A program made the position numbers and the translations under genes. Below are positions 1-64,000 of a stretch of 64,000 bases of DNA, one piece after another (position 1 is the stretch's first letter; each line of letters begins with the position of its first letter). A model generated the notes under the pieces. That model saw only the letters and a program-made list of their open reading frames with translations, did no database searches and was not told the origin of the DNA. Source of the stretch: Opitutales bacterium. Lineage in GTDB: Bacteria > Verrucomicrobiota > Verrucomicrobiia > Opitutales > Oceanipulchritudinaceae. The DNA is taken from the NCBI GenBank assembly GCA_020831525.1, contig JAFIGH010000003.1, positions 1-64,000 of the forward strand, in the 5' to 3' direction.

Positions 1-306
1 GACGGCGGGGATTCCGCGAACCCCCGCTGCCGCACAGCGACGCCGCACACGCCCGTGGCAATTTGCTTGCCGGGAGCGGGACAGGAACGTGGATTTGACG
101 GATGAGTTCTCCTCTCTCGACCGTTTCTGCACCGGTCTCTGTTCCCGGCATTCACTTTCCAGCGGGCGGATGCATTCGATGAACCGGTCTACCCTTGCCT
201 CGCGAAAGCGGCAGTGTTGGATGCGCAACGTTTCATCGGTTGGATGGACGTCCTCGCCGAATCGCGACGGCTTACTGGGACTATCTACCACGAATTCGAG
301 GAAAAG
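1..306. other. no gene supported at left edge
   Basis: I see no convincing gene here. A plus-strand reading frame is open from 106 up to the protease start at 307, but it has no good start codon and no recognisable motif. It may be decayed sequence or the protease leader. Confidence 0.4.
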
Positions 307-965
307 ATGATCGAGTTCTCCCTTTTCGGGTTTCCGGTGCGGGTGCATTGGAGCTTTTGGCTGCTGGCGTTTTTTCTGGGCGGCGGTTTCTATGCGCGCG
401 ATCCGGATGACTGGACCCGAGTTCTTGTCGCCATCGGAGTGATCTTTGTTTCGATCCTGGTTCATGAGCTGGGTCATGCCTTTGCCGGGAGGCACTACCG
501 GGCGCGCCCCGAAATCATGCTCCTCGGGACCGGCGGATTGTGTTCTCTGCCGGGAACGCGGTTCACGCGCCCACAGCACATCTTCGTGAGCTTTGCGGGG
601 CCGCTGGCGGGGTTTGCGCTGGCGGCGCTGCTGTATGTCGCGGCGGGCGCTGTCCCGCACCACCAGACGCTGCTGCGGCAGGCGGTGGCCATCGGGCTCT
701 TTGTAAACATCGTCTCGAACGTGCTGAACCTGCTGCCGATCTCCCGCTCGATGGCGGTCAGATCCTGCGGGACATCCTCGGCCCCTCCTATGGTCAACTT
801 GTACGGTGGACGGGCGCGGCGACGGGAGCGATCCTTGCCGTCCTGGCGTTCACCAACGGTTTCATCTTTGCGGGCGTAATCGCCGCGGCTCTGGCTTACG
901 CCAACTTTCAGGGGTCGACGATCGAAGGCGGAGTGAAGACCGACGACGACCGGCGGAGGCGCTGA
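307..965 (+). pseudogene. M50 site-2 protease family protein, frameshifted
   Basis: This is a membrane-embedded zinc metalloprotease of the M50 family (SpoIVFB/rhomboid-like S2P group). The N-terminal part begins at ATG 307, preceded by a GAGG at 298-301. It has the short 'FPVRVHW' opening typical of the family, then a hydrophobic helix, then the zinc motif HELGH at about residues 53-57. Further helices follow, up to NLLPI. The second conserved motif, PLDGGQIL (carrying the third zinc ligand Asp), is present at about 749-772 but in another frame. Reading passes from one frame to the other at the C run near 746-749, and one extra C would restore NLLPISPLDGGQIL. The remaining helices run to a stop at 965. 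This is either a real single-base deletion or a sequencing or assembly error in the homopolymer. As written, the gene is broken. Confidence 0.8.
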
Positions 966-1184
966 GCCTAACTGTATAGCCAGAGCGCGCTCCGTATTTG
1001 CCGGATTTTGCAATCGGGTGGCGGAAGCGGGGCAGGCGTGTCATGATGTGCATCGCCGGGTGCTCCCGATAGCGTTCGAGGATGGGCCGGTAGTGGGCGT
1101 CCAGCACCGCCGCAAAGCGGGGCGGTTGCGGGGAGAGCCTGGGGCGGGAGGAGGATGGCGTGTTCATAATGTTCCGGGAGATTT

Positions 1185-1589
1185 TCAATTGATGCGCCGC
1201 AGAAACTCGACTGGCGCGAGGATGGGAATGCCCCGATACGCTCCCAGCGGGAGCAGATGCTTTTTGTCCCCGCTCACAATGGCATCGGCCTGCGCCGCGA
1301 GCGCGCACTCGAGGACCATTTCATCGAAGGGGTCAGGTGTCGCACCTGTGGCCCGCTCGACCGGAAATACCATTTCTCCACTCGCGCGGAGCAAAGCGAC
1401 CCAGTCAACATGCAAGCGATCGCCGTAAACGGAAAGCAACTCCTCAAATGTCTCCTCGTATTCGGTCAAAAGCGGAGGGCTGATCGCGGCACGCACGCGA
1501 GCGGTGGCCCATGCCGCGAGGCACTCGAAAGGAGGCCCCCGCCAAAAACAGGCACTTACCACGACATTCGTGTCGAAAACCACCCTCAT
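1185..1589 (-). CDS. PIN-domain toxin of a type II TA pair
   Basis: This is a 134-aa PIN-domain protein, expected to be a Mg-dependent RNase toxin. It opens with VVFDTNVVVSACFW (first acidic residue in FDTN), has a central Glu in LLTEYEETF, and ends with DPFDEMVLECALAAQ and IVSGDKKHLL, the C-terminal acidic cluster of the family. It belongs to the 'putative TA toxin, PIN family' type (COG1569-like). Its start overlaps the stop of the upstream AbrB-type antitoxin by ATGA (1586-1589), so the two are translationally coupled. All catalytic positions look intact. The RNA target cannot be inferred. Confidence 0.88.
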   Translation of the reverse strand: MRVVFDTNVVVSACFWRGPPFECLAAWATARVRAAISPPLLTEYEETFEELLSVYGDRLHVDWVALLRASGEMVFPVERATGATPDPFDEMVLECALAAQADAIVSGDKKHLLPLGAYRGIPILAPVEFLRRIN

Positions 1590-1846
1590 CCCCGGGAGGC
1601 ACGCCGACGCACGCGCCCGATGGCGGCATCCACGGCGTGCTCATGCTCATCCGCATACTGGGGCAGCTTCCGGCCCTCCTTCATCAAACGCCGAATCCGC
1701 GCGGTGTCCAGGGGCTCCGGCTTCCGCAGCACGATCATGCCCCCCGAATACCCCACCTCCAATTCATCACCGGGGGCGATCCGCGCCATGGTCCGCAGCG
1801 ACTTGGGGATGACCATTTGCCCTTTGCTTGATACTTTGGTAAGCAT
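1586..1846 (-). CDS. AbrB/MazE-type antitoxin
   Basis: An 86-aa SpoVT-AbrB swapped-hairpin DNA-binding protein. The N-terminus, MLTKVSSKGQMVIPKSLR, is the classic AbrB strand-turn motif, followed by GDELEVGYSGGMIVLRKP. The C-terminal 35 residues are charged and probably hold the PIN toxin. It neutralises the toxin encoded immediately downstream (ATGA overlap) and probably autoregulates through the perfect palindrome abutting its start codon. Confidence 0.9.
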   Translation of the reverse strand: MLTKVSSKGQMVIPKSLRTMARIAPGDELEVGYSGGMIVLRKPEPLDTARIRRLMKEGRKLPQYADEHEHAVDAAIGRVRRRASRG

Positions 1847-1847
1847 G

Positions 1848-1867
1848 AAGTAGGATAAAACCTACTT
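1848..1867 (-). promoter_or_regulatory. palindromic operator next to the antitoxin start
   Basis: AAGTAGG and CCTACTT form 7-bp perfect inverted arms around a 6-bp AT-rich spacer, ending one base upstream of the antitoxin ATG. The position and symmetry suit an AbrB-type autoregulatory operator. Binding is inferred, not shown. Confidence 0.55.
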
Positions 1868-1905
1868 TTCTGCCGTTGTCAAGATGAACAGGAATTGCGC
1901 TGGAC

Positions 1906-2160
1906 CTACCGTTCGAACCGCAGCCAGCATGCGGCGCGCATGGGGACCTCACAACTGACCGTGCCCTTCAGGGTCATCTTTTCGCAGGAAAGCACATCGA
2001 TACCGCTCGTGTATTCCGCATCAAAGCAGTCGATCAAGGCGAGAGTGCGCGGGGCGTCATTGACGAAGAAGTAATGATCGGACTTCGCACACCTTCGCCT
2101 CCAGGCGAGCAGTGCCGATGTTCGCCAGCCCTGCTGCCGTTCGGCACCCACGATGTCCAC
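1906..2160 (-). pseudogene. remnant of a glycoside hydrolase C-terminal domain
   Basis: The minus-strand reading frame ending at 1906 contains LLAWRRRCAKSDHYFFVNDA and then a beta-strand-rich tail with IDCFDAEYTSGIDVLSCEKM and a terminal WLRF. This resembles the last beta-sandwich domain of GH42-like or related glycosidases, where a sugar-hydrolase tail reads '..DHYFFLND..' and ends in a hydrophobic strand. No catalytic domain precedes it: the sequence upstream runs into the end of the fucosidase gene. I read it as a 3' remnant of a deleted hydrolase gene of the same operon. The family assignment is tentative. Confidence 0.35.
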
Positions 2161-2279
2161 CAACAACCGGGGGCTTCCTTCTACGCTCTTCGAGCCTCCC
2201 TCCTTCGCGCGCGCATTACGGAGAACACGCGGCGGACAGGAAAGCACCCCGGCTACGTCTGGATCCGATGCCCGCGGCC

Positions 2280-3563
2280 TCAGAAAACCTCCCCTTGATG
2301 AAACTGCGGGTAATCCGAGACGAATCGGTACACAGGTTCCTCCTCGAAGACGAGTACGAAAACGGCGATACCGGCATGCGTGTCCGGACTCTTTTCAGGC
2401 AGATTTTTCAGCCGGATGCGATGGCCCTGCTGTTCAAAATCAACGGGGCTTCCGTCCTTTACGAGAGAGGCGCTCAACACCTTTGTTTTGAAGCCGCCGA
2501 TGAACATTTCCCCGTTCCGCGGCCAGACCCAGTTCCACAAGTAGACCTTGTTGCCTTCAAAGGAGGCACCGCAGAGGCCATGGTGGAAGGGGCTTTTGGT
2601 TTTTTGTTTTTTTTTGTAAACCGCCTTCCCGTTTTCGCGGAGCCAATTGCCCACGGTGGTGAGGGGTTCGACGGCTTCCGGGGGCACGTCTCCCTCCGGC
2701 GTAGGTCCGATATTGAGGAGCAGGTTGCCACCCCCGGCGGTGGCGGTGTTGAGCATCCGGATAAGACGCTGGGCGTTGTAGCTGTAAGGGAGGACCTGCT
2801 CCGAATCCATGTATCCCCAACTGAGGCCGTTGAAGGTCATGCAGGCCTCCCAGTCCCGGTCTGTGGCCGTCATGTGCTCCTCCGGGGTGCCAAAGTCTTC
2901 GTCCAGCTTGCTCCGGTTGTTGATGAGAATGTGCGGCTGGAGTTCCCGCAGCTTTTGATTCCGTTCGAGCGAATTCCATCCTTCGTGGTTTTCCATGGGA
3001 CGCGGGACATCGTACCACAAAATGTCGATTTTTCCGTATTGTGTGAGCAGCTCCTCGTTCAAGCTCTGGATATAAGCGACGAAGCGGGCGCGCGCCTGTG
3101 AATCAAAGGCGCACCGCCAGCCGTCGGGGTGATGCCAGTCCATGAGCGAGGAGTAAAACCCGATCTTGAGATCATATTCCCGGCAGGCATCCACAAATTC
3201 CTTCACGATGTCGCGTGTAGGTCCGAAATTGACGGAGTTGTAGGGATTGGTCTTGGAGTCCCACAGGCTGAAGCCCTCGTGGTGCCGGGTTGTGAGGACC
3301 ATGTACTTCATGCCCGCTTTTTTCGCGAGGGCAGCCCACTCGCGGGGGGCGCCGGGCCTGGGCTTGAACTGGTCGGCGAGCTTTTCGTAATCCCCGACGT
3401 TCCAGTTTTCCAGTGCCATGGCCCATTCATTCCGTGCGAGGAGGGCGTAGAGGCCGAAGTGGACGAACATCCCGAAGCGGGCTTCCCGCCACCAGGCCAT
3501 GCGTTCGTCGCGGGTGGCCGCGGTCGCGCGTTCGTATTCAGGTTTGCTGAGGAGTTTTGTCAT
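2280..3563 (-). CDS. alpha-L-fucosidase, GH29
   Basis: A 427-aa GH29 enzyme that hydrolyses alpha-L-fucosides with retention. Visible family motifs are FGMFVHFGLYA (about 30-40), TTRHHEGFSLW (91-101), YSSLMDWHHPD (137-147) and KIDILWYD (178-185), where the final Asp (D185) sits at the nucleophile position. A small beta-sandwich with an NLLLNIGPTPEG motif follows. There is no signal peptide, so it probably acts on imported oligosaccharides in the cytoplasm or is exported by another route. It lies 4 bp downstream of the sulfatase stop and ends the carbohydrate operon, which suggests a fucosylated, sulfated substrate. Confidence 0.93.
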   Translation of the reverse strand: MTKLLSKPEYERATAATRDERMAWWREARFGMFVHFGLYALLARNEWAMALENWNVGDYEKLADQFKPRPGAPREWAALAKKAGMKYMVLTTRHHEGFSLWDSKTNPYNSVNFGPTRDIVKEFVDACREYDLKIGFYSSLMDWHHPDGWRCAFDSQARARFVAYIQSLNEELLTQYGKIDILWYDVPRPMENHEGWNSLERNQKLRELQPHILINNRSKLDEDFGTPEEHMTATDRDWEACMTFNGLSWGYMDSEQVLPYSYNAQRLIRMLNTATAGGGNLLLNIGPTPEGDVPPEAVEPLTTVGNWLRENGKAVYKKKQKTKSPFHHGLCGASFEGNKVYLWNWVWPRNGEMFIGGFKTKVLSASLVKDGSPVDFEQQGHRIRLKNLPEKSPDTHAGIAVFVLVFEEEPVYRFVSDYPQFHQGEVF

Positions 3564-3567
3564 GGGT

Positions 3568-4953
3568 TTAAGGGGTGTTGGAGTGGGGGAGTTTCATTTG
3601 TTGCCCGAGATTATCGAGGGTTTCGCGGTGGGCGGGATCGTCGGCAAGGTTGCGGGTTTCGTAGGGGTCCTGTTCGAGGTTGAAGAGCTGCGTCGTGCGG
3701 ACACCTGCGACGTGGTAATCGATCCGCTTGAAGCCATCCCGGCGAACGGCCCGCTGCACGTCCCTGTAGGCAAAATGGAGGACGTCGCGGATGGACACGG
3801 AAGGGTCGCGCATGGCGGGAACGAGGCTGTGGCCTTCGACGGTCCCGGGCGTATCCGCTCCGGCGAGTTCGCAGAGGGTGGGGAAGACGTCGGACAGGGC
3901 GCAGAGGGTGGCGGCCCTTTGATTTTCCGGCACGCCGGGGCCGCGAAAGATGAGCGGCACGCGGAGGCTGTGGTCGTAGAGGTTCTGCTTGCCCATGAGG
4001 CCGTGTTGGCCAACGGCTAGGCCGTGGTCGGCAAAGAAGACGACGAGGGTGTTGTCGGCTTGGCCGCTTTCATCGAGGGCGTCGAGGACGCGGCCGACCT
4101 GTTCGTCGACATAGGCAATGAGGGCGTAGTAGTCGGCGAGGTGCTGGCGAATGCGTTCCGGTTGGCGGGGGTGGGCTTCGAGGAGTTCGTCGCGCACGAG
4201 CAGTTCGCCGTTGTCGAAGTGATGCTGGATGGCGAAGTTCGGCGGGAGGGTCACCGTGCCGGCGTTGTAGTGCTCGCGGAAGCGGCTGGGGTATTGGCGG
4301 GGATCGTGGGGGGCGATGTGGGCGAGGTAGAGGAGGAAGGGTTTGCCGCCGCGGCCTTCGTTTGAAGCCGGGTAGTCGCGGAGAAAGTCGACCGCCGCAT
4401 CGGTGAAGACCTCGGCCGAGTGGCGTCCGCCCTCCTTGCAGGTTTCGAAGGGGGCGGTGAAGGGCGCGAGGGGCGGGTCGTGGAAGCCGCCGTTCGGATC
4501 GTATCGGCCCTGGGGATCGTAGTCGTGCACAGGGATGTGCCAGTGGCCGTTGCAGGCCTCATACCAGCCTTCCTTTTCCTTGAAGCCGAAGATGCGGGCA
4601 CCGGTGGAAAAGCAGCGGGCGTGGGCGGCTCGGTCCTGATGCCATTTGCCGATGTGGGCGGTGGTGTAGCCGCGGGCGCGGAACCATTCGGGCAGAGCGG
4701 TGTGTTCGGGGGGAATGCGCTCGCCCCGGTCTTCCAGGGAGGAGAGGGTGCGGCCGGTCAGCATCATGGCCCGGCTGGGGATGCAGACGGCGACGTGGTC
4801 GGCACCGAGGTTGTGGGCGTGGGTGAAGGCGGTGCCGCCGCGCACGAGGCGGTCGAGGTTGGGCGTGGCGATTTCTTTGTTACCGAGGGCGGAGAGGGTG
4901 TCGAATCGCTGGTCGTCCGTCTGGATGATGAGGATGTTGGGCTTCGTTTTCAT
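3568..4953 (-). CDS. type I sulfatase (S1 family)
   Basis: A 461-aa sulfatase. I place the start at 4953 because the core begins directly with MKTKPNILIIQTDDQR, whose DD pair binds the metal; the upstream in-frame extension is not sulfatase-like. The catalytic signature is CIPSR at residues 57-61; Cys57 must be oxidised to formylglycine by a maturase not present here. GKWH (about 101) and the C-terminal FFADHGLAVGQHG metal/substrate region are intact. No signal peptide is evident. Located between the GH28/lyase genes and the fucosidase, it presumably removes sulfate esters from the same glycan. Confidence 0.93.
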   Translation of the reverse strand: MKTKPNILIIQTDDQRFDTLSALGNKEIATPNLDRLVRGGTAFTHAHNLGADHVAVCIPSRAMMLTGRTLSSLEDRGERIPPEHTALPEWFRARGYTTAHIGKWHQDRAAHARCFSTGARIFGFKEKEGWYEACNGHWHIPVHDYDPQGRYDPNGGFHDPPLAPFTAPFETCKEGGRHSAEVFTDAAVDFLRDYPASNEGRGGKPFLLYLAHIAPHDPRQYPSRFREHYNAGTVTLPPNFAIQHHFDNGELLVRDELLEAHPRQPERIRQHLADYYALIAYVDEQVGRVLDALDESGQADNTLVVFFADHGLAVGQHGLMGKQNLYDHSLRVPLIFRGPGVPENQRAATLCALSDVFPTLCELAGADTPGTVEGHSLVPAMRDPSVSIRDVLHFAYRDVQRAVRRDGFKRIDYHVAGVRTTQLFNLEQDPYETRNLADDPAHRETLDNLGQQMKLPHSNTP

Positions 4954-4997
4954 GGCGTGGGCGCATGGAGAATCGAGTGCGGGAGATCGGCGGGAAT

Positions 4998-5053
4998 GAT
5001 GGGGCTCAAGCTTCCAGCGGGAAAGCATTGCATCGACAAGATGAGGCACGAAT
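4998..5053. repeat. REP-like palindromic repeat, copy A
   Basis: This diverged copy of a ~60-bp element recurs at 5500-5560 and 17171-17237. Shared blocks include GATGGGGCTCA, GCTTCCAGCG, AAAGCATTG and CAAGATG. It lies just downstream of the truncated ParE-like toxin start. Confidence 0.6.
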
Positions 5054-5149
5054 CAGGCGGAGCCCAAACCGTTTTCCTCGGTCGCCTGGTTCGGAATTCT
5101 TGCTCGTTCGAAAAGTTTGCTTGGGTTCCGTGTCGTATGGAAAACGTAT

Positions 5150-5225
5150 CCTTTTCCTCATACCACCAGTAGGCTTCACCAATATCGGATTCAACCTCCG
5201 GGAGAAAGATCACGGCCCTAGCCAT
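5150..5225 (-). pseudogene. truncated ParE/RelE-type toxin
   Basis: The reading frame from ATG 5225 encodes MARAVIFLPEVESDIGEAYW and then WYEEK, the exact N-terminal strand and helix of ParE-family toxins. After about residue 25 the similarity stops, and the frame continues through unrelated sequence and REP copy A. It lacks the beta-sheet carrying the toxin's active surface, so it should be inactive. It starts 5 bases before the end region of the antitoxin, in the normal operon arrangement. Confidence 0.65.
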
Positions 5226-5436
5226 GACCAGCCCGAATTCTTCCCTTTACCTGTTTCCACGAAAGCGCAGAGGTAGGGTTTCTTTCGAACCGCACGCGTC
5301 GAAGCCTGAATTCCTCAACAACTTGCGGATAATCTGGCAGCGCCATCTGGTCCGCTGCGATCGAGTCCCAAAGATCCTCGACCAACTGGAGTCTTTCAGG
5401 GACGGATAGGGTCTTTAATTCTGTGATCGCACTCAT
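5218..5436 (-). CDS. addiction-module antitoxin, small alpha-helical type
   Basis: A 72-aa protein opening with MSAITELKTLSVPERLQLVE and DLWDSIAAD. This is the hallmark of the putative addiction module component family (TIGR02574-like) that pairs with ParE/RelE toxins. It ends in ALSWKQVKGRIRAG, the toxin-binding tail of the family. Its toxin is truncated, so this antitoxin is effectively orphaned. The pair sits inside the carbohydrate operon between GH28 and the sulfatase, flanked by two REP-like copies. Confidence 0.8.
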   Translation of the reverse strand: MSAITELKTLSVPERLQLVEDLWDSIAADQMALPDYPQVVEEFRLRRVRFERNPTSALSWKQVKGRIRAGHG

Positions 5437-5499
5437 GCCATAAGCCTGCGGAAATTCGACATGGATTCAAGTGACAAAATTTCTATTCCGAACCGCTTT

Positions 5500-5560
5500 G
5501 ATGGAGCCCATGCTTCCAGCGTAAAAGCATTGCTGCGCGCAAGATGCGTGCGGCCCCCTC
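5500..5560. repeat. REP-like palindromic repeat, copy B
   Basis: Contains GATGGAGCC, GCTTCCAGCG, AAAGCATTGCTGCGCGCAAG and ATGCGTGCGGCCCC. The segment GCGCGCAAGATGCGTGC forms a hairpin. It ends a few bases from the GH28 stop codon. Confidence 0.65.
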
Positions 5561-5565
5561 AGGCT

Positions 5566-6885
5566 TCATTGCCGGGCCTCCTCTTGAGTCGAAGTGACGT
5601 CCTCCAACACCACAGTGGCGCGTGCGTCGAGTGCTTCGGTGCGGAGGTCGAGGTCGCGCAGGCTGAAGTTGCGGATGTGGCGGGCATAGAGTCCGCTCGC
5701 GGGGAGAACCTGCTTGAAGCAGTAATACTCGGGCCAATGCCCGCCGAGGTTTTCCGGGATCAGTTCGGGAATGCCGCCCGTTTGCACGTCGACCTCCGCG
5801 ACTCCGCCGGCGCTCCACAGCCGGATGCCGGAGAGGGACACGTCTTCGATGAGGCCGCCGGGAACGCCCGTGAGGACGAGGTGGCTGTCGGGACCACCGG
5901 CGGTGTTATCGATGAGGAGGTTTTCAAAGCGCATTCGCCGCAGCCGGCCGATCGGGGGCAGCCCCTCCGGCGCGTCCACACAGCAGCGCTGCCGCCCGAG
6001 GGTCATGAAGACCGGGCGGGGAACCCGCCGCATGACGAGATTCGAGAAGGTCATGTTGCGCATGTCCGCGCCCTCGCAGACCTGGATCTTCAGTCCGGCG
6101 TCGCCGATGTCGCGGAAGGTGCAGTTGGACACGCAGAGGCCGTCGAAGTCGCCGCGCGAGAGGAGGCCGATGCGCAGCCCGGCCCATTTGCTGCAGAAGG
6201 TGCAATTCGTGACGACGATGTCCCGGCAGGGGCGGTCCACGCGGGAGGTTTGCAGGCAGATGCAGTCATCGCTTGTATCGAAGGAGCTGTTGGCGACGCG
6301 AACGTCCTCGCACCCGTCGAAGTCGAGGCCGTCGCCGTTGTCATTCACCCGGCTGTGGATGCGGATGCCGTCGACGGTGATGTGGCGGCAGTAGAGCCAG
6401 GCCGACGTCCAGCCGGCGGGGTCGCGCAGGGTGAGGTCGCGGAGGCGGAGGTCGCGGCATTCGATGAGGCGGAGGAGCATGGGACGGTTGCGCTCCGGAT
6501 CGTCGGCGTTGGGGAAGGCGGCCCCGTTGCCGTCGATCACGCCGTCGCCCGAGAAGGAAATCTGCTCCGCGTCGCGGGCGAAAAGCAGGCAGCGGTCCAT
6601 TTCCGGTTCGCCGCGGTACATGTTTTTGCCACAGCCTTCGGCGTAGTCGCGAAAGTCGGAGCTGCCCCGCAGGACCGCCCCGGAGGCGACGCGCAGGTGC
6701 ACGCGGCTCCTAAGGAAAAGGGTGCCGGTGAGAAAGACGCCGCCCGCGATGAGGACGGTGCCCCCGCCGGATTCCGCGCAGGCATCGATGGCCGCCTGAA
6801 TTTCGGTGGTGTTGACGCGGTGTCCATCGCCCAAGGCCCCGAAGGCACGGACGTCGTGGGTTTCAGGGGGAGTCAAAGCGGTCAT
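5566..6885 (-). CDS. GH28-family polygalacturonase-like hydrolase
   Basis: A 439-aa right-handed beta-helix protein. It opens with VRAFGALGDG and NTTEIQAAIDAC, the standard start of pectin-lyase-fold GH28 enzymes. NDNGDGLDF (181-189) matches the catalytic N-x-D block and SFDTSDDCI (201-209) the catalytic DD pair. The canonical GHG block is altered (AGLRIG), as in many bacterial exo-acting relatives. There is no signal peptide. It probably removes galacturonic or related uronic-acid residues. The start overlaps the upstream lyase stop by ATGA (6882-6885), so the two genes are co-translated. Confidence 0.88.
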   Translation of the reverse strand: MTALTPPETHDVRAFGALGDGHRVNTTEIQAAIDACAESGGGTVLIAGGVFLTGTLFLRSRVHLRVASGAVLRGSSDFRDYAEGCGKNMYRGEPEMDRCLLFARDAEQISFSGDGVIDGNGAAFPNADDPERNRPMLLRLIECRDLRLRDLTLRDPAGWTSAWLYCRHITVDGIRIHSRVNDNGDGLDFDGCEDVRVANSSFDTSDDCICLQTSRVDRPCRDIVVTNCTFCSKWAGLRIGLLSRGDFDGLCVSNCTFRDIGDAGLKIQVCEGADMRNMTFSNLVMRRVPRPVFMTLGRQRCCVDAPEGLPPIGRLRRMRFENLLIDNTAGGPDSHLVLTGVPGGLIEDVSLSGIRLWSAGGVAEVDVQTGGIPELIPENLGGHWPEYYCFKQVLPASGLYARHIRNFSLRDLDLRTEALDARATVVLEDVTSTQEEARQ

Positions 6886-8051
6886 GGTGTGGCGGAGTGG
6901 GTGAGGTGGACGCGGTGGGCGGGAAGGTCGGGGTCGATGGTGGCGGCGGTTTCGAGGAGGACCGGGTCGCGGAAGCTGTAACCGGCCATGGCCAGGAGCG
7001 CGGCCGTATGCGGCTGCCAGTGGGCGTGTTCCTTGTAGCTGACGTCTCGCTCACCGGTGGCGAGATCGCGCAGAAAATCCACCCCGGCCCGAATGGAGCG
7101 GCCGTCGGGGCTGCGGTAGGCGTGAAGATCGATTCCGAGGCGGGCGGACATGTCGGCAAGCTGCAGGAAACCGCGGAGGTTCATGGTCGTGTAGATGAGC
7201 GCGTTGGCCCGGCGCAGTTCGCGCGGCTGGGAACCGTCCGCCTCGATCTGCTCGCGGATTTTGTGGGGGACCCGCGTGAGGACCGCGCGGGCGACGGCGG
7301 GCTGCCCCACGTAGAGGGCGATGCGCGCGACCAGTTGGTCGAAATAGACGCCGTGGTTGTTGTGGAAGGTGGTGATGTAGAGGGGGTAGGGATGGCTTTG
7401 CAGCCAGTCGAGCAGGCGCGCAAAAAAGCCGCGCAGCGCGTCGGCATCGACCTTCGGCAGATCGCCGGTCCACTCCAGCAGTTCGGCCGATTCGAGCATG
7501 GGCGGAATGAAGAGGGCCGACTCGATGATGCCCCAGGGGCGGCCGTGGCACTGGCCGGGGACGTGCTGGCCGAAGTTCAGGTTCGGGTTCATGCCCGTTT
7601 CCGGATCGAGGTACCAGTGGTGGAGGAGGCGGGCGGCGTGGCCTCCGTGCTCCCGGTTGCGGAAGAGGAAGGCGGAGAGGGCAAGGGTCGTAACGGCGTT
7701 GGAGAGGCGGTGCAGGGGCTCCTGATCGTAGTTGTCGCACTCGGGATTCCGTTTGCCGTCGATTTCGATCCAGGGCAGCCCGTCCGCGCGTTTGGGATCG
7801 GGCCAAACATAGGTGGCGATCGACTGGTAGTCCTTCGGGTCGCCGGAGGGAGGCGGGGCGGCCTTGTCGGTGACCGAGACCGGGGCAAAACCCGCCGCGC
7901 TTTCCGCCTCTTCGCGCAGATGGGCGAGGGGCCGGGCGAGTTCCGCGTGGTCGGCGCTTTCCGGGTCGGCCGCCGCCTCGGCAGCGCGGAAAAGGGTCGG
8001 CCGGGAAAAACGGTAAAGGTTCGGATAGAGAGGGGAAGTCGGATGGGGCAT
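6882..8051 (-). CDS. alginate-lyase-family polysaccharide lyase (PF05426 type)
   Basis: A 389-aa (alpha/alpha)-toroid lyase. YQSIATYVWPDP (75-86) is the N-terminal block typical of the family, and TFHNNHGVYFDQ (228-239) holds the conserved Asn-His and a Tyr expected at the active site. This group cleaves uronic-acid polysaccharides by beta-elimination; members include alginate and glucuronan lyases (PL38-like), and the exact substrate cannot be read from sequence. It has no signal peptide, is the first gene of the operon and overlaps GH28 by 4 bp. The terminator of the preceding gene ends only ~27 bp upstream of the start, leaving little room for its own promoter. Confidence 0.8.
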   Translation of the reverse strand: MPHPTSPLYPNLYRFSRPTLFRAAEAAADPESADHAELARPLAHLREEAESAAGFAPVSVTDKAAPPPSGDPKDYQSIATYVWPDPKRADGLPWIEIDGKRNPECDNYDQEPLHRLSNAVTTLALSAFLFRNREHGGHAARLLHHWYLDPETGMNPNLNFGQHVPGQCHGRPWGIIESALFIPPMLESAELLEWTGDLPKVDADALRGFFARLLDWLQSHPYPLYITTFHNNHGVYFDQLVARIALYVGQPAVARAVLTRVPHKIREQIEADGSQPRELRRANALIYTTMNLRGFLQLADMSARLGIDLHAYRSPDGRSIRAGVDFLRDLATGERDVSYKEHAHWQPHTAALLAMAGYSFRDPVLLETAATIDPDLPAHRVHLTHSATP

Positions 8052-8068
8052 GGGGTTGTCTTAGGCTG

Positions 8069-8111
8069 GAAAAAAGAGAATGCCCACCCCAAAAGAGAGG
8101 GGCGGGCATTC
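8069..8111 (-). terminator. intrinsic terminator of the PEP-CTERM gene
   Basis: A 13-bp stem (8078-8090 with 8099-8111, one mismatch) with an 8-nt loop, followed on the minus strand by TCTTTTTT. It separates the PEP-CTERM gene from the lyase operon. Confidence 0.85.
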
Positions 8112-8139
8112 ATAGGGGATCACAAAATCGCTGGACCGT

Positions 8140-8862
8140 TTATCCGCGACGGCGCCAGAGGATCAAACCCAGGGCCGTCAAACCAAGAATCGCGGCGTAG
8201 ATGCGGGGCTCGGGGATGACGGTGAACGAGTCGACATAGGTGCCGTTATCAGCCATCCAGTTTCGATCTTCGAATATGCTGAATATGCCGATTCCGGATA
8301 CATTTTCCAAGACAGTGGAAGAGGAGACGCTGCTTCCGCCACCGGCAACAAGATTTGTATAGTCGAGGGATGAGAAGGTGAGTGTGGAAAGATCCCAGCT
8401 TCCCGGCACCGGTGCGCTGTTGCCAGAACTCGTTCGAATACTCTGGTCGCTCACGGCCCATTGGGAGGAACCGTCCTCGTATCGGATGGCGAGGTAAATA
8501 TCCGTGAATTGATTACCCGCATGTATTCCCGTTGTTTCAAGAGTGTAGCCACTCGCGTTTTCTGTAACTCCGGAAATTTGGTAGATCAAGGTGGCTTGAT
8601 CCGAACTGATTCCGGTATGTTCTGGTCTCCACCGCATCGCGCCATCGTGAGGCCCGAAACCCCAGTCATCCCCACTCGTCGCCGCACGATAATCTAGGTT
8701 TCCATATTCACCCCCGTCTAGAGTGGACTCGCCGGTAAAGCTCCAGTTACCAGTTGTGTTCGTCGTAAAATCCTCATCGATGACGAGGACCGTCGCGCCC
8801 AAGGGTGTGAGAGAGAGCAGCACGGCGGCGGGGGTTAAGCAGATCCATTTGGATAGATTCAT
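8140..8862 (-). CDS. PEP-CTERM anchored extracellular protein
   Basis: A 240-aa exported protein with a signal peptide (MNLSKWICLTPAAVLLSLTP) and a single beta-rich domain. The C-terminus is VIPEPRIYAAILGLT, a hydrophobic helix and WRRRG, the PEP-CTERM sorting signal processed by an exosortase not encoded here. The domain (IDEDF start, ETTGIHAG, WAVSDQSIRTSSG, PVPGSWDL, TVLENVSGIGI) recurs as a module inside the large proteins at 11347 and 17293. Function is unknown; such proteins are usually surface or matrix components. A terminator follows the gene and the shared ~43-bp element lies 78 bp upstream. Confidence 0.85.
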   Translation of the reverse strand: MNLSKWICLTPAAVLLSLTPLGATVLVIDEDFTTNTTGNWSFTGESTLDGGEYGNLDYRAATSGDDWGFGPHDGAMRWRPEHTGISSDQATLIYQISGVTENASGYTLETTGIHAGNQFTDIYLAIRYEDGSSQWAVSDQSIRTSSGNSAPVPGSWDLSTLTFSSLDYTNLVAGGGSSVSSSTVLENVSGIGIFSIFEDRNWMADNGTYVDSFTVIPEPRIYAAILGLTALGLILWRRRG

Positions 8863-8939
8863 ATTGGTTTCTTTGATTTGAGGGTTGATAGGTTGTTTTG
8901 AAGTAGGCCCGACAGCATACGCAGGGACGGCGGTGGAAA

Positions 8940-8982
8940 TCTACCCTTAAATGGGCGGGAATTTTTGGTTTTTGCGCCAAAG
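8940..8982 (-). promoter_or_regulatory. shared upstream element of PEP-CTERM units, copy 1
   Basis: Read toward the gene: TTGGCGCAAAAA, then CAAAA, TT, GCCCA and GGGTAGA at fixed spacing. The same layout occurs at 10350-10392 and 11178-11220. Its downstream edge is 78 bp from the start codon at 8862. It is probably a promoter or activator site. Confidence 0.7.
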
Positions 8983-9310
8983 TGGCGGATTTTAGCCCGG
9001 GGTTTCCCCTCCAAAAGGAGGCTCCCGGCTCGGAGGTTCGTGTCGTCGTCATATTGCCGAGCCGAGGGCCGGTCATTCGGCGGCGTGGAAACGCAGCGGA
9101 CAGAGTGCCCGAGGCTACGGACGGCTCCGCGGCCTGGAGGCGTAGCAGCATTATACCCTAATGGTCTCGGGTTAAGCCCGTAATCGAAGAGCGTGCCAAC
9201 GGTATTATGCGGTCTAAAGCCGCACTCCTGTAAGCCAGTAGCTTATCCGCGCCATTGGCCTTATGCCCGGAGGGGGGCAGCGGAAGCGCCGCGAGTTCTC
9301 GCGCGCCCAC
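8983..9310. other. intergenic, no gene seen
   Basis: No coding frame or RNA gene is supported. This is the space between the upstream element of the 8862 gene and the terminator of the next gene. Confidence 0.5.
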
Positions 9311-9345
9311 AAAAAAGGCGGAGTCCGGAAGAGGACCCCGCTTTT
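9311..9345 (-). terminator. intrinsic terminator
   Basis: GCGGGGTCC and GGACTCCGC pair (9333-9341 with 9318-9326), followed on the minus strand by a run of six T. It lies 34 bp past the stop of the PEP-CTERM gene at 9379. Confidence 0.8.
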
Positions 9346-9378
9346 GGAAAAAAAATAAGCTAACCGGGTCGGTCAGCC

Positions 9379-10230
9379 TCAGCGGCGCGCGCGGCGGCGG
9401 TAGAGAACGAACAATGCTGCGCCCAGTCCGAAAAGAATCGCGTAGGTCGAGGGCTCGGGGATCACTTCCACGGTGAAATTCTGGGTTGAGCTGGCCAGGC
9501 CCACACCGGAGATCGTGGACGGTCCGCTGGTGTAGGTCGACGTCAATGTGGCCACATTGTCGGTCACGGAGAGTGACCAAGCTACCCCGCCAGCGGCGGT
9601 GCCGCTATTGGTGCCGTCCGAACGGGGCGTATCGAAAACGGTCGTCAACTGAAGTTGCGTGTCGGAGATACGTGCAAGCGTCATGGAGACATCGGTTATG
9701 GCGGATTGATTGATCGAGGGACGGGGTGCACCAGCGCCTATGTTGCCTCCCTGCCCATCAACGGAGAAGGGGGGATTACCGCTTGTCCGGGCAAACAGGG
9801 GCGTAGTCCCCTCACCCTGGCGGTAAGCGCCCAATTGAACATCGACATTAGCGCTGGAGGTCCCGAAAGCCTGAAAATAACCTTCCCACCCGTCGGTGGC
9901 GGAGGTTTGGTTGTCTCCGGTAACAGCGGTTCCGTTAAAGAAGCCAAATTGCACCTGCTGTGCCTGCCCCTGGTTGCCGCCGCCGCTCCAAGTGAAATTG
10001 AGCTGAACGGCATCCCCTATATTGTTGAGGGCGACGGGGGCAAAGCTGCCCACCACACCCTGGCGGGTATCCGTGCCGCCGCGGGTGTATTGTCCGGTGG
10101 CGGCGTCAAAAGAACCGCCGTTGAGAACGTGAAGGAAGTTGTTGTCCGTCAAGGGTACAACCTGGCCCTGCACGGCGGTCGCGCCGACGACCAAGCAGGA
10201 AAGGGAAACGAAGAGAGGGAGTTTTTTCAT
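9379..10230 (-). CDS. PEP-CTERM anchored extracellular protein
   Basis: A 283-aa protein. The start at 10230 gives a clean signal peptide (MKKLPLFVSLSCLVVGATA, then VQGQ); the in-frame extension upstream is REP sequence and is rejected. The body is one low-complexity beta-sandwich rich in Gly, Thr and Ser, with no enzymatic motif. The tail VIPEPSTYAILFGLG, hydrophobic helix and YRRRARR is a textbook PEP-CTERM signal. It is probably a matrix or surface protein. It is monocistronic, with its own terminator and a copy of the shared upstream element 120 bp before the start. Confidence 0.85.
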   Translation of the reverse strand: MKKLPLFVSLSCLVVGATAVQGQVVPLTDNNFLHVLNGGSFDAATGQYTRGGTDTRQGVVGSFAPVALNNIGDAVQLNFTWSGGGNQGQAQQVQFGFFNGTAVTGDNQTSATDGWEGYFQAFGTSSANVDVQLGAYRQGEGTTPLFARTSGNPPFSVDGQGGNIGAGAPRPSINQSAITDVSMTLARISDTQLQLTTVFDTPRSDGTNSGTAAGGVAWSLSVTDNVATLTSTYTSGPSTISGVGLASSTQNFTVEVIPEPSTYAILFGLGAALFVLYRRRARR

Positions 10231-10349
10231 GGTAGTCTGGCTTTTAGCTGCGTGAACAATTATTATTGGGGTTAGGATGACCGGACCGCCCCTGCTGATG
10301 AGGGGTGGTGTCACAACGGAGGCGATTTTATACAGCAATGACCCTGATG

Positions 10350-10392
10350 GTCTACCCTCCAGTGGGCGTAATATTTTGGTTTTTGCGCCAAG
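10350..10392 (-). promoter_or_regulatory. shared upstream element of PEP-CTERM units, copy 2
   Basis: Same ordered blocks as copy 1 (TTGGCGCAAAAA, CCAAAA, GCCCA, GGGTAGAC) on the minus strand, 120 bp from the start at 10230. Confidence 0.7.
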
Positions 10393-10437
10393 GTTGACTT
10401 GCGGCGCGTGGTGGAAGCGTATAGCGTGGTATACACC

Positions 10438-10542
10438 GTGACACGGACATTCCTGTCTGTGCCTCAATTGGGCTGGACCACAGACAGGAATGTCCGTGTC
10501 ACGTTTGGGGGGTGGGACCACAGACAGGAATGTCTGTGTCAC
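10438..10542. repeat. REP-like inverted repeats of the GACATTCCTGTCTG family
   Basis: Three 24-bp arms: 10438-10461 on one strand and 10479-10502 and 10519-10542 on the other, all variants of GTGACACGGACATTCC plus TGTCTGTG. The first two can form a long hairpin. Related copies lie at 32698-32747 and, in frame within the methyltransferase gene, at 43255-43329. There is no T run, so I do not call it a terminator. Confidence 0.8.
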
Positions 10543-10554
10543 GGTGGGGGGGGC

Positions 10555-10782
10555 CTATTCCAGGAGCAGCACGTCGGCAAAGGGGCGAAAATCATTCGGA
10601 TTGAAGGTCTTCAGACGGCGCAGGCCGTTTTGGCGCATGGTGGCCACGATATTCGCATCATGGATACGCTTTCCCCGCAGAGCATGCTGGTCCACGAGAT
10701 CGGCGAGGCAGGACGCTGTTTCCCCGTCCTCCGTCAGGAGGGCAAGGCATTTGCGAACAAAGTATCGGTTGTCGGCCGTCAT
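10555..10782 (-). pseudogene. N-terminally truncated PIN (VapC-like) toxin
   Basis: From ATG 10782 the frame encodes MTADNRYFVRKCLALLTEDG and then LVDQHALRGKRIHDANIVAT, which is the second half of a FitB/VapC-type PIN domain. The GKRIHDANIVATM block holds the C-terminal catalytic Asp, and TFNPNDF follows. The first ~50 residues, with the DTN acidic motif, are missing; the antitoxin frame runs straight into this half. It is therefore almost surely inactive. Confidence 0.7.
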
Positions 10783-11011
10783 CCCCGTAGATTTCCTCCC
10801 GTGACCAATGGCTACCACTCCGCCCCGTCGACACTGTCCACAGCAGGGATTTCAGGCTGATATGCCCGTCCGAGTTCTCCGGCACCATTTGCGCCGCATC
10901 GGTCAAGACAACCTCCAACTCCTTCTGCAGGGATCGCCGATGCCGCCGTGCCCGCCGCTTCAAGCCTTCCACCACAGCTTCATCCAGCCCCCGGATATGT
11001 AATGCTTTCAT
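10780..11011 (-). CDS. FitA-like ribbon-helix-helix antitoxin
   Basis: Starting at ATG 11011, the N-terminus MKALHIRGLDEAVVEGLKRR and RARRHRRSLQKELEVVL is a standard Arc/MetJ-type RHH domain. The C-terminal HWSREEIYGDDGR is the toxin-binding tail seen in FitA relatives. After this tail the same frame stays open through the truncated toxin region (to 10658), so the natural stop appears to have been lost with the deletion that removed the toxin's N-terminus. The end coordinate is where family similarity ends. Confidence 0.65.
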
Positions 11012-11346
11012 GACGTTAGCAAAATGGTAGCATACGGGCGTGTCAACAACCCCCGTGCCGACAACAAAAGGAAGATTTCTCAGGGTCGGTAACGCCGCCG
11101 CAGGCTGCGGCTGGAAAAAGCTGTCCCGTCTCAACGGGACTGCCGCTTTCCGCGAGGGCAGCCCTGCTGTCGAGCGTTTTGGCGCAAAAAGCAAAATGTT
11201 CGGCCCAATAGGGGGTAGACCGGAAGGGTTTCTTCGGGCATATTAGCGGACGTCCTGCTTCGGACCTCCGCCTTCGCGGCGACTCGATGCACCCGTCTGC
11301 GGCGTGCATCGCAGGCTATTTCTCATCCGTCAGTAACACCCCCCGC
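11012..11346. other. intergenic upstream region of the large modular protein
   Basis: Apart from the shared element at 11178-11220 there is no gene. The 126 bp between that element and the start codon presumably contain the promoter and leader. Confidence 0.5.
11178..11220 (+). promoter_or_regulatory. shared upstream element of PEP-CTERM units, copy 3
   Basis: TTGGCGCAAAAA, GCAAAA, TT, GCCCA and GGGTAGAC in the same order and spacing as at 8940-8982 and 10350-10392, here on the plus strand, 126 bp upstream of the start at 11347. Confidence 0.7.
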
Positions 11347-14300
11347 ATGAATCCGTACCCTTCCTTTCGCTTGAGAAGCGTTTTCTTCCTCGCGTTCCTA
11401 AGCTTCCTTGCCGGATCCGCATCCCTCAGCGCACAGTTTGACATCGATGCCTCCTCCTATCTGGGAGGCTCCGGGAGCAGCTCGCGGGTGACGGGATCGG
11501 TCATTCAGGCGGACGGCACGATCGTCCTCGCGGCGAACCTGGCAAACGCCGAGCTGGCCGCGCTCGCCACCCATGTCATCGGCGTGGGCGGTAACGGGGC
11601 GATCGTCCGCCTCAGTCCGGACGGCCGGCAGATCCTCTCCGTGACGCGGTTGGCGGACGTCGTCCACGATCTCGCCACCGACCGGGATGATAACCTGTAT
11701 GTGGCCGCCGGCACTTTCGGATTTATGAAGCTGAATGGCACCGCGGATGAGCTTCTTTGGACAGAACTAGCCGGGAGCACAGTGTGGCGGGTCGACGCCG
11801 GAGACGACGGGCACAGCGCGGTCGTGGTTCCTTCCCATGTCAATGACAACTCTCCCGGAGAAGGAACGGTGCATGTGTTTGCACCGGATGGCGACGCGAT
11901 CAGCTCTTTTGGGGTGTCGGGCAACTTGCTCGATGTGGCCGTGGACAGCCGCACGCAGACGGTGGTCTACACCGGGTGGTACAATATCTGGACCTACAAC
12001 GGTCCTTACAGTCGCGGATATGCAGGTACCGTCAACACGCCGGTGGACGTCCCCTTCACGCACGGCGTGCCCTACAACTACGGTCAACCCGGCGCGGAGA
12101 TGAAGTGGAGGCTGCACAATTGGCAAAGCTCGGTCTGGATCGACCAGGAAGCCCGCATCCCCAATCAGCGCTATATCAATTACCCGTTTTCCACCGATCC
12201 CTCCAATCTCTACACCCAGGAAGAAATCGACGCCATGGAAGCGGACGAAGGAACGGTGACCGGCTGGTACCAGTACCTCCTGGACATGCCCAAAACCTTT
12301 ACCAACAACATGGCCGACACACGCTCCTACCGCGTGGTGATCGGACGGGACGGAAAGCTGTATGTCGGGTCGGAAGCCGACGGCGGCAACTCGCCCCTCC
12401 GGTGGGACGGCGAGGATCTGAGCAAAAGCGCTCCCTGGACGGCCAGCGACGGCTATTTCGATGTCTTTTTCGATACCGGCACGGTGCCCAAACTCTCCGT
12501 CAGCGTATACGAACTGCGGACCGATTCCGTGGTCTGGTTGCGCAGCCTTGGTTTCACCAACCGCCTCACCGGATCTGGCCACGGCACCTCCGACAATACA
12601 ATTCACATGCAGGGAGGCGGTCTCGCCGCCGATGAAGCGGGACGGCTCTACATTTCCGGCCGCGCCTTCTTCGGCTTCTACCTCCCGGCGAACACCGCGC
12701 CGAGTTTCAGTATTCCACGCCATGGGGAAGTGGCCTTCGATCCTTTCGAAGATGACGATCCTCTCTACACGGGCGGCAGCTATCTCCTCGTCTACAGCCC
12801 GGACTTCCGCACCCGGCTCTACTCCACGCGGGTCGCCGGGGGGCAGGCGCGGACGGTTGACGCGCGCACAATGGACACCCTTCAATCGGCCAACTTCGTC
12901 TGGGGCGGCTTCACCGGCCCCTCGCCCCATCAGGGCGTGAACAAGGTGCACCTTGTGAATCCCGTGCAGGAGAATCGCCTCGGCCCGAATGACGGAACCA
13001 ACGGATGGTTCACCCTTGTGCAGGGAGAGGCGGCGGAAATCCGCGCGCTTGCCGATGCGGCCGAGGTCCAGGATCCGGCGAGCCCAGTTCTTTTGGACGG
13101 TGCCCGCTCGTTCTCACTCGATGGATACATCAACTCATGGACATGGACGGACCTCGACGAAGGCCGTGTTCTTTCCCGTGAGCCGACAGCATCGCTGAAC
13201 CTCCCGGAGGGGGCCTACAACCTTGGCCTCACCGTAACGGACAGCCTTGGCGGAACGGATTCCACGGAGGTGAGGGTCTTCGTCACGGAGGACGATCCCA
13301 TGCTCCTGCCGAGCTTTGATTCCACCCCGCCCGCCGATGCGGTCCTTGACTGGCCTTTCGCCTACACCGCTTCGGTGTCGACGGGGAGCGCGACCAATTT
13401 CGTCGGGGTGAGCGGTGCTCCCGACGGCCTTGCCCTGACCGACCACGGCAACGGCACCGCCACCCTGGCCGGAAGCCCCGCCTCGCCGGGGACCTATTGG
13501 GTCACCCTGCTCGCCGAGGCCAACGGTCACACAAAAAGCCAGACCTGGCTCCTCACCGTCTACGATGGAGGCTTGGGAGGCACCTTGTTGGACGACGATT
13601 TCACCGACTTTCCCGGTTCCGTGTGGGGATTCGCCTCCGACTCCGACGCGGCCGGTAAACCGAGCCGGCGCTGGATAAATCAGGGCATCCGTTTGACCTC
13701 CACCAGTGTGCTGACCTCCCGCGGTTACCACCAGGGCACTGCTTCCATCCAATCGAGCGCCCACTACTACACCTTTCCGCAGCGCGAAAACATCACCGAC
13801 GCGACCCTCTCGACCACTGGCATCCACCGGCACAACAACAACCATCCCATTGTCCGCGCCCTCGTGGGCTATGACGACGGCAGTGGCATGCGGTGGGCTG
13901 TATCCAATCAGGGCATACAAACCACTTCCGGGGGATTCAGCGATGTCACGCCCGTGCCCGGTGCCTGGAACCTTGAGAACTTTACATGGAGCAGCGTTGA
14001 CCTGGAATCCCTCAACAGTGGTGCCGGAGCAGCCTTGGACTCCGCCCTGGTTCTGGAAAACGCCCGCGCCATTGGAATGGCCCACTTGCGGCTCGACACC
14101 ACATGGCAGGCGAACATCCAGCCGGAGATGAGCAGCCTGACTTTGACAAGCCACCGCGATACGCTTCCGACGAAGCCACCGGTCGTGACGACGAGCCCCC
14201 GCACTTCGGCGGTCATCGGCGAGCCCTACAGCTATGACGTCGGGCTCGACGATCCCGAAGGCCTGCCCGTCACCGTTTCGTTCGAAAGCTCCGCTCCCTC

Positions 14301-16107
14301 GTGGTTGAGCCTCTCTTCCGAGGGTGATACCCACACCCTCTCGGGAACGCCCGACGCCTCCGATGCGGGACTGACCACCGTTACCCTTGTCGCCACGAAC
14401 AGCGCCGGGGCCAAGGCATGGCAGTCTTTTGCCCTCATGGTGGTGCCTGCGGAAGCGCCCGTTTTCACGGTCACGCCTTCACCGGTCGTCGATACGGGCG
14501 CGACGTTCAGCCGACAAGTGCGCGCGGTTTCCAGCGTGGATAGCTCCCTGCTCGAACTCTCCTTGGAGAACAAGCCGGATTGGCTGGTATTCCAGGACTT
14601 TGGTAACGGCTTTGGCGAGCTTTCGGGAACGGCACCGGACAGCCCGACTTCCCATGAACTGGTCCTTGTCGCCTCCGACGGTATTCGCGAGACGCCGTAT
14701 GCCTTCACGCTTCAGGTGCAAATACCGGCTCCGAACATTCCGCCGACCGCGGTCATCCTCCCTTCGACCACCCATGGCTTTGCGCCGCTGGAAGTCTTCC
14801 TCTCCGGCAGTCCGTCCAGCGACGCCGATGGTTTCATCACCGGGTATCAGTGGCACTTCGGGGAGGGCACCACGGCCAGCGGCGAATCGGTTTCGTTCAC
14901 CTTCACGGAGCCCGGCAAATACACGGTCCAGCTAACCGTTGAAGACGACCGCGGCGGCACCGACACGACGAGTGTGGGCATTTCCGTGCGCGCGCCGGGC
15001 ACGCACGGGCCGGTCGTGGTTTTCGACGACTTCGCCACCAATACCGTATCGGAATGGAATACCCGTGGCTTCGATGAAAAGGGCCGGGCGGCCAACTTTA
15101 CATGGTCCTCCGGGGGGCACGACGGACTGGATACGTCTCACCTCGACGCACCAGGGATATTGCGTGTCGTCCCCAACCACAATGGCGATAGTGTGCATCA
15201 CATGCACAAGATTTGGAAGTCGTTTGACCGCATGGATCTGAGCGGCGCGACGGTCTTCAGTGACGGTCTCTATGCCGTGCAGAACAATTTCTCCAAGGTA
15301 GACGGGTTTCTTATCGGATACGAAGTCGACGGGGAAACGCGTTGGGCGATCACGTCCACCAATGTCATCCAGCACATTGGGGGTTCCGGAGTCACGGCAG
15401 AACGCCGTAGCTGGGCCCTGAATAACTTCAGTTGGCGGGCTCTTGACTGGGACGATCCCCTCGCCGGAAGGGGGGATCCCGTGCCTGCCTCAGACGTGAT
15501 CGGCAATGCCGTCAGTTTTGGGGTCTACAGTCGCATTGAGCACACATGGTTGATTACGAGGGGTCTGCAAACGGCCTCGCTGGAGCTGTATGCCCCGCAC
15601 GAGGCGTTTCCGACCGTGACCTCCGCACCGGTCATGGAACGGGTTCAGTCCGGCAGTGAATTCAGCCACATGTTGGCGGCCACGAGCCCCGGCGGGTACG
15701 CCGTTTCATGGGATGTTGTCGAGCCGCTGCCCGAGTGGTTGACCCTCGAGAATCTGGGCGGCGGCATGGCACGGCTTGTCGGAACTCCGCCGCCTGAAAC
15801 GGCGGGCGATCACCTTGTGCGTCTGAAGGCGTCCACGAATGAAGTCGGGCCGACCTTCCATACGTTCCTCATGCAGATCGATCCGCACACCGCCATCTAC
15901 AACATGGGTATGAGGAGGATTCCCGACGGCCTGCGCATGGAGTGGTTCGGGTATTCCGGGGTCCACTACCAACTCCAGGTCTCCGACGACCTGAAGGAGT
16001 GGACCGACCTCGGCCCCGCACGGCAGGGCACGGATGAACCGCTGTCGCACGAGAAGACCTTATCGAACGGAGACCCGCGCTTTTTCCGCATTCTTTATGG
16101 TTGGTGA
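11347..16107 (+). CDS. large secreted modular protein with Ig-like and PKD domains
   Basis: A 1586-aa protein. I choose ATG 11347 because it gives a clean signal peptide (FFLAFLSFLAGSASLSA). Order: residues ~31-570 resemble a beta-propeller or sugar-binding region with repeated DNLYVAAG-like strands; ~575-655 PKD-like; ~657-740 putative Ig (He_PIG type); ~745-940 the beta-sandwich module shared with the 8140 protein; ~945-1130 two more Ig-like domains; ~1135-1218 PKD (PTAVILPST start, YQWHFGEGT); ~1222-1420 a second, diverged module; ~1425-1510 Ig-like; ~1515-1586 a C-terminal domain of the kind seen in Verrucomicrobia and Planctomycetes extracellular proteins (VHYQLQVSDDLKEWTDLG, FFRILYG). 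There is no PEP-CTERM tail. It likely acts in adhesion or glycan binding and heads a plus-strand cluster with 16147 and 17293. Confidence 0.75.
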   Translation: MNPYPSFRLRSVFFLAFLSFLAGSASLSAQFDIDASSYLGGSGSSSRVTGSVIQADGTIVLAANLANAELAALATHVIGVGGNGAIVRLSPDGRQILSVTRLADVVHDLATDRDDNLYVAAGTFGFMKLNGTADELLWTELAGSTVWRVDAGDDGHSAVVVPSHVNDNSPGEGTVHVFAPDGDAISSFGVSGNLLDVAVDSRTQTVVYTGWYNIWTYNGPYSRGYAGTVNTPVDVPFTHGVPYNYGQPGAEMKWRLHNWQSSVWIDQEARIPNQRYINYPFSTDPSNLYTQEEIDAMEADEGTVTGWYQYLLDMPKTFTNNMADTRSYRVVIGRDGKLYVGSEADGGNSPLRWDGEDLSKSAPWTASDGYFDVFFDTGTVPKLSVSVYELRTDSVVWLRSLGFTNRLTGSGHGTSDNTIHMQGGGLAADEAGRLYISGRAFFGFYLPANTAPSFSIPRHGEVAFDPFEDDDPLYTGGSYLLVYSPDFRTRLYSTRVAGGQARTVDARTMDTLQSANFVWGGFTGPSPHQGVNKVHLVNPVQENRLGPNDGTNGWFTLVQGEAAEIRALADAAEVQDPASPVLLDGARSFSLDGYINSWTWTDLDEGRVLSREPTASLNLPEGAYNLGLTVTDSLGGTDSTEVRVFVTEDDPMLLPSFDSTPPADAVLDWPFAYTASVSTGSATNFVGVSGAPDGLALTDHGNGTATLAGSPASPGTYWVTLLAEANGHTKSQTWLLTVYDGGLGGTLLDDDFTDFPGSVWGFASDSDAAGKPSRRWINQGIRLTSTSVLTSRGYHQGTASIQSSAHYYTFPQRENITDATLSTTGIHRHNNNHPIVRALVGYDDGSGMRWAVSNQGIQTTSGGFSDVTPVPGAWNLENFTWSSVDLESLNSGAGAALDSALVLENARAIGMAHLRLDTTWQANIQPEMSSLTLTSHRDTLPTKPPVVTTSPRTSAVIGEPYSYDVGLDDPEGLPVTVSFESSAPSWLSLSSEGDTHTLSGTPDASDAGLTTVTLVATNSAGAKAWQSFALMVVPAEAPVFTVTPSPVVDTGATFSRQVRAVSSVDSSLLELSLENKPDWLVFQDFGNGFGELSGTAPDSPTSHELVLVASDGIRETPYAFTLQVQIPAPNIPPTAVILPSTTHGFAPLEVFLSGSPSSDADGFITGYQWHFGEGTTASGESVSFTFTEPGKYTVQLTVEDDRGGTDTTSVGISVRAPGTHGPVVVFDDFATNTVSEWNTRGFDEKGRAANFTWSSGGHDGLDTSHLDAPGILRVVPNHNGDSVHHMHKIWKSFDRMDLSGATVFSDGLYAVQNNFSKVDGFLIGYEVDGETRWAITSTNVIQHIGGSGVTAERRSWALNNFSWRALDWDDPLAGRGDPVPASDVIGNAVSFGVYSRIEHTWLITRGLQTASLELYAPHEAFPTVTSAPVMERVQSGSEFSHMLAATSPGGYAVSWDVVEPLPEWLTLENLGGGMARLVGTPPPETAGDHLVRLKASTNEVGPTFHTFLMQIDPHTAIYNMGMRRIPDGLRMEWFGYSGVHYQLQVSDDLKEWTDLGPARQGTDEPLSHEKTLSNGDPRFFRILYGW

Positions 16108-16146
16108 AAGCAAACGAAAATAAAAACGAATAAAACTGAGAGGAAA

Positions 16147-17031
16147 ATGAACATGCAAAAAACACAGATTATCTTACACATCGCTGTGGGTACGCTCACC
16201 GCGAGCGCATTGTCGGCGAACACCGTCCTTTACCTTGAAAACTTCAGCAATCTTGCAGAGTTCAACCGCCCGGCGACCGAAACGGGGTGGAAAGGCTTCT
16301 GGACAGGAGGAAGCCCTAGTGCGGCCCACAACCTTGCGGAACTTGCAGATCCGGAAGGTGTCCGCCGTAATTCCCCGCTTGGCAACCCCGAAGGCGTAAA
16401 CAACAATCCGGTTCCCGGGGCTGAGGTCGGCGTCGTCTTCTGGTCGCCCACATCGATCCAAAATGTGACAATCGCGACACAAGAGTACGCCGGAGCCATC
16501 CAGTCCTCCCAGCTTGGTGCATTCTCGTGGGATTTCAGCCTTGATGCGCCCAGCGACTTTGACGGTCAACTGCTCAAGCGCGCGCTGGTCCAGGTGGGCG
16601 GCAACGCCTCCGACACAGATAACTGGTATGTATCCGACCCGTTCATCGTCGTAGATACGGCGGCCTTCGACGACGGAGGCCCACCGAACAGTTTCTACGT
16701 CGGACTCTGGGATACGGCCACGGTCTCGGCGACCGGCGACTGGATCCGGATGCCTTCCTACGACTATGCAAACCAAACCCTTGCCTGGCCCGGTTCAGGC
16801 AGTCCCAAGACCGAGGCTGACTTCGCCGGTTTCACTGACTACACCTTTTACAAGGGACCATTGCCGGACGGGATTGTCCATGGTTTTGGCATCCACATGG
16901 ACAACCGGGTCGGCGGGAATTTCTGGATGGACAACTACACGATCACGGCGATCCCCGAGCCGCGTGTGTTCGCCTTGCTGGCCGGTTTGTCCGCCTTTGG
17001 GCTCGTTTGGCTGCGGCGCCGCAAACGGTAA
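16147..17031 (+). CDS. PEP-CTERM anchored extracellular protein
   Basis: A 294-aa protein 39 bp downstream of the large modular protein, with a GAGAGG ribosome-binding site at 16138-16143. It has an N-terminal signal (HIAVGTLTASALSA), then one beta-sandwich domain beginning NTVLYLENFSNLAEFNRPAT and ending FWMDNYTI. The tail AIPEPRVFALLAGLS plus helix plus WLRRRKR is a PEP-CTERM signal. The N-terminal ~265 residues of the next gene (17293) are a close paralogue of the whole domain, but there the sorting tail is replaced by a lyase module. Function is unknown. Confidence 0.85.
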   Translation: MNMQKTQIILHIAVGTLTASALSANTVLYLENFSNLAEFNRPATETGWKGFWTGGSPSAAHNLAELADPEGVRRNSPLGNPEGVNNNPVPGAEVGVVFWSPTSIQNVTIATQEYAGAIQSSQLGAFSWDFSLDAPSDFDGQLLKRALVQVGGNASDTDNWYVSDPFIVVDTAAFDDGGPPNSFYVGLWDTATVSATGDWIRMPSYDYANQTLAWPGSGSPKTEADFAGFTDYTFYKGPLPDGIVHGFGIHMDNRVGGNFWMDNYTITAIPEPRVFALLAGLSAFGLVWLRRRKR

Positions 17032-17090
17032 GGAGCGAAGACCTTTGCCCTTTTGTGAGATTGACCAGGACTCTCTTTCGACTTGTCACA

Positions 17091-17117
17091 GGGGCCGCGG
17101 AAACCGGCCCCTTTTCG
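17091..17117 (+). terminator. intrinsic terminator
   Basis: GGGGCCG (17091-17097) pairs with CGGCCCC (17105-17111), followed by TTTTCGTTT. It ends the transcript from the modular and PEP-CTERM genes, or attenuates readthrough into 17293. Confidence 0.7.
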
Positions 17118-17170
17118 TTTCGACTGGTCCTTTGATCGGACAACTTCAGCTAGATGAGCGGTCCCCAACG

Positions 17171-17237
17171 GATGGGGGCTCACGCTTTCAGCGTGAAGGC
17201 ACTGTCTCTGCTGCACGCAAGATGCGTGCGCCCCATC
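17171..17237. repeat. REP-like palindromic repeat, copy C (best preserved)
   Basis: A 67-bp element with outer arms GATGGGG and CCCCATC and two internal hairpins, CACGCTTTCAGCGTG and GCACGCAAGATGCGTGC. Together these would fold into a three-way, cruciform-like structure. Copies A and B are partial or diverged. Confidence 0.75.
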
Positions 17238-17292
17238 TTTTTCGCCCGCCTTCCAGCTCCGAGATCCCAAATCCCCCATGATAAGCAACCAC

Positions 17293-20250
17293 ATGACCCA
17301 AAAACTCCTTCTTCTGGCCGCCGCCACGTTGACCACAAGCGCCTTGTCGGGGCACACCGTTCTCTACCTCGAGAACTTCAGAAACCTTCAGGAATTTAAC
17401 CGCCCGGCCACTGATACAGGCTGGCAAGCCTTCCGGGACGACAATCCGGACAACCACCTGGCGGAGCTGGCCGATCCCAACGGCCAGCAGTTCAACTCAC
17501 CCCTCGGAAATCCCGAAGGCGTGAACAACAACCCGGTGCCTGGGGCTGAGTTTGGCGCCGTCTTCTGGAGCCCCTTAGCCTCCGTCAACGTAACCTTCGC
17601 CACGCAGGAATTTGCCGGAGTTCTGCAGTCCAGTGAACTTCTTGGGTTCACCTGGGATTACAGTGTCGACTCCCCCTCCGGCGGTGAGGGGGCCGACTTC
17701 CACAAGCGGGCGCTTGTGCAAGTGGGCGGCAGCGCCAGCGATACGGACAACTGGTATGTCTCGGATCCGATGATCGTTTTTCATACGGCTACTCTCTCGA
17801 ACGGGAAACCTCCAAACGGTTTCTTCGAGGCACGTTGGGAACAGACGGCCGTTTCCGCTGCGGGCAATTGGATCCGGGTACCGTTTTACGACTATGCCAA
17901 CCGGACCTTCACCTGGCCGCGCACGGGCGGCGCCAAGACGGCGGGCAATTTCGCCGGTTACGCGGATTACACCTTCTACAAAGGTCCCCTGCCGGATGGA
18001 GTTGTGCACGGATTTGGCATACTCATCGACCAACGCCGCGGCGGGAATTTCTGGATAGACAATTACACCATTCTGGGAGTTCCGGAGGCCTCCGAAACCC
18101 CCACAGGGCCAGCGCCCACCCTTTCCGTCCAAGTCCAGGGTGACGACGTCCTCGTGAGCTTTGAATCGTCGGGTAGCCTCACCTACCAGCTGTTCAAGTC
18201 GACCGACGGGATGCATTCGTTCGTGGAGGTAGGCGAAATGGAGGCGGGCAACGACGGCCTGAAAACCTTTGTTGATCCCGGTGGCCGCCCGGCAACGGGC
18301 AGTGTCTTCTACCGGGTGCGGGTCTCCAACGGGGAGGAGATCACCGGAGGCCTCCATGCCCCTGCGGAAATCGCGGCAACGCTTTATGATCTGGACTGGG
18401 GGGACGTGGAGTCCGCAGCCGCCTTTTGGGCGCTCAAAGCTGAGGCCCCGGACCTCCTTGCCCATGTCCCGCAAGCGCCCGCAATCTTCGACGCGCCCGC
18501 TATTGCCGATGACGGACCAGGCCACCGGGATGCCTTTCTTCTCCTCGGCGGCGACGTCTGGACAGCCTATGCCATGGCGCTTCTCTACCGGTTGGATGAC
18601 TCCCCGGCCCGCGAAACCTACGGCGACAAGGCTCTCGAAGTCCTGAATGCCTGGGCATCCAATAATCACGGTGTGAGCGGGGGCGATGGCCATCTTATGA
18701 TGGCCTATGGAGGCGTCGGGCTGCTCCACGCGGCCGAGTTGATGCGGTCATCAAGCCGGTGGAGCGATCCCGACCGGCAACAATTCGAAAGCTGGGTCCG
18801 CACCGTCTTTCTCGGCTCGTGCTCGGCTATCCGGGGCCGGCGCAATAATTGGGGCGACTGGGGTATCTTCGGGGCCATCACCGCGCACAACTTCCTTGGC
18901 GAGCGGTTTGCCCTCGAAGCCGACATCACCCAACTGCGCAACAAGATCGATAGACGAATCAACTCCAGCGGCATCTTGCCCGAGGAGGTGAGCCGGGGAT
19001 CAGCGGGTCTATGGTATACCTACTTCTCACTCGCTCCCCTGACAGCGGCCGCCCACATCGTTTACAACGCGCAGCTGGTGGACTTTTTCAACTACGTGCC
19101 GCAGGGCGGCGGGGGCCTTCGCCAAGCCTTGGACTACCTCTTCACTTACTGCGTCGATCCGGGATCCTGGCCGCACCACAGCGGGGATCTGGTCAATCCG
19201 CCTTCGCCCGATACCTTCTATGGCACGCTCTTCGAAGCCATGGCCGAGATTTACGGTGACGCCGACTATGCCGCCTGGGTGGAAAATGCACGCCCCATCA
19301 TGAACGACTGGCACCACTTCGCCTGGGCCGTTCCCACCTTGATACGGCCACGGTCTTGGGCACCGACGAGCGGTCCTCCGGCCCCGCCAACCTTCCTTTC
19401 CGATCCGCCATCCGAGGCCGTCCTCGATTGGCCCTTCTCCTACACGGCAGCGGTATCGACCAGAAGCGCCACCACGTTTCTCGGCGTGAGCGGTGCTCCC
19501 GACGGATTCACTTTAACCGATCATGGCAACGGCACCGCCACGCTGGCCGGCAGTGCCACCGCGTCGGGGATCTACGAGGTCACCCTCATCGCGGAGGCCA
19601 ATGGTCACACGACAGAACAGATTTGGCTCCTGACGGTCCACGACGGAGGTGTGGGGGGCACCATCGTTGACGAGGATTTCAGCAGCGATCCCGGTTCAAG
19701 CTGGGGATTCGCCTCCGATTCCGACGCGTCCGACAAACCCTGGCGGCGCTGGATGAATCCGGGCCACCGTCTCTCCACCAGTGTGCTGACGGCCCGCGGG
19801 CACCACCAGGGAACAGCTTCGATCCAATCGACGGCTCATTATCGCATGTTTACGTTCCGCGAGAACGTCACCGACGCCACGCTCTCGACCACCGGCATCC
19901 ACCGGCACGGCAACAATCACCCGATCGTCCGCGCCCTCGTGGGCTATGACGACGGCAGCGGCCTGCAGTGGGCTGTATCTAACCAGGGAATACAGACGAC
20001 CTCGGGCGGTTGGGAGGCCATCACGCCCGTGCCCGGGTCCTGGCACATGGCCGACTTCACCTGGAGCAGCGTCGACCTGACTTCGCTCAACTCCGGTGCC
20101 GGAGCGGCGCTGGACCCCGCAGTCGTTCTGGAAAATGCCCGCGCCATCGGTATTGCCCATTTGCGGCTCGACCACACGTGGCAGGCCAACATCCAGGCGG
20201 AGATGAGCAGCCTGACCTTGGTCAGTCACCGCGATACGCTTCCGGACTAG
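17293..20250 (+). CDS. secreted fusion: PEP-CTERM-paralogue domain + alginate-lyase-like domain + Ig and beta-sandwich module
   Basis: A 985-aa protein. A start at ATG 17293 (alternative 17278) aligns its signal (KLLLLAAATLTTSALS) with the paralogue at 16147. Residues ~20-262 match that paralogue up to FWIDNYTI, after which a degenerate VPEAS replaces IPEP. About 275-370 is fibronectin/Ig-like. About 400-690 resembles the alginate-lyase (PF05426) toroid, with RRNNWGDWGIFG near 517 and YAAWVENARPIMNDWHH near its end. About 695-780 is Ig-like, and 785-985 is the beta-sandwich module shared with 8140 and 11347. It ends at a TAG where the relative at 11347 reads a Lys codon. The lyase activity is inferred from the fold only. 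Confidence 0.7.
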   Translation: MTQKLLLLAAATLTTSALSGHTVLYLENFRNLQEFNRPATDTGWQAFRDDNPDNHLAELADPNGQQFNSPLGNPEGVNNNPVPGAEFGAVFWSPLASVNVTFATQEFAGVLQSSELLGFTWDYSVDSPSGGEGADFHKRALVQVGGSASDTDNWYVSDPMIVFHTATLSNGKPPNGFFEARWEQTAVSAAGNWIRVPFYDYANRTFTWPRTGGAKTAGNFAGYADYTFYKGPLPDGVVHGFGILIDQRRGGNFWIDNYTILGVPEASETPTGPAPTLSVQVQGDDVLVSFESSGSLTYQLFKSTDGMHSFVEVGEMEAGNDGLKTFVDPGGRPATGSVFYRVRVSNGEEITGGLHAPAEIAATLYDLDWGDVESAAAFWALKAEAPDLLAHVPQAPAIFDAPAIADDGPGHRDAFLLLGGDVWTAYAMALLYRLDDSPARETYGDKALEVLNAWASNNHGVSGGDGHLMMAYGGVGLLHAAELMRSSSRWSDPDRQQFESWVRTVFLGSCSAIRGRRNNWGDWGIFGAITAHNFLGERFALEADITQLRNKIDRRINSSGILPEEVSRGSAGLWYTYFSLAPLTAAAHIVYNAQLVDFFNYVPQGGGGLRQALDYLFTYCVDPGSWPHHSGDLVNPPSPDTFYGTLFEAMAEIYGDADYAAWVENARPIMNDWHHFAWAVPTLIRPRSWAPTSGPPAPPTFLSDPPSEAVLDWPFSYTAAVSTRSATTFLGVSGAPDGFTLTDHGNGTATLAGSATASGIYEVTLIAEANGHTTEQIWLLTVHDGGVGGTIVDEDFSSDPGSSWGFASDSDASDKPWRRWMNPGHRLSTSVLTARGHHQGTASIQSTAHYRMFTFRENVTDATLSTTGIHRHGNNHPIVRALVGYDDGSGLQWAVSNQGIQTTSGGWEAITPVPGSWHMADFTWSSVDLTSLNSGAGAALDPAVVLENARAIGIAHLRLDHTWQANIQAEMSSLTLVSHRDTLPD

Positions 20251-20373
20251 CCGCCGGTGGTAACGACGACGCCGGGCTACGCCGCGTGGGTGCAGAATGC
20301 GCGCCCCATTATGAACGACTGGCACCACTTTTCCTGGGCCGTTCCCACCTTGATGCGGCCCTCGGCGGACTGA
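20251..20373 (+). pseudogene. detached duplicate of the lyase-domain end
   Basis: In the same frame after the TAG stop, the sequence encodes PPVVTT (matching the continuation of the 11347 protein after this module) and then YAAWVQNARPIMNDWHHFSW, followed by AVPTLMRPSAD and TGA. This repeats the lyase C-terminus found at about 19264-19350 of the upstream gene. It appears to be the original 3' end of the lyase gene, displaced by insertion of the Ig/sandwich segment. Confidence 0.7.
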
Positions 20374-20929
20374 GACCCGGAGGCAGGTGCGGTGCCGCTG
20401 TTCCAGCCTCCTAATCTTAAAGCCGGGCAATGAGGCCGTTTCCGGCGGGAATGTCGGTATCGACAGTAATGGCCATGGGATGTGATCAGCGGAGCTGAAA
20501 GGAAGCCGAATCAACTGCATATGAGGGAATCTTGGCAACCGGAAAGCCTTGGCGAACGGGGCAGCTGCGCGCGTAATCTCCGTAGCTGCGCGCGTGAGCG
20601 TGCGGAACGGGGCTTTGCGTCCATCCGAAGCTATGCGGATTCGTCGATGCGCCCTTCGCCGATGCGGCAGCGGGGTTGGGGGCCTACGGTCGTCCGGTGT
20701 GTCAGCCGTAATCGGGTCGGCTTGCCGCCCGACTCCGGACGCTTGGAAAATGGCTGCCGAGGTACGATGATCCGGACGCGTTGACAAAGGCGCGGGGTGC
20801 GCTGATCCCAAGATGGGGTCATGCTACGGAAGCCGCGTCGGTTTGTGGGCGGGGGCTTTGGAAATTGCGATTTGCGAATAGGCCACACGCTGTCGCCCCG
20901 CCTTCGTGTCCTCCTGACATCTTTCAAGA
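20374..20929. other. intergenic, no gene seen
   Basis: Both strands have open frames only as GC-rich artefacts, with no motif and no start signal. A short direct repeat AGCTGCGCGCGT occurs twice near 20563 and 20584. No terminator was identified. Confidence 0.45.
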
Positions 20930-22129
20930 TTACACGCTTTTCCGGGCCTCCCGGCGAAACTCCATGGGTGTTTGGCCGAATTCCCGGCGAAAAATTGTGG
21001 AGAGCGTATCCTGCTTGGAGTAGCCGCAGCGCTGGGAGACCTCCGCCATGGTTAACTCGGTGCTGCGCAGCAAATGCACGGCCATATCGAGGCGCTGCGC
21101 CCGGAGATAGTCCCCCGCGCCCGCGCCCAGGTGCTGACTGAATTTTCGGTCCAGCGTGCGCCGCGACATTTGAAAGCGCGATGCGAGATCGGAGACTTGA
21201 ACCTTCTTTCCTTCCTGCATGGCCTGCCACGACCAGCGAATCATCCGGGCGGTCATCGGATCGGCGCAAGCCCCTCCCGCTGTCGAGGCCCGCATGACCA
21301 CCCTTTCAGGCACAAACCAACGCGTCTTTTCGCGCAGAATGGCTTCGCGGTCGCCCGGATGTTCGATCATCCACTCCATCGCGGCCGCCCCCATGGCGTG
21401 AAAGGCCGGGCGGACGGAAGAGAGGCCCGCCAACGGCCCCAGGTACCACCACGTGTGTTGCTCATCATCCACACCCAGGACAGCGGTGGTGTGGGTCCGT
21501 TCGGGATAATGCTCAAGGAGCACGCGCTGCACCAGTCCGGCAAGCCAGTCGTTCGTCGCGAACACAGCGAGATCCATGGGCAATCGTTGAAAAACCGGGC
21601 GCAACTCCTCTTCGGTCTGGTGGACAAAGGAGGGCATAGTTTGCGCGTGGAGCGCCGTGAGAAAGTCCTTCGTGACCACCTCGCAGGAGGAGGCCAGCTG
21701 TCCCAGTTGAGCGCGGAATCCCGCGATCCTGTCCTTCACGAATTGTGATTTCACCTCTCCCACGATCATAAAGTGTTTGTAGCCGCGCTCCATCAAGTGG
21801 GCGGCCGCCTCCCGTCCGATCGCCTCGTCATCGGAGAGGAAATTACCCACACCGGCGAGGGGTCCCCAGCGGTTGCTCACGTTGATCACCGGAAAAGAGG
21901 TTTCCCGCAGCGCCTGCGACTCCGCCGCCTCCTTGTCGAAGAGGCCGCACAGGCCCAAGCAGTCGCCCATGCGAATGGCATCGGTGGCATCCGGCCCAAC
22001 CGTTTCGACCATCCACGGGCATCGTTTGTCCTGTGCGCACAGTAAGGCTCCCTCGATTACCCGCGCACCAATGGCATTCATCCGGTCCATCGTTATCCGG
22101 AACACGTTTTGAGGTTGGTGGAAGGACAT
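20930..22129 (-). CDS. XylR-like AraC-family regulator with LacI-type sensor domain
   Basis: A 399-aa transcription factor. Residues ~10-280 form a periplasmic-binding-protein-like sensor as in XylR (NVSNRWGPLAGVGNFLSDDE, AAAHLMERGYKHFMIVGE, FATNDWLAGLV, VLGVDDEQHTWW). The C-terminal ~100 residues are a double helix-turn-helix AraC domain (VSDLASRFQMSRRTLDRKF, AEVSQRCGYSKQDTLSTIFR, REFGQTPMEFR). The start at ATG 22129 is preferred over an upstream GTG. It probably responds to a sugar. Its neighbour upstream on the same strand is a TRAP transporter; a regulatory link is possible but not shown. Confidence 0.88.
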   Translation of the reverse strand: MSFHQPQNVFRITMDRMNAIGARVIEGALLCAQDKRCPWMVETVGPDATDAIRMGDCLGLCGLFDKEAAESQALRETSFPVINVSNRWGPLAGVGNFLSDDEAIGREAAAHLMERGYKHFMIVGEVKSQFVKDRIAGFRAQLGQLASSCEVVTKDFLTALHAQTMPSFVHQTEEELRPVFQRLPMDLAVFATNDWLAGLVQRVLLEHYPERTHTTAVLGVDDEQHTWWYLGPLAGLSSVRPAFHAMGAAAMEWMIEHPGDREAILREKTRWFVPERVVMRASTAGGACADPMTARMIRWSWQAMQEGKKVQVSDLASRFQMSRRTLDRKFSQHLGAGAGDYLRAQRLDMAVHLLRSTELTMAEVSQRCGYSKQDTLSTIFRREFGQTPMEFRREARKSV

Positions 22130-22159
22130 GGCGCGGTTGTGCCTGAACTCAGATAAAAA

Positions 22160-22320
22160 CGCAACCACCGCTCACCAACGAAAGATACCCGCGATTTTGG
22201 TGCCTACAATTACATCGTGTTCAGCGGCCTGACCGCTGACAATTTCACCATCACCGTGGTGCAAGGTGCATTCCGGCGGCACGGCCAAATCAGCGGATTA
22301 CAGATCGTTGCCGTCCCCGG
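22160..22320 (+). pseudogene. remnant of a PEP-CTERM-type protein C-terminus
   Basis: A plus-strand frame reads DFGAYNYIVFSGLTADNFTI, later QISGLQIVAVPGPA. Phrases such as 'DNFTI..' followed by 'ISGLQIVAVPEPA' are the usual end of choice-of-anchor proteins that carry a PEP-CTERM tail. There is no start, and the sequence is cut off by the end of the TRAP permease gene on the other strand. Confidence 0.45.
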
Positions 22321-24241
22321 GCCCGCCGCCATTTGCGCGCAGCAGCGTGTAGGCAACAGCCCCGAAGAGCCCCGTCGTGAGGGGTACGGTAAGGACGGGT
22401 ACGTCGATTAGGAGCGCAGCCACAGCGGCACCGAGGACGAGGCACCGCAGTGCTCGGTCGAGGGCTTTGCGTACGGCAAAGGTGCCGTAGAGGACGAGGA
22501 GGATGCCGCAGGCACCGGCAAGGACGGGAAGACCGGCCCACACTTGGCCGCCGCCCACTTCGGCGACGAGGCCGGGACGGATGAAGACGGCTACCATAAG
22601 GGCGAGAAGCGGTGAACACAGCCCCATGGCATAGTACATGGTGCGGGTGAAAGAGGCACCCGCGATACGCGAGGTGACCGCCGCCGTGACGGAGGTGGGC
22701 GGCGAAAGCTCGCCGAAGACGGCGACGAAGAAGGCAAAGAAGTGGGCGACCCATGGATCGATGCCCGCCCGGACCATGAAGGGGACGGTGACGATGGCGA
22801 GGACGATGTAGGTGGGTGTGACGGGGAGCCCCATGCCGATGAGGTAGCCGAAGGCAAAGGCCGTGAGGACCATGAGCAGAACATTGAACTCGGCGAGCTG
22901 GAGGAGGAGCACACCGAGCTTGTCGGGTACGCCCGTGATGGTGAAGGCGGCGGTGAGGATGCCGAGGGAGGCGAGGAGGAGGGTTAGCTCCGCCGTGGTC
23001 GAGGCGAAATGGTCGACCATGCCTTTGTAGGGGCGCAGCCACGACGCGAAGCGCTTGTCCCCGCGGCGGAGCAGGCTCACGGCATGGACGGCGGTGAAGA
23101 AGAGGAGCAAACCGAGAAAGACGCGCTGCGCCGCGATCATCGCGGGCCAGCGGGCGTAGCCCATGAGGGCGACAAGGGAAAGCACGGCGATGCCGTAGGC
23201 GGCGATGTTGGCGAAATCGCGCGCCGCCACGGGGGGCGCCTCGACGGTGGGCGCTGACGTCTGGAAGCGGGCGGCGAGGAGATGGACGGCGAGCGCCACG
23301 CCGAGGAAGTAGATGAGGGCGGGGGCGAACCCGCGTGCCATGACTTCGCCGTAGGAGACGGACATCATCTCCGCCATGATGAAGGCGGCGATGCCCATGA
23401 GGGGCGGCATGAGCTGGCCGCCGAGGGAGGCTGCCGTTTCGACGGCGGCGGCGTGGGCGCGGGAGAAGCCCGCTTTGATAAACATGGGAATGGTGGCCGA
23501 ACCCGTTGTGGCGGCGTTGGCCGCGCCACTCCCGCTCACCGCCGCGACGCCAAGCGAACCGATGACGGCGGCCTGCGGCAGAAGGCGGGGCGAGCGGCGG
23601 GCGATCCGCGCACTGGCGGCAAGGAGCGAGTCGATACACCCGAAGGCACGCAGGGCGGCAAGGAGGAGAAGGAACGAGCCGATGAGGGTGAGGCCGAGCT
23701 GCGGCAGACGCTCGAAGACGCCCGTGCTCATTTCGAGGCTCAGCGAGCTGCCCACCCGCCGCCAAGAGAGGCCGGGGTGGTGGAGCAGGCCGGGCACCAC
23801 GGCGCCGTAGACACAATAGAGGACAAGAACGACATTGACGATGAAGACGGGGAGGTACCGCCGCCGGGTGTATTCGAGGATCAATACGACGACGGTCGTC
23901 CCCGCCGCATAATCCGCCGTGGTCCAGGCACCGAGGCGGGCGGAGCGGATGCCCTCGAACTCCGTCCAGAGGTATGCGGCGGCGGCCAGCGCGGCGACGA
24001 CCTGCGCGCTTCCCAGAAGATTCCGCGCCGTGCCGGAAATCTTTGGATACAGCCGCCCGTCGTGCCAGTCGCGGAGAATGCCCACGACGAGCGCGACCGG
24101 AACCATGACGACGGCGAGAAGGGTGGGTCCGCCCGCCCCCGTGGCAAAGTAGCCCGCCAGCACCGCGAAGAAGACGAGCGCCGCCGCGACCCGGGCGGCA
24201 CGGAGAAAGGGCGGGGTGTTGCCGGAGGCGGGGGAATCCAT
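22298..24241 (-). CDS. TRAP transporter fused 4TM/12TM permease (TAXI type)
   Basis: A 647-aa integral membrane protein combining the small and large TRAP permease subunits. The N-terminal part has four or five helices; the C-terminal DctM-like part shows SGSGAANAATTGSATIPMFI, GGQLMPPLMGIAAFIMAE and GMGLPVTPTYIVLAIV, signatures of the fused TAXI-TRAP permease. I chose ATG 24241 because it lies 12 bp after the stop of the binding-protein gene. Na+-driven uptake of a carboxylate-like solute is expected; the substrate is unknown. Confidence 0.9.
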   Translation of the reverse strand: MDSPASGNTPPFLRAARVAAALVFFAVLAGYFATGAGGPTLLAVVMVPVALVVGILRDWHDGRLYPKISGTARNLLGSAQVVAALAAAAYLWTEFEGIRSARLGAWTTADYAAGTTVVVLILEYTRRRYLPVFIVNVVLVLYCVYGAVVPGLLHHPGLSWRRVGSSLSLEMSTGVFERLPQLGLTLIGSFLLLLAALRAFGCIDSLLAASARIARRSPRLLPQAAVIGSLGVAAVSGSGAANAATTGSATIPMFIKAGFSRAHAAAVETAASLGGQLMPPLMGIAAFIMAEMMSVSYGEVMARGFAPALIYFLGVALAVHLLAARFQTSAPTVEAPPVAARDFANIAAYGIAVLSLVALMGYARWPAMIAAQRVFLGLLLFFTAVHAVSLLRRGDKRFASWLRPYKGMVDHFASTTAELTLLLASLGILTAAFTITGVPDKLGVLLLQLAEFNVLLMVLTAFAFGYLIGMGLPVTPTYIVLAIVTVPFMVRAGIDPWVAHFFAFFVAVFGELSPPTSVTAAVTSRIAGASFTRTMYYAMGLCSPLLALMVAVFIRPGLVAEVGGGQVWAGLPVLAGACGILLVLYGTFAVRKALDRALRCLVLGAAVAALLIDVPVLTVPLTTGLFGAVAYTLLRANGGGPGDGNDL

Positions 24242-24252
24242 CGCGGCGCGGG

Positions 24253-25320
24253 CTAGGGCAGGGTGGCCACGCGCTGGTCCCACGCGGTGTCCCACTGGCC
24301 GCGCTCGCGGAGGTAGCGCGCGAGCCCCGGGTGGATTTCCACATCGGCGGCGGACCGCGCCACGCCGCGCCGCTGCAGGGCGGCCATGTCCTCGGCGAGG
24401 GCTGTGAAAACGGGGTCGGTGGCGGCAAGGCCGGGGGCCAGTTCTTCGACCGTCGTGAGGAACCGGTACACGAAATCTTCGGAGAAATCCGTCCCGAGGT
24501 GAAAACCGTAGTAGAAAGGCGAGAGAGTGACCTCGGGCGCATGCACATCCGTCTGAAAGACCGTCGGCGAAACGGTGACGATCTCAAAGCCCGCTTCCCG
24601 GAGCGCTGCCGCCTCTTCGTCGGAAGGATTGAGGATGGCGAGGTCGGTCACGCGCTCGGCTTCCGCCACCCATGGCGCGACGGCGCGGCCGTCCGTGGTG
24701 TAGATGCCGAACGCGTCGATCCCGCCCGCCGCGAGCTGCGCGCCGACCACGCCGAGATCCATTTCGCTGTAGCGGTGTTCCGCGCCGAGTGTACGCATGA
24801 GCCGTTCGAGGTGGGCGCGCGTGTCCCACGGCGCGGGACCGGTGAATACACGGCGGTTGGCGAGGTCGCGCCACTCCCGGATCGAGTCCCGGTCGCCGGC
24901 GCGGATGGCAAAGCCCATCTCCATGGAAAAGGCCCAGAACGACTGCACCGGAGGCCGCCGGAGACGGTCGCGCGTGCCCTCGAAGCGGCCGCTGTCCGTG
25001 GCCCATTCGTGAAAGGCGATGTCCGCCCCGTAGAAGGCGTCGATGTCGCCCGCCGCGTAGGCGCGCATCGTCATGATCGCGCCCGGCATGGGCAGGACGG
25101 TGATGTCGGCGTCGTCCATCCCGCGGTTTACGACCGCCGCGAGCTGCACGAGGGCACGGTGCCCCGACGACCCCACCGCCGAGGTGCCCCAGCGGATCCC
25201 GTCCGAATCCGCGCGGTCCGCCGGACCACACGCGGCGCTGAACAGAAGCCACGGTAGCGCCGCAATGGCCGCGGCGCGCAGGCACCACCGCGCCCGATTG
25301 CATAGGAGTTGCATCGCCAT
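24253..25320 (-). CDS. TAXI-family TRAP solute-binding lipoprotein
   Basis: A 355-aa extracytoplasmic binding protein. The N-terminal signal ends in a lipobox, LLFSAAC, with Cys31 as the likely lipidated residue. The mature part begins IRWGTSAVGSSGHRALVQLA and contains AAGDIDAFYGADIAFHEWA, FTGPAPWDTRAH and a C-terminal DVEIHPGLARYLRERG, typical of the TAXI (TTT) family. It is the first gene of the pair with the fused permease and captures the solute in the periplasm. Confidence 0.9.
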   Translation of the reverse strand: MAMQLLCNRARWCLRAAAIAALPWLLFSAACGPADRADSDGIRWGTSAVGSSGHRALVQLAAVVNRGMDDADITVLPMPGAIMTMRAYAAGDIDAFYGADIAFHEWATDSGRFEGTRDRLRRPPVQSFWAFSMEMGFAIRAGDRDSIREWRDLANRRVFTGPAPWDTRAHLERLMRTLGAEHRYSEMDLGVVGAQLAAGGIDAFGIYTTDGRAVAPWVAEAERVTDLAILNPSDEEAAALREAGFEIVTVSPTVFQTDVHAPEVTLSPFYYGFHLGTDFSEDFVYRFLTTVEELAPGLAATDPVFTALAEDMAALQRRGVARSAADVEIHPGLARYLRERGQWDTAWDQRVATLP

Positions 25321-25439
25321 AGACGAAAAACGTGCCCGCGCCTCTCCCCCGGCGCAAGCCCGGAAGGGTGAGCCCGAATGCCGACGCTCCCGGCGATTTT
25401 TTCGTGGACGGTTCGGGGTTTCTTTGTTTCTTTGTCGTC

Positions 25440-25688
25440 ATGAAAACCGTTAATTTGACGATTGAGGAAGACCTGTGGCGGGAGGCGCGTGTCCTTGCGG
25501 CAAATCGGGATATGAGCGCCAGTGCGCTGATGCGTGAGGCGTTGCGCGAGCGCTTGGAGCGGGAGCGCGGGAGTGAATCCGCTGTTGAGGCGGAGCGGAA
25601 GCGCAGGGAGCGGCTCGCGGATTTGTTGAATGACTCCGGCCTTGTTCTGGGATACACGCCGACCCGGGAACGCACTTATGAGGATTGA
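25440..25688 (+). CDS. ribbon-helix-helix antitoxin
   Basis: An 82-aa protein whose start at ATG 25440 gives MKTVNLTIEEDLWREARVLA and MSASALMREALRERL, the RHH fold of VapB/CopG-type antitoxins. A charged, Arg/Glu-rich linker and a C-terminal toxin-binding tail follow. It overlaps the downstream PIN toxin by 11 bp. Confidence 0.85.
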   Translation: MKTVNLTIEEDLWREARVLAANRDMSASALMREALRERLERERGSESAVEAERKRRERLADLLNDSGLVLGYTPTRERTYED

Positions 25689-26097
25689 GTGCTTCTTTGA
25701 CACAAATGTGTTCCTCTACGCCGCCTCGGCAGATCCGGCGGACACCGGGAAGAAGGCGGTGGCGCAAGCCCTGATCCGCGACCGCAGCCACGCGGTCTCG
25801 CCCCAGGTCATCGCGGAGTTTATCGACAACGCAGGCCGCAAAGCCCGGCTTGGGATTAGCGAGGAACGCCTGTCGGCGGCGGTGGAAGCGATGCTGGCCG
25901 GCGTCGTGACGGTCGTCGACACAGCGACGATGGAATCGGCATGGGCGATTCGCAGGCGATACGGTCTCCGGATTTATGACGCCCTAGTCGTCGCGGCGGC
26001 ACGTCAGGCCGGTGCATCTCTGTTGTACTCCGAGGACCTGAATGACGGACAGGATTACGGCGGTGTGCGTGTGGTGAACCCGTTCTCCGGCAAGTAG
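25678..26097 (+). CDS. PIN-domain toxin (VapC type)
   Basis: A 139-aa PIN nuclease with all acidic positions visible: ECFFDTNVFLYA at the start, VIAEFIDNA, RIYDALVVAAARQAG and LLYSEDLNDGQDYGGVRVVN. Expected activity is Mg-dependent RNA cleavage. It is translationally coupled to the RHH antitoxin and appears intact. Confidence 0.9.
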   Translation: MRIECFFDTNVFLYAASADPADTGKKAVAQALIRDRSHAVSPQVIAEFIDNAGRKARLGISEERLSAAVEAMLAGVVTVVDTATMESAWAIRRRYGLRIYDALVVAAARQAGASLLYSEDLNDGQDYGGVRVVNPFSGK

Positions 26098-26221
26098 GTG
26101 AAATCTGGGTTCCGGGCGTCGGCTCGGCCGACGGCTCCAGGTAGCCGAAGCTTTGGTAGAGGTGCAGGCGGTTTCTCCGCGCGCCGGTTGCGCTTTTCGG
26201 GTCGGCGGATACGGTCTGCGC

Positions 26222-27649
26222 GTGAACGGTGCGACCCTTCTCTGGTTTCGACAGGACCTGCGCCTGCCCGACAACGCGGCCTACGCGGCGGCGCTGGAGC
26301 GCGGAGGCGCGGTTGTCCCTGTCTACATCCACGCCCCGGAGGAAGCCGGCGGGTGGGCGCCCGGCGGGGCGTCGCGCTGGTGGCTGCACCATGCGCTGGA
26401 AGACCTCGCGGCGGCGCTCGACGGCGTCGGCCTGCGCCTTGTCCTCCGCACCGGCGAAAGCCTGAAGACGATCCGCCGCCTCGCGAAGGAAACGGGCTCG
26501 GACGCCGTGTATTGGAACCGCCGCTACGATCCGGAGACCACGCGGCGCGACGCCGCGGTGAAGGAGGCGCTGACAAAAGGCGGGCTGGAGGCGAAGAGCT
26601 TCAACAGCTCGCTCCTCTTCGAGCCGTGGACGGTGCGGTCGGGGCAGGGGAGGGCGTACCGCGTCTATACGCCGTTCAGCCGCACGGTCATGGCGAAGGG
26701 CTTTGCGGAGCCGGTGGAGACCTCCGGCAAGCGTCCCGCCGCACCGCCGAAGTGGCCGGAATCCATGGCGACCGGCGACCTCGGGCTGCTCCCGGAAATC
26801 CCGTGGGACGCCGGTATCCGCGGGGCGTGGACGCCGACACGCCGCGGCGGCCTGCGGCGGCTCAACGACTTCCTCGACGGTCCGGTGCGCGCCTACGCCG
26901 AGGCGCGCGACCTGCCCGCCGAGGACGGGACGTCGCGGCTCTCGCCCTACCTGCACTTCGGCCAGGTCGGACCGCGCGAGGCCGTCGCAAAGGCCCTTCG
27001 CGGCAATCCCGGGAAAGGGCGCGAGACCTTTGTACGGGAACTGGTGTGGCGCGAGTTCGCCTATCATGTGCTCTACCATTTTCCGGATACACCGGCGGAA
27101 CCGCTGCAGGATGCCTTCCGGCGCTTTCCGTGGCGCAAGGACAAGGAGGCACTTCGAGTGTGGCAGCGCGGCCGCACCGGATATCCCATCGTCGACGCCG
27201 GCATGCGTCAGCTTTGGGAAACCGGCTGGATGCACAACCGTGTGCGCATGGTCGTGGCGTCGTTTCTTGTGAAACACCTGCTCCTCCCGTGGCAGGAAGG
27301 CGCGCGCTGGTTTTGGGATACACTCGTCGACGCCGACCTCGCCTCCAACACCCTCGGCTGGCAATGGGCGGGCGGATGCGGGGCCGACGCCGCACCGTAT
27401 TTCCGCATCTTCAATCCCATGACACAGGGCGCGAAGTTCGACGGCGACGGCAGTTATGTGCGCCGGTTTGTGCCGGAACTGGCAAACGTGCCCGCGAATT
27501 ACATCCACGCCCCGTGGGAAGCGCCGCCCGATGTCCTGAGCCGGGCCGGAGTGCGGCTCGGCGAGACGTATCCCAAACCCATTGTCGACCACAAGGCGGC
27601 CCGCGAGCGTGCGCTGGATGCGCTGTCGAAAATGAAAGACGCCGGTTGA
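26222..27649 (+). CDS. phrB: deoxyribodipyrimidine photolyase
   Basis: A 475-aa light-driven DNA repair flavoprotein. I start at GTG 26222, since TLLWFRQDLRLPDN is the canonical N-terminus and the upstream frame is not photolyase-like. Residues ~1-130 are the antenna-binding Rossmann domain. The C-terminal FAD domain shows RLSPYLHFGQV, FVRELVWREFAYHVL, TGYPIVDAGMRQLWETGWMH, NRVRMVVASFLVKHLL and DADLASNTLGWQWAGG. It repairs cyclobutane pyrimidine dimers. No obvious operon partner. Confidence 0.93.
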   Translation: MNGATLLWFRQDLRLPDNAAYAAALERGGAVVPVYIHAPEEAGGWAPGGASRWWLHHALEDLAAALDGVGLRLVLRTGESLKTIRRLAKETGSDAVYWNRRYDPETTRRDAAVKEALTKGGLEAKSFNSSLLFEPWTVRSGQGRAYRVYTPFSRTVMAKGFAEPVETSGKRPAAPPKWPESMATGDLGLLPEIPWDAGIRGAWTPTRRGGLRRLNDFLDGPVRAYAEARDLPAEDGTSRLSPYLHFGQVGPREAVAKALRGNPGKGRETFVRELVWREFAYHVLYHFPDTPAEPLQDAFRRFPWRKDKEALRVWQRGRTGYPIVDAGMRQLWETGWMHNRVRMVVASFLVKHLLLPWQEGARWFWDTLVDADLASNTLGWQWAGGCGADAAPYFRIFNPMTQGAKFDGDGSYVRRFVPELANVPANYIHAPWEAPPDVLSRAGVRLGETYPKPIVDHKAARERALDALSKMKDAG

Positions 27650-27857
27650 TTCGCCTACGCTCCCGGCGCCCCTTCAGAGCGCATTCGGGTCGGGGTGCCG
27701 GATTACCCACGGTTGGCACCATGGGCTTTCACCTGATGCCCCCTCGGGGCGCAACCAACAGCACGGGTGCAACGGTGCGCCTGCGCCGGGGATCCCGTTG
27801 GCGGTGGCGGGCGACCGGCGTTCGGGCGTGTTAGGGCTAAACCGAGCACCACGAGAG

Positions 27858-28334
27858 TTAACGCCCCGCCTCCGTGTGCGCGCCTGTTTCGAGCCGGTAG
27901 CGGCACTTCTGCCGGTCGCCGTTGGCGTAGAGGTTGATGTGCGGCGGGATGTCGACAGTCTCGACAAGTTCGGCACCGAGGCGCTCGCAGGTGCGGCGCG
28001 AGGCGGCGTTTTCCGGATTGCATGTGATCCAGAGCGGATCGATGCCGAGATGCCGGGCGACGGGGACAAGGAGACGGCAGGCGCGCTCGGCGTAGCGCTT
28101 TCCGCGGAAGGCCGGGTAGACCTCGTAGCCGAGGTGGCCGCTGTAGAGGCGGATGCCGGGATAGTTGCCGTTGCGCAGCTCGATGTCGCCCATTGTCTCA
28201 CCCGATTCTCCGTGGACCATGGAGAACCGGTAGGCGGGCGCGCGCTCCAGGCCGGGATCACCGGGGAGATATTTGGCGAGTTCAAGCGTGAGTTCGCCGT
28301 CACACAGGTTCCATTCTTCGGCGCGTGAAGCCAT
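27858..28334 (-). CDS. GNAT-family N-acetyltransferase
   Basis: A 158-aa acetyl-CoA-dependent transferase. MGDIELRNGNY, LGYEVYPAFRGKRYAERA (the acetyl-CoA pyrophosphate-binding loop) and ITCNPENAASRRTCERLGAE are the classic RimJ/L-like motifs. The acceptor is unknown. Its start is 4 bp from the stop of the upstream SBF-like transporter, so the two are likely co-transcribed. Confidence 0.88.
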   Translation of the reverse strand: MASRAEEWNLCDGELTLELAKYLPGDPGLERAPAYRFSMVHGESGETMGDIELRNGNYPGIRLYSGHLGYEVYPAFRGKRYAERACRLLVPVARHLGIDPLWITCNPENAASRRTCERLGAELVETVDIPPHINLYANGDRQKCRYRLETGAHTEAGR

Positions 28335-28337
28335 CGC

Positions 28338-29318
28338 TCAAGGGTGGGGGCGCCGCCCCCAGCGGTCGACAAGAAACGACCCCAGAACGAGCTGAAGCGG
28401 GTGGTAGAAAAGCAGCGGCAGGAGGATGAGGCTCAGCTCGGTGGCCATACCGTCCGAGAAAATGACCGCGGCCATGGGCACGCCTGTGGCGATCGATTTC
28501 TGCGAGCCGCAGAAGAAGGCGGCGATGCGCGTTTCTTTCGAGGCAAAGGCGAGCCGCGCGGTGCGCCAGACCAGGACGCTGACGAGGGCGAGAAACACAA
28601 CGACCCCCGCGAACGCCGCCCCGGTGGCGGCCCATCCCGTGCGCTCCCACACCGCGTTGTGGAAACTGTCCGCGAAGGCGGCGAAGACGGCGAAACAGAT
28701 GATGCCGTTGCTCACAGGTTTGAACCATGACCGGACGGCGGGCAGGACTTTTCCGAAGAACGGCCGTACGGCCTGCCCGAGGAGCGTGGGCAGGAGGATG
28801 AGGAGCGACAACTGAACGAACATGGGGCCGGCGGGCGGCAGATCGCCTCCGGTCGCAAAGAGGATAAGGCACCACGCCGGCACGATCAAAACCGCGAGAA
28901 CATTGGAGAGGGCGGTATTGAAGAGGGCGCCGGGCACGTCGCCCCGCGCCGCACCGGTGAAAACCAGCGCCGTCGAAACTGTCGTGGGCAGGATCGCGAG
29001 GTAGAGAAATCCGGTATGCAGCGGATCATTCAGGAACGGCGCGGCGGCGGTGACGAAGACCAGCCCGAGGACGGGTGCCCAGAGGAAGTTCCAGCTTTGG
29101 ACAAAGGCATGGAGCCGCCAATGCAGGACACCGCGCAAAAGTTGCTCCGTGGGCAGGGAGAGTCCCTGCATGAGAAAGATGAGAAATACCCCCGCCTTGA
29201 TCAGGTATTCGGCGCGGAGCCAACCGCCCGTGCGTCCCGCCTCCGGCAGGAGCCATGCAAGGGGCACCATGAGAAGGAGGCAGAGGATGAAGCCGTTGTC
29301 CCGGACCTTAATGAGCAT
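28338..29318 (-). CDS. SBF-like (bile acid:sodium symporter superfamily) transporter
   Basis: A 326-aa membrane protein with about ten hydrophobic helices. YLAILPTTVSTALVFTGAARG, NTALSNVLAVLIVP and FCGSQKSIATGVPMAAVIF are characteristic of the PF13593 (YfeH-like) SBF branch. It transports an unidentified organic anion or similar solute, probably Na+-coupled. The C-terminus overlaps the intergenic space to the GNAT gene by only 3-4 bases. Confidence 0.88.
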   Translation of the reverse strand: MLIKVRDNGFILCLLLMVPLAWLLPEAGRTGGWLRAEYLIKAGVFLIFLMQGLSLPTEQLLRGVLHWRLHAFVQSWNFLWAPVLGLVFVTAAAPFLNDPLHTGFLYLAILPTTVSTALVFTGAARGDVPGALFNTALSNVLAVLIVPAWCLILFATGGDLPPAGPMFVQLSLLILLPTLLGQAVRPFFGKVLPAVRSWFKPVSNGIICFAVFAAFADSFHNAVWERTGWAATGAAFAGVVVFLALVSVLVWRTARLAFASKETRIAAFFCGSQKSIATGVPMAAVIFSDGMATELSLILLPLLFYHPLQLVLGSFLVDRWGRRPHP

Positions 29319-29351
29319 GGGCGGAAGAGGAAGAAATCGTGCCGCCGCCGC

Positions 29352-29546
29352 CGTAGCGTGAAGCTTCAGCGAGCGTGCGCCGGGACCGCCCGCAGCGCCC
29401 TGCCGCCGCAGTGCCCCGTTGAAGCTTCAGCCTACGGAAACCGCCGCGGCCGACGTAGCGCGAAGCTTCAGCGAGCGTGCGCCGGGGCCGCCCGCAGTGC
29501 CCTGCCGCCGCAGTGCCCCCCTGAAGCTTCAGCCTACGGAAACCGC
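29352..29546. repeat. two tandem copies of a ~93-bp repeat
   Basis: Copy 1 is 29352-29444 and copy 2 is 29454-29546, about 95% alike. Each starts CGTAGCG, contains GAAGCTTCAGCGAGCGTGCG, a GC-rich middle with CTGCCGCCGCAGTGCCC, and ends TGAAGCTTCAGCCTACGG. The GAAGCTTC palindrome occurs near both ends of each unit. It lies between convergent gene ends and start regions and looks like a REP/BIME-type element. Confidence 0.85.
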
Positions 29547-29554
29547 GCCGCTTC

Positions 29555-30181
29555 TCAGTAAAGCCCGGTGACATGGCCCTGGGCCAGCTTGACGGCAAAG
29601 ACGGCGACATTGCTCGCCACATGGGCGACGATGCAGGGCAGGAGCGAACGGCTGCCGTTGAGCACCCCGAAGCGAAGGTAGTAGAACCACATGGAATTCA
29701 TGAAGAGGATAAACAGCGTCCACAGCGCCTTGGCGTCGAGGTTCACCGTAAACTGGTGCCACGGGGCGTCGTCTTCCCACTCAAGGTAGTAATTGAAGTG
29801 GAGGAGGGCGAAGAGCACCGAAAAACCGACAATGCTCGCCCACAGCACGGCCGCGCCGCGCTTGTCGATAAAAAGGAAGCCGCGGAAGACCAGTTCCTCG
29901 ACAAAGCCCGCCGCCACCATGGCGAGGAGCATGATCACGGCGATGTCCGTCTGTTCCGCGCTGACGCCGAGGGCGTATTCGCCGACGGTCTCGACGGCCA
30001 CGAGGATCACCGCGCCGACGATGCCGAGGACAATCATGAAACGCGTTGTGGGCACCGCACCGGGAAGCGCGTTTGCGCGCGGGCCGCTCTTGCGCTGCGC
30101 ATGGTAATCGTCGAGCCACATCTTGAAGACGTAGACGGCGATGCCGAAGAAAATGAGTATCACGAGGGGACTGTCGAACAT
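29555..30181 (-). CDS. CPBP-family intramembrane metalloprotease
   Basis: A 208-aa membrane protein; the start at ATG 30181 begins the hydrophobic MFDSPLVILIFFGIAVYVFK segment. EELVFRGFLF gives the EExxxR motif; a His in ALLHFNYYLEW and another in CIVAHVASN complete the CAAX/CPBP (Abi) active site. Such proteases process prenylated or peptide substrates or act in bacteriocin self-immunity; the role here is unknown. It is divergent from the glucuronokinase gene across 93 bp. Confidence 0.88.
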   Translation of the reverse strand: MFDSPLVILIFFGIAVYVFKMWLDDYHAQRKSGPRANALPGAVPTTRFMIVLGIVGAVILVAVETVGEYALGVSAEQTDIAVIMLLAMVAAGFVEELVFRGFLFIDKRGAAVLWASIVGFSVLFALLHFNYYLEWEDDAPWHQFTVNLDAKALWTLFILFMNSMWFYYLRFGVLNGSRSLLPCIVAHVASNVAVFAVKLAQGHVTGLY

Positions 30182-30274
30182 GGAAGGGCGGCATACGGCA
30201 TTCCGCCCGAAATAGCAAGTCGGCGGATTTGGCTTTTCGTTAGGCGCGCGGGCCGTCACGTTCTCTGCATTTCC

Positions 30275-31306
30275 ATGATCATACGCACAACCGCATATCC
30301 CCGCGCCGGACTTATCGGAAACCCTTCCGACGGTTACTTCGGCAAAACCATCGCCTTCGCCTTCCGGAATTTCTCCGCGAACATCACGCTCTACGAATCG
30401 CCCGACCTCGAAATCCTCCCGAGCCGCCGCGACCATTCCGTCTTCCGGAGCATCCGCGGGCTGGCCGAGGACGTGAAGCGCCACGGCTACTACGGCGGAT
30501 TCCGGCTCCTCAAGGCCACGATCAAGCGCTTTTACGACTACTGTCAGGAGCGCGATATCGAAATCGACAACCGCAATTTTACCCTGCGCTACAGCTCCGA
30601 TGTGCCCAACCGCGTCGGCCTCGCCGGATCGAGCGCCATCATCACGGCGTGCATGCGCGCGCTCATGAGCTTCTACCACGTGTCGATCTCGCGCCACACG
30701 CTCGCCAACCTCGTCCTCTCCGTGGAAACCCAGGAACTCGCCATTCCGGCGGGCCTGCAGGACCGCGTGGCGCAGGCTTACCAAGGGCTTGTCTACATGG
30801 ACTTCGACAAGGCGATCATGGAGAAGCGAGGCTACGGAGCGTATGAGAATATCGATACGGCGCTCCTCCCGAAACTCTACATCGCCTACCGCGAAGAGCT
30901 TTCTGAAGGCACCGAGGTCTACCACAACGACCTGCGCTCCCGCTGGAAAGCCGGCAACAAGGAGGTCGTCGACGCCATGCAATTCTGGGCCGACCTCACC
31001 GTACAGTTCCGCGACGCGCTCCTCGCGGACGATCACGGCAAAATGCCCGCGCTCCTCAATGCCAACTTCGACAAACGCGCCAGCCTCTACGACGTCGGCG
31101 ACGGCAACCGTGACCTCGTGAACACTGCCCGCCGGGCCGGGGCGAGCGCCAAATTCTGCGGCAGCGGCGGCGCGGTCGTCGGCACCTACGAGGACGACGC
31201 CATGTTCGCACGCCTCGAAGCCGCCTTCGCTACCAAAGGCGTGGGCGTCATCAAACCCGACTACGCGCCCGTCTTCGCCGGCGAAACCACAGCCCCTGTA
31301 AAGTGA
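30275..31306 (+). CDS. GHMP kinase, probable glucuronokinase
   Basis: A 343-aa GHMP-superfamily kinase. IIRTTAYPRAGLIGNPSDGY and GKTIAFAFRNFSANITLYES are typical of glucuronokinases, and RVGLAGSSAIITACMRAL is the ATP-binding GHMP motif (consensus PxGLAGSSA, here N-R-V-GLAGSS). The C-terminal GASAKFCGSGGAVVGTY is GHMP motif 3. The expected reaction is glucuronate plus ATP to glucuronate-1-phosphate. The next gene, a GalU-like nucleotidyltransferase, overlaps it (TGATG) and could convert the product to UDP-glucuronate, which supports the assignment. Galactokinase-like alternatives are less likely. Confidence 0.82.
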   Translation: MIIRTTAYPRAGLIGNPSDGYFGKTIAFAFRNFSANITLYESPDLEILPSRRDHSVFRSIRGLAEDVKRHGYYGGFRLLKATIKRFYDYCQERDIEIDNRNFTLRYSSDVPNRVGLAGSSAIITACMRALMSFYHVSISRHTLANLVLSVETQELAIPAGLQDRVAQAYQGLVYMDFDKAIMEKRGYGAYENIDTALLPKLYIAYREELSEGTEVYHNDLRSRWKAGNKEVVDAMQFWADLTVQFRDALLADDHGKMPALLNANFDKRASLYDVGDGNRDLVNTARRAGASAKFCGSGGAVVGTYEDDAMFARLEAAFATKGVGVIKPDYAPVFAGETTAPVK

Positions 31307-32190
31307 TGCGCCCGGCCCCCGCACCCGTCCGCAAAGCCGTTCTGCCCGCCGCCGGGTTCGGCACGCGCTTTCTGCCCGTCACCAAATCCGTTCCCAAGGA
31401 AATGCTGCCCGTGGGGGACAAACCTGTCATCCACTACGTCGTGGCCGAGGCCGTGGCGGCGGGTTGCACCGACATCCTCATTATCGTAAGCCGCGACAAG
31501 GGGAGCATTGTCGACTACTTCGACCGCGCCCCGGACCTCGAGCGCCGTCTGCGCGCGGGCGGCAAAGACGAACTGGCCGACGAACTCGTGCGCATCGCCA
31601 CGCAGGCTCGGTTTCATTTCATCCGGCAGCCCGAAATGAAAGGCCTCGGCGACGCCGTCGTGCAGGCCCGTGACCACGTGGGTGACGAACCCTTTGCGCT
31701 GCTTCTCGCCGACACCATCATTGTCGACAAGGACGGGGCTCCGGGAAAGCCCGACGCCCTCAACGCGCTGCACGCGGCCTACACCGAAACGGGGGCCTCC
31801 GCCGTGGCCATCGAACCCGTGCCCGCCGACCGCATCAGCCGCTACGGAGTGGTCGGCGGCACCGAACGCGCGCCGGGCCGCTTTTCCCTCGACCGCATGG
31901 TCGAAAAACCGGCCCCCGGCGAAGCACCCGCCGTGCGCCGCCTCGACGGCGCGCCCGATCCCGGCGGGTGGGCCTTTGCCGCCCGCTACCTCTTTACGCC
32001 CGCGATTTTCCGGCACCTCGCCGCCACGCGCCCCGGCAAAAACAACGAAATCCAGCTCACCGACGCCATGGCCGCGCTCCTCGCCGAAGAGGGTTTCAGC
32101 GGCTGCCGCCTGCCCGGCGAACGCCTCGATATCGGCAATCCGGCAGGCCTCTTCGAAGCCAACCGCCGCATCCTTTCCCTTGACGCCTGA
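31306..32190 (+). CDS. galU: UTP-sugar-1-phosphate uridylyltransferase, GalU type
   Basis: A 294-aa nucleotidyltransferase. KAVLPAAGFGTRFLPVTKSV and PKEMLPVGDKPVIHYVVAEA are the GalU signature; FALLLADTIIVD carries the metal-binding Asp; the C-terminal ERLDIGNPAGLFEANRRI is conserved. It makes UDP-glucose, or, given coupling to glucuronokinase, possibly UDP-glucuronate. The start at ATG 31306 shares bases with the kinase stop (TGATG); a GTG three bases upstream is also possible. Confidence 0.88.
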   Translation: MRPAPAPVRKAVLPAAGFGTRFLPVTKSVPKEMLPVGDKPVIHYVVAEAVAAGCTDILIIVSRDKGSIVDYFDRAPDLERRLRAGGKDELADELVRIATQARFHFIRQPEMKGLGDAVVQARDHVGDEPFALLLADTIIVDKDGAPGKPDALNALHAAYTETGASAVAIEPVPADRISRYGVVGGTERAPGRFSLDRMVEKPAPGEAPAVRRLDGAPDPGGWAFAARYLFTPAIFRHLAATRPGKNNEIQLTDAMAALLAEEGFSGCRLPGERLDIGNPAGLFEANRRILSLDA

Positions 32191-32269
32191 CCGCATCTCC
32201 GAAGTCAACGCCGTCATCAGCCCGGAAACGGCGAAGTGAAACTGGCGGCGTATCCGGGCGCCATTGGCG

Positions 32270-32640
32270 TCAAGGTCCGCCGCCGACCACGCGGACGAAT
32301 TGCCGTGGGTTTTGCTGCAAAGGGAATCTGGAAGCGAAAACGGCCGGGGGATACGGTCGTTCCGCCCCCGCCGGGATCGCATCCGCCTCATTCGTCCTGT
32401 GGGAAAACGGCAGCGGGGTCCCGACCGATACGGGATGGGGGCTCGTGTTCGTCACTTCCACCGTCTGCCCGGCCGGGTCCACTTCGGTCACGAGCAAATG
32501 CTCGATGCCCACGGATTCGACGCCCCCGAGGGCGGTGAAATTGTCAAACTCAGGCGCAAGGCGTGGTCACCGGAACCCTCCGGCCCGGCGTCCATGGCGA
32601 TCCGGGGGGCGTGGCTGTTCGAAAAGCCATCCCGCTTCAC
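32270..32640 (-). pseudogene. decayed extracellular-protein fragment
   Basis: Two minus-strand frames carry pieces that read as one beta-rich protein. One has DGFSNSHAPRIAMDAGPEGS and GDHALRLSL. In another frame follow FDNFTALGGVESVGIEHLLV and EVTNTSPHPVSVG. The frame change and lack of start or stop suggest a pseudogene, possibly of a lamin-tail or choice-of-anchor type surface protein. Assignment is uncertain. Confidence 0.3.
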
Positions 32641-32697
32641 CCGAAAAAACTGTCCAAAGCATGCCGCTCGAAATCCCGGCGCAGCGCGGCGTGAAAC

Positions 32698-32747
32698 GTG
32701 GCGCGGACATTCCTGTCTGCGGTTTGGGCATTGTGCCGACAGACGGG
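32698..32747. repeat. degenerate GACATTCCTGTCTG-family REP
   Basis: The left arm CGTGGCGCGGACATTCCTGT continues into CTGCGG; the right arm (GCCGACAGACGGG) is degraded. Same family as 10438-10542 and 43255-43329. It lies 18 bp beyond the end of the last defence-island gene. Confidence 0.6.
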
Positions 32748-32764
32748 CCTTTCAAGCATCTCCG

Positions 32765-33202
32765 CTATTCGAGGTGAGAAATTTCGATGTCGCCCCAATG
32801 ATCTTTCAGGTATTCCGCCACGAGTCGGCGGTGGCAATGGTGCGGCTTGTCTTCGCTGCACAGCAGGCAACCATGGTCAACGACCTCCTTTGGGACTTGC
32901 TCTTCGATTCTCCGTTCTTCCATCAGGGCAAGGAACCGCTTTTCATACTCCGACCAGTCGCCTTTGGCCTTCTTGTAGGCATCGAGGATGTCCTTGGTGG
33001 GTGCGAGTGCCGGCAGGTGCACATAGTCGATACCGCAGATTTCTTTCAGGAAAAATTCCAGGTCCTGCTTTTTGGCGAATCCTGCGAGTTGGGAAACATT
33101 GTTGAGACGCACATCGACGACGCGGCGCACGCCGGAGTGTTTTAGGAGACCGAAGAACTTCTCTGCGTCCTTTTTTGTGAATCCGATAGTGTGGAGCTTC
33201 AT
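32765..33202 (-). CDS. DUF488 family protein
   Basis: A 145-aa DUF488 protein. The start at ATG 33202 gives MKLHTIGFTKKDAEKFFGLL, the standard opening; RRVVDVRLNNVSQLAGF and CLLCSEDKPHHCHRRLVAEY (the Cys/His signature) follow. The biochemical role of the family is not established; members often sit in defence and mobile regions. It is the last gene of the SIR2-HerA run and overlaps its DUF488 paralogue by ATGA (33199-33202). Confidence 0.85.
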   Translation of the reverse strand: MKLHTIGFTKKDAEKFFGLLKHSGVRRVVDVRLNNVSQLAGFAKKQDLEFFLKEICGIDYVHLPALAPTKDILDAYKKAKGDWSEYEKRFLALMEERRIEEQVPKEVVDHGCLLCSEDKPHHCHRRLVAEYLKDHWGDIEISHLE

Positions 33203-33825
33203 GGTGATTTTTTCTTCAGGGGGAATGGTTCTTGTTCTTCTTCTACGTAGGCAACTTTGGATTCCTGCTTTTCCAGCGCTTCGGCCAGCAGGGCTTCCTT
33301 GGAGTGAAATAGGTCTTCTCTCGGGACGCCCGTTAGGTCGAACAGACGCTCCATCGCAGCCTCGTGGGGTTCCAGATGCCCGTCGGCGTGGATGTGTTGC
33401 ACCGGCATCCCGCGCTTCACAAGAGAGCGGGCGACAAGAAGGGTGCGATGGCACTCCAGTGGCTCCTTTTCGGCGCACATGAGAGCGATTCGGTAGCGTC
33501 GCGCCCCTTCCTGCACTCGATCAAGTCCGCTCTGGAAAAGGGCGGTTTGCGCCAATCGGTTGTATTGCACGCGGCCATTCTCGTAACAGGAGCGGTCATC
33601 CGTTCGGGCTCCAAGTTGCTTGCCCAGAAAGACGTAGCGAATTCCGCCCTCCTTGAGGGCGCGCTCCAAATTCTCCCGGTTGAACTGCGGATTAAAACGG
33701 CTGAAGGGCGATGAACGCACGTCAGCCACCGCTTCGATTTGATGCTGCCGAAGCAAGGCAAGGAACTCCTTGGCGCTGTGCGTCGAATGGCCGATGGTGA
33801 AGACGATCTGGTTTGCCGTGCTCAT
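33199..33825 (-). CDS. DUF488 family protein (second paralogue)
   Basis: A 208-aa DUF488 protein starting at ATG 33825. VFTIGHSTHSAKEFLALL, AVADVRSSPFSRFNPQF and ALMCAEKEPLECHRTLLVAR are the family motifs. It differs from its downstream neighbour in the loop after DVR (RSSPFSRF against RLNNVSQL), so they are two distinct subfamilies, not a recent duplicate. It extends ~50 residues beyond the neighbour with a charged tail ending PFPLKKKSP. ATGA overlaps on both sides bind it to the dual-OB gene and to DUF488 no. 2. Confidence 0.85.
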   Translation of the reverse strand: MSTANQIVFTIGHSTHSAKEFLALLRQHQIEAVADVRSSPFSRFNPQFNRENLERALKEGGIRYVFLGKQLGARTDDRSCYENGRVQYNRLAQTALFQSGLDRVQEGARRYRIALMCAEKEPLECHRTLLVARSLVKRGMPVQHIHADGHLEPHEAAMERLFDLTGVPREDLFHSKEALLAEALEKQESKVAYVEEEQEPFPLKKKSP

Positions 33826-34553
33826 GTTTGATTGGACTCCGGCTCTGTATAGGAGCGTATGTAGCTCAGAATCTTCGGAAACGTGTAGATGCCGTTTGCC
33901 TGCATCCAAAAGCCATCCTTTCCCTGCGGGCTACGGTATCTTCGGCTCAGACCAATCCGCAGAAAAATTTCCTTTTGTTTTGCAATCTCGATGTTCAAAG
34001 CTGTTAAGGCTGAGCTGTCGCGATGCCGCTGGGCGTAGTCGAAAAAGCCGAGATCTGTGATCGGGAAATATCGGTGCCGACGGCCAACCGAATCGATGAA
34101 ATGCAGCCTTATGCTGCCTGGCTTGTAACTGTTCTCCACGATTTCGATGTCGCGCGGGTCGACTTGTAACGTGATAATGGAGCGCTGAACCTTATGGTCG
34201 GGCGGAATGACTTTTTCGCCGATCGCTAGTGAAACCTCAAATCCTGTCTCTACGCTCGGGAAGCAGCTCTCCGCCAGAACGCTACGAAACTCTTCGCCGC
34301 AACAAGGGCCATGGAAGGATAGTTTCTCGTATTGACAGTCCTCGGTGTGCGGTGCCGTTCGGCTTCCGAGAGGAGTGAATTCTCCGCTCAGAATGCCGCC
34401 AGGTAGGATCCCAAGTTCCATGCACTTGGCAAACTTGAGATAGGGCATCGGCCGGATACACTCTCCGGTTTCGCGGTCGATACCTGCAGTGCAGAGATCC
34501 GGGTTGCCCGGCTTAAACCGTGTCAAGTCAGTGATGATGATCGAGCGTTTCAT
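33822..34553 (-). CDS. putative dual-OB-domain protein
   Basis: A 243-aa protein starting MKRSIIITDLTRFKPGNPDL and CTAGIDRETGECIRPMPY. This opening, and the mid-protein FHGPCCGEEF and later KVQRSIITLQVDPRDI, resemble proteins annotated as 'dual OB domain-containing', a presumed nucleic-acid-binding fold. The assignment is from memory of that pattern. Three Cys residues cluster around the centre. It starts 10 bp after the HerA stop (an in-frame ATG 9 bp upstream is possible) and overlaps the first DUF488 gene by ATGA. The role is unknown; context suggests nucleic-acid or effector recognition in the SIR2-HerA unit. Confidence 0.55.
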   Translation of the reverse strand: MKRSIIITDLTRFKPGNPDLCTAGIDRETGECIRPMPYLKFAKCMELGILPGGILSGEFTPLGSRTAPHTEDCQYEKLSFHGPCCGEEFRSVLAESCFPSVETGFEVSLAIGEKVIPPDHKVQRSIITLQVDPRDIEIVENSYKPGSIRLHFIDSVGRRHRYFPITDLGFFDYAQRHRDSSALTALNIEIAKQKEIFLRIGLSRRYRSPQGKDGFWMQANGIYTFPKILSYIRSYTEPESNQT

Positions 34554-34563
34554 GGTCTGCATT

Positions 34564-36396
34564 TCATGGTGGATCAACATCTGTTGCAGTTGTTGAGTTA
34601 CTGGAGGCGACGCACCAGCATTTTTGAAAGTCCGGGCCGTCCGACCTTGGCCGGATTGCGGGCTTTTGCATTTGGATGGTTAAGGGAATTGGGAAATCGG
34701 TTCCGATGATGGCCGCTTCGCCGGGCCGGAGATTTGGCAGGAAGGCGGAGGCGGCATGATCGATCTCGCCACAAGCGCGTTCGACAACCCCCCGGTCCGC
34801 GTCATTGGTGATACGGTGGACGATGAGGGTCCCCATCTGACTTAGAACCCCTTCGGTGATGTCGCGGGGGCGCTGGGTTGTCAGGCAGACGTTCAAACCG
34901 TATTTTCGACCCTCTTTGGCGATAAGCTCAAAAGCATCCAGTTTCGCAATGTAGTCCTCAGAACCGATGTGGCGCCCAAGGAAGTTGTGGGCTTCATCGA
35001 CTATCACGACGATAGGCTGGTCCTTAAAATCTCCATTTCGGGCAAGGTTCAAGAGATGACGGCCAATGACGTTAGCGATAATCTCGCGAGCTTTGAATTC
35101 GTAGCCAATGCCACTCATGCTAATTCTCAGAAGTCGCCTTTCGTTTACGATAAAGTCGTCAATCGTCTCTGTAACAGGTGGATTTTCAGCGGCGGAGAAA
35201 ACGCATTTGAGAGCATTTGATCTAAATGCACCATTGATTCTAGCGAGCAGTACGGAACAATACCCAATATCCTGATCGCTAACTTTGCCCCATTTTTCAA
35301 TATCATTCCAATCGGGATCGATTATGCATTCTTTGACAATTTGATGAGGCAACAACTTAACATCAAATGATTCACGCGGGTCTTGTACATGGTCAGCGAA
35401 ATGATAGAGCAGACGATTTACTGGAGTTTTTGGTTGGTGAGCCTTTATTATAAGTCCGTTCTCGATCCTGATACAGCCTTTGTCATCATTCCCGTTTTTC
35501 GTCTCAATGTTTCGGATTTCAGTAGAATCGGAGCCTTTATCATCGACCAATCTAACCAGTCTAAGACTCTCTATCGCCGCCCTCATTTTCGGCCCTTGCA
35601 CCTTACCAGAAGGCTCAAACAACGCAATGAAATCGGACTCGATAAAGCTGGTCGGCGGCAGCGAACACTCTTGGGAGTTCGTTGTATCATAAAGGGGTGA
35701 ACCCAAATGGCAGTTATCCACATGTTCGCCCTGAAAATCCCGATACTCTCCTGTTGCATCCAGCAGGATGATTTTGGATGGGTGTTTGAGGCATTCTTCA
35801 ATGATACGGGCGGTGGTCCAACTCTTACCGCCTCCGGTTGCACCGAGAATCGCACAATGTCGCCCGAAGAGCCGTTCGGGTTTCACGGAAACCCTGCTTT
35901 CACCGCTCTGATCGATTGAGCCGAGTTCGATTGTGACCGTGGCAACATCTTCTTTGCGCTCCATCAAGACGGGAAGCAGCGCAATGAAGCGATGCGGCGC
36001 GGCGTAGATGCGATCACCGAGGCGCGGATAGGCGTCGACCCCTGCCGTGACGCGGAGGTCTTCCATGGAGACACAGCCAAGAAGTTGAATGTGTCCGATT
36101 GCATCAAGCGCGGTATTTCCCACGTAGTCCGCTTTGATTGACCGTCTTTCAGGTTCGCGGAGCTTCACCTCTGCAATGCGGCCCAAAAGCAGGTTTTGCT
36201 GTCCCTCAATCAATACGAATTCGCCGACTTCTCCACGTCCGTAGCGTCCACCGGCATAGTGAGAACCGCTCGGATGCCCGGCGACGCTCAGATTCACCCC
36301 GACACTTCGAGCCGAGATTGCAGAGGCGACCCCGAGGAATAATTCGGGCCTCAATAGGCCGCGGGGAAACTCGTCTTCAGGATTCATGATACTCAC
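34564..36396 (-). CDS. herA: HerA-type hexameric ATPase/translocase
   Basis: A 610-aa HerA/FtsK-superfamily ATPase. The N-terminal ~170 residues form the HAS-barrel (VLIEGQQNLLLGRIAEVKL). The Walker A is GATGGGKSW (185-193) and the Walker B IVVIVDEAHN (462-471); CLTTQRPRDI follows as sensor I, and a C-terminal lid-like region ends the protein. SIR2-HerA pairs are an established anti-phage system in which HerA assembles with the SIR2 NADase. It overlaps the SIR2 stop by ATGA (36393-36396). GC content is clearly lower than in the carbohydrate and helicase genes, suggesting recent transfer. Confidence 0.9.
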   Translation of the reverse strand: MSIMNPEDEFPRGLLRPELFLGVASAISARSVGVNLSVAGHPSGSHYAGGRYGRGEVGEFVLIEGQQNLLLGRIAEVKLREPERRSIKADYVGNTALDAIGHIQLLGCVSMEDLRVTAGVDAYPRLGDRIYAAPHRFIALLPVLMERKEDVATVTIELGSIDQSGESRVSVKPERLFGRHCAILGATGGGKSWTTARIIEECLKHPSKIILLDATGEYRDFQGEHVDNCHLGSPLYDTTNSQECSLPPTSFIESDFIALFEPSGKVQGPKMRAAIESLRLVRLVDDKGSDSTEIRNIETKNGNDDKGCIRIENGLIIKAHQPKTPVNRLLYHFADHVQDPRESFDVKLLPHQIVKECIIDPDWNDIEKWGKVSDQDIGYCSVLLARINGAFRSNALKCVFSAAENPPVTETIDDFIVNERRLLRISMSGIGYEFKAREIIANVIGRHLLNLARNGDFKDQPIVVIVDEAHNFLGRHIGSEDYIAKLDAFELIAKEGRKYGLNVCLTTQRPRDITEGVLSQMGTLIVHRITNDADRGVVERACGEIDHAASAFLPNLRPGEAAIIGTDFPIPLTIQMQKPAIRPRSDGPDFQKCWCVASSNSTTATDVDPP

Positions 36397-37583
36397 TCCG
36401 TGTTTTGAATCCCTCTTACAGCATTCACCAATCGCTCGGCTGGGGTTAGCGATTTGAGGTCCGGAATCTGATTGGCAAAAGCGTCGAAGGTAGCGTTGAG
36501 GAACCAGACATCCTCGCCTTTGGCCCCAAATTCTAAAAGCCGGTCTTGGAAGGTATTGAGGTTGTTTTTGCCATTCTTGGACTCGAGGCTGGGGTCAACG
36601 ACGATTAGTCGGAGGTGGGGGTTCGAGCGGACAGCAGAGAGAAGCGGTTCTGATAAGTGATCGTCATTGAACCCGAAGCCCACAACCAGGACACATGTGT
36701 TGGGTTCCCGGAGTGCGGCCAGATATTGGGAAATGGATTCGAGGTAAGGTTGGCTGTAGCTCTGCTGGTATTTGCCGGTGGCGGGGTAAATCAAACAAGC
36801 TTTGTCCGGGGAGGGACTTTCAGTCTCGAAGATGTCGCCGTCATGCCTCTCCCAGTTGACTGAACCATGCAGCTTATGGAGAAGCACGACACCCTCAAGG
36901 TAGTTGCTTTGAGTTTCACCAGAGCGAGGTCTGCGAACTATGTCGTAATCAAAGTAGCGCGGATCGTAGCGGCGGGGAGCCATGAAGGAGAATCCGTCAA
37001 TCGCCACACCCCCGATAGCGCTCGTGGCCTGCTCAAAGCATAAGTCGTAGTTTGTCGTAAACAACTTCAATCGCCGATCGCGGGAACCTCGCCGCGAAAG
37101 CCGATGGAGAAACCTTTCATGCGTCTCAAGTTTGGCCGACTTGAGAAATCCGCTGCATCTTTCGAGGATGATTTCCTTTGCGCTGGTGAGAAAGGTTTCC
37201 ACATCTTGGTCTGAATGCAAAGAACGCCATGCCTCAATATGTGAGAGGAAGGCTTCGATGTTGGTATTTGTGAGATCAAAGCCAACGGTCTTCGCGGTCG
37301 CATCGGCGATTGCGGTAGCGGGCGCACCGACGATAGCGTTCCATAAGTCACCCATCGACGGACCTCTTACGCTAAGTGAACACCCTGACCCGGCAAGCAC
37401 CACGACATGTTCCATTCTTAGGGATGCACGCAACATCTGGGACAGTTCCTCGCGTGCGCGCTCGGCTAGGGCTTTAGTCTCTTTATTGGATTCGTCACCC
37501 GCAGAAAGCGAACGCCAGTCATAGCAGCGGGGTGCTCTGAAGGAAATCTCTGGGGCTTGGATCATAGGAGTGTCTTGGCTCAT
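36393..37583 (-). CDS. SIR2-domain effector of the SIR2-HerA system
   Basis: A 396-aa SIR2-like NAD-hydrolase candidate. HVVVLAGSGCSLS (59-71) is the NAD-binding glycine motif, LFTTNYDLCFEQA (174-186) the conserved NYD block, and HKLHGSVNW (236-244) has the catalytic His. CVLVVGFGFNDDHL is the late Rossmann strand. Known family members deplete NAD+ on infection, killing the cell before phage release. It is the first gene of the five-gene run and starts by ATGA overlap with a 31-codon methyltransferase-like tail just upstream. Confidence 0.9.
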   Translation of the reverse strand: MSQDTPMIQAPEISFRAPRCYDWRSLSAGDESNKETKALAERAREELSQMLRASLRMEHVVVLAGSGCSLSVRGPSMGDLWNAIVGAPATAIADATAKTVGFDLTNTNIEAFLSHIEAWRSLHSDQDVETFLTSAKEIILERCSGFLKSAKLETHERFLHRLSRRGSRDRRLKLFTTNYDLCFEQATSAIGGVAIDGFSFMAPRRYDPRYFDYDIVRRPRSGETQSNYLEGVVLLHKLHGSVNWERHDGDIFETESPSPDKACLIYPATGKYQQSYSQPYLESISQYLAALREPNTCVLVVGFGFNDDHLSEPLLSAVRSNPHLRLIVVDPSLESKNGKNNLNTFQDRLLEFGAKGEDVWFLNATFDAFANQIPDLKSLTPAERLVNAVRGIQNTE

Positions 37584-37675
37584 GATTTTCCTTCGACATT
37601 GGCGATTTCCTCGGGCGTCAGGCCGTAGAGGGCGTAAACCTGCTGGTAGAACTTAAGCTGTTGGTCCGAATTCAT
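37580..37675 (-). pseudogene. 31-codon tail resembling an Eco57I-type methyltransferase C-terminus
   Basis: A short frame from ATG 37675 encodes MNSDQQLKFYQQVYALYGLT and PEEIANVEGKS. 'VYxLYGLTxEEIxxVEG' is the usual last line of Eco57I-like restriction-modification enzymes. Its stop overlaps the SIR2 ATG (ATGA). It is either a remnant of a lost methyltransferase or a short leader gene keeping translational coupling. Confidence 0.6.
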
Positions 37676-37758
37676 AGTAGCGCTCAGATTTCTGCTATCG
37701 ATAATGACATAGATCGTATTGATTTTTTAATGGGGAAGGTGTAGTTACGCGAAAGATA

Positions 37759-38532
37759 CTAATCGGAATCCTCTTCCTCTCGTTCTGGATGAGCTTCTGC
37801 AATTAACAGATCGCATATTTCATCTGTGTAAATATCTAGTCCAATAGGGATAACATCAAAAGCCTGAGTCACCTTCCAAAAAGTGTCGAGATTCTCATCG
37901 ATTGACTTATCAGGCGAGAAAAGCTTCTTCTGCAAATGATCGCGGAACATGTTCAGAGATTCACTTTCGGTTTTGAAAGAGTAAGTTGGTTCTTCCTCGA
38001 ACGGATCGATACATGGGTCCTCAATCTTTCTCGTAACCTCAAGATGGCAGCCATAAGCGTCCTGCATAAAGCAAATGGACACGATCTCGGGTAGAACCGG
38101 ATATTTCCAATTGTTGATGATGTCGTGCAGAATATCCTTGCGTTCGACTTCTTTATGCCGGGTTTGAAAAATGACTGGTAGCCGGGATTGAGCCCATTCG
38201 ATTATCTCCTCCAATTCAGAAAATGCTTTCGCCGCGTCTTGCGGATACACCTGGTCCCCGTGTGCAGCTAAATTTGCAAGGTCTTTGACGCTTTTCATGC
38301 GGCTCAAGATTCTCGGTTCAATATGCCGGGCAAACTCCTTGTCCGCGATTATCTGACCAAGCATCTTTGCCTCTGTGGGGGATCCGAGGTAATACGCCGC
38401 GATGATCCGAAGTAGCTTTTCGAGAACAACTCTGATTTTGGAGAGCGATCCACCGGGGTCACTGTCGATCAGGTTTTCCGCTTGCTTGAAAGCTTTTGGG
38501 TCAATTGGACTTGTGTCTCTTGCTTCAGACAT
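37759..38532 (-). CDS. DUF4145-like (HEPN-superfamily) protein
   Basis: A 257-aa soluble protein. The N-terminal half reads like DUF4145: a helical domain with LSKIRVVLEKLLRIIAAYYL, a middle with EPRILSRMKSVKDLANLAAH and a helix EELIEWAQSRLP-like segment. DUF4145 is grouped with HEPN folds and is frequent in restriction and defence operons. The catalytic RxxxxH of RNase HEPNs is not seen, so it is more likely a structural or nucleic-acid-binding subunit. The C-terminal ~100 residues are acidic and unassigned. Lower-GC sequence. It lies between the two SIR2 genes. Confidence 0.55.
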   Translation of the reverse strand: MSEARDTSPIDPKAFKQAENLIDSDPGGSLSKIRVVLEKLLRIIAAYYLGSPTEAKMLGQIIADKEFARHIEPRILSRMKSVKDLANLAAHGDQVYPQDAAKAFSELEEIIEWAQSRLPVIFQTRHKEVERKDILHDIINNWKYPVLPEIVSICFMQDAYGCHLEVTRKIEDPCIDPFEEEPTYSFKTESESLNMFRDHLQKKLFSPDKSIDENLDTFWKVTQAFDVIPIGLDIYTDEICDLLIAEAHPEREEEDSD

Positions 38533-38553
38533 ATGATGTTCTCGGTTAATCGC

Positions 38554-38715
38554 TCAGGGAGAAATGCCGTAAGCTTCATTCAAACTTGATGAACACTTCT
38601 CCGCCCGTTTGATCAGCCCGAGCGAATCCAGGCTGTCGCCGGTGAGGCGTGTGTTGATGAGGAGGCTAGGGGCGTTGAGGGTGGTGTAAAGGTGGGACAC
38701 GAGGTCGCTGGCGGG
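38554..38715 (-). pseudogene. second methyltransferase-like C-terminal remnant
   Basis: This frame ends ASDLVSHLYTTLNAPSLLIN, then RLTGDSLDSLGLIKRAEKC. It lines up with the end of the methyltransferase at 39833 (IDFLTHFHNAANAASHPIRN, then RLTFDSPELLGVIKREGQV): D-L-H, NA-S, I-RL, DS-LG-IKR are shared. There is no intact gene body upstream, since the preceding sequence is the SIR2 gene in another frame. Confidence 0.55.
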
Positions 38716-38876
38716 GCCAGTTTGGCCTGGATTCGCCGGGGATGCGGGGCGGGCCGCCCCAGCTACTTTTCGGCAGTCCGCAAAGATTCGAGCGATGAGG
38801 GTATGGCTACCTGAAAGAATTCGGGAAGCCCTCCGCTTGCGGAAGCAGTCCTCTGCACCTGTTTTTGTTCGCATTT

Positions 38877-39836
38877 TCATAGCCAATCTTTCAGGTATCT
38901 GTCTATCGGATTTTCCGGATGCATAAAGGCGTTCACTTGGCGTCCTTCCGGCGAAAAGATAGATTGGGCATTTGAGAGAGCCTTGGAGCTTATATCCACT
39001 ACATCCACAGTAGCCGTTTTGCTCAAATTTCTCAGGAAAGCTTTCATTATCCAATCAGATGCGGGAAAGGAATAGCCCATGACGACGAGCCGGTCTGCTT
39101 CTTTCAGCTTTGTCAAAGCCTGCTCCCATTGGATTTGGATGTAAGCATTGCCATAGTAGGTGTCTTTCACGCTCAAAGGGGGAACAATATAGGGGGCGTA
39201 GCCCTTATTGAGTAACTGACGCCATCTCTCTTCATCGCAGGTTTCAATCTTCTCAAGATTGGTTCCTCCAAGTGAATCCTTACTCCATAAATTTATGGAA
39301 CCATGGAGTTTCCAAATCTTGAAGCTTTCTATGTCCGAATCGGACTGTGGGTAAAAATCAAATTCGGTTGCTCGCTTTCCGTTCATTCGGAATAGGTAAT
39401 TCGCCGCAACGCCTTCGACGGAGGTGTCATAGTTGAGAGAAAAAATCGTAATCCGATGTTCATGACAATAATCGATTAGCTTGAAAAGGTAATGCCAAGG
39501 AACACTGTCCAGAGCGCAATAAGAGAAGCTTTCGATCACCTCCATTGTTGGGGTAATGAGCCCAACTTGGATGGCCCTTAGAACCTCAAAATAGGCCTCT
39601 TTGCGTGACAACTGCTCTCGTTCGTCTACCCATGGGCAAACGGAAGCCAAGGAAGACAACCACACTTCGAAGTCATCGCGAAACGTTAGATCACAGTACT
39701 TTTCTGCGGCTGAATTAGGCCGAAACTTCAAGCGCTCCGGCAGCTCAGCCATAAGCGGAAAACCGAGATCAATCCATTTCGAGAAGCCCGCCCCCAGCAA
39801 AAACACCGTAGCGGAGTCTGTAAAACCGGCGGTCAT
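38877..39836 (-). CDS. second SIR2-like protein
   Basis: A 319-aa SIR2-superfamily protein, unrelated in detail to the one at 36393. TVFLLGAGFSKWIDLGFP (10-27) is the NAD-binding motif, IFSLNYDTSVEG (131-142) the NYD block, and WKLHGSINLW (175-184) has the catalytic His; LVVMGYSFPASDWIM is the late strand, which is typical of SIR2_2 effectors. It is coupled to the methyltransferase by ATGA overlap (39833-39836), so it looks like an effector added to the methyltransferase operon. Lower GC than the methyltransferase. Confidence 0.82.
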   Translation of the reverse strand: MTAGFTDSATVFLLGAGFSKWIDLGFPLMAELPERLKFRPNSAAEKYCDLTFRDDFEVWLSSLASVCPWVDEREQLSRKEAYFEVLRAIQVGLITPTMEVIESFSYCALDSVPWHYLFKLIDYCHEHRITIFSLNYDTSVEGVAANYLFRMNGKRATEFDFYPQSDSDIESFKIWKLHGSINLWSKDSLGGTNLEKIETCDEERWRQLLNKGYAPYIVPPLSVKDTYYGNAYIQIQWEQALTKLKEADRLVVMGYSFPASDWIMKAFLRNLSKTATVDVVDISSKALSNAQSIFSPEGRQVNAFMHPENPIDRYLKDWL

Positions 39837-42800
39837 ACTTGCCCCTCCCGTTTAATCACCCCCAGCAACTCTGGACTATCGAAGGTGAGGCGGAGGAGGC
39901 GGTTGCGGATGGGGTGGCTCGCGGCGTTGGCGGCGTTGTGGAAGTGGGTCAAGAAGTCGATTTGACGGTTGGGTGAAGTGTCGGCGTCGAAGCCGTTTAG
40001 GAGCGGGCGGACGTGGTCGATGACGGCGAGGTTCCTCTCGGCCATATGGTCGGGGAAGTAGCATTCCATCACGCAGGCGTCGATCAGGTCTTCGAGAAAC
40101 GAGTTGTCGTTGTCTGCAAGATGGGAGCGGATCCACCCGAGTTTAAACAGCAGGTCTTCCGCTGCTCTAGAAGCTGATGGAACGGGAATCTGAGAGACTT
40201 GTTCTTTGAACCAACGCGTCACACCCATTCCACTTGTCTGTGCTGTATGCTTCATGAAAAACCCTGAGACCGAGGAATTCAGGAGGCAGACAAGGGCATA
40301 CGCGCGCCATTCATGCGGGGGAAGAAGGAAATAGGCCGTGTTGAGCATGTAAACACCAGCGGGACAAACCGCGAAACGCGGTGCATCCGTCATTTCAATC
40401 CAAACGACGCGGTCAAGCTCGAAATCATCATAAAACGAACAGGCGCGAAGGTTCCACCAGCTCTCGCCTTGGGCTCCCCTTGAGATGAACCCAGAACCAA
40501 AGGATTTCAAATGTTGAGCGAGAAGCGGGAAGTCACGGGGTAGATTAACCCCGTTCCGGGAAAGGATAAGGAACTGGGTGACGGGCGCTAATTGATACCG
40601 GTCTACATCCCTCCCTCTGATCACGGGCTTTAGTATGGTTGCGTTCCTCGGATCAGCTCGAACAAATTTCTCTTTTTGTTGTGGATTCAACAGAAAGGCG
40701 GAGTTACTTCCTGTTGCAAGCCCAAGGCGGATTTTAGCCCTACGCTGAACCAAGGATCTGTTTCCTGACTCAATTTTTCCCAAAATTTCCAGTTCAGATG
40801 GCGTGGATAGGGACCATGCAGTTCGATTTAAAGACACATCTGGACATTTGTAGGAGTTCTTCCTGACGTGGTCTTCGAATGAAGGTTCAGTCCAAGGAGA
40901 TCTACAGGCCAAGTGTGAGCCTGACCGGTTCACGCTTGAGCATCGTGAAAACGCCAAAATCACGACATTTACAATCGCGCTGGAAAACACCTGAGATCTA
41001 TCAATGCTTATAATGCTTTGAACCTTGGCATTGCTCGGGAGCAGCGTTCGCAGGGGGGCACCATAGGCAGCACGCAAAAATGAGTTGGATGTTATCAGGC
41101 AGGAAATCCCTGCGTCACAAAGGAGCGTCAGGGACCTCTCGATAAAATAGCAATACAAGTCAGCGAATGGTTCCCAGCATCGAAAACCTTTAATTGAAGC
41201 CTTCGTCTTGGCTGAAAGCTTGTCGTGCGAAATGTACGGCGGATTGCCGATGACAACGTCGAAGCAGCGCTGACCGAACATCCACTCCGGATCAAAGAAG
41301 GACGCGCTGGCGTTTTGGTCGTAGGGATCCCAACTCGCCAGCAGTCGGGCGGTCCGGCTGTCCCACCCGTTCTTTTCCAATTCCTCGGCGATGGCCTCGC
41401 GCAGTTCTTTGTCGCGCTCGCGCTTGGCGTTTTTTGTGCGCGGGGTCTTGGCGGCGAAGAGTTCGTGGCGGACCTGTTTCAACTCGCGCTGCAGCTTGCT
41501 CACATCGGCCAGCTCAAACAGCTCAACTTGAGTGGATGGCTTTTCGATGCGGATGAGGGTGTCGGCCGTGACGAACTTTGTCTCGAGATTCGGGAGGGGG
41601 CGGACGCCAAAGTTTTCGCGTTGGCGGTCGACGGTCTGATCGACGACGAGGGATATGAAGAACCGGAGTTTGGAGACCTGCGTGGCAATGGACTGGATGT
41701 CGACGCCGTAGAGGCAGTTTTCGATGAGATAGAGTTTGCGTCCGTAGCCCAGCTCGTTGTTGGAAAAGGCTTCCTCGATGTCGCGTTTCTGCGCTTCGGC
41801 GTCGGAGATGGCGCGCTCGCGAAAGGTGGTGTCGTCGATGTCCTGCGCGGTCTCGATGAGCTTGTCGACTTTGGCAAGCTGGCGTTGTTTCCAGAGTTCG
41901 TCGCGGGGATCGAGCTTGGCGAGGATGTAAACGAGCTTTTGCAGGGCACCCATGGGGAAGGCACCGGACCCGCAGGCGGGGTCGAGGATCTTGCAGGAGT
42001 CGATGGCGCGGATGAGGACTTCGACCTCGGCTGGGGTAAAGGCGTGTTCGCGCTCGGTGTATGCGAAGAGGATGTCGAGTCCGGCTTTGGCATCGTTTTC
42101 GCGCATCCCGGCATCCTTGACGAGGGCGGCGGAAAGATGGGCTTTGAGTGACTCGTCGACCATGTAGTCCACGATGGTGCGCGGGGTGTAGAAGGACCCG
42201 GTCTGCTTGCGGGCAGTGATCTTGGTTTCGTCGTTGTAGGAGGCGAGTAGGTTTTCGAAGACCTGGCCGAGGAGTTCGGGGTCGAGGGCAATTTCCTGCT
42301 CGATGGGGGTGTTTTCGACGATGGTGAATTTGTAGCGGTTGAGGATGTGGATGAGGCCACGGACCTTTTCCGCTTTGCGCTTCGGATCGCCGAACTCTTT
42401 GCTCAGGTTTTCGACGCGTTCGCCCCCGAAAAAAAGAAAGTCGGGAACGACGAGAGGGTTGTCCTTGCGGTCGGAAAATCCATCCTCGTAGATCGTGACC
42501 TTGCCGCCCTGGGGGCCGACCTTGGTGGGGTGCGGGTAGTCCAGGCAGTCGAAGAGGCCGCCGTTAAGAAAGGGGGTGGTCGCTTCGACGGCGTCGATGA
42601 AGCGCCGGGGTTCTTTGAGTTCCGCCTCGTAGCGCAGCAGGTTGGTGGTGTTGTGGTGCTGGCCCTGTTTGCGAAAGGCGCGCTTGCCCTGAACCTGGTT
42701 GAGGCTGGCAAAAAAGAGGTTTTGCAGGATGGCTTTGTAGTAGCGGGTCTCTTTGGATTCGGAGTCGAAGCCGTCGAGAAACTCTTCCGCAAGCGCATGG

Positions 42801-43762
42801 GGGTCAAAGAAGGCATCCGGCACCAATCGACGCTCTTTGATGAACCAGACAAAGAGGATGCGGGTGAGGAGGCGGATCAGGTTTTTGGCTTCGTGCTCGC
42901 GGACTTTTTCGCGGTCTTTGAAGAGGAAATACTTGTCGGAGGATTCGTCGAGCAAGGGGAAGTGGCAGTGGCGCATGGCCCAGAAATACCAGTCGGACAA
43001 CTCGCGGTAGAAACGCTTGTTGAGGAGTTCGACGTTGAAGATTTCCTCCCAGGCGGCGTGGAGGGCGTCGAAGTTGTTGATGGGCTCGCGCTTGGGGTGG
43101 ACGAGGTTGTCAAAGGCGAAGGAGTCGAGAATATCGAGGTGGCCACGGTGGGGGGCGGCGAGGGAGATATCGCGAATGATGGTGGCTTTTTCGAGAACGT
43201 CTTTGTGTGCCTCGCGCTTGTTGCGGCGGCGGTTGATGACGGCGATGGATAACAGTGGCGCGGACATTCTTGTCTGCGCAGATTTGGAGCGAGGCGTGTC
43301 GGACGCACAGACAGGAATGTCTGTGCCACGATGCTTGATCAGCACCATGACCGGCATGGGAAAGACGCGGTTGAGCTGGCGGGCGATGGCGGCGAGTTTG
43401 CCGCGGGCGTAATGGTCTCCGGTCAGCTCGATGGCAAAAAAGAGGTAGGAGCGCAGAAGACCGGGCTTGATGTCCTCTTCTTTGAAGAGGTTTGCCTCAC
43501 GGGACAATTCACTGTCGGTGAGTTGGAAGAGAAGGTCGGCGGATTTCCAATCGTCGACGAGAGCCTTGCTGCGGTCGATGCCGGCGGAACCGGCGTTGGA
43601 TTCGATGAACTCAAGAAAGGCGGCCGGACTGGAGTCGCCGGTATGGAGGGTGCGGTCCGACCGGTAGCCGAGGGTGCCGAGGAAATCGAGGGCTGCCTCG
43701 CGCAGGGGCTTGGCGGTGAAGGCGTTGAGAGCGGCGCGGATGTTTTCGCGGAGGTCGGGCAT
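39833..43762 (-). CDS. Eco57I-like DNA adenine methyltransferase (large)
   Basis: A 1309-aa DNA methyltransferase. I prefer ATG 43762 (MPDLRENIRAALNAF); a TTG 66 bp upstream is also in frame. The N-terminal ~500 residues resemble type IIG/DrmMI/PglX-like accessory regions; YLDPACGSGAFPMG-like SAM motif I (DPACGSGAF) is near residue 592 and VVIGNPPYISH (motif IV, N6-adenine) near 840. The C-terminal ~360 residues are the target-recognition part. Features: residues ~145-169 are encoded by an in-frame 75-bp REP palindrome (43255-43329), and the segment 40137-41225 is visibly AT-richer than both flanks. No nuclease motif is seen. It is 111 bp downstream of DUF3800 and overlaps the SIR2 gene. A DISARM class-1-like (drmD/drmMI) relationship is possible, but drmA, drmB and drmC are absent. 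Confidence 0.85.
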   Translation of the reverse strand: MPDLRENIRAALNAFTAKPLREAALDFLGTLGYRSDRTLHTGDSSPAAFLEFIESNAGSAGIDRSKALVDDWKSADLLFQLTDSELSREANLFKEEDIKPGLLRSYLFFAIELTGDHYARGKLAAIARQLNRVFPMPVMVLIKHRGTDIPVCASDTPRSKSAQTRMSAPLLSIAVINRRRNKREAHKDVLEKATIIRDISLAAPHRGHLDILDSFAFDNLVHPKREPINNFDALHAAWEEIFNVELLNKRFYRELSDWYFWAMRHCHFPLLDESSDKYFLFKDREKVREHEAKNLIRLLTRILFVWFIKERRLVPDAFFDPHALAEEFLDGFDSESKETRYYKAILQNLFFASLNQVQGKRAFRKQGQHHNTTNLLRYEAELKEPRRFIDAVEATTPFLNGGLFDCLDYPHPTKVGPQGGKVTIYEDGFSDRKDNPLVVPDFLFFGGERVENLSKEFGDPKRKAEKVRGLIHILNRYKFTIVENTPIEQEIALDPELLGQVFENLLASYNDETKITARKQTGSFYTPRTIVDYMVDESLKAHLSAALVKDAGMRENDAKAGLDILFAYTEREHAFTPAEVEVLIRAIDSCKILDPACGSGAFPMGALQKLVYILAKLDPRDELWKQRQLAKVDKLIETAQDIDDTTFRERAISDAEAQKRDIEEAFSNNELGYGRKLYLIENCLYGVDIQSIATQVSKLRFFISLVVDQTVDRQRENFGVRPLPNLETKFVTADTLIRIEKPSTQVELFELADVSKLQRELKQVRHELFAAKTPRTKNAKRERDKELREAIAEELEKNGWDSRTARLLASWDPYDQNASASFFDPEWMFGQRCFDVVIGNPPYISHDKLSAKTKASIKGFRCWEPFADLYCYFIERSLTLLCDAGISCLITSNSFLRAAYGAPLRTLLPSNAKVQSIISIDRSQVFSSAIVNVVILAFSRCSSVNRSGSHLACRSPWTEPSFEDHVRKNSYKCPDVSLNRTAWSLSTPSELEILGKIESGNRSLVQRRAKIRLGLATGSNSAFLLNPQQKEKFVRADPRNATILKPVIRGRDVDRYQLAPVTQFLILSRNGVNLPRDFPLLAQHLKSFGSGFISRGAQGESWWNLRACSFYDDFELDRVVWIEMTDAPRFAVCPAGVYMLNTAYFLLPPHEWRAYALVCLLNSSVSGFFMKHTAQTSGMGVTRWFKEQVSQIPVPSASRAAEDLLFKLGWIRSHLADNDNSFLEDLIDACVMECYFPDHMAERNLAVIDHVRPLLNGFDADTSPNRQIDFLTHFHNAANAASHPIRNRLLRLTFDSPELLGVIKREGQV
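43255..43329. repeat. REP palindrome inserted in frame within the methyltransferase gene
   Basis: A 75-bp element (25 codons) with arms GTGGCGCGGACATTCTTGTC and CACAGACAGGAATGTCTGTG flanking a 26-bp loop; same family as 10438-10542. It replaces the expected VLIKH...LLSIAVINRR continuity with RGTDIPVCASDTPRSKSAQT plus RMSAP. The reading frame stays open. Confidence 0.85.
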
Positions 43763-43873
43763 AAAGTTTGGTGCTTTGGGCTTGCTGTTTGTGGAGGATT
43801 GAGGGAGGCTTACTGTTCCGGTGGACAAAAATCGGCTGCATGCCGTGTGGTTCGCGCTTCGAGCGAGGGGACC

Positions 43874-44713
43874 CTATATCCACCGGTTTTTTATTTTTCC
43901 GACATCGGGCGGGGCTGATTTTCGGGTAAAAAAGGTTCCGTAGCGTTTTCCAAGTGGGTCGTCGACATCGTGAATGAGGGAGACTTTTGACCAAATCGCC
44001 CGGAGAAAGCGATCTTCACCCATTTCGTAACATCGTTGGAGAGCCCAAAGCGCATAGTCGGTGATCTGCAGGCAGGGGGCCTCCCGAGGGTAGGCGGGGC
44101 AAATCTCGACATGCGTTTCATTCAGATCTTTGGAGTGTTCCGCCTCAAAACGCTTGCGTGCCTTGGCCAATTCGGACCTCAGGGCTTCCGTCCGGTCCCG
44201 GGCCCCGCGGCGGGCAAAGGTGATCCGGTAGGCCGGCTCCTTGTGGAGGCGTTGCTTGAAGAGCATTCGCGTGGTCAGGTCATACAACTCGTTCGGCTTA
44301 TAGCGGTAACTCGAGTCCATCAGATTGCGGCTGCGCACATACTTGAGAACTTCGCTCATTTGTTTGATGACGGCAAAGAACCGAAAATCAAGGGTGGTCA
44401 AAACTTCAAAAACTTTGGCACGGATTTCATTGTGATCGTCCTTCGCGTGAAAGCACTGCGCGGTTTTCTTCGCCTCCGGGGACATCGACGGAATTCCGGA
44501 ATACAGTGGATTGAGCAGCAGACGCTCCCTCAGTGATCTCAAGGAGTCTGCGGCATGGGCGTCGTTGACGCAACGAATCATGCCCAGAATGAAGAATTTC
44601 CTGGCGCCGTCCTCTCTTATGCGAACGCGGCCCTTGTGCCCGAAGAGGACACCATCCCCCGCTTCATCGACATAGTAGGTTGCCGGAACCACGGTCTCCT
44701 GTTTCGCCGTCAT
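43874..44713 (-). CDS. DUF3800-domain protein
   Basis: A 279-aa protein starting MTAKQETVVPATYYVDEAGD. YYVDEAGD is the DUF3800 opening, and the acidic residues fit an RNase H-like fold. Later blocks, FFAVIKQMSEVLKY, YDLTTRMLFKQRL and the C-terminal CLQITDYALWALQRCYEMGE, agree with the family. DUF3800 proteins are common next to restriction and defence genes, but their activity is not established. It overlaps the helicase stop by ATGA (44710-44713). No toxin or signal motif. Confidence 0.8.
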   Translation of the reverse strand: MTAKQETVVPATYYVDEAGDGVLFGHKGRVRIREDGARKFFILGMIRCVNDAHAADSLRSLRERLLLNPLYSGIPSMSPEAKKTAQCFHAKDDHNEIRAKVFEVLTTLDFRFFAVIKQMSEVLKYVRSRNLMDSSYRYKPNELYDLTTRMLFKQRLHKEPAYRITFARRGARDRTEALRSELAKARKRFEAEHSKDLNETHVEICPAYPREAPCLQITDYALWALQRCYEMGEDRFLRAIWSKVSLIHDVDDPLGKRYGTFFTRKSAPPDVGKIKNRWI

Positions 44714-47700
44714 TCTGTTGTGTTTTCCATGATCACCAGCCACGTGAGCAGCTCATATTCAAGCTCCAGTTCGCCGGGGGTTTCGGCGGCGGTGGGGAGT
44801 TTGCCGTCGCGGCCGGCGAGGAGGGAGGCGGCGGAGCGGCGCTGGAAGGTGCGGGCGATGGAGGCGAGAGCGAGCCGGGCGAGGCGGTTGTAGCGTTCCA
44901 TGCCGGCGGCATCGCGGGTGGCGGCGTCGAAGAGGTCGCAGAGGTGCTCGTCGGCGCCGGTTTTGCCCGCCGCGAGGTCGCGGAAAAGGCGGAGGCACTG
45001 CTTGGGCTGGGCGAAGGTGTAGCGGACGGCTCCGTCGTCGTGCAGGTAGACGAGGAAGTGTCCGCCGAGCGGGTTGACGGTGGCGCCGGGGCGCCCGGCG
45101 GACTCAAGGGCGCGCAGGTGGCGCAGGCAAAAGATGACGCCCGGCCTCGCGGCGGGCACGGCGGGATCGGCCGGGACGACGGCGTGGAGGCCGGGGGGCG
45201 CGTTTTCGAGGAGGCTTTTGTTGGCTTCGAGGTAGCGGAGGAGGTCGAGCCGGAAATCCTCGAGGGAGAAGTCGGCGAGGGAGAGCCCGTCGCCCTCGAA
45301 GTCCTCGAGGTCGATGATTTCCTCGCGCAGGCGCCGGAGTTGCCGGTTGCGGTAGTGCAGGTCGTTTTCGATGAGATCGGCGATCTGCTCGGTGTTGAGG
45401 AGGTTGTCCTCGCCGGTGGCGGTGAGGTCGACCAGCGCCATGCGCGCCTCGACCCGGCGCTTGACGTCGAGGTAGGCGTCGAGGTCGTCGGTCGGCCAGA
45501 AATTGACGAGGGAGATGACGGGATTGCGCGAGCCGATGCGGTCGATGCGGCCGAAGCGCTGGATGATGCGGACGGGGTTCCAGTGGATGTCGTAATTGAT
45601 GAGGAGCGCGCAGTCCTGGAGGTTCTGGCCCTCGGAGATGCAGTCGGTCGCGACGAGGACATCGATCTCTTCGTCCTGCGGAAACTCCGGGCGGCGGGCG
45701 CGCTCCTTGGCGAGCGGGGCGAAATTGGTGAGGATGCTGTGGAAGTCGGCCTTGCCGAGGGTCGTCTCGCAACGGCCGCTCCCCGCCACGACGGCGAGGT
45801 GGGGCAGGGCGGTCCCGCCTTCGGCATCGCCGCGCAGCCATGCGCGGAGGTGCTTGTAGAGGTAGCGGGCGGTATCGGCGAAGGCGGTGAAAACAAGGAT
45901 CTTGGGGTTGGGGCGACCGTCCGCCGTTGCCGGAGGATCGGCCCGGCGCTCCGCGATGATCTCCTTGAGCCGGGCGAGCTTCGCGTCGCGCTCCGGCGTC
46001 ACTTCATTGGCGCGTTCGAGGAGCACGAGCAGCTTGCCATGGTCGTCGCGGATCTTCGCGATCCAGCGTTCCAGATTCAGGTGCGCGAGGTTGACCTTCA
46101 ATTTTCCACCGATGAGGAGGTCCTCGGCGGCGATGCCCTCGGCCTCGAGGTCGTCTTCCTCCATGAGATCGAAATCGAGGTCGGGGTTGTCGCGCACGCG
46201 CTTCTGGAAGAGTTCGATCTTCTCTTCGAGGGCGCGGATTTTCGCGACGGTGTTGCCGAGCGTGATGCGGAAGGAATCGACGGAGCTTTCGAGGCGCTTG
46301 AGGAAGTTGACCTTCATCATGGCGATGAGGATCCGCTCGCGGCCTTCCTGCGTGAAGTTGCCGATATGCCGCTCGTAGCCGAGGCGGACCTCCGGGGGCA
46401 GGTCGTCCCGGAGTTCTGCCGTGGGATGGTAAAGGCTGAGGGTGAGCTTGGATATCTGGCGGTCCAGCTCTTCGAAACTGAAGAAGCGGTCCGACGTATC
46501 GATAAACGGATACTCGGCCCGCGGCCGCTCGCGGCGCGGAAAGCCGCCGAGGCGCTCCATCTCGTCCGCATAATAGCGCTTGATCTGGCTGCGCGAGCGG
46601 GCAATGCTCAGGCTGTCGAGGAGGCGGAAGAAGTCGCTCCCGAGGCTTGTGATGAGTTCGCGGGCGGACCTTCCGTCCGCGGGCTGCTTCGACCACGCGG
46701 TGAATTGCGCCTGCGCCTTGCGGCAGGTATCCGCGATGCTCGGAATGGAGAGGGCCTTGTGCAGCGCGGCGTCGGCGCCTGGGTCTTTGGTCACGTCGCC
46801 GCCGACGATAAACGAAAGCTGGTTGCGCAGGTCGGCGATTTGGTTGTTCACCGGCGTGGCGGAGAGCAGGAGAATTTTGCTGCGTGGACCGCTCCGGATG
46901 ATGTCGTCGATAAGACGCTCGTAGCGGGAGCGCGGGCGGGTGCCGTCGGGCCGGGGGCGGCCGGGAGCGTTGTTGCGGAAGTTGTGGGATTCGTCGATGA
47001 CAACAAGGTCGTAGATGTCCCAGTGGATGTCTTCGAGCCGCAGGTCGCCGGCCATGCCGCCGTCGCGGCTCAGGTCGGTGTGCGAGAGCACGTCGTAGCG
47101 AAAGCGGTCTTCCATGAGCGGATTGAGCCGGCTGTTGGAGCGGTAGACCGTCCAGTTCTCGCGAAGCTTCTTCGGGCAGAGCACGAGAACCCGCTCGTTG
47201 CGGTTTTCAAAATACTTGATGACGGCGAGAGCTTGGAAGGTTTTCCCGAGACCCACACTGTCGGCGAGGATGCAGCCGTTGAACTGGAGAAGCTTGTTAA
47301 CCGCGCCTTTGACGCCGTCTTTCTGGAAGCCGAAGAGCATCTTCCAGACGGCGGAATCGAGAAGCGTGGTCTGGCGGATTTGGTCGTCGGCCTTCTTCGT
47401 TCCCTCGAGGTCGTCGCGGAACAAGTGATAGAGGGTGAGGAAATAGATGAATTCCGGCGCGTTGTTGGCGTAGTGCCGGGCGAGGTAGCGCAGAACTTCG
47501 TCCTTCACGTCTTCGACGAGCCCCGGATTGTCCCACAGCGACTGGAACCAGTCCTTCAGGGCGCGCCGGTCGCGGTTGTCGTTGACGACGAGGTTCAGCT
47601 CGATGTTGTTGCGCGAGGCGGCCATCCCGAGGCCGCGGAGAGTGAAATTGGAACTGCCCACGAGAGCGTTTTCCACCGGGCCGTCCGCGATATGGTAGAG

Positions 47701-48099
47701 CTTTCCGTGCAGGAGACCGGCTTCGCGGATGGAGCGGATTTCCACTTTTTCCCGGATCCACCGCGCGCATGCCTTCGCTACGGCGCGTTGCTGCATTTGG
47801 TTGGTGACCCGCAGGCCGTCGTCGGTCAGCGCGAAGAGTTTTTTTTCCGCGCGGTCGGGATCGAGGCTCTGCACGAACCGCGGCTCGCCGAAGAGGAACC
47901 GCAGGTTGCCGATACCGTCCAGCATCTCCCGCAAAGCCCCGTAGGCTTGGATGGTGAAGTAAGCCGAGACAAACGACAACCCGCTGTCCGGGGCGATGTG
48001 TTCACGCAAGAAATCCGCCGCCGTGCCGTGCTCCGGGGTGTTGTCCCGGATGCCGGACTCCTTTGCCGCCGCGAGTGTCGTCTGCCGTGCCTTTGCCAT
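44710..48099 (-). CDS. PLD-nuclease/SNF2-type helicase
   Basis: A 1129-aa fusion, started at ATG 48099 (MAKARQTT). Residues ~25-165 are a phospholipase-D-like nuclease domain with one HKD motif, HGKLYHIADG (131-140) with GSSNFT (148-153). The helicase follows: Walker A DSVGLGKTFQ (280-289), DESHN (369-373), LLLSATPVNN and, in the second RecA lobe, VATDCISEGQNLQDC and QRFGRIDRIGS. The combination suits ATP-dependent DNA translocation with cleavage, as in restriction or RM-like defence. DUF3800 and the methyltransferase follow on the same strand. Uniform high GC, unlike the SIR2/HerA genes. Confidence 0.88.
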   Translation of the reverse strand: MAKARQTTLAAAKESGIRDNTPEHGTAADFLREHIAPDSGLSFVSAYFTIQAYGALREMLDGIGNLRFLFGEPRFVQSLDPDRAEKKLFALTDDGLRVTNQMQQRAVAKACARWIREKVEIRSIREAGLLHGKLYHIADGPVENALVGSSNFTLRGLGMAASRNNIELNLVVNDNRDRRALKDWFQSLWDNPGLVEDVKDEVLRYLARHYANNAPEFIYFLTLYHLFRDDLEGTKKADDQIRQTTLLDSAVWKMLFGFQKDGVKGAVNKLLQFNGCILADSVGLGKTFQALAVIKYFENRNERVLVLCPKKLRENWTVYRSNSRLNPLMEDRFRYDVLSHTDLSRDGGMAGDLRLEDIHWDIYDLVVIDESHNFRNNAPGRPRPDGTRPRSRYERLIDDIIRSGPRSKILLLSATPVNNQIADLRNQLSFIVGGDVTKDPGADAALHKALSIPSIADTCRKAQAQFTAWSKQPADGRSARELITSLGSDFFRLLDSLSIARSRSQIKRYYADEMERLGGFPRRERPRAEYPFIDTSDRFFSFEELDRQISKLTLSLYHPTAELRDDLPPEVRLGYERHIGNFTQEGRERILIAMMKVNFLKRLESSVDSFRITLGNTVAKIRALEEKIELFQKRVRDNPDLDFDLMEEDDLEAEGIAAEDLLIGGKLKVNLAHLNLERWIAKIRDDHGKLLVLLERANEVTPERDAKLARLKEIIAERRADPPATADGRPNPKILVFTAFADTARYLYKHLRAWLRGDAEGGTALPHLAVVAGSGRCETTLGKADFHSILTNFAPLAKERARRPEFPQDEEIDVLVATDCISEGQNLQDCALLINYDIHWNPVRIIQRFGRIDRIGSRNPVISLVNFWPTDDLDAYLDVKRRVEARMALVDLTATGEDNLLNTEQIADLIENDLHYRNRQLRRLREEIIDLEDFEGDGLSLADFSLEDFRLDLLRYLEANKSLLENAPPGLHAVVPADPAVPAARPGVIFCLRHLRALESAGRPGATVNPLGGHFLVYLHDDGAVRYTFAQPKQCLRLFRDLAAGKTGADEHLCDLFDAATRDAAGMERYNRLARLALASIARTFQRRSAASLLAGRDGKLPTAAETPGELELEYELLTWLVIMENTTE

Positions 48100-48220
48100 C
48101 TGCACCAAACCTTGGCGACTGCGGCGGAGATTGTGAACCGCAAAATTTCGGCGCATGAAGACGGTCCATTCGCGGGCGGATGCGTGGTTGGCACCCGGCG
48201 CGCAGGCGGATGCGCGTGGG

Positions 48221-48625
48221 TCAGGCCGGGCGCGTTAGAAGTCGCACCTTCAACTGGCTGTGGCGGGCAATACCGGCATAATCGGTGTCGAAGGTGATCA
48301 GTTCGGCGTCATGGTGGATGGCGGTGGCAGCAATGATGAGATCGATGGATCCGGCATTGAAGCCTTCTTGGCGGCAGGTCTGTCCGAGCCGGGTGGCGTC
48401 GCGCCAGAGACAGACGGGTGTGGGAAGCAAAGGCAGAGTGGCAAACTGGGCTTCGATCTTCGGGCGTTCATCCGGGGTTGCATGGCGCAGAACCTCGAAG
48501 GCAACCGGTTCGCAGAGGCAGGCGTCGGGGTCGAGGATACACGGATGGATCATGGCCTTGAGCGCAGGTGGCGATTTGGCGCGCGTGAAGTCGACCCAAA
48601 GGCTGGATTCGATCAATCGCGCCAT
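48221..48625 (-). CDS. vapC: PIN-domain toxin (VapC family)
   Basis: A 134-aa PIN protein. The N-terminal RLIESSLWVDF carries Glu where DTN-type members have Asp, a known subfamily trait; ACLCEPVAFEVLRHA and SIDLIIAATAIHHDAELITF supply the other acidic positions. Likely an RNase toxin. It overlaps the antitoxin by 13 bp and lies next to the helicase start. Confidence 0.85.
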   Translation of the reverse strand: MARLIESSLWVDFTRAKSPPALKAMIHPCILDPDACLCEPVAFEVLRHATPDERPKIEAQFATLPLLPTPVCLWRDATRLGQTCRQEGFNAGSIDLIIAATAIHHDAELITFDTDYAGIARHSQLKVRLLTRPA

Positions 48626-48855
48626 AGCTCTGCGATGTTTTGAGACGCGGCACGTTCTTCAGCTTTGGCTGCTTCGAAGGTTCTCAAATCCGCCGACCAC
48701 TCGCCGCTGAGGAACTTCCGGGAAATCTCCGCCCGGCGCCGGTACCTCAACGCATCGTCGAGGACCTGTCGGATGGCCGGACCCTTTTTCCGGATCCCGG
48801 TCATTTGGCAAATGTCGTGCACGTCGGATTCAGGAAGTTCTACAGTGATTTTCAT
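48613..48855 (-). CDS. vapB: VapB-like RHH/Arc antitoxin
   Basis: An 80-aa protein, start MKITVELPESDVHDIC, with a conserved tail AIRQVLDDALRYRRRAEISRKFL (type II VapB with toxin-binding C-terminus). It precedes and overlaps the VapC gene. Confidence 0.8.
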   Translation of the reverse strand: MKITVELPESDVHDICQMTGIRKKGPAIRQVLDDALRYRRRAEISRKFLSGEWSADLRTFEAAKAEERAASQNIAELWRD

Positions 48856-48988
48856 GATCTTCACGGTAGGGAAATCGGATTCCAGAGCAACCGTTTCCGG
48901 ATTCTATTGTCCGGGGGCGCCATTCGCTTTCGTTCCGGAATTCCAAGGGCAGCGTCAATCGGCGGACAGCGGATGCGACCAACGCAGA

Positions 48989-49243
48989 TTACGGATGGTC
49001 GCCGAAAGCCGCGCGGTCTTCCGCCGCGAGGAGTTCGTTGGTCTTGTCAAGGTCGACACCCGCAACCGGACCGTCACCGCGGAACGTGATCAGTTCAAAC
49101 GGTTCCACGCTGCCTTGCTCTCGGGATTCCAGCGCCTTACGCCCGGCATCCGCCAGAAACGCACTGAAACTCTTTCCTTCGGGGCGCGCCTGGGCACGAA
49201 GGCGTTCGCCCAGTTGGTCATCGAGTAATATTGTTGTACGCAT
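48989..49243 (-). CDS. orphan CopG/RHH-type antitoxin
   Basis: An 84-aa protein starting MRTTILLDDQLGERLRAQAR. The N-terminal ribbon-helix-helix and the C-terminal acidic tail (PVAGVDLDKTNELLAAEDR) fit antitoxins that pair with PIN toxins. No toxin gene follows on this strand before the VapBC operon, so it is probably a lone survivor of a deleted pair. Confidence 0.6.
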   Translation of the reverse strand: MRTTILLDDQLGERLRAQARPEGKSFSAFLADAGRKALESREQGSVEPFELITFRGDGPVAGVDLDKTNELLAAEDRAAFGDHP

Positions 49244-49671
49244 GATGCATAAAGTATTACCGATCACTGTTGCGTTTCAATCCATGTCACCGGCGGGCCG
49301 TCATGCATTCAGCGGGCGGAACACCGGTTTATGATGCACAATAAATATTATGTCTAATTTGTGCGGCGGGGCGGGACCCGGTTGCATCGACACTGACACT
49401 GGACAAAAAGATTTTGGAAAAGCCGGAAAAGACCGGAAGACCCAAAAAAAGCCCGAAAACCAAGCACTTAGGAAAGATAGGCCTCCCCTGTTCGGGAGAA
49501 AAGATTTTGGACGGGATTCAGTGATTTGGAAAAAAAGCCGGAAACTTGTCCGGCTATTGCATGCCCTCCGCAACCCGCATGCAAAGGACGTTCACGGGTG
49601 ATGCATTCCGCCCGGAGACTCGGAATTCCAAAATCTTTTTGTCCAAGGGAGCATGTAGCATGTAGCGTGAT
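49244..49671. other. left end of the Mu-like element and its flank
   Basis: No gene is supported. The stretch holds the left terminus (49394) and three MuA-type binding-site repeats (49400-49418, 49497-49512, 49627-49645). Confidence 0.6.
49394..49418 (+). repeat. left terminal inverted repeat and first transposase site
   Basis: TG, 5 bases, then GGACAAAAAGATTTTGGA. The 19-bp TGGACAAAAAGATTTTGGA recurs as a perfect inverted copy at 49627-49645, and AAAAGATTTTGGAC at 49499-49512. Confidence 0.7.
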
Positions 49672-49863
49672 TCAGGCTACCGGAGGGAAGCCGTTTTCGT
49701 CATCGGGGCCACCGCGCTCCCTCGCTTCAGAGAGCAGCCGCTCTATCCTCTTGAGGTGTTGGGCGCATCGCTGGGTGAAGTGCGCACAAAGAACGGCGGA
49801 GAGCACGACGAGCGCCCCGCCGACGAGTAGAACCAACGCGACCGGATTTATTGAGTGCTCCAT
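49672..49863 (-). CDS. small membrane protein of the Mu-like element
   Basis: A 63-aa protein with one hydrophobic helix (PVALVLLVGGALVVLSAVLC) after a short polar start, then a charged helix (HFTQRCAQHLKRIERLLSEA). It lies between the left end and the repressor on the same strand. Function is unknown. Confidence 0.5.
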   Translation of the reverse strand: MEHSINPVALVLLVGGALVVLSAVLCAHFTQRCAQHLKRIERLLSEARERGGPDDENGFPPVA

Positions 49864-49898
49864 CTGCTTCGGTGATAATCGAGGATATTGATGCTCGT

Positions 49899-50597
49899 TT
49901 ACGGATGGCCATCCTTCTTCCGGTCCCCGTGAGCTGAGTCGTCGGGGATCTTGCAGCCGAACCAGATTCCGAGATTTTCAGTAAAGGCGTTGAGGTATTC
50001 GCCGTCCCGGCTGATGAGGTTCCGCTCGATCAGGACAACGATATACCCCATCCAGTGACTCAGGTTCATAAACGGGGAATCCGGCTGAAACGGGTCTGCC
50101 TTGCCCGACTGAATGACTGCTTCCTGAAGATCCCCGACAAAGGCATCCCCTTCACCGGCCCGGTGATGCTTGAGGTATCCGCGCGTCTGGTGAAGCAGAT
50201 TGCCCAATCGCTCGCTGTGGTCTTCGAGATCTCGGCATAAGCGGTTGAACCGGCGATTGAAGAGGTCGAAGTACCGGGCCGGGCTGTAACGCAGGTCTGT
50301 GATCGCAGGGCCGAAGAGGTCAAACTCAGGATTAAGGTAATTCTCGATCCCGCGGGGGTAACCCAGCTTCATCGGCTCAAAGGCCGTGAGATAGAAGGGG
50401 TTCAGGTTCAATTTCTCGGAGATAACGAGGCCGGTGGAGACCTTCATTGCCACGTCGCCGCGTTCGTACGTCCCAAGGCGGCCTTCATTGAAGTTCGTCA
50501 TCCTGGAAACCTCCGGGCGCGAATACCCGAGACTTTCGCGGGCTTGCGCCAAGCGCTTCCCGATCAGCCTGTCCGAGGGGGCTTCATTCTCACTCAT
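49899..50597 (-). CDS. CI-like HTH repressor of the element
   Basis: A 232-aa protein starting at ATG 50597. Residues ~15-70 form a Cro/CI-type helix-turn-helix (LIGKRLAQARESLGYSRPEV, SRMTNFNEGRLGTYERGD); the rest is an unassigned helical region. Divergent from the early operon, the usual place of a lysogeny or transposition repressor. The control region is the 50598-50708 interval. Confidence 0.65.
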   Translation of the reverse strand: MSENEAPSDRLIGKRLAQARESLGYSRPEVSRMTNFNEGRLGTYERGDVAMKVSTGLVISEKLNLNPFYLTAFEPMKLGYPRGIENYLNPEFDLFGPAITDLRYSPARYFDLFNRRFNRLCRDLEDHSERLGNLLHQTRGYLKHHRAGEGDAFVGDLQEAVIQSGKADPFQPDSPFMNLSHWMGYIVVLIERNLISRDGEYLNAFTENLGIWFGCKIPDDSAHGDRKKDGHP

Positions 50598-50708
50598 CCC
50601 GCCCAACAAAGAACAATCCCCGGCCCGACGCCATAATTTATTGCAATAATCGACTTGACTAAATCTCCACGATACCTTCATCTGTCATCAATTATGGAGG
50701 CCGCACCA

Positions 50709-50939
50709 ATGATTCCTCTCCCGGAAACGCCCAGCAAGCGCGTTCGGGTACTGATGATCATTCACGGCCCGGCAAAGTTCACAGAACTCGCAAAGCGCCT
50801 CGGATGCGCGCCCGTAACACTCCGGGGTGTGGTGTACGGAACGTCATGGTCACCGGGGGTCGCGCGCAAACTGGAACTGTACTACGGGATTCCGATCTTC
50901 CCAGAATTACACGCTAAAAAAGACAAAAATGAAAATTGA
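50709..50939 (+). CDS. small Ner-like DNA-binding protein
   Basis: A 76-aa protein. ATG 50709 is preferred because GGAGG (50696-50700) sits 8 bases upstream. AKFTELAKRLGCAPVTLRGV and ARKLELYYGIPIFPEL resemble a Ner/HTH fold. First gene of the plus-strand operon, and likely an early regulator. Confidence 0.5.
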   Translation: MIPLPETPSKRVRVLMIIHGPAKFTELAKRLGCAPVTLRGVVYGTSWSPGVARKLELYYGIPIFPELHAKKDKNEN

Positions 50940-51429
50940 TCCCTCCCGCGACGCAGGCGAAGTCCTCTCCGAGATCCTTGACCAAGCCAAGGCCCAGCTC
51001 GAGGACCTGCGCCGTCGTACCGAAGCTGATGAGTTGGCCCCCGAAGAAGCCCGTAAGGCATTCAACCGCTCAAAGGTGATCTACGATCTGGCCCAATACC
51101 TCGCCCGGCAATACACAGCCATGGTGCGCGAGCACATGGCTGATCGGCCGACCCCGCCGGGGACCCCCGGTAGCTTGAAGGACCTGCCCCCGGACCTGAT
51201 CGCAACGATACACGACTTGGCCGTCAACGAGCGTCTGGATGTTAAAGCCATCCAAGCCCGCTTGGAAGCGCCCGAGGCGGAAGGCGGCTGCGGGCGTGGA
51301 TTTATTCCGGAGGAGGAGATATCCGCCGCGGTCGTCGGTTACGCGTCCGACCAAGTGCGGTTAGCCGCCTCTCTCCCTGCCCTCTTTCAGCTATTTGACG
51401 ACCTGTTGAGCAATGAGCATGAGCGGTAG
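50929..51429 (+). CDS. hypothetical phage protein
   Basis: A 166-aa protein starting MKIDPSRDAGEVLSEILDQA, helical and charged, with a coiled-coil-like N-terminal half (QLEDLRRRTEADELAPEEAR). Overlaps both neighbours. By position and length it may be a small Mu-like structural or regulatory protein; family not recognised. Confidence 0.5.
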   Translation: MKIDPSRDAGEVLSEILDQAKAQLEDLRRRTEADELAPEEARKAFNRSKVIYDLAQYLARQYTAMVREHMADRPTPPGTPGSLKDLPPDLIATIHDLAVNERLDVKAIQARLEAPEAEGGCGRGFIPEEEISAAVVGYASDQVRLAASLPALFQLFDDLLSNEHER

Positions 51430-53599
51430 AGACAAGCTGGAGATTCTCATAGAGTTCGCCGAGGATCTGCGCGGGCTCAAGGAGGCGCGCCAGCAAACCA
51501 ATGCGCTCACGCGCGAGGTCGACACCCTCGGCAGCACGGCGCGCATCGCCTTCGGAACCTTCGTCGGCAACATCGGCGCGCGCGCCGCGACCGCCCTTAC
51601 CAATCAGGTCACCCGGCTCATCGGCGCGGGGGTGCGCTACCGCGCCAACCTCGAACAGCAGACCGTTGCCTTCTCGACCTTACTCGGCAGCATGGACGCC
51701 GCCGCGGACCGCATGGCCGAGTTGGAGCGATTCGCCGCCACCACGCCCTTCCGCAAAGAGGAGATCATCGAGGCCTCGCGCCTCCTCGAAATCTTCACCG
51801 GCGGCGCGCTGTCATCCGGCGATGCCCTGCGCATGATTGGCGATGCGGCGGCGTCAACGGGGCAGCGGCTGCCGGAGCTGGCGAACTGGGTGGGCCGCAT
51901 CTACGCCATGCTCGAGGGCGGGGAGCCCATCGGCCAGGCAACCCGGAGGCTTATGGAGATGGGGGTCATCACGCCCCAGGTGGCGGAGGAACTCCGCAAC
52001 GTATCGACCTCCGCCCAGGGCATGCGCGTCCTCGAGCGCGAGTTCGGGCGCTTCGCCGGCGGCATGGAGCGGCAGAGCCAGACGCTGACAGGGCGGCTGT
52101 CGACGCTCCAAGACATCCTTGATCAGCTTTCCGGGGCGTTCCTTGCGGGCATTGTCGACGAAGGGGCCGGTGGGTTGGAGCGCCTCGTCGATATCCTCAG
52201 TGACGAAAGCGCGATGGAGAACGCCCGCGAGTGGGGTGAGATCATCCACGACTTGGCCAGCGGCTTAAAGCCCTTTGCGGCGGCGGCAGCGGCGGCCGGG
52301 CGGGGCTGGGGTTTCCTTGCCGCCGCGATGCAGGACGTCGTGGACGGGGACCTCAACTGGGTGGAGGACGACACCAGAGTGGGCCGCATACTCGACCGGC
52401 GCATACAGCGCGCCGGCCGGCGCGAAGAGCCCGTCGACGGCGGCGACATCGGCGAAATCACAGGCACCGGCCGCCCCGCGCCAAGCGAAGCCGAGGGTGC
52501 GAAGCGCGTGGCGACTGCCGAGCGAATCCAGGAACTCAACCGGCAGATGGCGCGGACGCAGGGCCAGCGCGCCCGAGTCGAGAGCGACGCCCTGCGCACG
52601 CAGGCCGACAAGCGCGATGAGCTGGCCAACATCCTCGAGCACGAAGCCGCCCTCGTTCTTGAAATGCGCGATGAGTACCAGCGGCTGGGCAATGCCGCCG
52701 CCGAGGCCGCCGACGCGGCGGTCAACCTCCGCACTCAGGAAGGGGATGCGGAGGCCGCAAAGCTCATGGAGGAAGCCGTCCGCATGTGGGAACGGGCCAC
52801 TGCCGCCAGCACCGAGTATTTCCAGATCCAAAACGAGATCGCGGCGAGCGGCTTCTGGGCCGAAATGCAGGCCGAACTCGTCGACTACGTCGACGCCGTC
52901 GGCACAGCCGGCGAGCAGATCGCGCGAGCATTCACCGACATCGCCGACCGCGGGGTGAGTTCGCTCTCCGACGGCATAACGGATCTCATCATCGGCACGG
53001 GCAACCTGACGGACGCCATGCGCAGCTTCGGGCAAATCGCGATCCGCACACTCGTTGAACTGGGTGTGCAAATGCTCCTCAACGCCGCCCTGCAAAGCAT
53101 GATCCGCAAGCAACAGACGGCGGAGGATGTGTCGGCGACGACGACGCGCACAGCCCCCAAGGTGGCGGAGGCGGTGGCGACGGGGATCTCCACCTTCGGC
53201 GCGGCGCTGATCTTCGGCGCGCTGGCGCTGGGGATGGTGGCCATGGCGGGGGGCTTCCGGCGCGGGGGCTTCACCGGGCCGGGCGCTCCCGACGAGGTGG
53301 CGGGCGTTGTGCACCGGGGCGAGTATGTCATCCCGCAGGAGGCGGTGCGCGCCATCGGCCTGCCCGCCCTCGAGGAGATGCACCGCACCGGGCGCATCCC
53401 CGAAGCCCCGGAGGGCGGCGGCGCAGGCCGCGCGGCCTCAGCCTCGCCCCGCCCGGCCTCGGGGGGCGGTGCCTCTGATCTTCTTCGCGGGGAGCGTACC
53501 CAGATTATCGAGCGGGGGCGGCGCAACCGCTCCTACCGCGACGACACCAGCCTCAAGTACCGCGTCCTTGAGATCATGCGCAACCGGGAGGACTCCTAA
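51413..53599 (+). CDS. phage tape-measure protein
   Basis: A 728-aa protein. The N-terminal DKLEILIEFAEDLRGLKEAR and FSTLLGSMDAAADRMAELER, ATTPFRKEEIIEASRLLEIF are the tape-measure N-terminal domain (TIGR02675 type). A long helical middle contains alanine-rich and coiled-coil stretches, and the C-terminal FRRGGFTGPGAPDEVAGVVH, RGEYVIPQEAV motif is typical of tail length-determining proteins. The start overlaps the preceding gene. A tail protein with no visible sheath or tube gene here is unusual. Confidence 0.82.
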   Translation: MSMSGRDKLEILIEFAEDLRGLKEARQQTNALTREVDTLGSTARIAFGTFVGNIGARAATALTNQVTRLIGAGVRYRANLEQQTVAFSTLLGSMDAAADRMAELERFAATTPFRKEEIIEASRLLEIFTGGALSSGDALRMIGDAAASTGQRLPELANWVGRIYAMLEGGEPIGQATRRLMEMGVITPQVAEELRNVSTSAQGMRVLEREFGRFAGGMERQSQTLTGRLSTLQDILDQLSGAFLAGIVDEGAGGLERLVDILSDESAMENAREWGEIIHDLASGLKPFAAAAAAAGRGWGFLAAAMQDVVDGDLNWVEDDTRVGRILDRRIQRAGRREEPVDGGDIGEITGTGRPAPSEAEGAKRVATAERIQELNRQMARTQGQRARVESDALRTQADKRDELANILEHEAALVLEMRDEYQRLGNAAAEAADAAVNLRTQEGDAEAAKLMEEAVRMWERATAASTEYFQIQNEIAASGFWAEMQAELVDYVDAVGTAGEQIARAFTDIADRGVSSLSDGITDLIIGTGNLTDAMRSFGQIAIRTLVELGVQMLLNAALQSMIRKQQTAEDVSATTTRTAPKVAEAVATGISTFGAALIFGALALGMVAMAGGFRRGGFTGPGAPDEVAGVVHRGEYVIPQEAVRAIGLPALEEMHRTGRIPEAPEGGGAGRAASASPRPASGGGASDLLRGERTQIIERGRRNRSYRDDTSLKYRVLEIMRNREDS

Positions 53600-55626
53600 T
53601 GAGCCGCGCGACTGCACTCGCCCGCTTCGCCGGGCACTTCGTTCAAACGGAATTTAGCCCGCTCCGGGGTCTCGATATGGCTCGGGTGGTTCACCTCTTG
53701 GAAGCCGGTGAACGCGGGGATTACTGCGATCTGCAGTGGCTTTACCGCACCGTTGAAAAGCGCGACGCCACGCTCCGCGCCTGCCGCCGGAAGATCGCCG
53801 CCTCGATTCTTCGCATGGATCCCTCGGTGCGCGTGATGAAGCATGCCGCCGCCGATCCCCGCGCGCACCGGCAGGCGGCAACGCTCCGGGCGGCGTATGA
53901 GCGAATCCAGAACCTTTCCGCCGCCGTGCGGTTCCTCGCCGAAGCCGACTTCCGCGGCTTCGCCCATCTCGAAAAGGTGTATGGCAAAGACCGCCTCGCG
54001 CCGGGAGTGTGGGCGATCGACCGCCTCGAGCCCGTGCCGCAGTGGCATTTCCGCCGCTCGGGAATATATGGTCCCTGGGAGTTCGTTTCCGATACGTCTT
54101 CAGCGGAGGGTGAAGAGATTGACCCGGCCCGCTTCATTACCCGCGAGGTAGACGACCCCGTCGACGAAATCGCCCTCATCGCCTTTGTGCGCAAGAGCCT
54201 CTCGCAGAAGGACTGGGACGCGTTCGTGGAAGGCTACGGGCTGCCGTGGCTGTTTTTCATCATGCCGCCCGGCATCAACCCCGGCACGCCCGAGTATTAC
54301 GACTGGATGGCAGTGGCCCGCGGGGTGATGAGCGACGCGCGGGGCGCGCTGCCCAGCGGCACGCAGGTGGCGTCCTCCCGCGTAGACGCGCGAAACCACC
54401 CCTTCGAAGAGCACTTGAATCGGCAGGATAACGAGATCGTGCTCGCCGCTACCTCGAGCCTGCTCACAATGCTCACGCAGAGCGGCAGCGGCACCCTTGC
54501 GGGGAACGCTCATCAAAAAACCTTCGACAGTATCGCCGCCCGCATCGCGGCTCAGATCTCGGAAATTTTCCAAGCCCAGTTCGACTTGCCTCTGATTCAA
54601 GCCCTCCATCCCGGCGAGCCCGTCCTCGCGTATTGGGAAATCGGGCACGCCTCGGAAAAGCAGGTCGCCGCGCGCCTCGGACATGCGGCGCAGATCCGGA
54701 AGCTGGGCTATAAGCCGGACGCCGCCCAATTTTCTGAGTTAACTGGGTATCGGCTCGAGGACATCCCCGGCCCGGCCCCGGCGCGAGAGCCCGCCGCCGC
54801 CGCCGCCCCGGAAGGCACGGAATCGATTGACCCCGGCCTGACACTCAACGGGGCGCAGGTTCGCGCCATGGCCAAGATCGTGCAGGACGTTTCCGCGGGG
54901 ACGATTCCCCGCGCAACCGGCGTCGAAATCTTAGTTGCCGCCTTTCCTGTGAGCCGCGAGAAGGCAGAGGAGATCATGGGCGAAGTGGGCCGCGGCTTCG
55001 ACCCGGCGGACGCCTCCGCCGCGCCCGATGAGAGCGAGACCGACGAAGAGCGCCTCCCCAACCGCGCCAACCGCACCGGCCCGGCGGTCTCCCTCGCCGA
55101 CCAACTGCCGCCGGCCTCGCCGGGCGGGGGGTGGCTTGGCAAGGCCCGCAGCTTCCTCAACCGCGCAATCGGCAGAGAGACCGGCTTCGAATTACCCGCA
55201 GACGGCTTCTTGCACGTCGTGCCCATAGGCGAGTTCCCCGTTGAGGGCTCCGAAGGCCTCGTGCAGGTTCTCGACCCGCGCGGCCTGGGCGCGATGGCAA
55301 TTCGATTCATCCGGCAAGGCGGCGGAAGCCTGGTCGACTATGACGGCGCATCGGGCGATCTGGACCGCGAGACCCGCGCCGCGGGATGGGCGGAAGAGCT
55401 GGACCTCCGGCCCGACGGGCTCTGGGCGCGCGTCCGGTGGAGCGACCAAGGCCTCGACGACGTGACCGGCGGGACGTACCGTTGGCTGGCCCCAGTCTTC
55501 AGCCTCGAGGATGCCGAAGACCTTGGCGAAGGCCGCATCCGTCCCCGTGTTCTGGAGGGATTTTCACTCACCAACAAGCCGGCGCTGCGGACGCAGCCTG
55601 TATCCAAGATTTTACAAGACGAATAA
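53599..55626 (+). CDS. portal (DUF935/gp29) fused to Mu I-type protease
   Basis: A 675-aa fusion. Residues ~1-400 are Mu gp29-like portal (DUF935: MARVVHLLEAGERGDYCDLQ, WLYRTVEKRDATLRACRRK, DWDAFVEGYGLPWLFF, ASEKQVAARLGHAAQ). About 530-665 is Mu gpI-type prohead protease/scaffold (GFLHVVPIGEFPVEGSEG, GWAEELDLRPDGLWARVRWS, GTYRWLAPVFSLED, LEGFSLTNKPALRT). In Mu these are separate genes. Starts immediately after the tape measure. It suggests head assembly, although no major capsid gene follows. Confidence 0.78.
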   Translation: MSRATALARFAGHFVQTEFSPLRGLDMARVVHLLEAGERGDYCDLQWLYRTVEKRDATLRACRRKIAASILRMDPSVRVMKHAAADPRAHRQAATLRAAYERIQNLSAAVRFLAEADFRGFAHLEKVYGKDRLAPGVWAIDRLEPVPQWHFRRSGIYGPWEFVSDTSSAEGEEIDPARFITREVDDPVDEIALIAFVRKSLSQKDWDAFVEGYGLPWLFFIMPPGINPGTPEYYDWMAVARGVMSDARGALPSGTQVASSRVDARNHPFEEHLNRQDNEIVLAATSSLLTMLTQSGSGTLAGNAHQKTFDSIAARIAAQISEIFQAQFDLPLIQALHPGEPVLAYWEIGHASEKQVAARLGHAAQIRKLGYKPDAAQFSELTGYRLEDIPGPAPAREPAAAAAPEGTESIDPGLTLNGAQVRAMAKIVQDVSAGTIPRATGVEILVAAFPVSREKAEEIMGEVGRGFDPADASAAPDESETDEERLPNRANRTGPAVSLADQLPPASPGGGWLGKARSFLNRAIGRETGFELPADGFLHVVPIGEFPVEGSEGLVQVLDPRGLGAMAIRFIRQGGGSLVDYDGASGDLDRETRAAGWAEELDLRPDGLWARVRWSDQGLDDVTGGTYRWLAPVFSLEDAEDLGEGRIRPRVLEGFSLTNKPALRTQPVSKILQDE

Positions 55627-55662
55627 AGCACTCACCAGAGAACCACTCACAAAGAAGACATC

Positions 55663-56355
55663 ATGGCACCGAAAAAATCGAACCAAAAACCTTCGAGCGA
55701 TGCGGCATTGATGGCCGTCGCTCTCGACAAAAAGGCGGCCTCGCTTGCCCAGGCCGCGCGCCGCGTGGCGACCTGCGTTGCCGATAAGGACGCGCTCTCC
55801 CTCGCCGTTCAGCGCGTTGAAACCTACGGCTCTTACCGGAGCGGGGAAGATATCGACACCCTTATCCACGCCCGCGCCCGGCTTGAGATCCTCCCCCGCA
55901 ACCTCGACGAAGCGCGCCGCGCCCTCCGCGAGGTTCAGGAAGAGGCGAAGCGCGATGTTGCTGAAGCGCGCGTGTTCGTGCTCAAAGCCGCCGACGGGTT
56001 GTTCTCCGAGAGCGCGGAACGTATCCTGCACAGCACTATCTCACTGGAGAAGCTTCGTGAGGACCCGCAGCGCAACGAAGATCAGGCGGGCTGGGCGGCG
56101 GAAAAAGACCCGCGCTGGAAAGCCTTCGAGAAATGCGAGCATGCGCTGTCGCTCCGCAACATCGAGACGGGCGCGGCCCTCTTTGCCGCCGTGAAGGCCG
56201 CCGCGAGGATGCTCGACCTTCTGGCTTTGCCGGGCTCAAAACCCGACTATGCGGATTTCGTCAAGGCCATCGAAACGGGCGAGGCCGAAGGCCGGAAGCT
56301 ATGGGACGAGGCCCATGCGAAAGCCGACCTCGAACCCGCCACAGCGGAGGCGTGA
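55663..56355 (+). CDS. hypothetical protein, coiled-coil rich
   Basis: A 230-aa, mainly helical protein (RNLDEARRALREVQEEAKRD). No family recognised. Its place after the portal-protease is where Mu has the major head protein, but the composition is coiled-coil, more like a scaffold or accessory protein. Its stop overlaps the next gene's possible GTG start. Confidence 0.45.
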   Translation: MAPKKSNQKPSSDAALMAVALDKKAASLAQAARRVATCVADKDALSLAVQRVETYGSYRSGEDIDTLIHARARLEILPRNLDEARRALREVQEEAKRDVAEARVFVLKAADGLFSESAERILHSTISLEKLREDPQRNEDQAGWAAEKDPRWKAFEKCEHALSLRNIETGAALFAAVKAAARMLDLLALPGSKPDYADFVKAIETGEAEGRKLWDEAHAKADLEPATAEA

Positions 56356-56401
56356 AACCGCCCCGCCGAAAATTCGCCGCAGAAAGCGTTTTGAGGGCCG
56401 A

Positions 56402-56870
56402 GATGGGACAACCTCCCGCGAATCACCCGAAAGCCGGTTTGCAACGCCCTTCCGGCGTTTTGCAAAGGGGTTCCGCCTCCGACTCCAACCAGCCCGCGCC
56501 GCACGGCGGGGCTACCGGGACATTTGAGGCCGAATTCCCCAGCTTACTACCGCGCGGCGGCCCCGGCCCGTACACCATCCGCGAGATCGCCCGCCACCTT
56601 CAGGTCAGCAACCAGAATATCATGAACCTCGTTGAAGAAGGCGAACTCGTTGTCTTGGATGTGGGCACCCGCCGCGGCCGCGCGTGGAACCGCATCCCGC
56701 GCGAGAGCTATTGCCGTTGGATCGCCGCCCGCCTGGGCCACGCCCCCACCCGCTCCGAGGTGATCAACCTGAGCACCGACAGCCTCAAAGGCCTTCTCCG
56801 CGACGTTGCGGCGCGCCTGGAGATACGCGGCGTCGATCCCGTGCAAGCCATGAAAGGCAAGGCATGCTGA
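56402..56870 (+). CDS. helix-turn-helix protein
   Basis: A 155-aa protein (ATG 56402 with GAGGG upstream; a GTG at 56352 would extend it). YTIREIARHLQVSNQNIMNL, EEGELVVLDVGTRRGRAWNR is an excisionase/MerR-type winged HTH. Possible late-gene or transposition regulator. Its stop overlaps the next start. Confidence 0.5.
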
Positions 56871-57388
56871 GCCCAGCCAAGCACCAAGTTTACACCGGCC
56901 GCGCACGCGCCTTGCACCGCTACTGCAAGTCGATTGACCGCGCCGTCGACCGGGGCGAGACAATCAAAAGCTCCGCCTGTGCCGCCGCGCACCGCGCCCG
57001 GCGGTCGGAAGTACCGAGGGCCGGCGCCAAGTCGATCTACAGGCACTACACCCGCTGGAAGGCGCAAGGCCGCCCCGGCTGGCAGGCGTTCATGCCCGGC
57101 TACGTGCCCGGACGCCGCGCCGTACGCTCCGCCGCCTTCAAAGCCTGCGTGTATTCCCTCGCCGAACACGCGCAGAGCATGCGGGCCGTGCACGACACCC
57201 TCGTCCTCCGCTGGCGCGCCGGCCGCCGCATCCCCGGCCTCGGCAAAGCGGCGTCGGCAGGCGAGCCCTTCCCCCTCAGCTACCGCACCTACCTCCGGTT
57301 CTTCACGCTGCCGGAGCGCCGGACCCTTCAGAAGTATTTCACCGCTCGCCGGGCGTTCCTGCGCCTCGCGGGCATGCATACCAAATAA
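56864..57388 (+). CDS. hypothetical basic protein
   Basis: A 174-aa, strongly basic protein (Arg-rich; KSIYRHYTRWKAQGRPGWQA). No family recognised. The N-terminal and middle segments look helical and may bind nucleic acid. Overlaps the HTH gene by 7 bp. Confidence 0.4.
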   Translation: MLSPAKHQVYTGRARALHRYCKSIDRAVDRGETIKSSACAAAHRARRSEVPRAGAKSIYRHYTRWKAQGRPGWQAFMPGYVPGRRAVRSAAFKACVYSLAEHAQSMRAVHDTLVLRWRAGRRIPGLGKAASAGEPFPLSYRTYLRFFTLPERRTLQKYFTARRAFLRLAGMHTK

Positions 57389-57410
57389 ACCCATAGAAAA
57401 GGAATACACC

Positions 57411-58202
57411 ATGACCGCAGTACCAGAAAACCCGTCCGATCAACCCGCCGCACCAGCCGCGGAACCGGGCGAACTCATCACCTTCGAGCAATACGGCGAC
57501 CGCGTCTTCCGCGCGGACATCAAAGAGAAAGTCGTCTGCCTGAGCTACAACGCAGAGGTCGCCGCCAAGCTCATTGATCGGCTCCAGCATATCGTCGAGA
57601 CGGAACCCCTCCATCACGCGCCCGACACCCTCCGGGAATTCGTTTCCGCCTGCGACCCTGCGGTCCCTCCCCTGCACCCGTTGCTTGCCGCGCGCCTCGA
57701 GGCCTTGGTCGAGCTGTTGCATTACGCCCGCGGGCGCCTCCGCGCCGTGGACTGGGCCGGATGGGACCCCGTCGCCCCCGACGCCGACGACGAAGACACC
57801 GGCTGCCTCGTTCAACTCGAGTGGGAGGACCCGCGGCATACCCCGTACAAGTTCTTCCTCGAGCGCCTCTGCACCCCGGACCAACCCCTCGGAGTCTCGC
57901 ACGGCATCGCCGTCATGATCGCCTTCGAGCATGATCCCGCCTTCGCCGATTCGGAAATCGTAGCCTGGATGCTCCCCCGCCGCCAAACGCTCGAGCGCGT
58001 GCGCGGGTACCGCGACCAAGCCGCCCTTGCCCTCAAACACGCGCGGGAAACCATTGCGTGGATACACACAAACACCCCGCACCTCCGCCTCTTCGACACC
58101 GCCGTCGTCTTGCACGGCGTCGAGGACACCCGCCCCACCATAACCCCGGACCCCGCCCTCGGCACCGGGGCCGCCGCCCGCCCGTTCCGGGCCATCGGTT
58201 GA
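57411..58202 (+). CDS. hypothetical protein
   Basis: A 263-aa protein starting MTAVPENPSDQPAAPAAEPG, with a Pro/Ala-rich N-terminus and then a mixed alpha/beta region (DEDTGCLVQLEWEDPRHTPY). No family recognised. It lies directly upstream of MuA. Confidence 0.4.
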   Translation: MTAVPENPSDQPAAPAAEPGELITFEQYGDRVFRADIKEKVVCLSYNAEVAAKLIDRLQHIVETEPLHHAPDTLREFVSACDPAVPPLHPLLAARLEALVELLHYARGRLRAVDWAGWDPVAPDADDEDTGCLVQLEWEDPRHTPYKFFLERLCTPDQPLGVSHGIAVMIAFEHDPAFADSEIVAWMLPRRQTLERVRGYRDQAALALKHARETIAWIHTNTPHLRLFDTAVVLHGVEDTRPTITPDPALGTGAAARPFRAIG

Positions 58203-58222
58203 ATTTCAGAAGTGCTCGTTTC

Positions 58223-60622
58223 ATGAAGGATAAGCCCGCAGCGTTCAGAGTCGCAGTCATCGCCCATGCCGTTGGCATGAACCGGCGTGCTGTGCTCCGG
58301 GCGCTGCGGGCCGTTCCTCCGGCGGGCATTGTGGAGGCGCGCGGCAACGAAGCGGCTGTTTATACCGTCGACAGCCTTCCCGCCGGTATCCTCCGCAAAT
58401 TGGACGAGCGCGCCGGCCCCCTCGGACTCGACCGCGAAGGCGTCTTGAAAAACGCCGAGGCCCGCAAACCGTGGCAGCCTTCGGTGCGTTGGTCCCAGGC
58501 CAATCCGACCGCCCAGGCCAAGGCGCGTAAGATGCGCGAGGCCTTCCGCGCGGTTTTCGAACGGCACAACGCGCGCAACCCGCTTCCCTACGGCGAACTC
58601 CGCGCCCGCGGCCTCGAAGACTACGAGCGCGCCTTCGGCACCCGCATCACCGCCCGCCATTGGGATCGCCTGTATGGGCGTTTCATCGCCCGCGCCGGCG
58701 CCCTCGAAGACTTCGACCGCCTTGAACTCTACCTCGACGAGCGGATTGCGGCGAACACCCCGCCGCCGCCTCGACAGTTCGACACCGCCCCCATCGACAT
58801 GGCGGCCGATCTCATCGACGACCCCGCCCGGCCCGCGCCACGCGAAAAGGGCCACCTCTGGGCCACCCTCTTCGATACTTTCCAAGTCCTCTGCAAGTCC
58901 GGTGAAAAGCCCTCGCGGGCAAAGAGACTCATCCTTGCCCATGCGCTGCACCGCGTGCCTGGGCTCTCGAAAAACCAAGTCGCCGCCGCCGAAGCCTTCC
59001 GGGCGAAGATCAAAGCATTTGAGGAAGGCAAGGATCCGTTCAAGGATCGCCGGGCCGGAAGATCGGGAGCCAAACCCCGCATCGAAGTCGACGAAGACCT
59101 CTTGCTCGCCCGCATGCTCCGCAACCGCGGCCGCGCCCTCAGTTCATGGCAAGAGCTGTGGGACGAAGGGAAACTCCCCGGCGCGGCCTACGAATTCGGG
59201 TCGCGGGAAAACGTGCCCAACCGCATCGAAGCAAGCGTGCGCGCCGAATACAACCGCCTCAGCCCCCACGCCATCGGCCCGAAATACGCCAAGCTGCACG
59301 GGGCCAAGACCGTCCGCACATGGGAAGGCATACCCGCCGGGGCTGAATCCCAGTCGGATGACATGACAGGAAACCACTACTTTTGGTTCCCCACCCCCGC
59401 GGGGCGCTACGAATACGACGATATGCGGTTCGACGTTCTACGCGGGCAATTTCTCCCGTGGATTGACACCCGGACTGGCTATATCCGCAGCTTCATACTG
59501 CTTGCGCGGGAGTCTTATAACCAACTGGACATCGCCCGCAGTTGGAGAAATGATCATGATAAGAACGGCGGCCTTCCACCGCGGATGTGTTTGGAGGGCG
59601 GGACTTGGGAAAAGTCGCTCCTCATCGCCGGGCGGAACGACGAATTGGGCATGAAGGAACGGATCTACGGGCTCCGCGACCTTGGCATTGAAGTCGTCCA
59701 TGTCCGCGATCCTTCCGCGAAGATCGTCGAGCGGGTGTTCGGCGATCTGCAAAATTACATGGACAAGGTACGCGGCTACGCCGGCCGCGACGAACGCCGG
59801 GATTGTCCGGAGTCCACAAAGAAGCATCTCGCCACCGTAAAGGCCCGCAAGTGTCATCCTGCCGAGTTGTTGCTGAGCTTCGAGGAAATGGTCGCGGCCT
59901 ACGAGGACGCTTGCAATCGCTACAACGACACACCTTCGAACGGGAAGCGTCTCAAGGGCCTTTCGCCTCGCGAAGCGTTCGCCCGTTGGCAAGATCCCGA
60001 GTCGCCGCCGATTTACCTCGAGGGCAGCTTTCGCTGGCCTTTGGCCACTCACTGGCGGGTTGTGAAAATAGGGCCGCAAGGCCTCAGCATTAACATCGGC
60101 AAGCAAACCTATGTCTACAGAAGCCCCGCCACCGGCGCGCGGCGTGGAGAGCGCGTTATGGCTCGCTTTGAAATCGACAATCCGTCATTCATCACCTTCA
60201 GCGATTTGGACTGCAATAACCATCAGTTCGCGCTGCAGGCAACAGAAGTCCCCGCTATTGGAGCGGGCCGCGAGACACTTGCCCAGGCATACCGCGAAAT
60301 CGCCGCACACGAAGCCCCCTCCCGCACCCGCTTCGGGAATCTCAAGAAGGTGTACCCGGAAGAGTTTGCACAAACGCGCCGTCGTATCGTCTCGGACCGC
60401 AAATCCTACGAAAATGCCGTCGCCATTGAGACATGCCGCCGGGAAGCGAAGGAGGCGGGCAAGAAAGAAAAGCGGAAGGCCGACCGCGCGAACCGGCTGC
60501 GCCGCGAACTCCACGCGCCCGCAAACCTCGATCCGCGGCGGATCGACTCCCAAACCGAAGGTCTCGCCGATGTTGCGGCCTTCTTCAAGCAAACCGACAC
60601 CGAACCCGAGCCGCGCAAATGA
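58223..60622 (+). CDS. Mu-type DDE transposase A
   Basis: A 799-aa transposase. An N-terminal HTH region (VAVIAHAVGMNRRAVLRAL) binds the ends; the catalytic core shows QSDDMTGNHYFWF (D379/D380), CLEGGTWEKS (E458 where Mu has an Asp) and AKIVERVFGDLQ (E503). Order and spacing fit the Mu-like integrase fold, but the second acidic residue is Glu, which also occurs in some Mu-like phages. A basic C-terminal domain presumably contacts MuB. The stop overlaps MuB by ATGA. Confidence 0.85.
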   Translation: MKDKPAAFRVAVIAHAVGMNRRAVLRALRAVPPAGIVEARGNEAAVYTVDSLPAGILRKLDERAGPLGLDREGVLKNAEARKPWQPSVRWSQANPTAQAKARKMREAFRAVFERHNARNPLPYGELRARGLEDYERAFGTRITARHWDRLYGRFIARAGALEDFDRLELYLDERIAANTPPPPRQFDTAPIDMAADLIDDPARPAPREKGHLWATLFDTFQVLCKSGEKPSRAKRLILAHALHRVPGLSKNQVAAAEAFRAKIKAFEEGKDPFKDRRAGRSGAKPRIEVDEDLLLARMLRNRGRALSSWQELWDEGKLPGAAYEFGSRENVPNRIEASVRAEYNRLSPHAIGPKYAKLHGAKTVRTWEGIPAGAESQSDDMTGNHYFWFPTPAGRYEYDDMRFDVLRGQFLPWIDTRTGYIRSFILLARESYNQLDIARSWRNDHDKNGGLPPRMCLEGGTWEKSLLIAGRNDELGMKERIYGLRDLGIEVVHVRDPSAKIVERVFGDLQNYMDKVRGYAGRDERRDCPESTKKHLATVKARKCHPAELLLSFEEMVAAYEDACNRYNDTPSNGKRLKGLSPREAFARWQDPESPPIYLEGSFRWPLATHWRVVKIGPQGLSINIGKQTYVYRSPATGARRGERVMARFEIDNPSFITFSDLDCNNHQFALQATEVPAIGAGRETLAQAYREIAAHEAPSRTRFGNLKKVYPEEFAQTRRRIVSDRKSYENAVAIETCRREAKEAGKKEKRKADRANRLRRELHAPANLDPRRIDSQTEGLADVAAFFKQTDTEPEPRK

Positions 60623-62187
60623 AACCTTTCCTGCCGCAAGAATTCGCCACCGTCCAGCCCGTCGCCGCCCAGCGCGCCGCAAGGGCCGCCGCCCTGGCGG
60701 AGAGTCCCGCGCGCCGCGCCCTGATCCTCGCCGTCGGCGCGCTCTCCCGCCAGCCCGGCGCGCTTCAGGAGTTTTGCGCCTTCGCCCTCAACCGGAGGCT
60801 TGAGGGCTTTGTCTACAATGACCCGTCCGGACCGGGCAACGAAGTGCTGCGCGGCAACGCCCTTGAAGACGCTTTCTCCACCCTTCGCGACCGTTCCGCG
60901 AAGGAGATCACCTTCAGCGCCGGGGATCTCGCCCGCGCTCTGCACGCGGCAGACACGGCGGACCTCCTGTCCGTTTTCGGCAGCGGCAAGGATGCCGCAG
61001 ACTCGGAAGCCGCAGACCCGGATGCCGAAGTCGAAGAAGAGATCCCCGCCCGCGTCACACGCGCCGACGTACTGGACGCGCACCGCCAGTGCGCGACGCG
61101 ACTGCCCGCACGGCTCGCCGAGATATTCGACGACCCGCGGGACACCCGCGCCGCTCATGATCCGGACAAGCCGCTCGCCCCGGCATGGTTCCCCGCGCTG
61201 GATGAAGCCCTCGTCGACGCGCTCCGCCACTGGCACGCCCATCTCCTCGGAAAAGGCGTCGAGACCTCCGCAGGCCGCGAAGTCCGGAACGCCTGCGAAT
61301 ACGCGGCCCGCCGGGGCGGATTCGTCTTCATCCACGGTGAGGCGAGGCTTGGCAAGACAACCGCCGCTCGCCTCTGGGTCGACGGCAACCCGGACCGCGC
61401 CCGCTACATCACCCTTGAGGCGGACGCCAACGACCGCTACTTCTATTACACCATCGCGCGGGAAATCGGCTGCGACCTCAGCCCCGACGCCACTTCGCCC
61501 GTCGCCAAGCGGGCAATTGCGGAAGTCCTCGGCAACCGCGATCTCGTGCTTGTCATCGACGAGGCACACCATCTTTTCACCGGCTCGCGCAAGAACGTTC
61601 CGAAGCGCCTGGAGTGGCTCCGCACCGCCCTCGTCAACAAAAATGTGCCCGTCGTGCTTATCACGACCCCGCAGTTCATGCACACCCTGCGGATCGTTGA
61701 GCAGGAATCGCAGTTCAACCTTGAGCAGTTCAGAGGCCGCATAACGAAAGTCTTCAACCTTGGGGTCGACCTGCCCAAAGACGACTTTCAGGCCGTCGCG
61801 AGACATCTCTTTCCGGGCGCTTCCGGATCCGCTCTCCGGGCCGCCGCGGGTTACGCCCTGTCAAGCCGCGTCTACCTGCATGCCCTCCGCGTCTTGAAAG
61901 ACGAAGTGGCCCTCTTGTCACCCGACACGGAGAACCCTTCTGACGACTGCATGCGCGCGGCAATCCGTGCCTGCATCGAAAACGATTCCACCCTTTACGG
62001 GCTCTTCAGCCCGGCCCAGAGCCCCAAGGCGAAGGCGAAAGCCCAGCCCGCCGCGCGCCTCCCCGAAGCGCCCCCCGACTTTTCCATTCCGGAGCCAAGG
62101 AACACCCCGTGCAGAGTGCCTGAAAGCCCTGTGCACGACCGGTTCAAACGCTCCGAAACCCCCGCTTTTTCAGAACTCACGACCTGA
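60619..62187 (+). CDS. MuB-like AAA+ ATPase (transposition target activator)
   Basis: A 522-aa protein. Walker A HGEARLGKTTA (240-249) and Walker B LVLVIDEAHHLF (D314, E315). The N-terminal ~200 residues are an unassigned extension, partly acidic. MuB-type ATPases deliver the transposase to target DNA and confer target immunity. Coupled to MuA by ATGA overlap; last gene of the element. Confidence 0.8.
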   Translation: MKPFLPQEFATVQPVAAQRAARAAALAESPARRALILAVGALSRQPGALQEFCAFALNRRLEGFVYNDPSGPGNEVLRGNALEDAFSTLRDRSAKEITFSAGDLARALHAADTADLLSVFGSGKDAADSEAADPDAEVEEEIPARVTRADVLDAHRQCATRLPARLAEIFDDPRDTRAAHDPDKPLAPAWFPALDEALVDALRHWHAHLLGKGVETSAGREVRNACEYAARRGGFVFIHGEARLGKTTAARLWVDGNPDRARYITLEADANDRYFYYTIAREIGCDLSPDATSPVAKRAIAEVLGNRDLVLVIDEAHHLFTGSRKNVPKRLEWLRTALVNKNVPVVLITTPQFMHTLRIVEQESQFNLEQFRGRITKVFNLGVDLPKDDFQAVARHLFPGASGSALRAAAGYALSSRVYLHALRVLKDEVALLSPDTENPSDDCMRAAIRACIENDSTLYGLFSPAQSPKAKAKAQPAARLPEAPPDFSIPEPRNTPCRVPESPVHDRFKRSETPAFSELTT

Positions 62188-62281
62188 TCGGCGGGCCAGT
62201 CAAATTCATTCAAAACCCCGGTTCCACTCCGGAGGTTAATTCGTGTACCGATGAATCGGACATCGGACACGTTTAAACCCA

Positions 62282-62302
62282 GATCTTTTTTGTCCGGTTA
62301 CA
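62282..62302 (-). repeat. right terminal inverted repeat of the Mu-like element
   Basis: On the minus strand it reads TGTAACCGGACAAAAAAGAT; matches the left end after 7 variable bases. Ends in CA on the plus strand. Confidence 0.65.
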
Positions 62303-62412
62303 ACTTCCCCTTCCAATGACGACCGACGCGCGGACTCACCCGGCGGAAAAGAGATCGCGGAGTCTAATCGCGGCGAGTCCGGGCAATGTGCTGGTACCGT
62401 GGATGTCGGCGA

Positions 62413-63120
62413 CTACTCTTCCGCAGTCAGAATCTCCCGCAGGAACCGCGTGCGGTGTGCGGGACTGCGGCCGTGGCGGCGGAGCGCGGCGCGGTGGGCA
62501 CCGGTGCCGTAGCCGACGTGGCGCTCGAAACCGTAGACCGGATACTGCGGGGCGAGTTCACGCATGAGCCGGTCGCGGGTGACTTTGGCGACGATGGAAG
62601 CGAGCGCGATGATGAGCGAACAAGCGTCGCCTTTGACAATCGCTTCGTGACGGTACGGGAAGTTCTTGAGCGGGAGTCCGTCGACGAGGACGCGGGCGGA
62701 CGGCGGTGTGACGGCATCGAATAGCGGGCCGCCCGCGTCGTCGGTCGCGGGAACCGCGAGGTCTCCCCCGAGTCCCTCGACGGCGCGGGCCATGGCGAGC
62801 TTGGTAGCACCGAGGATGTTGACCGATTCGATTTCCGCGACGGACCCGGTGCCCGGGGCGAATCGCAGAAGCGCCTGCCCGGCGGCGGCATCCATGCGGG
62901 CCAGAACGCCCTCCCGGATCTCTGCGGGGAGCACTTTGGAGTCGCGCGCGACGGCGGCGAGTTCGTGCAGTGCGTCGCCGCACAGGACTTCCGCGCGCAC
63001 CGCCACGGCGGCAGCGACGACGGGCCCGGCGAGCGCTCCGCGTCCCGCCTCGTCGATGCCGACGAGCCACGCCGCGCCTTTGAGGCGCGCGCGGTCGAAC
63101 GCTAGCGGCGCGGCGTCCAC
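62413..63120 (-). CDS. rnhB: ribonuclease HII
   Basis: A 235-aa RNase HII that removes RNA, including single ribonucleotides, from DNA. GIDEAGRGALAGPVVAAAVA is the catalytic DE motif, DSKVLPAEIR contains the next Asp block, and LVDGLPLKNFPY and SIVAKVTRDRLM the remaining conserved parts. I start at GTG 63120: the N-terminus VDAAPLAFDRARLKGAAWLV gives the usual spacing, and it overlaps the RNase HIII stop by 19 bp. Confidence 0.85.
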   Translation of the reverse strand: MDAAPLAFDRARLKGAAWLVGIDEAGRGALAGPVVAAAVAVRAEVLCGDALHELAAVARDSKVLPAEIREGVLARMDAAAGQALLRFAPGTGSVAEIESVNILGATKLAMARAVEGLGGDLAVPATDDAGGPLFDAVTPPSARVLVDGLPLKNFPYRHEAIVKGDACSLIIALASIVAKVTRDRLMRELAPQYPVYGFERHVGYGTGAHRAALRRHGRSPAHRTRFLREILTAEE

Positions 63121-64000
63121 TTGGGCTTTTCGGGGACGGGCAGACCGAGGATTTCGTAGGCCGTCTTGAAGTGGACCTTGGCGAAATCCTTGAGCCGGTG
63201 GGCGCCGAGTTTGGAGACGAGTTCCTTGCCCTGCTCGCGCACGGCGGCGCTCGCGCCCTTGCGCAGCGGTTCGCCGAAATCCTTGCTCAGCTTGCCCATT
63301 TGCCGGACGAACTCCGCGCGCGCGCAGATGGAAGCCGCCGCGACGACGGGATCGTCCTCCGCCTTCGTGCGCATGCGCAGGTCGAAGTCGATGCCGTCCT
63401 TCTTCAACTGCTGCTGCGTGAGGGGCGCCTTGCTGAACTGGTCGACGAGCCCCCACTCCACTTGGCGCTCCTGCAGCGCGGCGGCGAGGGAGCGGGCGTG
63501 GTACCAGGCGAGTAGCTTGTTGAGGTTGGCGTTGGGCTTGGACATCAATTCGTTGTACCGCGCCATGCCGGCGAAGGTCTTTTTCACGACAACGCCCTTC
63601 GTCTTGAGGATGATCTTCTCGAGACGGAGAATGCTGCCGTCGGTGATGGCCTTGGAATCCTTCACGCCCTCCTCGCGCCATTTGCGAACCATGTCGCCGT
63701 CGGCAATGACACAGCAGGAAACGAGCGGACCGAAGACATCGCCCTTGCCCGCCTCGTCGAGGCCGGCGTGGGGTTCGTAGTATTCCGGGTTGTGAAACTC
63801 CTCGTAACCGAGCTGGGGCGATTTCGTGACCTCGGGTTCGAGGATGTTCTGCACAAACGCCTGCGTGCCCTTGCCCTGGATAACGACCTTGCCGCTCTTG
63901 TAGGCGACGATGTTGATGCCCTCGTAGGGCGCCTTGAAGGCGAAGCGCGAGTGTGCGACGTCGTAGAAAGCGTAGAGCCGCTTGTCGCAGATCTTTTCGA
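63102..64000 (-). CDS. rnhC: ribonuclease HIII, 5' part beyond the window
   Basis: The open frame continues to the window edge. It carries the N-terminal substrate-binding (TBP-like) part (KRLYAFYDVAHSRFAFKAPY, KSGKVVIQGKGTQAFVQNIL) and the catalytic HYEPHAGLDEAGKGDVFGPL-like region (AGLDEAGKGDVFGP), then DSKAITDG and AEFVRQMGKL. The DEAGKG sequence distinguishes HIII from HII. Adjacent to and overlapping rnhB, so the cell encodes both type 2 RNases H in one transcript. Confidence 0.9.
   Translation of the reverse strand, partial: EKICDKRLYAFYDVAHSRFAFKAPYEGINIVAYKSGKVVIQGKGTQAFVQNILEPEVTKSPQLGYEEFHNPEYYEPHAGLDEAGKGDVFGPLVSCCVIADGDMVRKWREEGVKDSKAITDGSILRLEKIILKTKGVVVKKTFAGMARYNELMSKPNANLNKLLAWYHARSLAAALQERQVEWGLVDQFSKAPLTQQQLKKDGIDFDLRMRTKAEDDPVVAAASICARAEFVRQMGKLSKDFGEPLRKGASAAVREQGKELVSKLGAHRLKDFAKVHFKTAYEILGLPVPEKPKWTPRR

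What the first reader, a model, noticed from the sequence alone, without database searches (positions are those of the whole stretch)
32765..37583. Five-gene SIR2-HerA-dualOB-DUF488-DUF488 unit joined by ATGA overlaps
SIR2/HerA, dual-OB/DUF488 and DUF488/DUF488 junctions are 4-bp ATGA overlaps, and HerA/dual-OB is 10 bp apart. SIR2-HerA is a known NAD-depleting anti-phage pair, but three further coupled proteins would make it an extended, possibly undescribed variant. The putative dual-OB protein could recognise nucleic acid, and the DUF488 pair could be additional effectors or regulators.
Basis: partly seen in the sequence, partly recalled or inferred. Interest (0 to 1): 0.85.

Follow-up and report, generated by a model that had tools for sequence, protein, structure and literature searches.

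The report
Two phage-defence modules sitting back-to-back
Five bacterial genes that look like one new anti-virus system are better explained as a known two-gene cell-suicide defence followed, ten bases later, by a separate and widespread three-gene DNA-handling module whose parts are swapped between genomes and whose job is untested.

Summary
The five genes are real and at the stated coordinates; one detail differs: the SIR2/HerA overlap is GTGA, not ATGA. SIR2-HerA is an ordinary SIR2-HerA (Nezha) pair with catalytic motifs present. The other three genes are best read as a separate module: DuOB-DUF488-DUF488 recurs across phyla, and PADLOC already lists it as phage-defence candidate PDC-M45. 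Of at least 555 genome relatives of the last gene I examined the best 80; 66 carry the whole trio. HerA or SIR2 was found in 0 of 145 trio/DUF488 loci, and DuOB/DUF488 in 0 of 20 HerA loci, both with in-database controls. So the five-gene order was seen once, in the window. The trio is itself modular: its OB subunit changed type at least 5 times on the DUF488-C tree, its third partner can be DUF488-B or mSLOG-DUF4326, and it sits tightly behind other defence genes, including between HmaB and HmaC. Best reading: two separable modules in one operon-like array within a defence island. Cooperation is possible but not supported by anything sampled.

The parts
36393..37583 (-). SIR2-family protein, predicted NADase of the SIR2-HerA (Nezha/GAO_19) pair, 396 aa
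   Evidence: PADLOC SIR2 PDLC04075 E 2.1e-87; NCBIfam SIR2_antiphage E 6.8e-38, below its curated cut-off; three solved SIR2 chains, E 6e-20 to 1e-17; TTNYD Asn179 and KLHGS His239 present
34564..36396 (-). HerA-like ATPase/DNA translocase, 610 aa
   Evidence: PADLOC HerA PDLC04103 E 8.7e-161; solved HerA chains; Walker A GATGGGKS at 185 and VIVDEAH at 464
33822..34553 (-). Dual-OB (DuOB) protein, divergent subtype, 243 aa; predicted nucleic-acid recognition subunit of the trio
   Evidence: Pfam DuOB E 5.9e-5, sub-threshold; no PADLOC hit at E<=0.01; AlphaFold2 model pLDDT 92.9 with weak OB-fold matches over both halves; 41-47% identical to DuOB of L036, L037, L111, L171, L173
33199..33825 (-). 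DUF488 protein B (PDC-M45B), 208 aa
   Evidence: Pfam DUF488 E 1.1e-27; PADLOC PDC-M45B E 1.4e-93
32765..33202 (-). DUF488 protein C (PDC-M45C), 145 aa, the most conserved member of the trio
   Evidence: Pfam DUF488 E 6e-27; PADLOC PDC-M45C E 9.8e-77; Cys115, Ser116, Glu117, Cys123, His124, Arg125 and Arg126 invariant in 48 sequences
37759..38532 (-). DUF4145 protein upstream of SIR2, same strand; not assigned to either module
   Evidence: Pfam DUF4145 E 4.3e-6; 175-bp gap to SIR2
38877..39836 (-). Second SIR2-like protein, joined by a 4-bp overlap to the methylase upstream; not assigned to either module
   Evidence: Pfam SIR2_2 E 2.3e-5; SLNYD and KLHGS motifs
39833..43828 (-). Type IIG-like restriction/methylation protein, 1331 aa (TTG start uncertain)
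   Evidence: Pfam Eco57I E 5e-32; PADLOC REase_MTase_IIG E 3.8e-105
43874..44743 (-). DUF3800 protein
   Evidence: Pfam DUF3800 E 3e-7
44710..48156 (-). PLD-SNF2 helicase, first gene of the co-directional array
   Evidence: Pfam PLDc_2, SNF2-rel_dom, Helicase_C; NCBIfam DISARM DrmD E 1.8e-40, below its curated cut-off

Best explanation
Two separately mobile modules lie end to end in a defence island and are probably transcribed together. Module 1 is a canonical SIR2-HerA (Nezha) pair: HerA hexamers act on DNA and activate SIR2 to hydrolyse NAD, stopping the infected cell; this is inferred from published homologues. Module 2 is a PDC-M45-like trio. The dual-OB protein most likely binds single-stranded DNA or a DNA end and presents it to the two DUF488 enzymes, which have a phosphatase/diphthine-synthase-like fold with invariant Cys and CHR residues and are predicted to process terminal phosphates. 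The trio works on its own or as an add-on to whichever defence operon it lands behind. Shown: the array, the motifs, and the independent occurrence of both modules elsewhere. Inferred: co-transcription, DNA binding, enzyme activity, and anti-phage function of the trio.
For: Each module occurs without the other: 66 of 80 examined genome loci carry DuOB-DUF488B-DUF488C; 0 of 145 trio/DUF488 loci have a HerA or SIR2 match at E<=0.01, with the window slice found as control in the same database (repeating); 0 of 20 HerA loci have DuOB/DUF488 (again with a control; 18 of the 20 hold at least 4.9 kb downstream of HerA and 18 of 20 carry a full-length SIR2). A 37%-identical HerA finds the window HerA at E 1e-108. 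PADLOC models PDC-M45B/C hit the two DUF488 proteins, and PDC-M45A is DuOB in four other loci. SIR2-HerA motifs are present. The closest near-full-length HerA that I examined (67%, L149) has no trio. Models. SIR2 plus herA kept resistance in a published homologue (PMC11559045 passages).
Against: The 10-bp HerA/DuOB gap and the similar GC of the five genes (0.517-0.574, against 0.461-0.469 for the next two genes upstream) would also fit one co-acquired unit. In other genomes the trio is tightly nested inside other defence operons (three Hma loci), which suggests it can cooperate with its neighbour. Only 80 of at least 555 genome relatives and 7 of 640 plasmid records with a HerA match were examined; ten of those 640 have a best piece of 60-80% identity and I did not look at which. 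Some loci are near-copies (for example L033/L096, L154/L155). The fold matches are weak (Z 4-8).
Confidence: 0.66

Rival explanations
1. The trio is an exchangeable accessory ('tail') module that cooperates with whichever DNA-acting defence operon it is appended to: Hma, type III methylase, GmrSD or ATPase-type genes, and here SIR2-HerA. It would process DNA ends or modified DNA produced by the upstream machinery.
For: A same-strand ORF of at least 120 aa ends within -73 to +60 bp of the DuOB ORF start in 18 of 66 complete trios (mechanical ORFs). Seven of those 18 were identified as defence-type genes: HmaB in L055, L061, L062, L067, type III methyltransferase in L111, an AAA_15/AriA-like ATPase in L053, GmrSD_N in L076. 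In L061 the trio lies 7 bp after HmaB and 12 bp before HmaC; relatives of that HmaC follow the trio in L055 and L067.
Against: Of the other 11, five gave no PADLOC hit at E<=1e-5 (L068, L074, L100, L121, L124), two gave only weak pAgo-model hits (L056, L088) and four were not scanned (L058, L059, L078, L085). The other 48 complete trios have no such tight upstream ORF by this rule. Defence genes cluster anyway, so adjacency is weak evidence.
Confidence: 0.2
2. A true five-gene SIR2-HerA variant in which the DUF488 pair handles NAD-derived products (ADP-ribose, or ADP-ribose put on DNA by the SIR2 protein), with DuOB bringing the DNA.
For: Operon-type spacing across all five genes. The DUF4326 family, which replaces DUF488-B in some cassettes, was proposed to process terminal phosphates of ADP-ribose, and sirtuins of the HerA systems were proposed to ADP-ribosylate DNA (PMC9503650, passages read). 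The same passages mention HerA variants with other partners (KTSC protein, endoDNase), so partner exchange around HerA is in print.
Against: No second instance in any sample. In the samples the trio occurs without SIR2 or HerA, and HerA without the trio.
Confidence: 0.08
3. The trio belongs to the upstream PLD-SNF2 helicase / type IIG methylase operon, and SIR2-HerA is a cargo inserted between them.
For: In L053 and L076 (both Verrucomicrobia) relatives of the window's PLD-helicase and IIG methylase precede the trio, with different genes in between; in L085 a methylase relative alone lies upstream. The window DUF488 proteins score best with L053/L054 (C 75-76%, B 73-77% identity).
Against: Only 2 of 80 loci show this order upstream; in L095 the helicase and methylase relatives lie downstream of the trio. 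Gaps of 175 bp and 344 bp lie between SIR2 and the second SIR2 gene in the window.
Confidence: 0.1
4. The trio is a DNA-damage or repair module rather than anti-phage.
For: In two plasmids a lone DUF488-C relative (62% and 59% identical) sits next to uvrB or uvrA. The OB fold and predicted phosphate-processing chemistry fit repair.
Against: The module recurs in IMG/VR viral contigs and behind restriction-type genes, and PADLOC lists it as a defence candidate. None of this is a functional test.
Confidence: 0.12

Closest known systems
SIR2-HerA (Nezha, GAO_19) anti-phage system
   Same: Gene order SIR2 then HerA, best PADLOC models, catalytic motifs; a published pair suffices for resistance (PMC11559045 passages)
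   Different: Here a DuOB-DUF488-DUF488 trio follows 10 bp downstream; no such neighbour in the 20 HerA loci examined
PADLOC phage-defence candidate PDC-M45 (M45A DuOB, M45B DUF488, M45C DUF488)
   Same: Gene order and overlaps; M45B and M45C models hit at E 1.4e-93 and 9.8e-77
   Different: The window DuOB is a divergent subtype that no PADLOC model hits at E<=0.01, shared with L036, L037, L041, L111, L171, L173, L186, L187, L189; I found no report of the candidate's activity in the library searched
RapZ-C/DUF488/DUF4326 conflict systems of Burroughs and Aravind 2023 (NAR Genom Bioinform lqad029; recalled, not held)
   Same: DUF488, DuOB, mSLOG and DUF4326 families co-occur in operons seen here; that these Pfam families stem from that work is recalled
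   Different: Could not be compared; whether it mentions SIR2-HerA neighbours is unknown to me
Hma system (HmaB methylase, HmaC ATPase in PADLOC; HmaA helicase recalled)
   Same: Hosts the same trio between HmaB and HmaC in L055, L061, L067
   Different: No Hma model is among the families listed for the eight window proteins scanned (25 of 74 families shown for the methylase, 25 of 26 for SIR2; the helicase and DUF3800 were not scanned with PADLOC)

Membership tests
SIR2-HerA (Nezha) | SIR2-like protein with the NADase Asn/His pair | tested here: met
   TTNYD Asn179 and KLHGS His239, both motifs aligned with solved SIR2 chains; published homologue N168/H227 (PMC11559045 passage)
SIR2-HerA (Nezha) | HerA ATPase with Walker A and B | tested here: met
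   GATGGGKS at 185 and VIVDEAH at 464; PADLOC HerA E 8.7e-161
SIR2-HerA (Nezha) | The two genes adjacent, SIR2 first | tested here: met
   GTGA overlap at 36393-36396
SIR2-HerA (Nezha) | 12:6 complex and NAD hydrolysis on infection | not testable with these tools
   Known for homologues only (PMC12198126 and PMC11559045 passages)
PDC-M45 | M45B DUF488 protein | tested here: met
   E 1.4e-93
PDC-M45 | M45C DUF488 protein | tested here: met
   E 9.8e-77
PDC-M45 | M45A DuOB protein by PADLOC model | tested here: not met
   Window DuOB hits no PADLOC model at E<=0.01. It holds the same gene position and is a sub-threshold Pfam DuOB match, so it is filed as PDC-M45-like, not as a member
PDC-M45 | PADLOC's own rule for which genes make a complete system | not tested
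   Only the protein models were available; the system rule was not seen
PDC-M45 | Anti-phage activity | not testable with these tools
   Candidate status only
Rhodanese-phosphatase superfamily (DUF488) | Fold match to phosphatase/diphthine-synthase-like enzymes | tested here: inconclusive
   VIA best rows tied at Z 7-8: CbiL 8xj3_B Z 8.0 rmsd 3.5 over 119; laforin 4r30_A Z 7.6 rmsd 3.5 over 115; archaeal PTP 2i6i Z 7.1 rmsd 3.4 over 108; no Foldseek match at E<=0.001
Dual-OB nucleic-acid binders | Two OB folds | tested here: inconclusive
   Residues 1-93 match telomere end-binding protein 1ph2_A Z 5.1 rmsd 2.4 over 81; residues 1-227 match RPA70 1jmc_A Z 4.3 rmsd 4.5 over 169; one Foldseek match at E<=0.001, Teb1, with TM-score 0.25

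The most novel reading that the evidence does not exclude
The five genes form one working system: SIR2-HerA hydrolyses NAD or ADP-ribosylates DNA while it is pumped through HerA, and the DuOB-DUF488-DUF488 trio, fed with the DNA ends or ADP-ribose products, finishes or reverses that reaction. This would be the SIR2-HerA instance of a general trick in which one swappable OB-plus-DUF488 end-processing module is plugged into many defence operons (Hma, type IIG/PLD-helicase, type III methylase, SIR2-HerA).
Probability: 0.09. Interest if true: 0.78.

Novelty: new variant of a known kind. Interest (0 to 1): 0.4.

Why it matters
As a conserved five-gene system it does not stand on the present evidence. 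But it exposes a widespread trio, with no functional test that I could find, that behaves like a plug-in: its OB subunit has been exchanged several times over a highly conserved DUF488 core, its third partner is interchangeable, and it is nested inside Hma and behind other DNA-modifying defence genes. If it acts on DNA ends or NAD-derived phosphates, it would link methylation-type and NAD-type defences. A simple complementation experiment could tell whether it is a free-standing defence or a helper.

Tried and rejected
Rejected: the five-gene unit as a conserved variant. The window's DuOB alone found no relatives in genome contigs or plasmids, so the DUF488-C alignment was used instead. HerA gave nothing in viral contigs by exact peptide patterns (that method finds close relatives only). 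No DUF488-C match in the phage collection at E<=1e-5, although 39 IMG/VR contigs hold one. DUF488 profiles found no relative among solved structures by sequence and the DuOB profile one chance-level row, E 0.44. DUF488-C has no Foldseek match at E<=0.001 in the PDB; that absence does not show a new fold.

A 31-codon ORF just before SIR2 (37580-37675) whose stop overlaps the SIR2 start looked to me, from memory, like the C-terminal tail of an N6-methylase. It found no match in plasmids or, by pattern, in held loci other than copies of the window; left as a lead.

Phylogeny: the DUF488-C tree has few columns, a bootstrap that had not settled and several long rows, and puts the window in no starred set, so no donor can be named. 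The E. coli search hit only a stretch of 347 bases within HerA.

Literature: searches for DUF488 with SIR2/HerA, DUF488/DUOB, DUF488 with conflict terms, RapZ/DUF4326, PDC-M45, DUF488 alone and DUF4326/DUF488 with phage terms listed no paper that I recognised as being on this trio in the held library; I judged by titles and abstract starts and read passages of three of the listed papers. The likely key paper (Burroughs and Aravind 2023) is not held and is recalled only, so no claim is made that the trio is unpublished.

Full report
Observation. The five ORFs are on the minus strand at the stated place. Exact junctions: SIR2 stop and HerA start overlap as GTGA (HerA starts with GTG), HerA to DuOB is 10 bp, and DuOB/DUF488-B and DUF488-B/DUF488-C are ATGA overlaps. 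GC is 0.517-0.574 in the five genes, 0.461 and 0.469 in the next two upstream genes and 0.614 in the window. Same-strand genes continue upstream to 48156: DUF4145, a second SIR2, a type IIG-like methylase, DUF3800 and a PLD-SNF2 helicase.

Identities. SIR2 and HerA match PADLOC models (E 2.1e-87 and 8.7e-161) and chains of solved SIR2-like and HerA proteins. The Asn and His of SIR2 and the Walker motifs of HerA are present. The two DUF488 proteins match PDC-M45B (1.4e-93) and PDC-M45C (9.8e-77) of PADLOC. The DuOB protein has a sub-threshold Pfam match and no PADLOC match at E<=0.01. In L025, L026, L027 and L033 the gene before the DUF488 pair is PDC-M45A by PADLOC and DuOB by Pfam, so the PDC-M45 models describe DuOB-DUF488-DUF488, and the window carries a divergent DuOB subtype. 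PADLOC's rule for a complete system was not seen.

Recurrence of the trio. By phmmer and small profiles, 66 of the 80 carry DuOB, DUF488-B and DUF488-C, 7 carry B and C, and 7 only C, some at contig ends. Their titles span Verrucomicrobiota, Planctomycetota, Acidobacteriota, Pseudomonadota, Nitrospirota, Chloroflexota, Actinomycetota, Cyanobacteriota and others. In 387 genomes of the window's phylum, the window's own included, 20 have a PDC-M45B match at E<=1e-30.

Does SIR2-HerA go with it? HerA and SIR2 of the window were searched by tblastn (E<=0.01) against 145 trio or DUF488 loci (26 from plasmids and the phylum, some with a lone DUF488 and one in the window's own genome; 80 genome; 39 viral): no hit, repeated with a window slice as control, which was found. 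The best chance-level rows were E 0.098 (HerA, L047) and 0.22 (SIR2, L082). The loci include near-copies. Of the 119 genome and viral loci, 93 hold at least 3 kb before the module. Conversely, I took the 13 HerA relatives listed in other genomes (2 of 387; 2 of 17; 3 of 398; 1 of 396; 5 of 392; cut-offs 1e-40 or 1e-60) and 7 plasmid loci (of 640 records with a match). None of the 20 has DuOB or DUF488 by profile at E<=1e-3, at E<=1, or by tblastn at E<=0.01 with a control that was found. 18 of 20 hold at least 4.9 kb downstream of HerA, one 1.4 kb and one only 0.18 kb. 18 of 20 carry a full-length SIR2; L202 has a 114-aa fragment and L149 a 15.7-bit trace. L149 is the closest near-full-length HerA examined (67%). 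A 37%-identical HerA finds the window's HerA at E 1e-108, so the search was sensitive enough. The five-gene order was therefore seen once.

What the trio is attached to elsewhere. In 18 of 66 complete trios a same-strand ORF of at least 120 aa ends within -73 to +60 bp of the DuOB ORF (mechanical ORFs, starts uncertain). Identified in seven: HmaB in four (L055, L061, L062, L067), a type III methyltransferase with a UvrD-like helicase after the trio (L111), an AAA_15/AriA-like ATPase (L053) and a GmrSD N-terminal domain protein (L076). In L061 the trio sits 7 bp after HmaB and 12 bp before HmaC, and relatives of that HmaC follow the trio in L055 and L067. Of the other eleven, five gave no PADLOC hit, two (L056, L088) only weak pAgo-model hits, and four were not scanned. 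A protein family including L056 and L088 recurs in five loci (L056, L059, L065, L078, L088). Relatives of the window's own helicase and methylase precede the trio in L053 and L076, follow it in L095, and a methylase relative alone lies before it in L085.

The trio is modular. In viral contigs 28 of 39 loci have no separate DUF488-B ORF (in L187 one ORF scores with both DUF488 profiles), and 27 of these 28 have a DuOB match. In the five such loci I tested (four viral, one plasmid) the gene after DUF488-C is an mSLOG-DUF4326 protein. On the DUF488-C tree (127 rows, few columns, bootstrap not settled) the two DuOB subtypes need 7 changes, at least 5 forced by starred branches; 1 of 500 shuffles is as low, so the label is clustered but not single-origin. 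The window's DUF488-B and -C are 77% and 75% identical to L053, whose DuOB gives no BLAST match to the window's, while L111, L171 and L173 share a 46-47% identical DuOB with less similar DUF488-C (67%, 59%, 57%). So the OB subunit is exchanged over a conserved enzyme, which fits a recognition role; that last step is inference.

How it probably works. DuOB models with pLDDT 92.9 and resembles OB-fold ssDNA and telomere-end binders (Z 4-5). DUF488-C models with pLDDT 92; its best matches, tied at Z 7-8, are tetrapyrrole/diphthine-type methylases and dual-specificity phosphatases. These are weak values. Cys115, Cys123, His124, Arg125 and Arg126 are invariant in 48 sequences. DUF4326, the alternative third partner, was placed in the rhodanese-phosphatase superfamily and proposed to process terminal phosphates of ADP-ribose (PMC9503650, passages read). 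A prediction of DNA-end processing by DUF488-type enzymes is recalled from Burroughs and Aravind 2023, which is not held. I therefore favour an end- or phosphate-processing enzyme pair guided by an OB protein. For SIR2-HerA, NAD depletion and sufficiency of the two genes are published for a homologue (PMC11559045, passages read).

Verdict. Two separable modules abut in one operon-like array. The SIR2-HerA half is canonical. The trio is PDC-M45-like with a divergent DuOB; because the PADLOC M45A model was tested and not met, it is filed as a variant, not a member. Cooperation with SIR2-HerA cannot be excluded, since the trio does nest inside other defence operons, but nothing sampled supports it.

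Noticed in passing
window 51413-62187, plus strand: A prophage with a tape measure protein, a portal plus maturation protease, and a DNA transposition protein by PHROGs, so probably Mu-like (label recalled); the large ORF 58058-60622 had no PHROG hit.
   Followed up: partly
window 37580-37675, minus strand: A 31-codon ORF whose stop overlaps the SIR2 start codon; its sequence recalls the C-terminal tail of N6-adenine methylases (recalled, no match found). It may be a recombination scar.
   Followed up: partly
window 38877-48156, minus strand: A second SIR2-like gene joined by a 4-bp overlap to a type IIG-like methylase, itself behind DUF3800 and a PLD-SNF2 helicase: another possible defence operon with a SIR2 component.
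   Followed up: no
L055, L061, L067: The DuOB-DUF488-DUF488 trio sits between HmaB and HmaC (HmaC scanned in L061, by relatedness in L055 and L067) in records titled Betaproteobacteria, Nitrospira and Acidobacteria; perhaps a more interesting association than the window's.
   Followed up: partly
L191 and L192 (plasmids): Lone DUF488-C relatives (62% and 59% identical) lie next to uvrB (Aeromonas caviae) or uvrA (Kosakonia radicincitans), hinting at a DNA-repair link.
   Followed up: no
L149 5821-8517: The closest near-full-length HerA examined (67% identical) is in one open frame with an upstream helicase-like stretch, with only a 15.7-bit trace of SIR2: a natural fusion after SIR2 loss or an assembly artefact.
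   Followed up: no
L187 7308-8441: One viral-contig ORF scores with both DUF488 profiles (168.7 and 187.6 bits), possibly a DUF488-B/C fusion, followed by a DuOB gene.
   Followed up: no
L033 and L096: A contig of a same-order genome (G257) and a record titled Akkermansia muciniphila give identical DUF488-C, so the window's genome probably belongs to the order of Akkermansia.
   Followed up: no

What the first reader, a model, noticed from the sequence alone, without database searches (positions are those of the whole stretch)
49394..62302. Compact Mu-like element with portal and tape measure but no capsid or terminase
Matched TG...CA ends, a repressor, early genes, tape measure, portal-protease, and MuA/MuB at the right end, all intact in 12.9 kb. 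No terminase, major capsid or tail genes are seen. Gene order (transposition genes last, tape measure first) differs from Mu. It could be a defective prophage, a satellite of a Mu-like helper phage, or a new transposon that keeps parts of a virion.
Basis: partly seen in the sequence, partly recalled or inferred. Interest (0 to 1): 0.8.

Follow-up and report, generated by a model that had tools for sequence, protein, structure and literature searches.

The report
Mu-type transposon carrying phage virion genes
The 12.9-kb stretch is an intact mobile element that moves with Mu-phage-type transposition proteins but carries only two virus-particle genes; about twenty relatives in the Verrucomicrobiota carry other single or few particle genes, so it is best read as a new family of transposon-driven phage parasites (satellites).

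Summary
The element at 49394-62302 is real. Its ends match. A 257-bp deletion copy elsewhere in the same genome (G000:C31) has both terminal sequences, which confirms the boundaries. All genes are open: repressor, Cro-like HTH, full-length tape measure (TMP), Mu-type portal fused to a truncated protease, small DNA-binding genes, MuA, MuB. It has no terminase, major capsid protein (MCP), tail tube or lysis gene. It is not a random relic. About 21 other loci, nearly all Verrucomicrobiota, carry transposases that group apart from those of full-size Mu-like phages and share a core (repressor, HTHs, MuA, MuB). They carry different, independently acquired virion genes: Mu portal; HK97-type portal+MCP; MCP; two MCPs; MCP+TMP; TMP; TMP+tail tip; or Gabija and IetAS defence genes. 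No terminase was recognised in any. Twelve sit 13-16 bp downstream of a tRNA or tmRNA gene, and some have 4-5-bp target duplications. The window copy has neither. Best reading: Mu-type transposons living as phage satellites that swap assembly-nucleating proteins into helper virions, as cholera PLE satellites do with their own TMP. The satellite function is inferred, not shown. An anti-phage (assembly-poisoning) role is the main rival.

The parts
49394..49417 (+). left terminal inverted repeat (TGACACTGGACAAAAAGATTTTGG)
   Evidence: shared with the 257-bp deletion copy G000:C31:16981-17237
49628..49644 (-). inner inverted copy of the end motif (likely second transposase site)
   Evidence: exact 17-bp match
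49899..50681 (-). repressor (HTH), divergent from the rest
   Evidence: homologous repressors in many other elements
50655..50939 (+). Cro-like HTH protein (core gene C6)
   Evidence: E=8.9e-19 in the core profile
50827..51429 (+). small predicted coiled-coil protein, unknown
   Evidence: no significant family
51413..53599 (+). tape measure protein, 728 aa, full length (nearest phage homologue found 708 aa)
   Evidence: (phrog_24 2.4e-19)
53599..55626 (+). Mu-type portal fused to the N-terminal (catalytic) part of the Mu I protease; scaffold part absent; overlaps the TMP stop (ATGA)
55663..56355 (+). unknown, predicted largely helical 230-aa protein
   Evidence: coding-like codon positions
56133..56870 (+). 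HTH_17 excisionase-like DNA-binding protein (core gene; true start probably near 56460)
   Evidence: 1.4e-4; 8.2e-30 in the core profile
56864..57388 (+). core basic protein C3; model is two helical DNA-binding modules whose best PDB matches are the MuA Ibeta end-binding domain (not significant)
57411..58202 (+). unknown 263-aa protein
58223..60622 (+). MuA-type transposase, catalytic D-E-E (D379/D380, E458, E503)
60619..62187 (+). MuB/TniB-type AAA+ protein with intact Walker A and B
62279..62302 (-). right terminal inverted repeat (TGTAACCGGACAAAAAAGATCTGG on the - strand)

Best explanation
The element is an autonomous MuA/MuB transposon that lives as a phage satellite. SHOWN: a distinct transposase group with shared core genes and defined ends, many copies placed at a fixed distance from tRNA genes, intact virion-assembly genes that differ between members, and no recognised terminase or complete virion set. 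INFERRED: on infection or induction by a helper tailed phage the divergent repressor is relieved; MuA/MuB move or amplify the element; and the element-encoded nucleating proteins (here TMP and portal/protease; elsewhere MCP, portal or tail-tip) replace or mix with helper proteins, giving chimeric virions that carry the element, as shown for PLE-encoded TMP (PMC12987554). Between infections the element stays integrated.
For: Same architecture with different virion genes in relatives: portal L062 (PF06074 4e-37); TMP L075, L068, L108; MCP L069, L074, L070; two MCPs L077; portal+MCP L080; MCP+TMP L107; TMP, distal tail, tail protein and J fibre within the ends of L109. Core genes conserved by profile search. 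Transposases form one group apart from those of full Mu-like phages. Virion genes inside mapped ends in L062, L070, L074, L107, L109. The window TMP is full length, 728 versus 708 aa. Deletion copy shows the ends are used. The same genome holds other phage loci: terminase+portal C146, portal+contractile tail cluster C122. Precedent: PLE TMP forms chimeric tails and its loss cuts transduction.
Against: No packaging, excision or transmission shown. The two other phage loci in the genome look partial and their portals are distant from the element's (one search found only the element). The protease lacks its scaffold part. Some family members carry no recognised virion gene (L066, L071, L073, L076) or defence genes instead (L078). 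No target duplication or tRNA at this copy.
Confidence: 0.6

Rival explanations
1. Defence transposon: the carried portal, MCP or TMP homologues are made during infection by a related phage and poison its head or tail assembly; the element protects its host and spreads only by transposition.
For: Carried proteins are mostly lattice-formers or assembly nucleators; a sister element carries Gabija and IetAS in the cargo zone; satellites encode tail-assembly inhibitors (PMC11364771, PMC12987554).
Against: The window TMP is full length rather than truncated; several elements carry matched head and tail sets or whole tail-tip modules (L107, L109), more than a poison needs.
Confidence: 0.22
2. Defective Mu-like prophage reduced by random deletion.
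For: Mu-type MuA/MuB, portal and protease; the protease is truncated.
Against: Same compact layout in about 20 loci with different virion genes and a shared core; no disrupted ORF in the window element; TMP is siphophage-like while the portal is Mu-type; no full phage with this transposase in 50,697 records.
Confidence: 0.07
3. Neutral cargo: the transposon picks up nearby phage genes by chance and they have no role.
For: Cargo varies greatly between close relatives, and some members have no recognised virion gene.
Against: Virion genes recur in about 13-14 of 20 loci, are intact and (in the window) coding-like, and are biased to portal, MCP, TMP and tail tip; no terminase or lysis gene recognised.
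Confidence: 0.08

Closest known systems
Vibrio cholerae PLE satellites (PLE11, PMC12987554)
   Same: Helper-dependent element without a full virion set that encodes its own tape measure and other tail-initiation proteins, used to build chimeric tails
   Different: PLEs use an integrase, are in Vibrio and parasitise ICP1; here mobility is MuA/MuB, hosts are Verrucomicrobiota, and head genes (portal, MCP) are also carried
Capsid-forming PICIs (cf-PICI)
   Same: Satellites that bring their own head proteins; some reported with putative tmp genes (PMC12987554 Extended Data Fig. 10)
   Different: From general knowledge, cf-PICIs carry an integrase and a fuller head-packaging set; here only one or a few virion genes and no recognised terminase
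Phage Mu and Mu-like transposable phages
   Same: MuA-type transposase, MuB, divergent repressor, TG...CA ends, Mu-type portal/protease
   Different: 8.5-15.5 kb, no complete head or tail set, transposition genes at the right end; relatives insert next to tRNAs
Tn7-like transposons
   Same: DDE transposase plus AAA+ partner, fixed-distance insertion near conserved genes, defence cargo in one member
   Different: No TnsA or TniQ/TnsD recognised; phage-type repressor and HTH genes; virion cargo

Membership tests
Mu-like transposable phage | MuA transposase and MuB ATPase | tested here: met
Mu-like transposable phage | complete head, tail, terminase and lysis gene set in one 30-40-kb genome | tested here: not met
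   12.9 kb between confirmed ends
Mu-like transposable phage | 5-bp target-site duplication | tested here: inconclusive
   absent at the window copy; 5 bp in L076, 4 bp in L074, L107, L109
Phage satellite | autonomous mobility gene but incomplete virion set | tested here: met
Phage satellite | genes that can remodel helper virions | tested here: met
   by homology only: TMP, portal, MCP, tail tip
Phage satellite | mobilised and packaged by a helper phage | not testable with these tools
   needs induction or infection and virion DNA sequencing
PLE / PICI / P4-like satellites | tyrosine or serine integrase | tested here: not met
   no integrase in the window element; only MuA/MuB
Tn7-like transposon | insertion at a fixed distance from a conserved gene | tested here: inconclusive
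   met for 12 of about 21 relatives (13-16 bp from tRNA/tmRNA), not met at the window copy
Tn7-like transposon | TniQ/TnsD target selector | tested here: not met
   no such family in the element; candidate selector C3 only

The most novel reading that the evidence does not exclude
A previously undescribed class of phage satellite in Verrucomicrobiota that is mobilised by a Mu/Tn7-type transposase rather than an integrase, often targeted to a fixed spot downstream of tRNA genes, and that parasitises varied tailed phages by swapping in whichever assembly-nucleating protein (portal, capsid, tape measure, tail tip) suits its helper.
Probability: 0.55. Interest if true: 0.88.

Novelty: new variant of a known kind. 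Interest (0 to 1): 0.8.

Why it matters
Well-characterised phage satellites use integrases. A transposase-driven family would show that satellites arose on a transposon chassis as well. The interchangeable portal, capsid, tape-measure and tail-tip genes make a natural series for asking which virion parts a parasite must own to redirect a helper, a question raised by the 2026 PLE chimeric-tail work. Fixed-distance insertion beside several different tRNA genes by a MuA/MuB pair without a recognised TniQ is also a testable targeting puzzle.

Tried and rejected
(1) The D-E-E catalytic triad as unique to this family: rejected, since full-size Mu-like phages in the same phylum share it. (2) TIR search by plain local alignment missed the window and several loci because TIRs are short with indels; tRNA-anchored search solved some. 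Ends of L067, L068, L071, L075, L108, L111 remain incomplete. (3) Empty site in relatives: the congeners have the RNase HII neighbourhood without the element but the junction is too diverged to read. (4) Helper in the own genome: a single-protein portal query found nothing; family searches found terminase+portal on C146 and portal+contractile tail cluster on C122, apparently partial. (5) Viral scans with MuA alone, L069 MCP and L076 264-aa found no relatives. (6) Paper searches for MuA/MuB satellites found none; the library is open-access only. (7) dN/dS not attempted: no close relative. (8) Structure search of C3 gave MuA Ibeta matches but E of 0.4 or worse.

Full report
OBSERVATION. The proposed element spans 49394-62302 exactly as described. 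Its ends are TGACACTGGACAAAAAGATTTTGG and (inverted) TGTAACCGGACAAAAAAGATCTGG. An exact inverted copy of the inner motif lies at 49628-49644. The same genome carries, on another contig, a 257-bp element joining the left ~250 bp (90% identical) directly to the right terminal sequence (G000:C31:16981-17237). That internal-deletion copy confirms both ends. No target duplication flanks the window copy, and two congeneric genomes lack the transposase.

GENES. Profile searches give a divergent repressor, Cro-like HTH, TMP (phrog_24 2.4e-19), Mu-type portal (PF06074 1.8e-35) fused to the first 130 of 330 positions of the Mu I protease, an excisionase-like HTH, a basic core protein, MuA and MuB. Codon-position GC is coding-like throughout. 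The TMP is full length compared with its nearest phage relative (728 versus 708 aa), while phage proteases in the sister loci are 320-420 aa, so the scaffold part is missing here. No terminase, capsid, tail tube or lysis gene was found in it. The TMP resembles siphophage tape measures while the portal is Mu-type.

RELATIVES. Searching with the portal found ordinary Mu-like phages across the phylum plus one locus, G373 (L062), with portal, MuA and MuB in the same compact order. A MuA alignment then recovered relatives in public genomes, nearly all labelled Verrucomicrobiota or Kiritimatiellae, and more in the whole-genome set. All with a long enough contig keep MuA and MuB side by side, and profile searches show a shared core of repressor, Cro-like HTH, HTH_17 and basic protein C3 in many of them. 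No match to the window transposase exists in 50,697 phage or 72,556 plasmid records.

CARGO. The cargo differs between elements: L062 Mu portal; L075, L068, L108 TMP; L069 MCP, 44% identical to the MCP of a Mu-like prophage; L074 MCP; L070 HK97 MCP plus a short TMP-like protein (the latter by inspection); L077 two paralogous MCPs; L080 HK97-type portal+MCP; L107 MCP+TMP; L109 TMP, distal tail protein, tail protein and J fibre; L067 a tail protein related to a phage gene and a TMP-like protein by inspection; L078 Gabija and IetAS; L066, L071, L073, L076 nothing recognised. L111 has a TMP-like ORF of uncertain membership, clustered by BLAST but with no family match. The window portal is closest to different phages than the L062 portal (48% to L041 versus 62% to L043), and they fall apart in the portal tree with moderate support, so they look like independent captures. 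No terminase was recognised in any element.

ENDS AND TARGETS. Ends were mapped for L062 (10,985 bp), L070 (12,796), L074 (8,529), L076 (10,179), L107 (12,953) and L109 (15,486), all TG...CA. Target duplications: CTAAC (L076), GGGT (L074), CAGT (L107), GAAA (L109). In 12 loci an element end lies 13-16 bp (mode 14) downstream of a tRNA or tmRNA gene: Gly, Leu, Arg, Ser and tmRNA (the tmRNA case L069 depends on which TG is taken as the end). A rough binomial estimate makes this far beyond chance. The window copy, L062 and L066 have no tRNA there. No TniQ/TnsD was recognised; the core protein C3 models as two helical DNA-binding modules whose top PDB matches are the MuA Ibeta end-binding domain, not significant.

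TREE. The element transposases form one group apart from transposases of full-size Mu-like phages (support of the basal branch 86/80, long branches present). The window falls with L076 and L108 (99/99), then L062 and L066; their cargoes all differ. The second catalytic residue is E rather than D in this group and in the sister phages, so this is not a family hallmark.

MECHANISM. The anatomy matches a satellite: self-mobility, phage-type regulation, incomplete virion set, virion-remodelling genes. The closest functional precedent is PLE, whose own TMP, chaperone and baseplate hub build chimeric tails, with tmp deletion reducing transduction about 99.9% (PMC12987554). Helper use and packaging are inferred here. 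The rival that the proteins poison phage assembly is not excluded. Candidate helper loci exist in the same genome (C146 terminase+portal; C122 portal and contractile tail cluster) but look partial.

LIMITS. All loci are draft or metagenome assemblies; several elements lack one mapped end; the literature library is partial; no close relatives allow a selection test.

Noticed in passing
G000:C122:14434-28680 (L122/L123): Mu F-like and Mu-type portal genes on one strand next to a contractile-tail cluster (tube, TMP 832 aa, gpD, gp25, gpJ, gpI, fibre; gene names other than portal by inspection) on the other, with no terminase or MCP seen on the contig.
   Followed up: partly
G000:C146:2806-5943 (L121): Isolated terminase and Mu-type portal pair among apparently non-phage genes.
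   Followed up: partly
L078:1008-9267: Sister element whose cargo zone holds a complete Gabija (GajA/GajB) and an IetAS defence system.
   Followed up: yes
L077:5291-8158: Two paralogous HK97-type major capsid genes (46% identical) side by side between MuB and a tRNA-Gly.
   Followed up: partly
G000:C31:16981-17237: 257-bp MITE-like deletion copy of the element; its flanks are an inverted GCACCT/AGGTGC rather than a direct duplication.
   Followed up: partly
window 48221-49267: Small PIN-like toxin and antitoxin-like genes directly left of the element (by inspection).
   Followed up: no
L111:152-2314: 720-aa TMP-like protein with an imperfect repeat (WKPGHVGSDD) left of the repressor; no PHROG match, unclear whether inside the element.
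   Followed up: no
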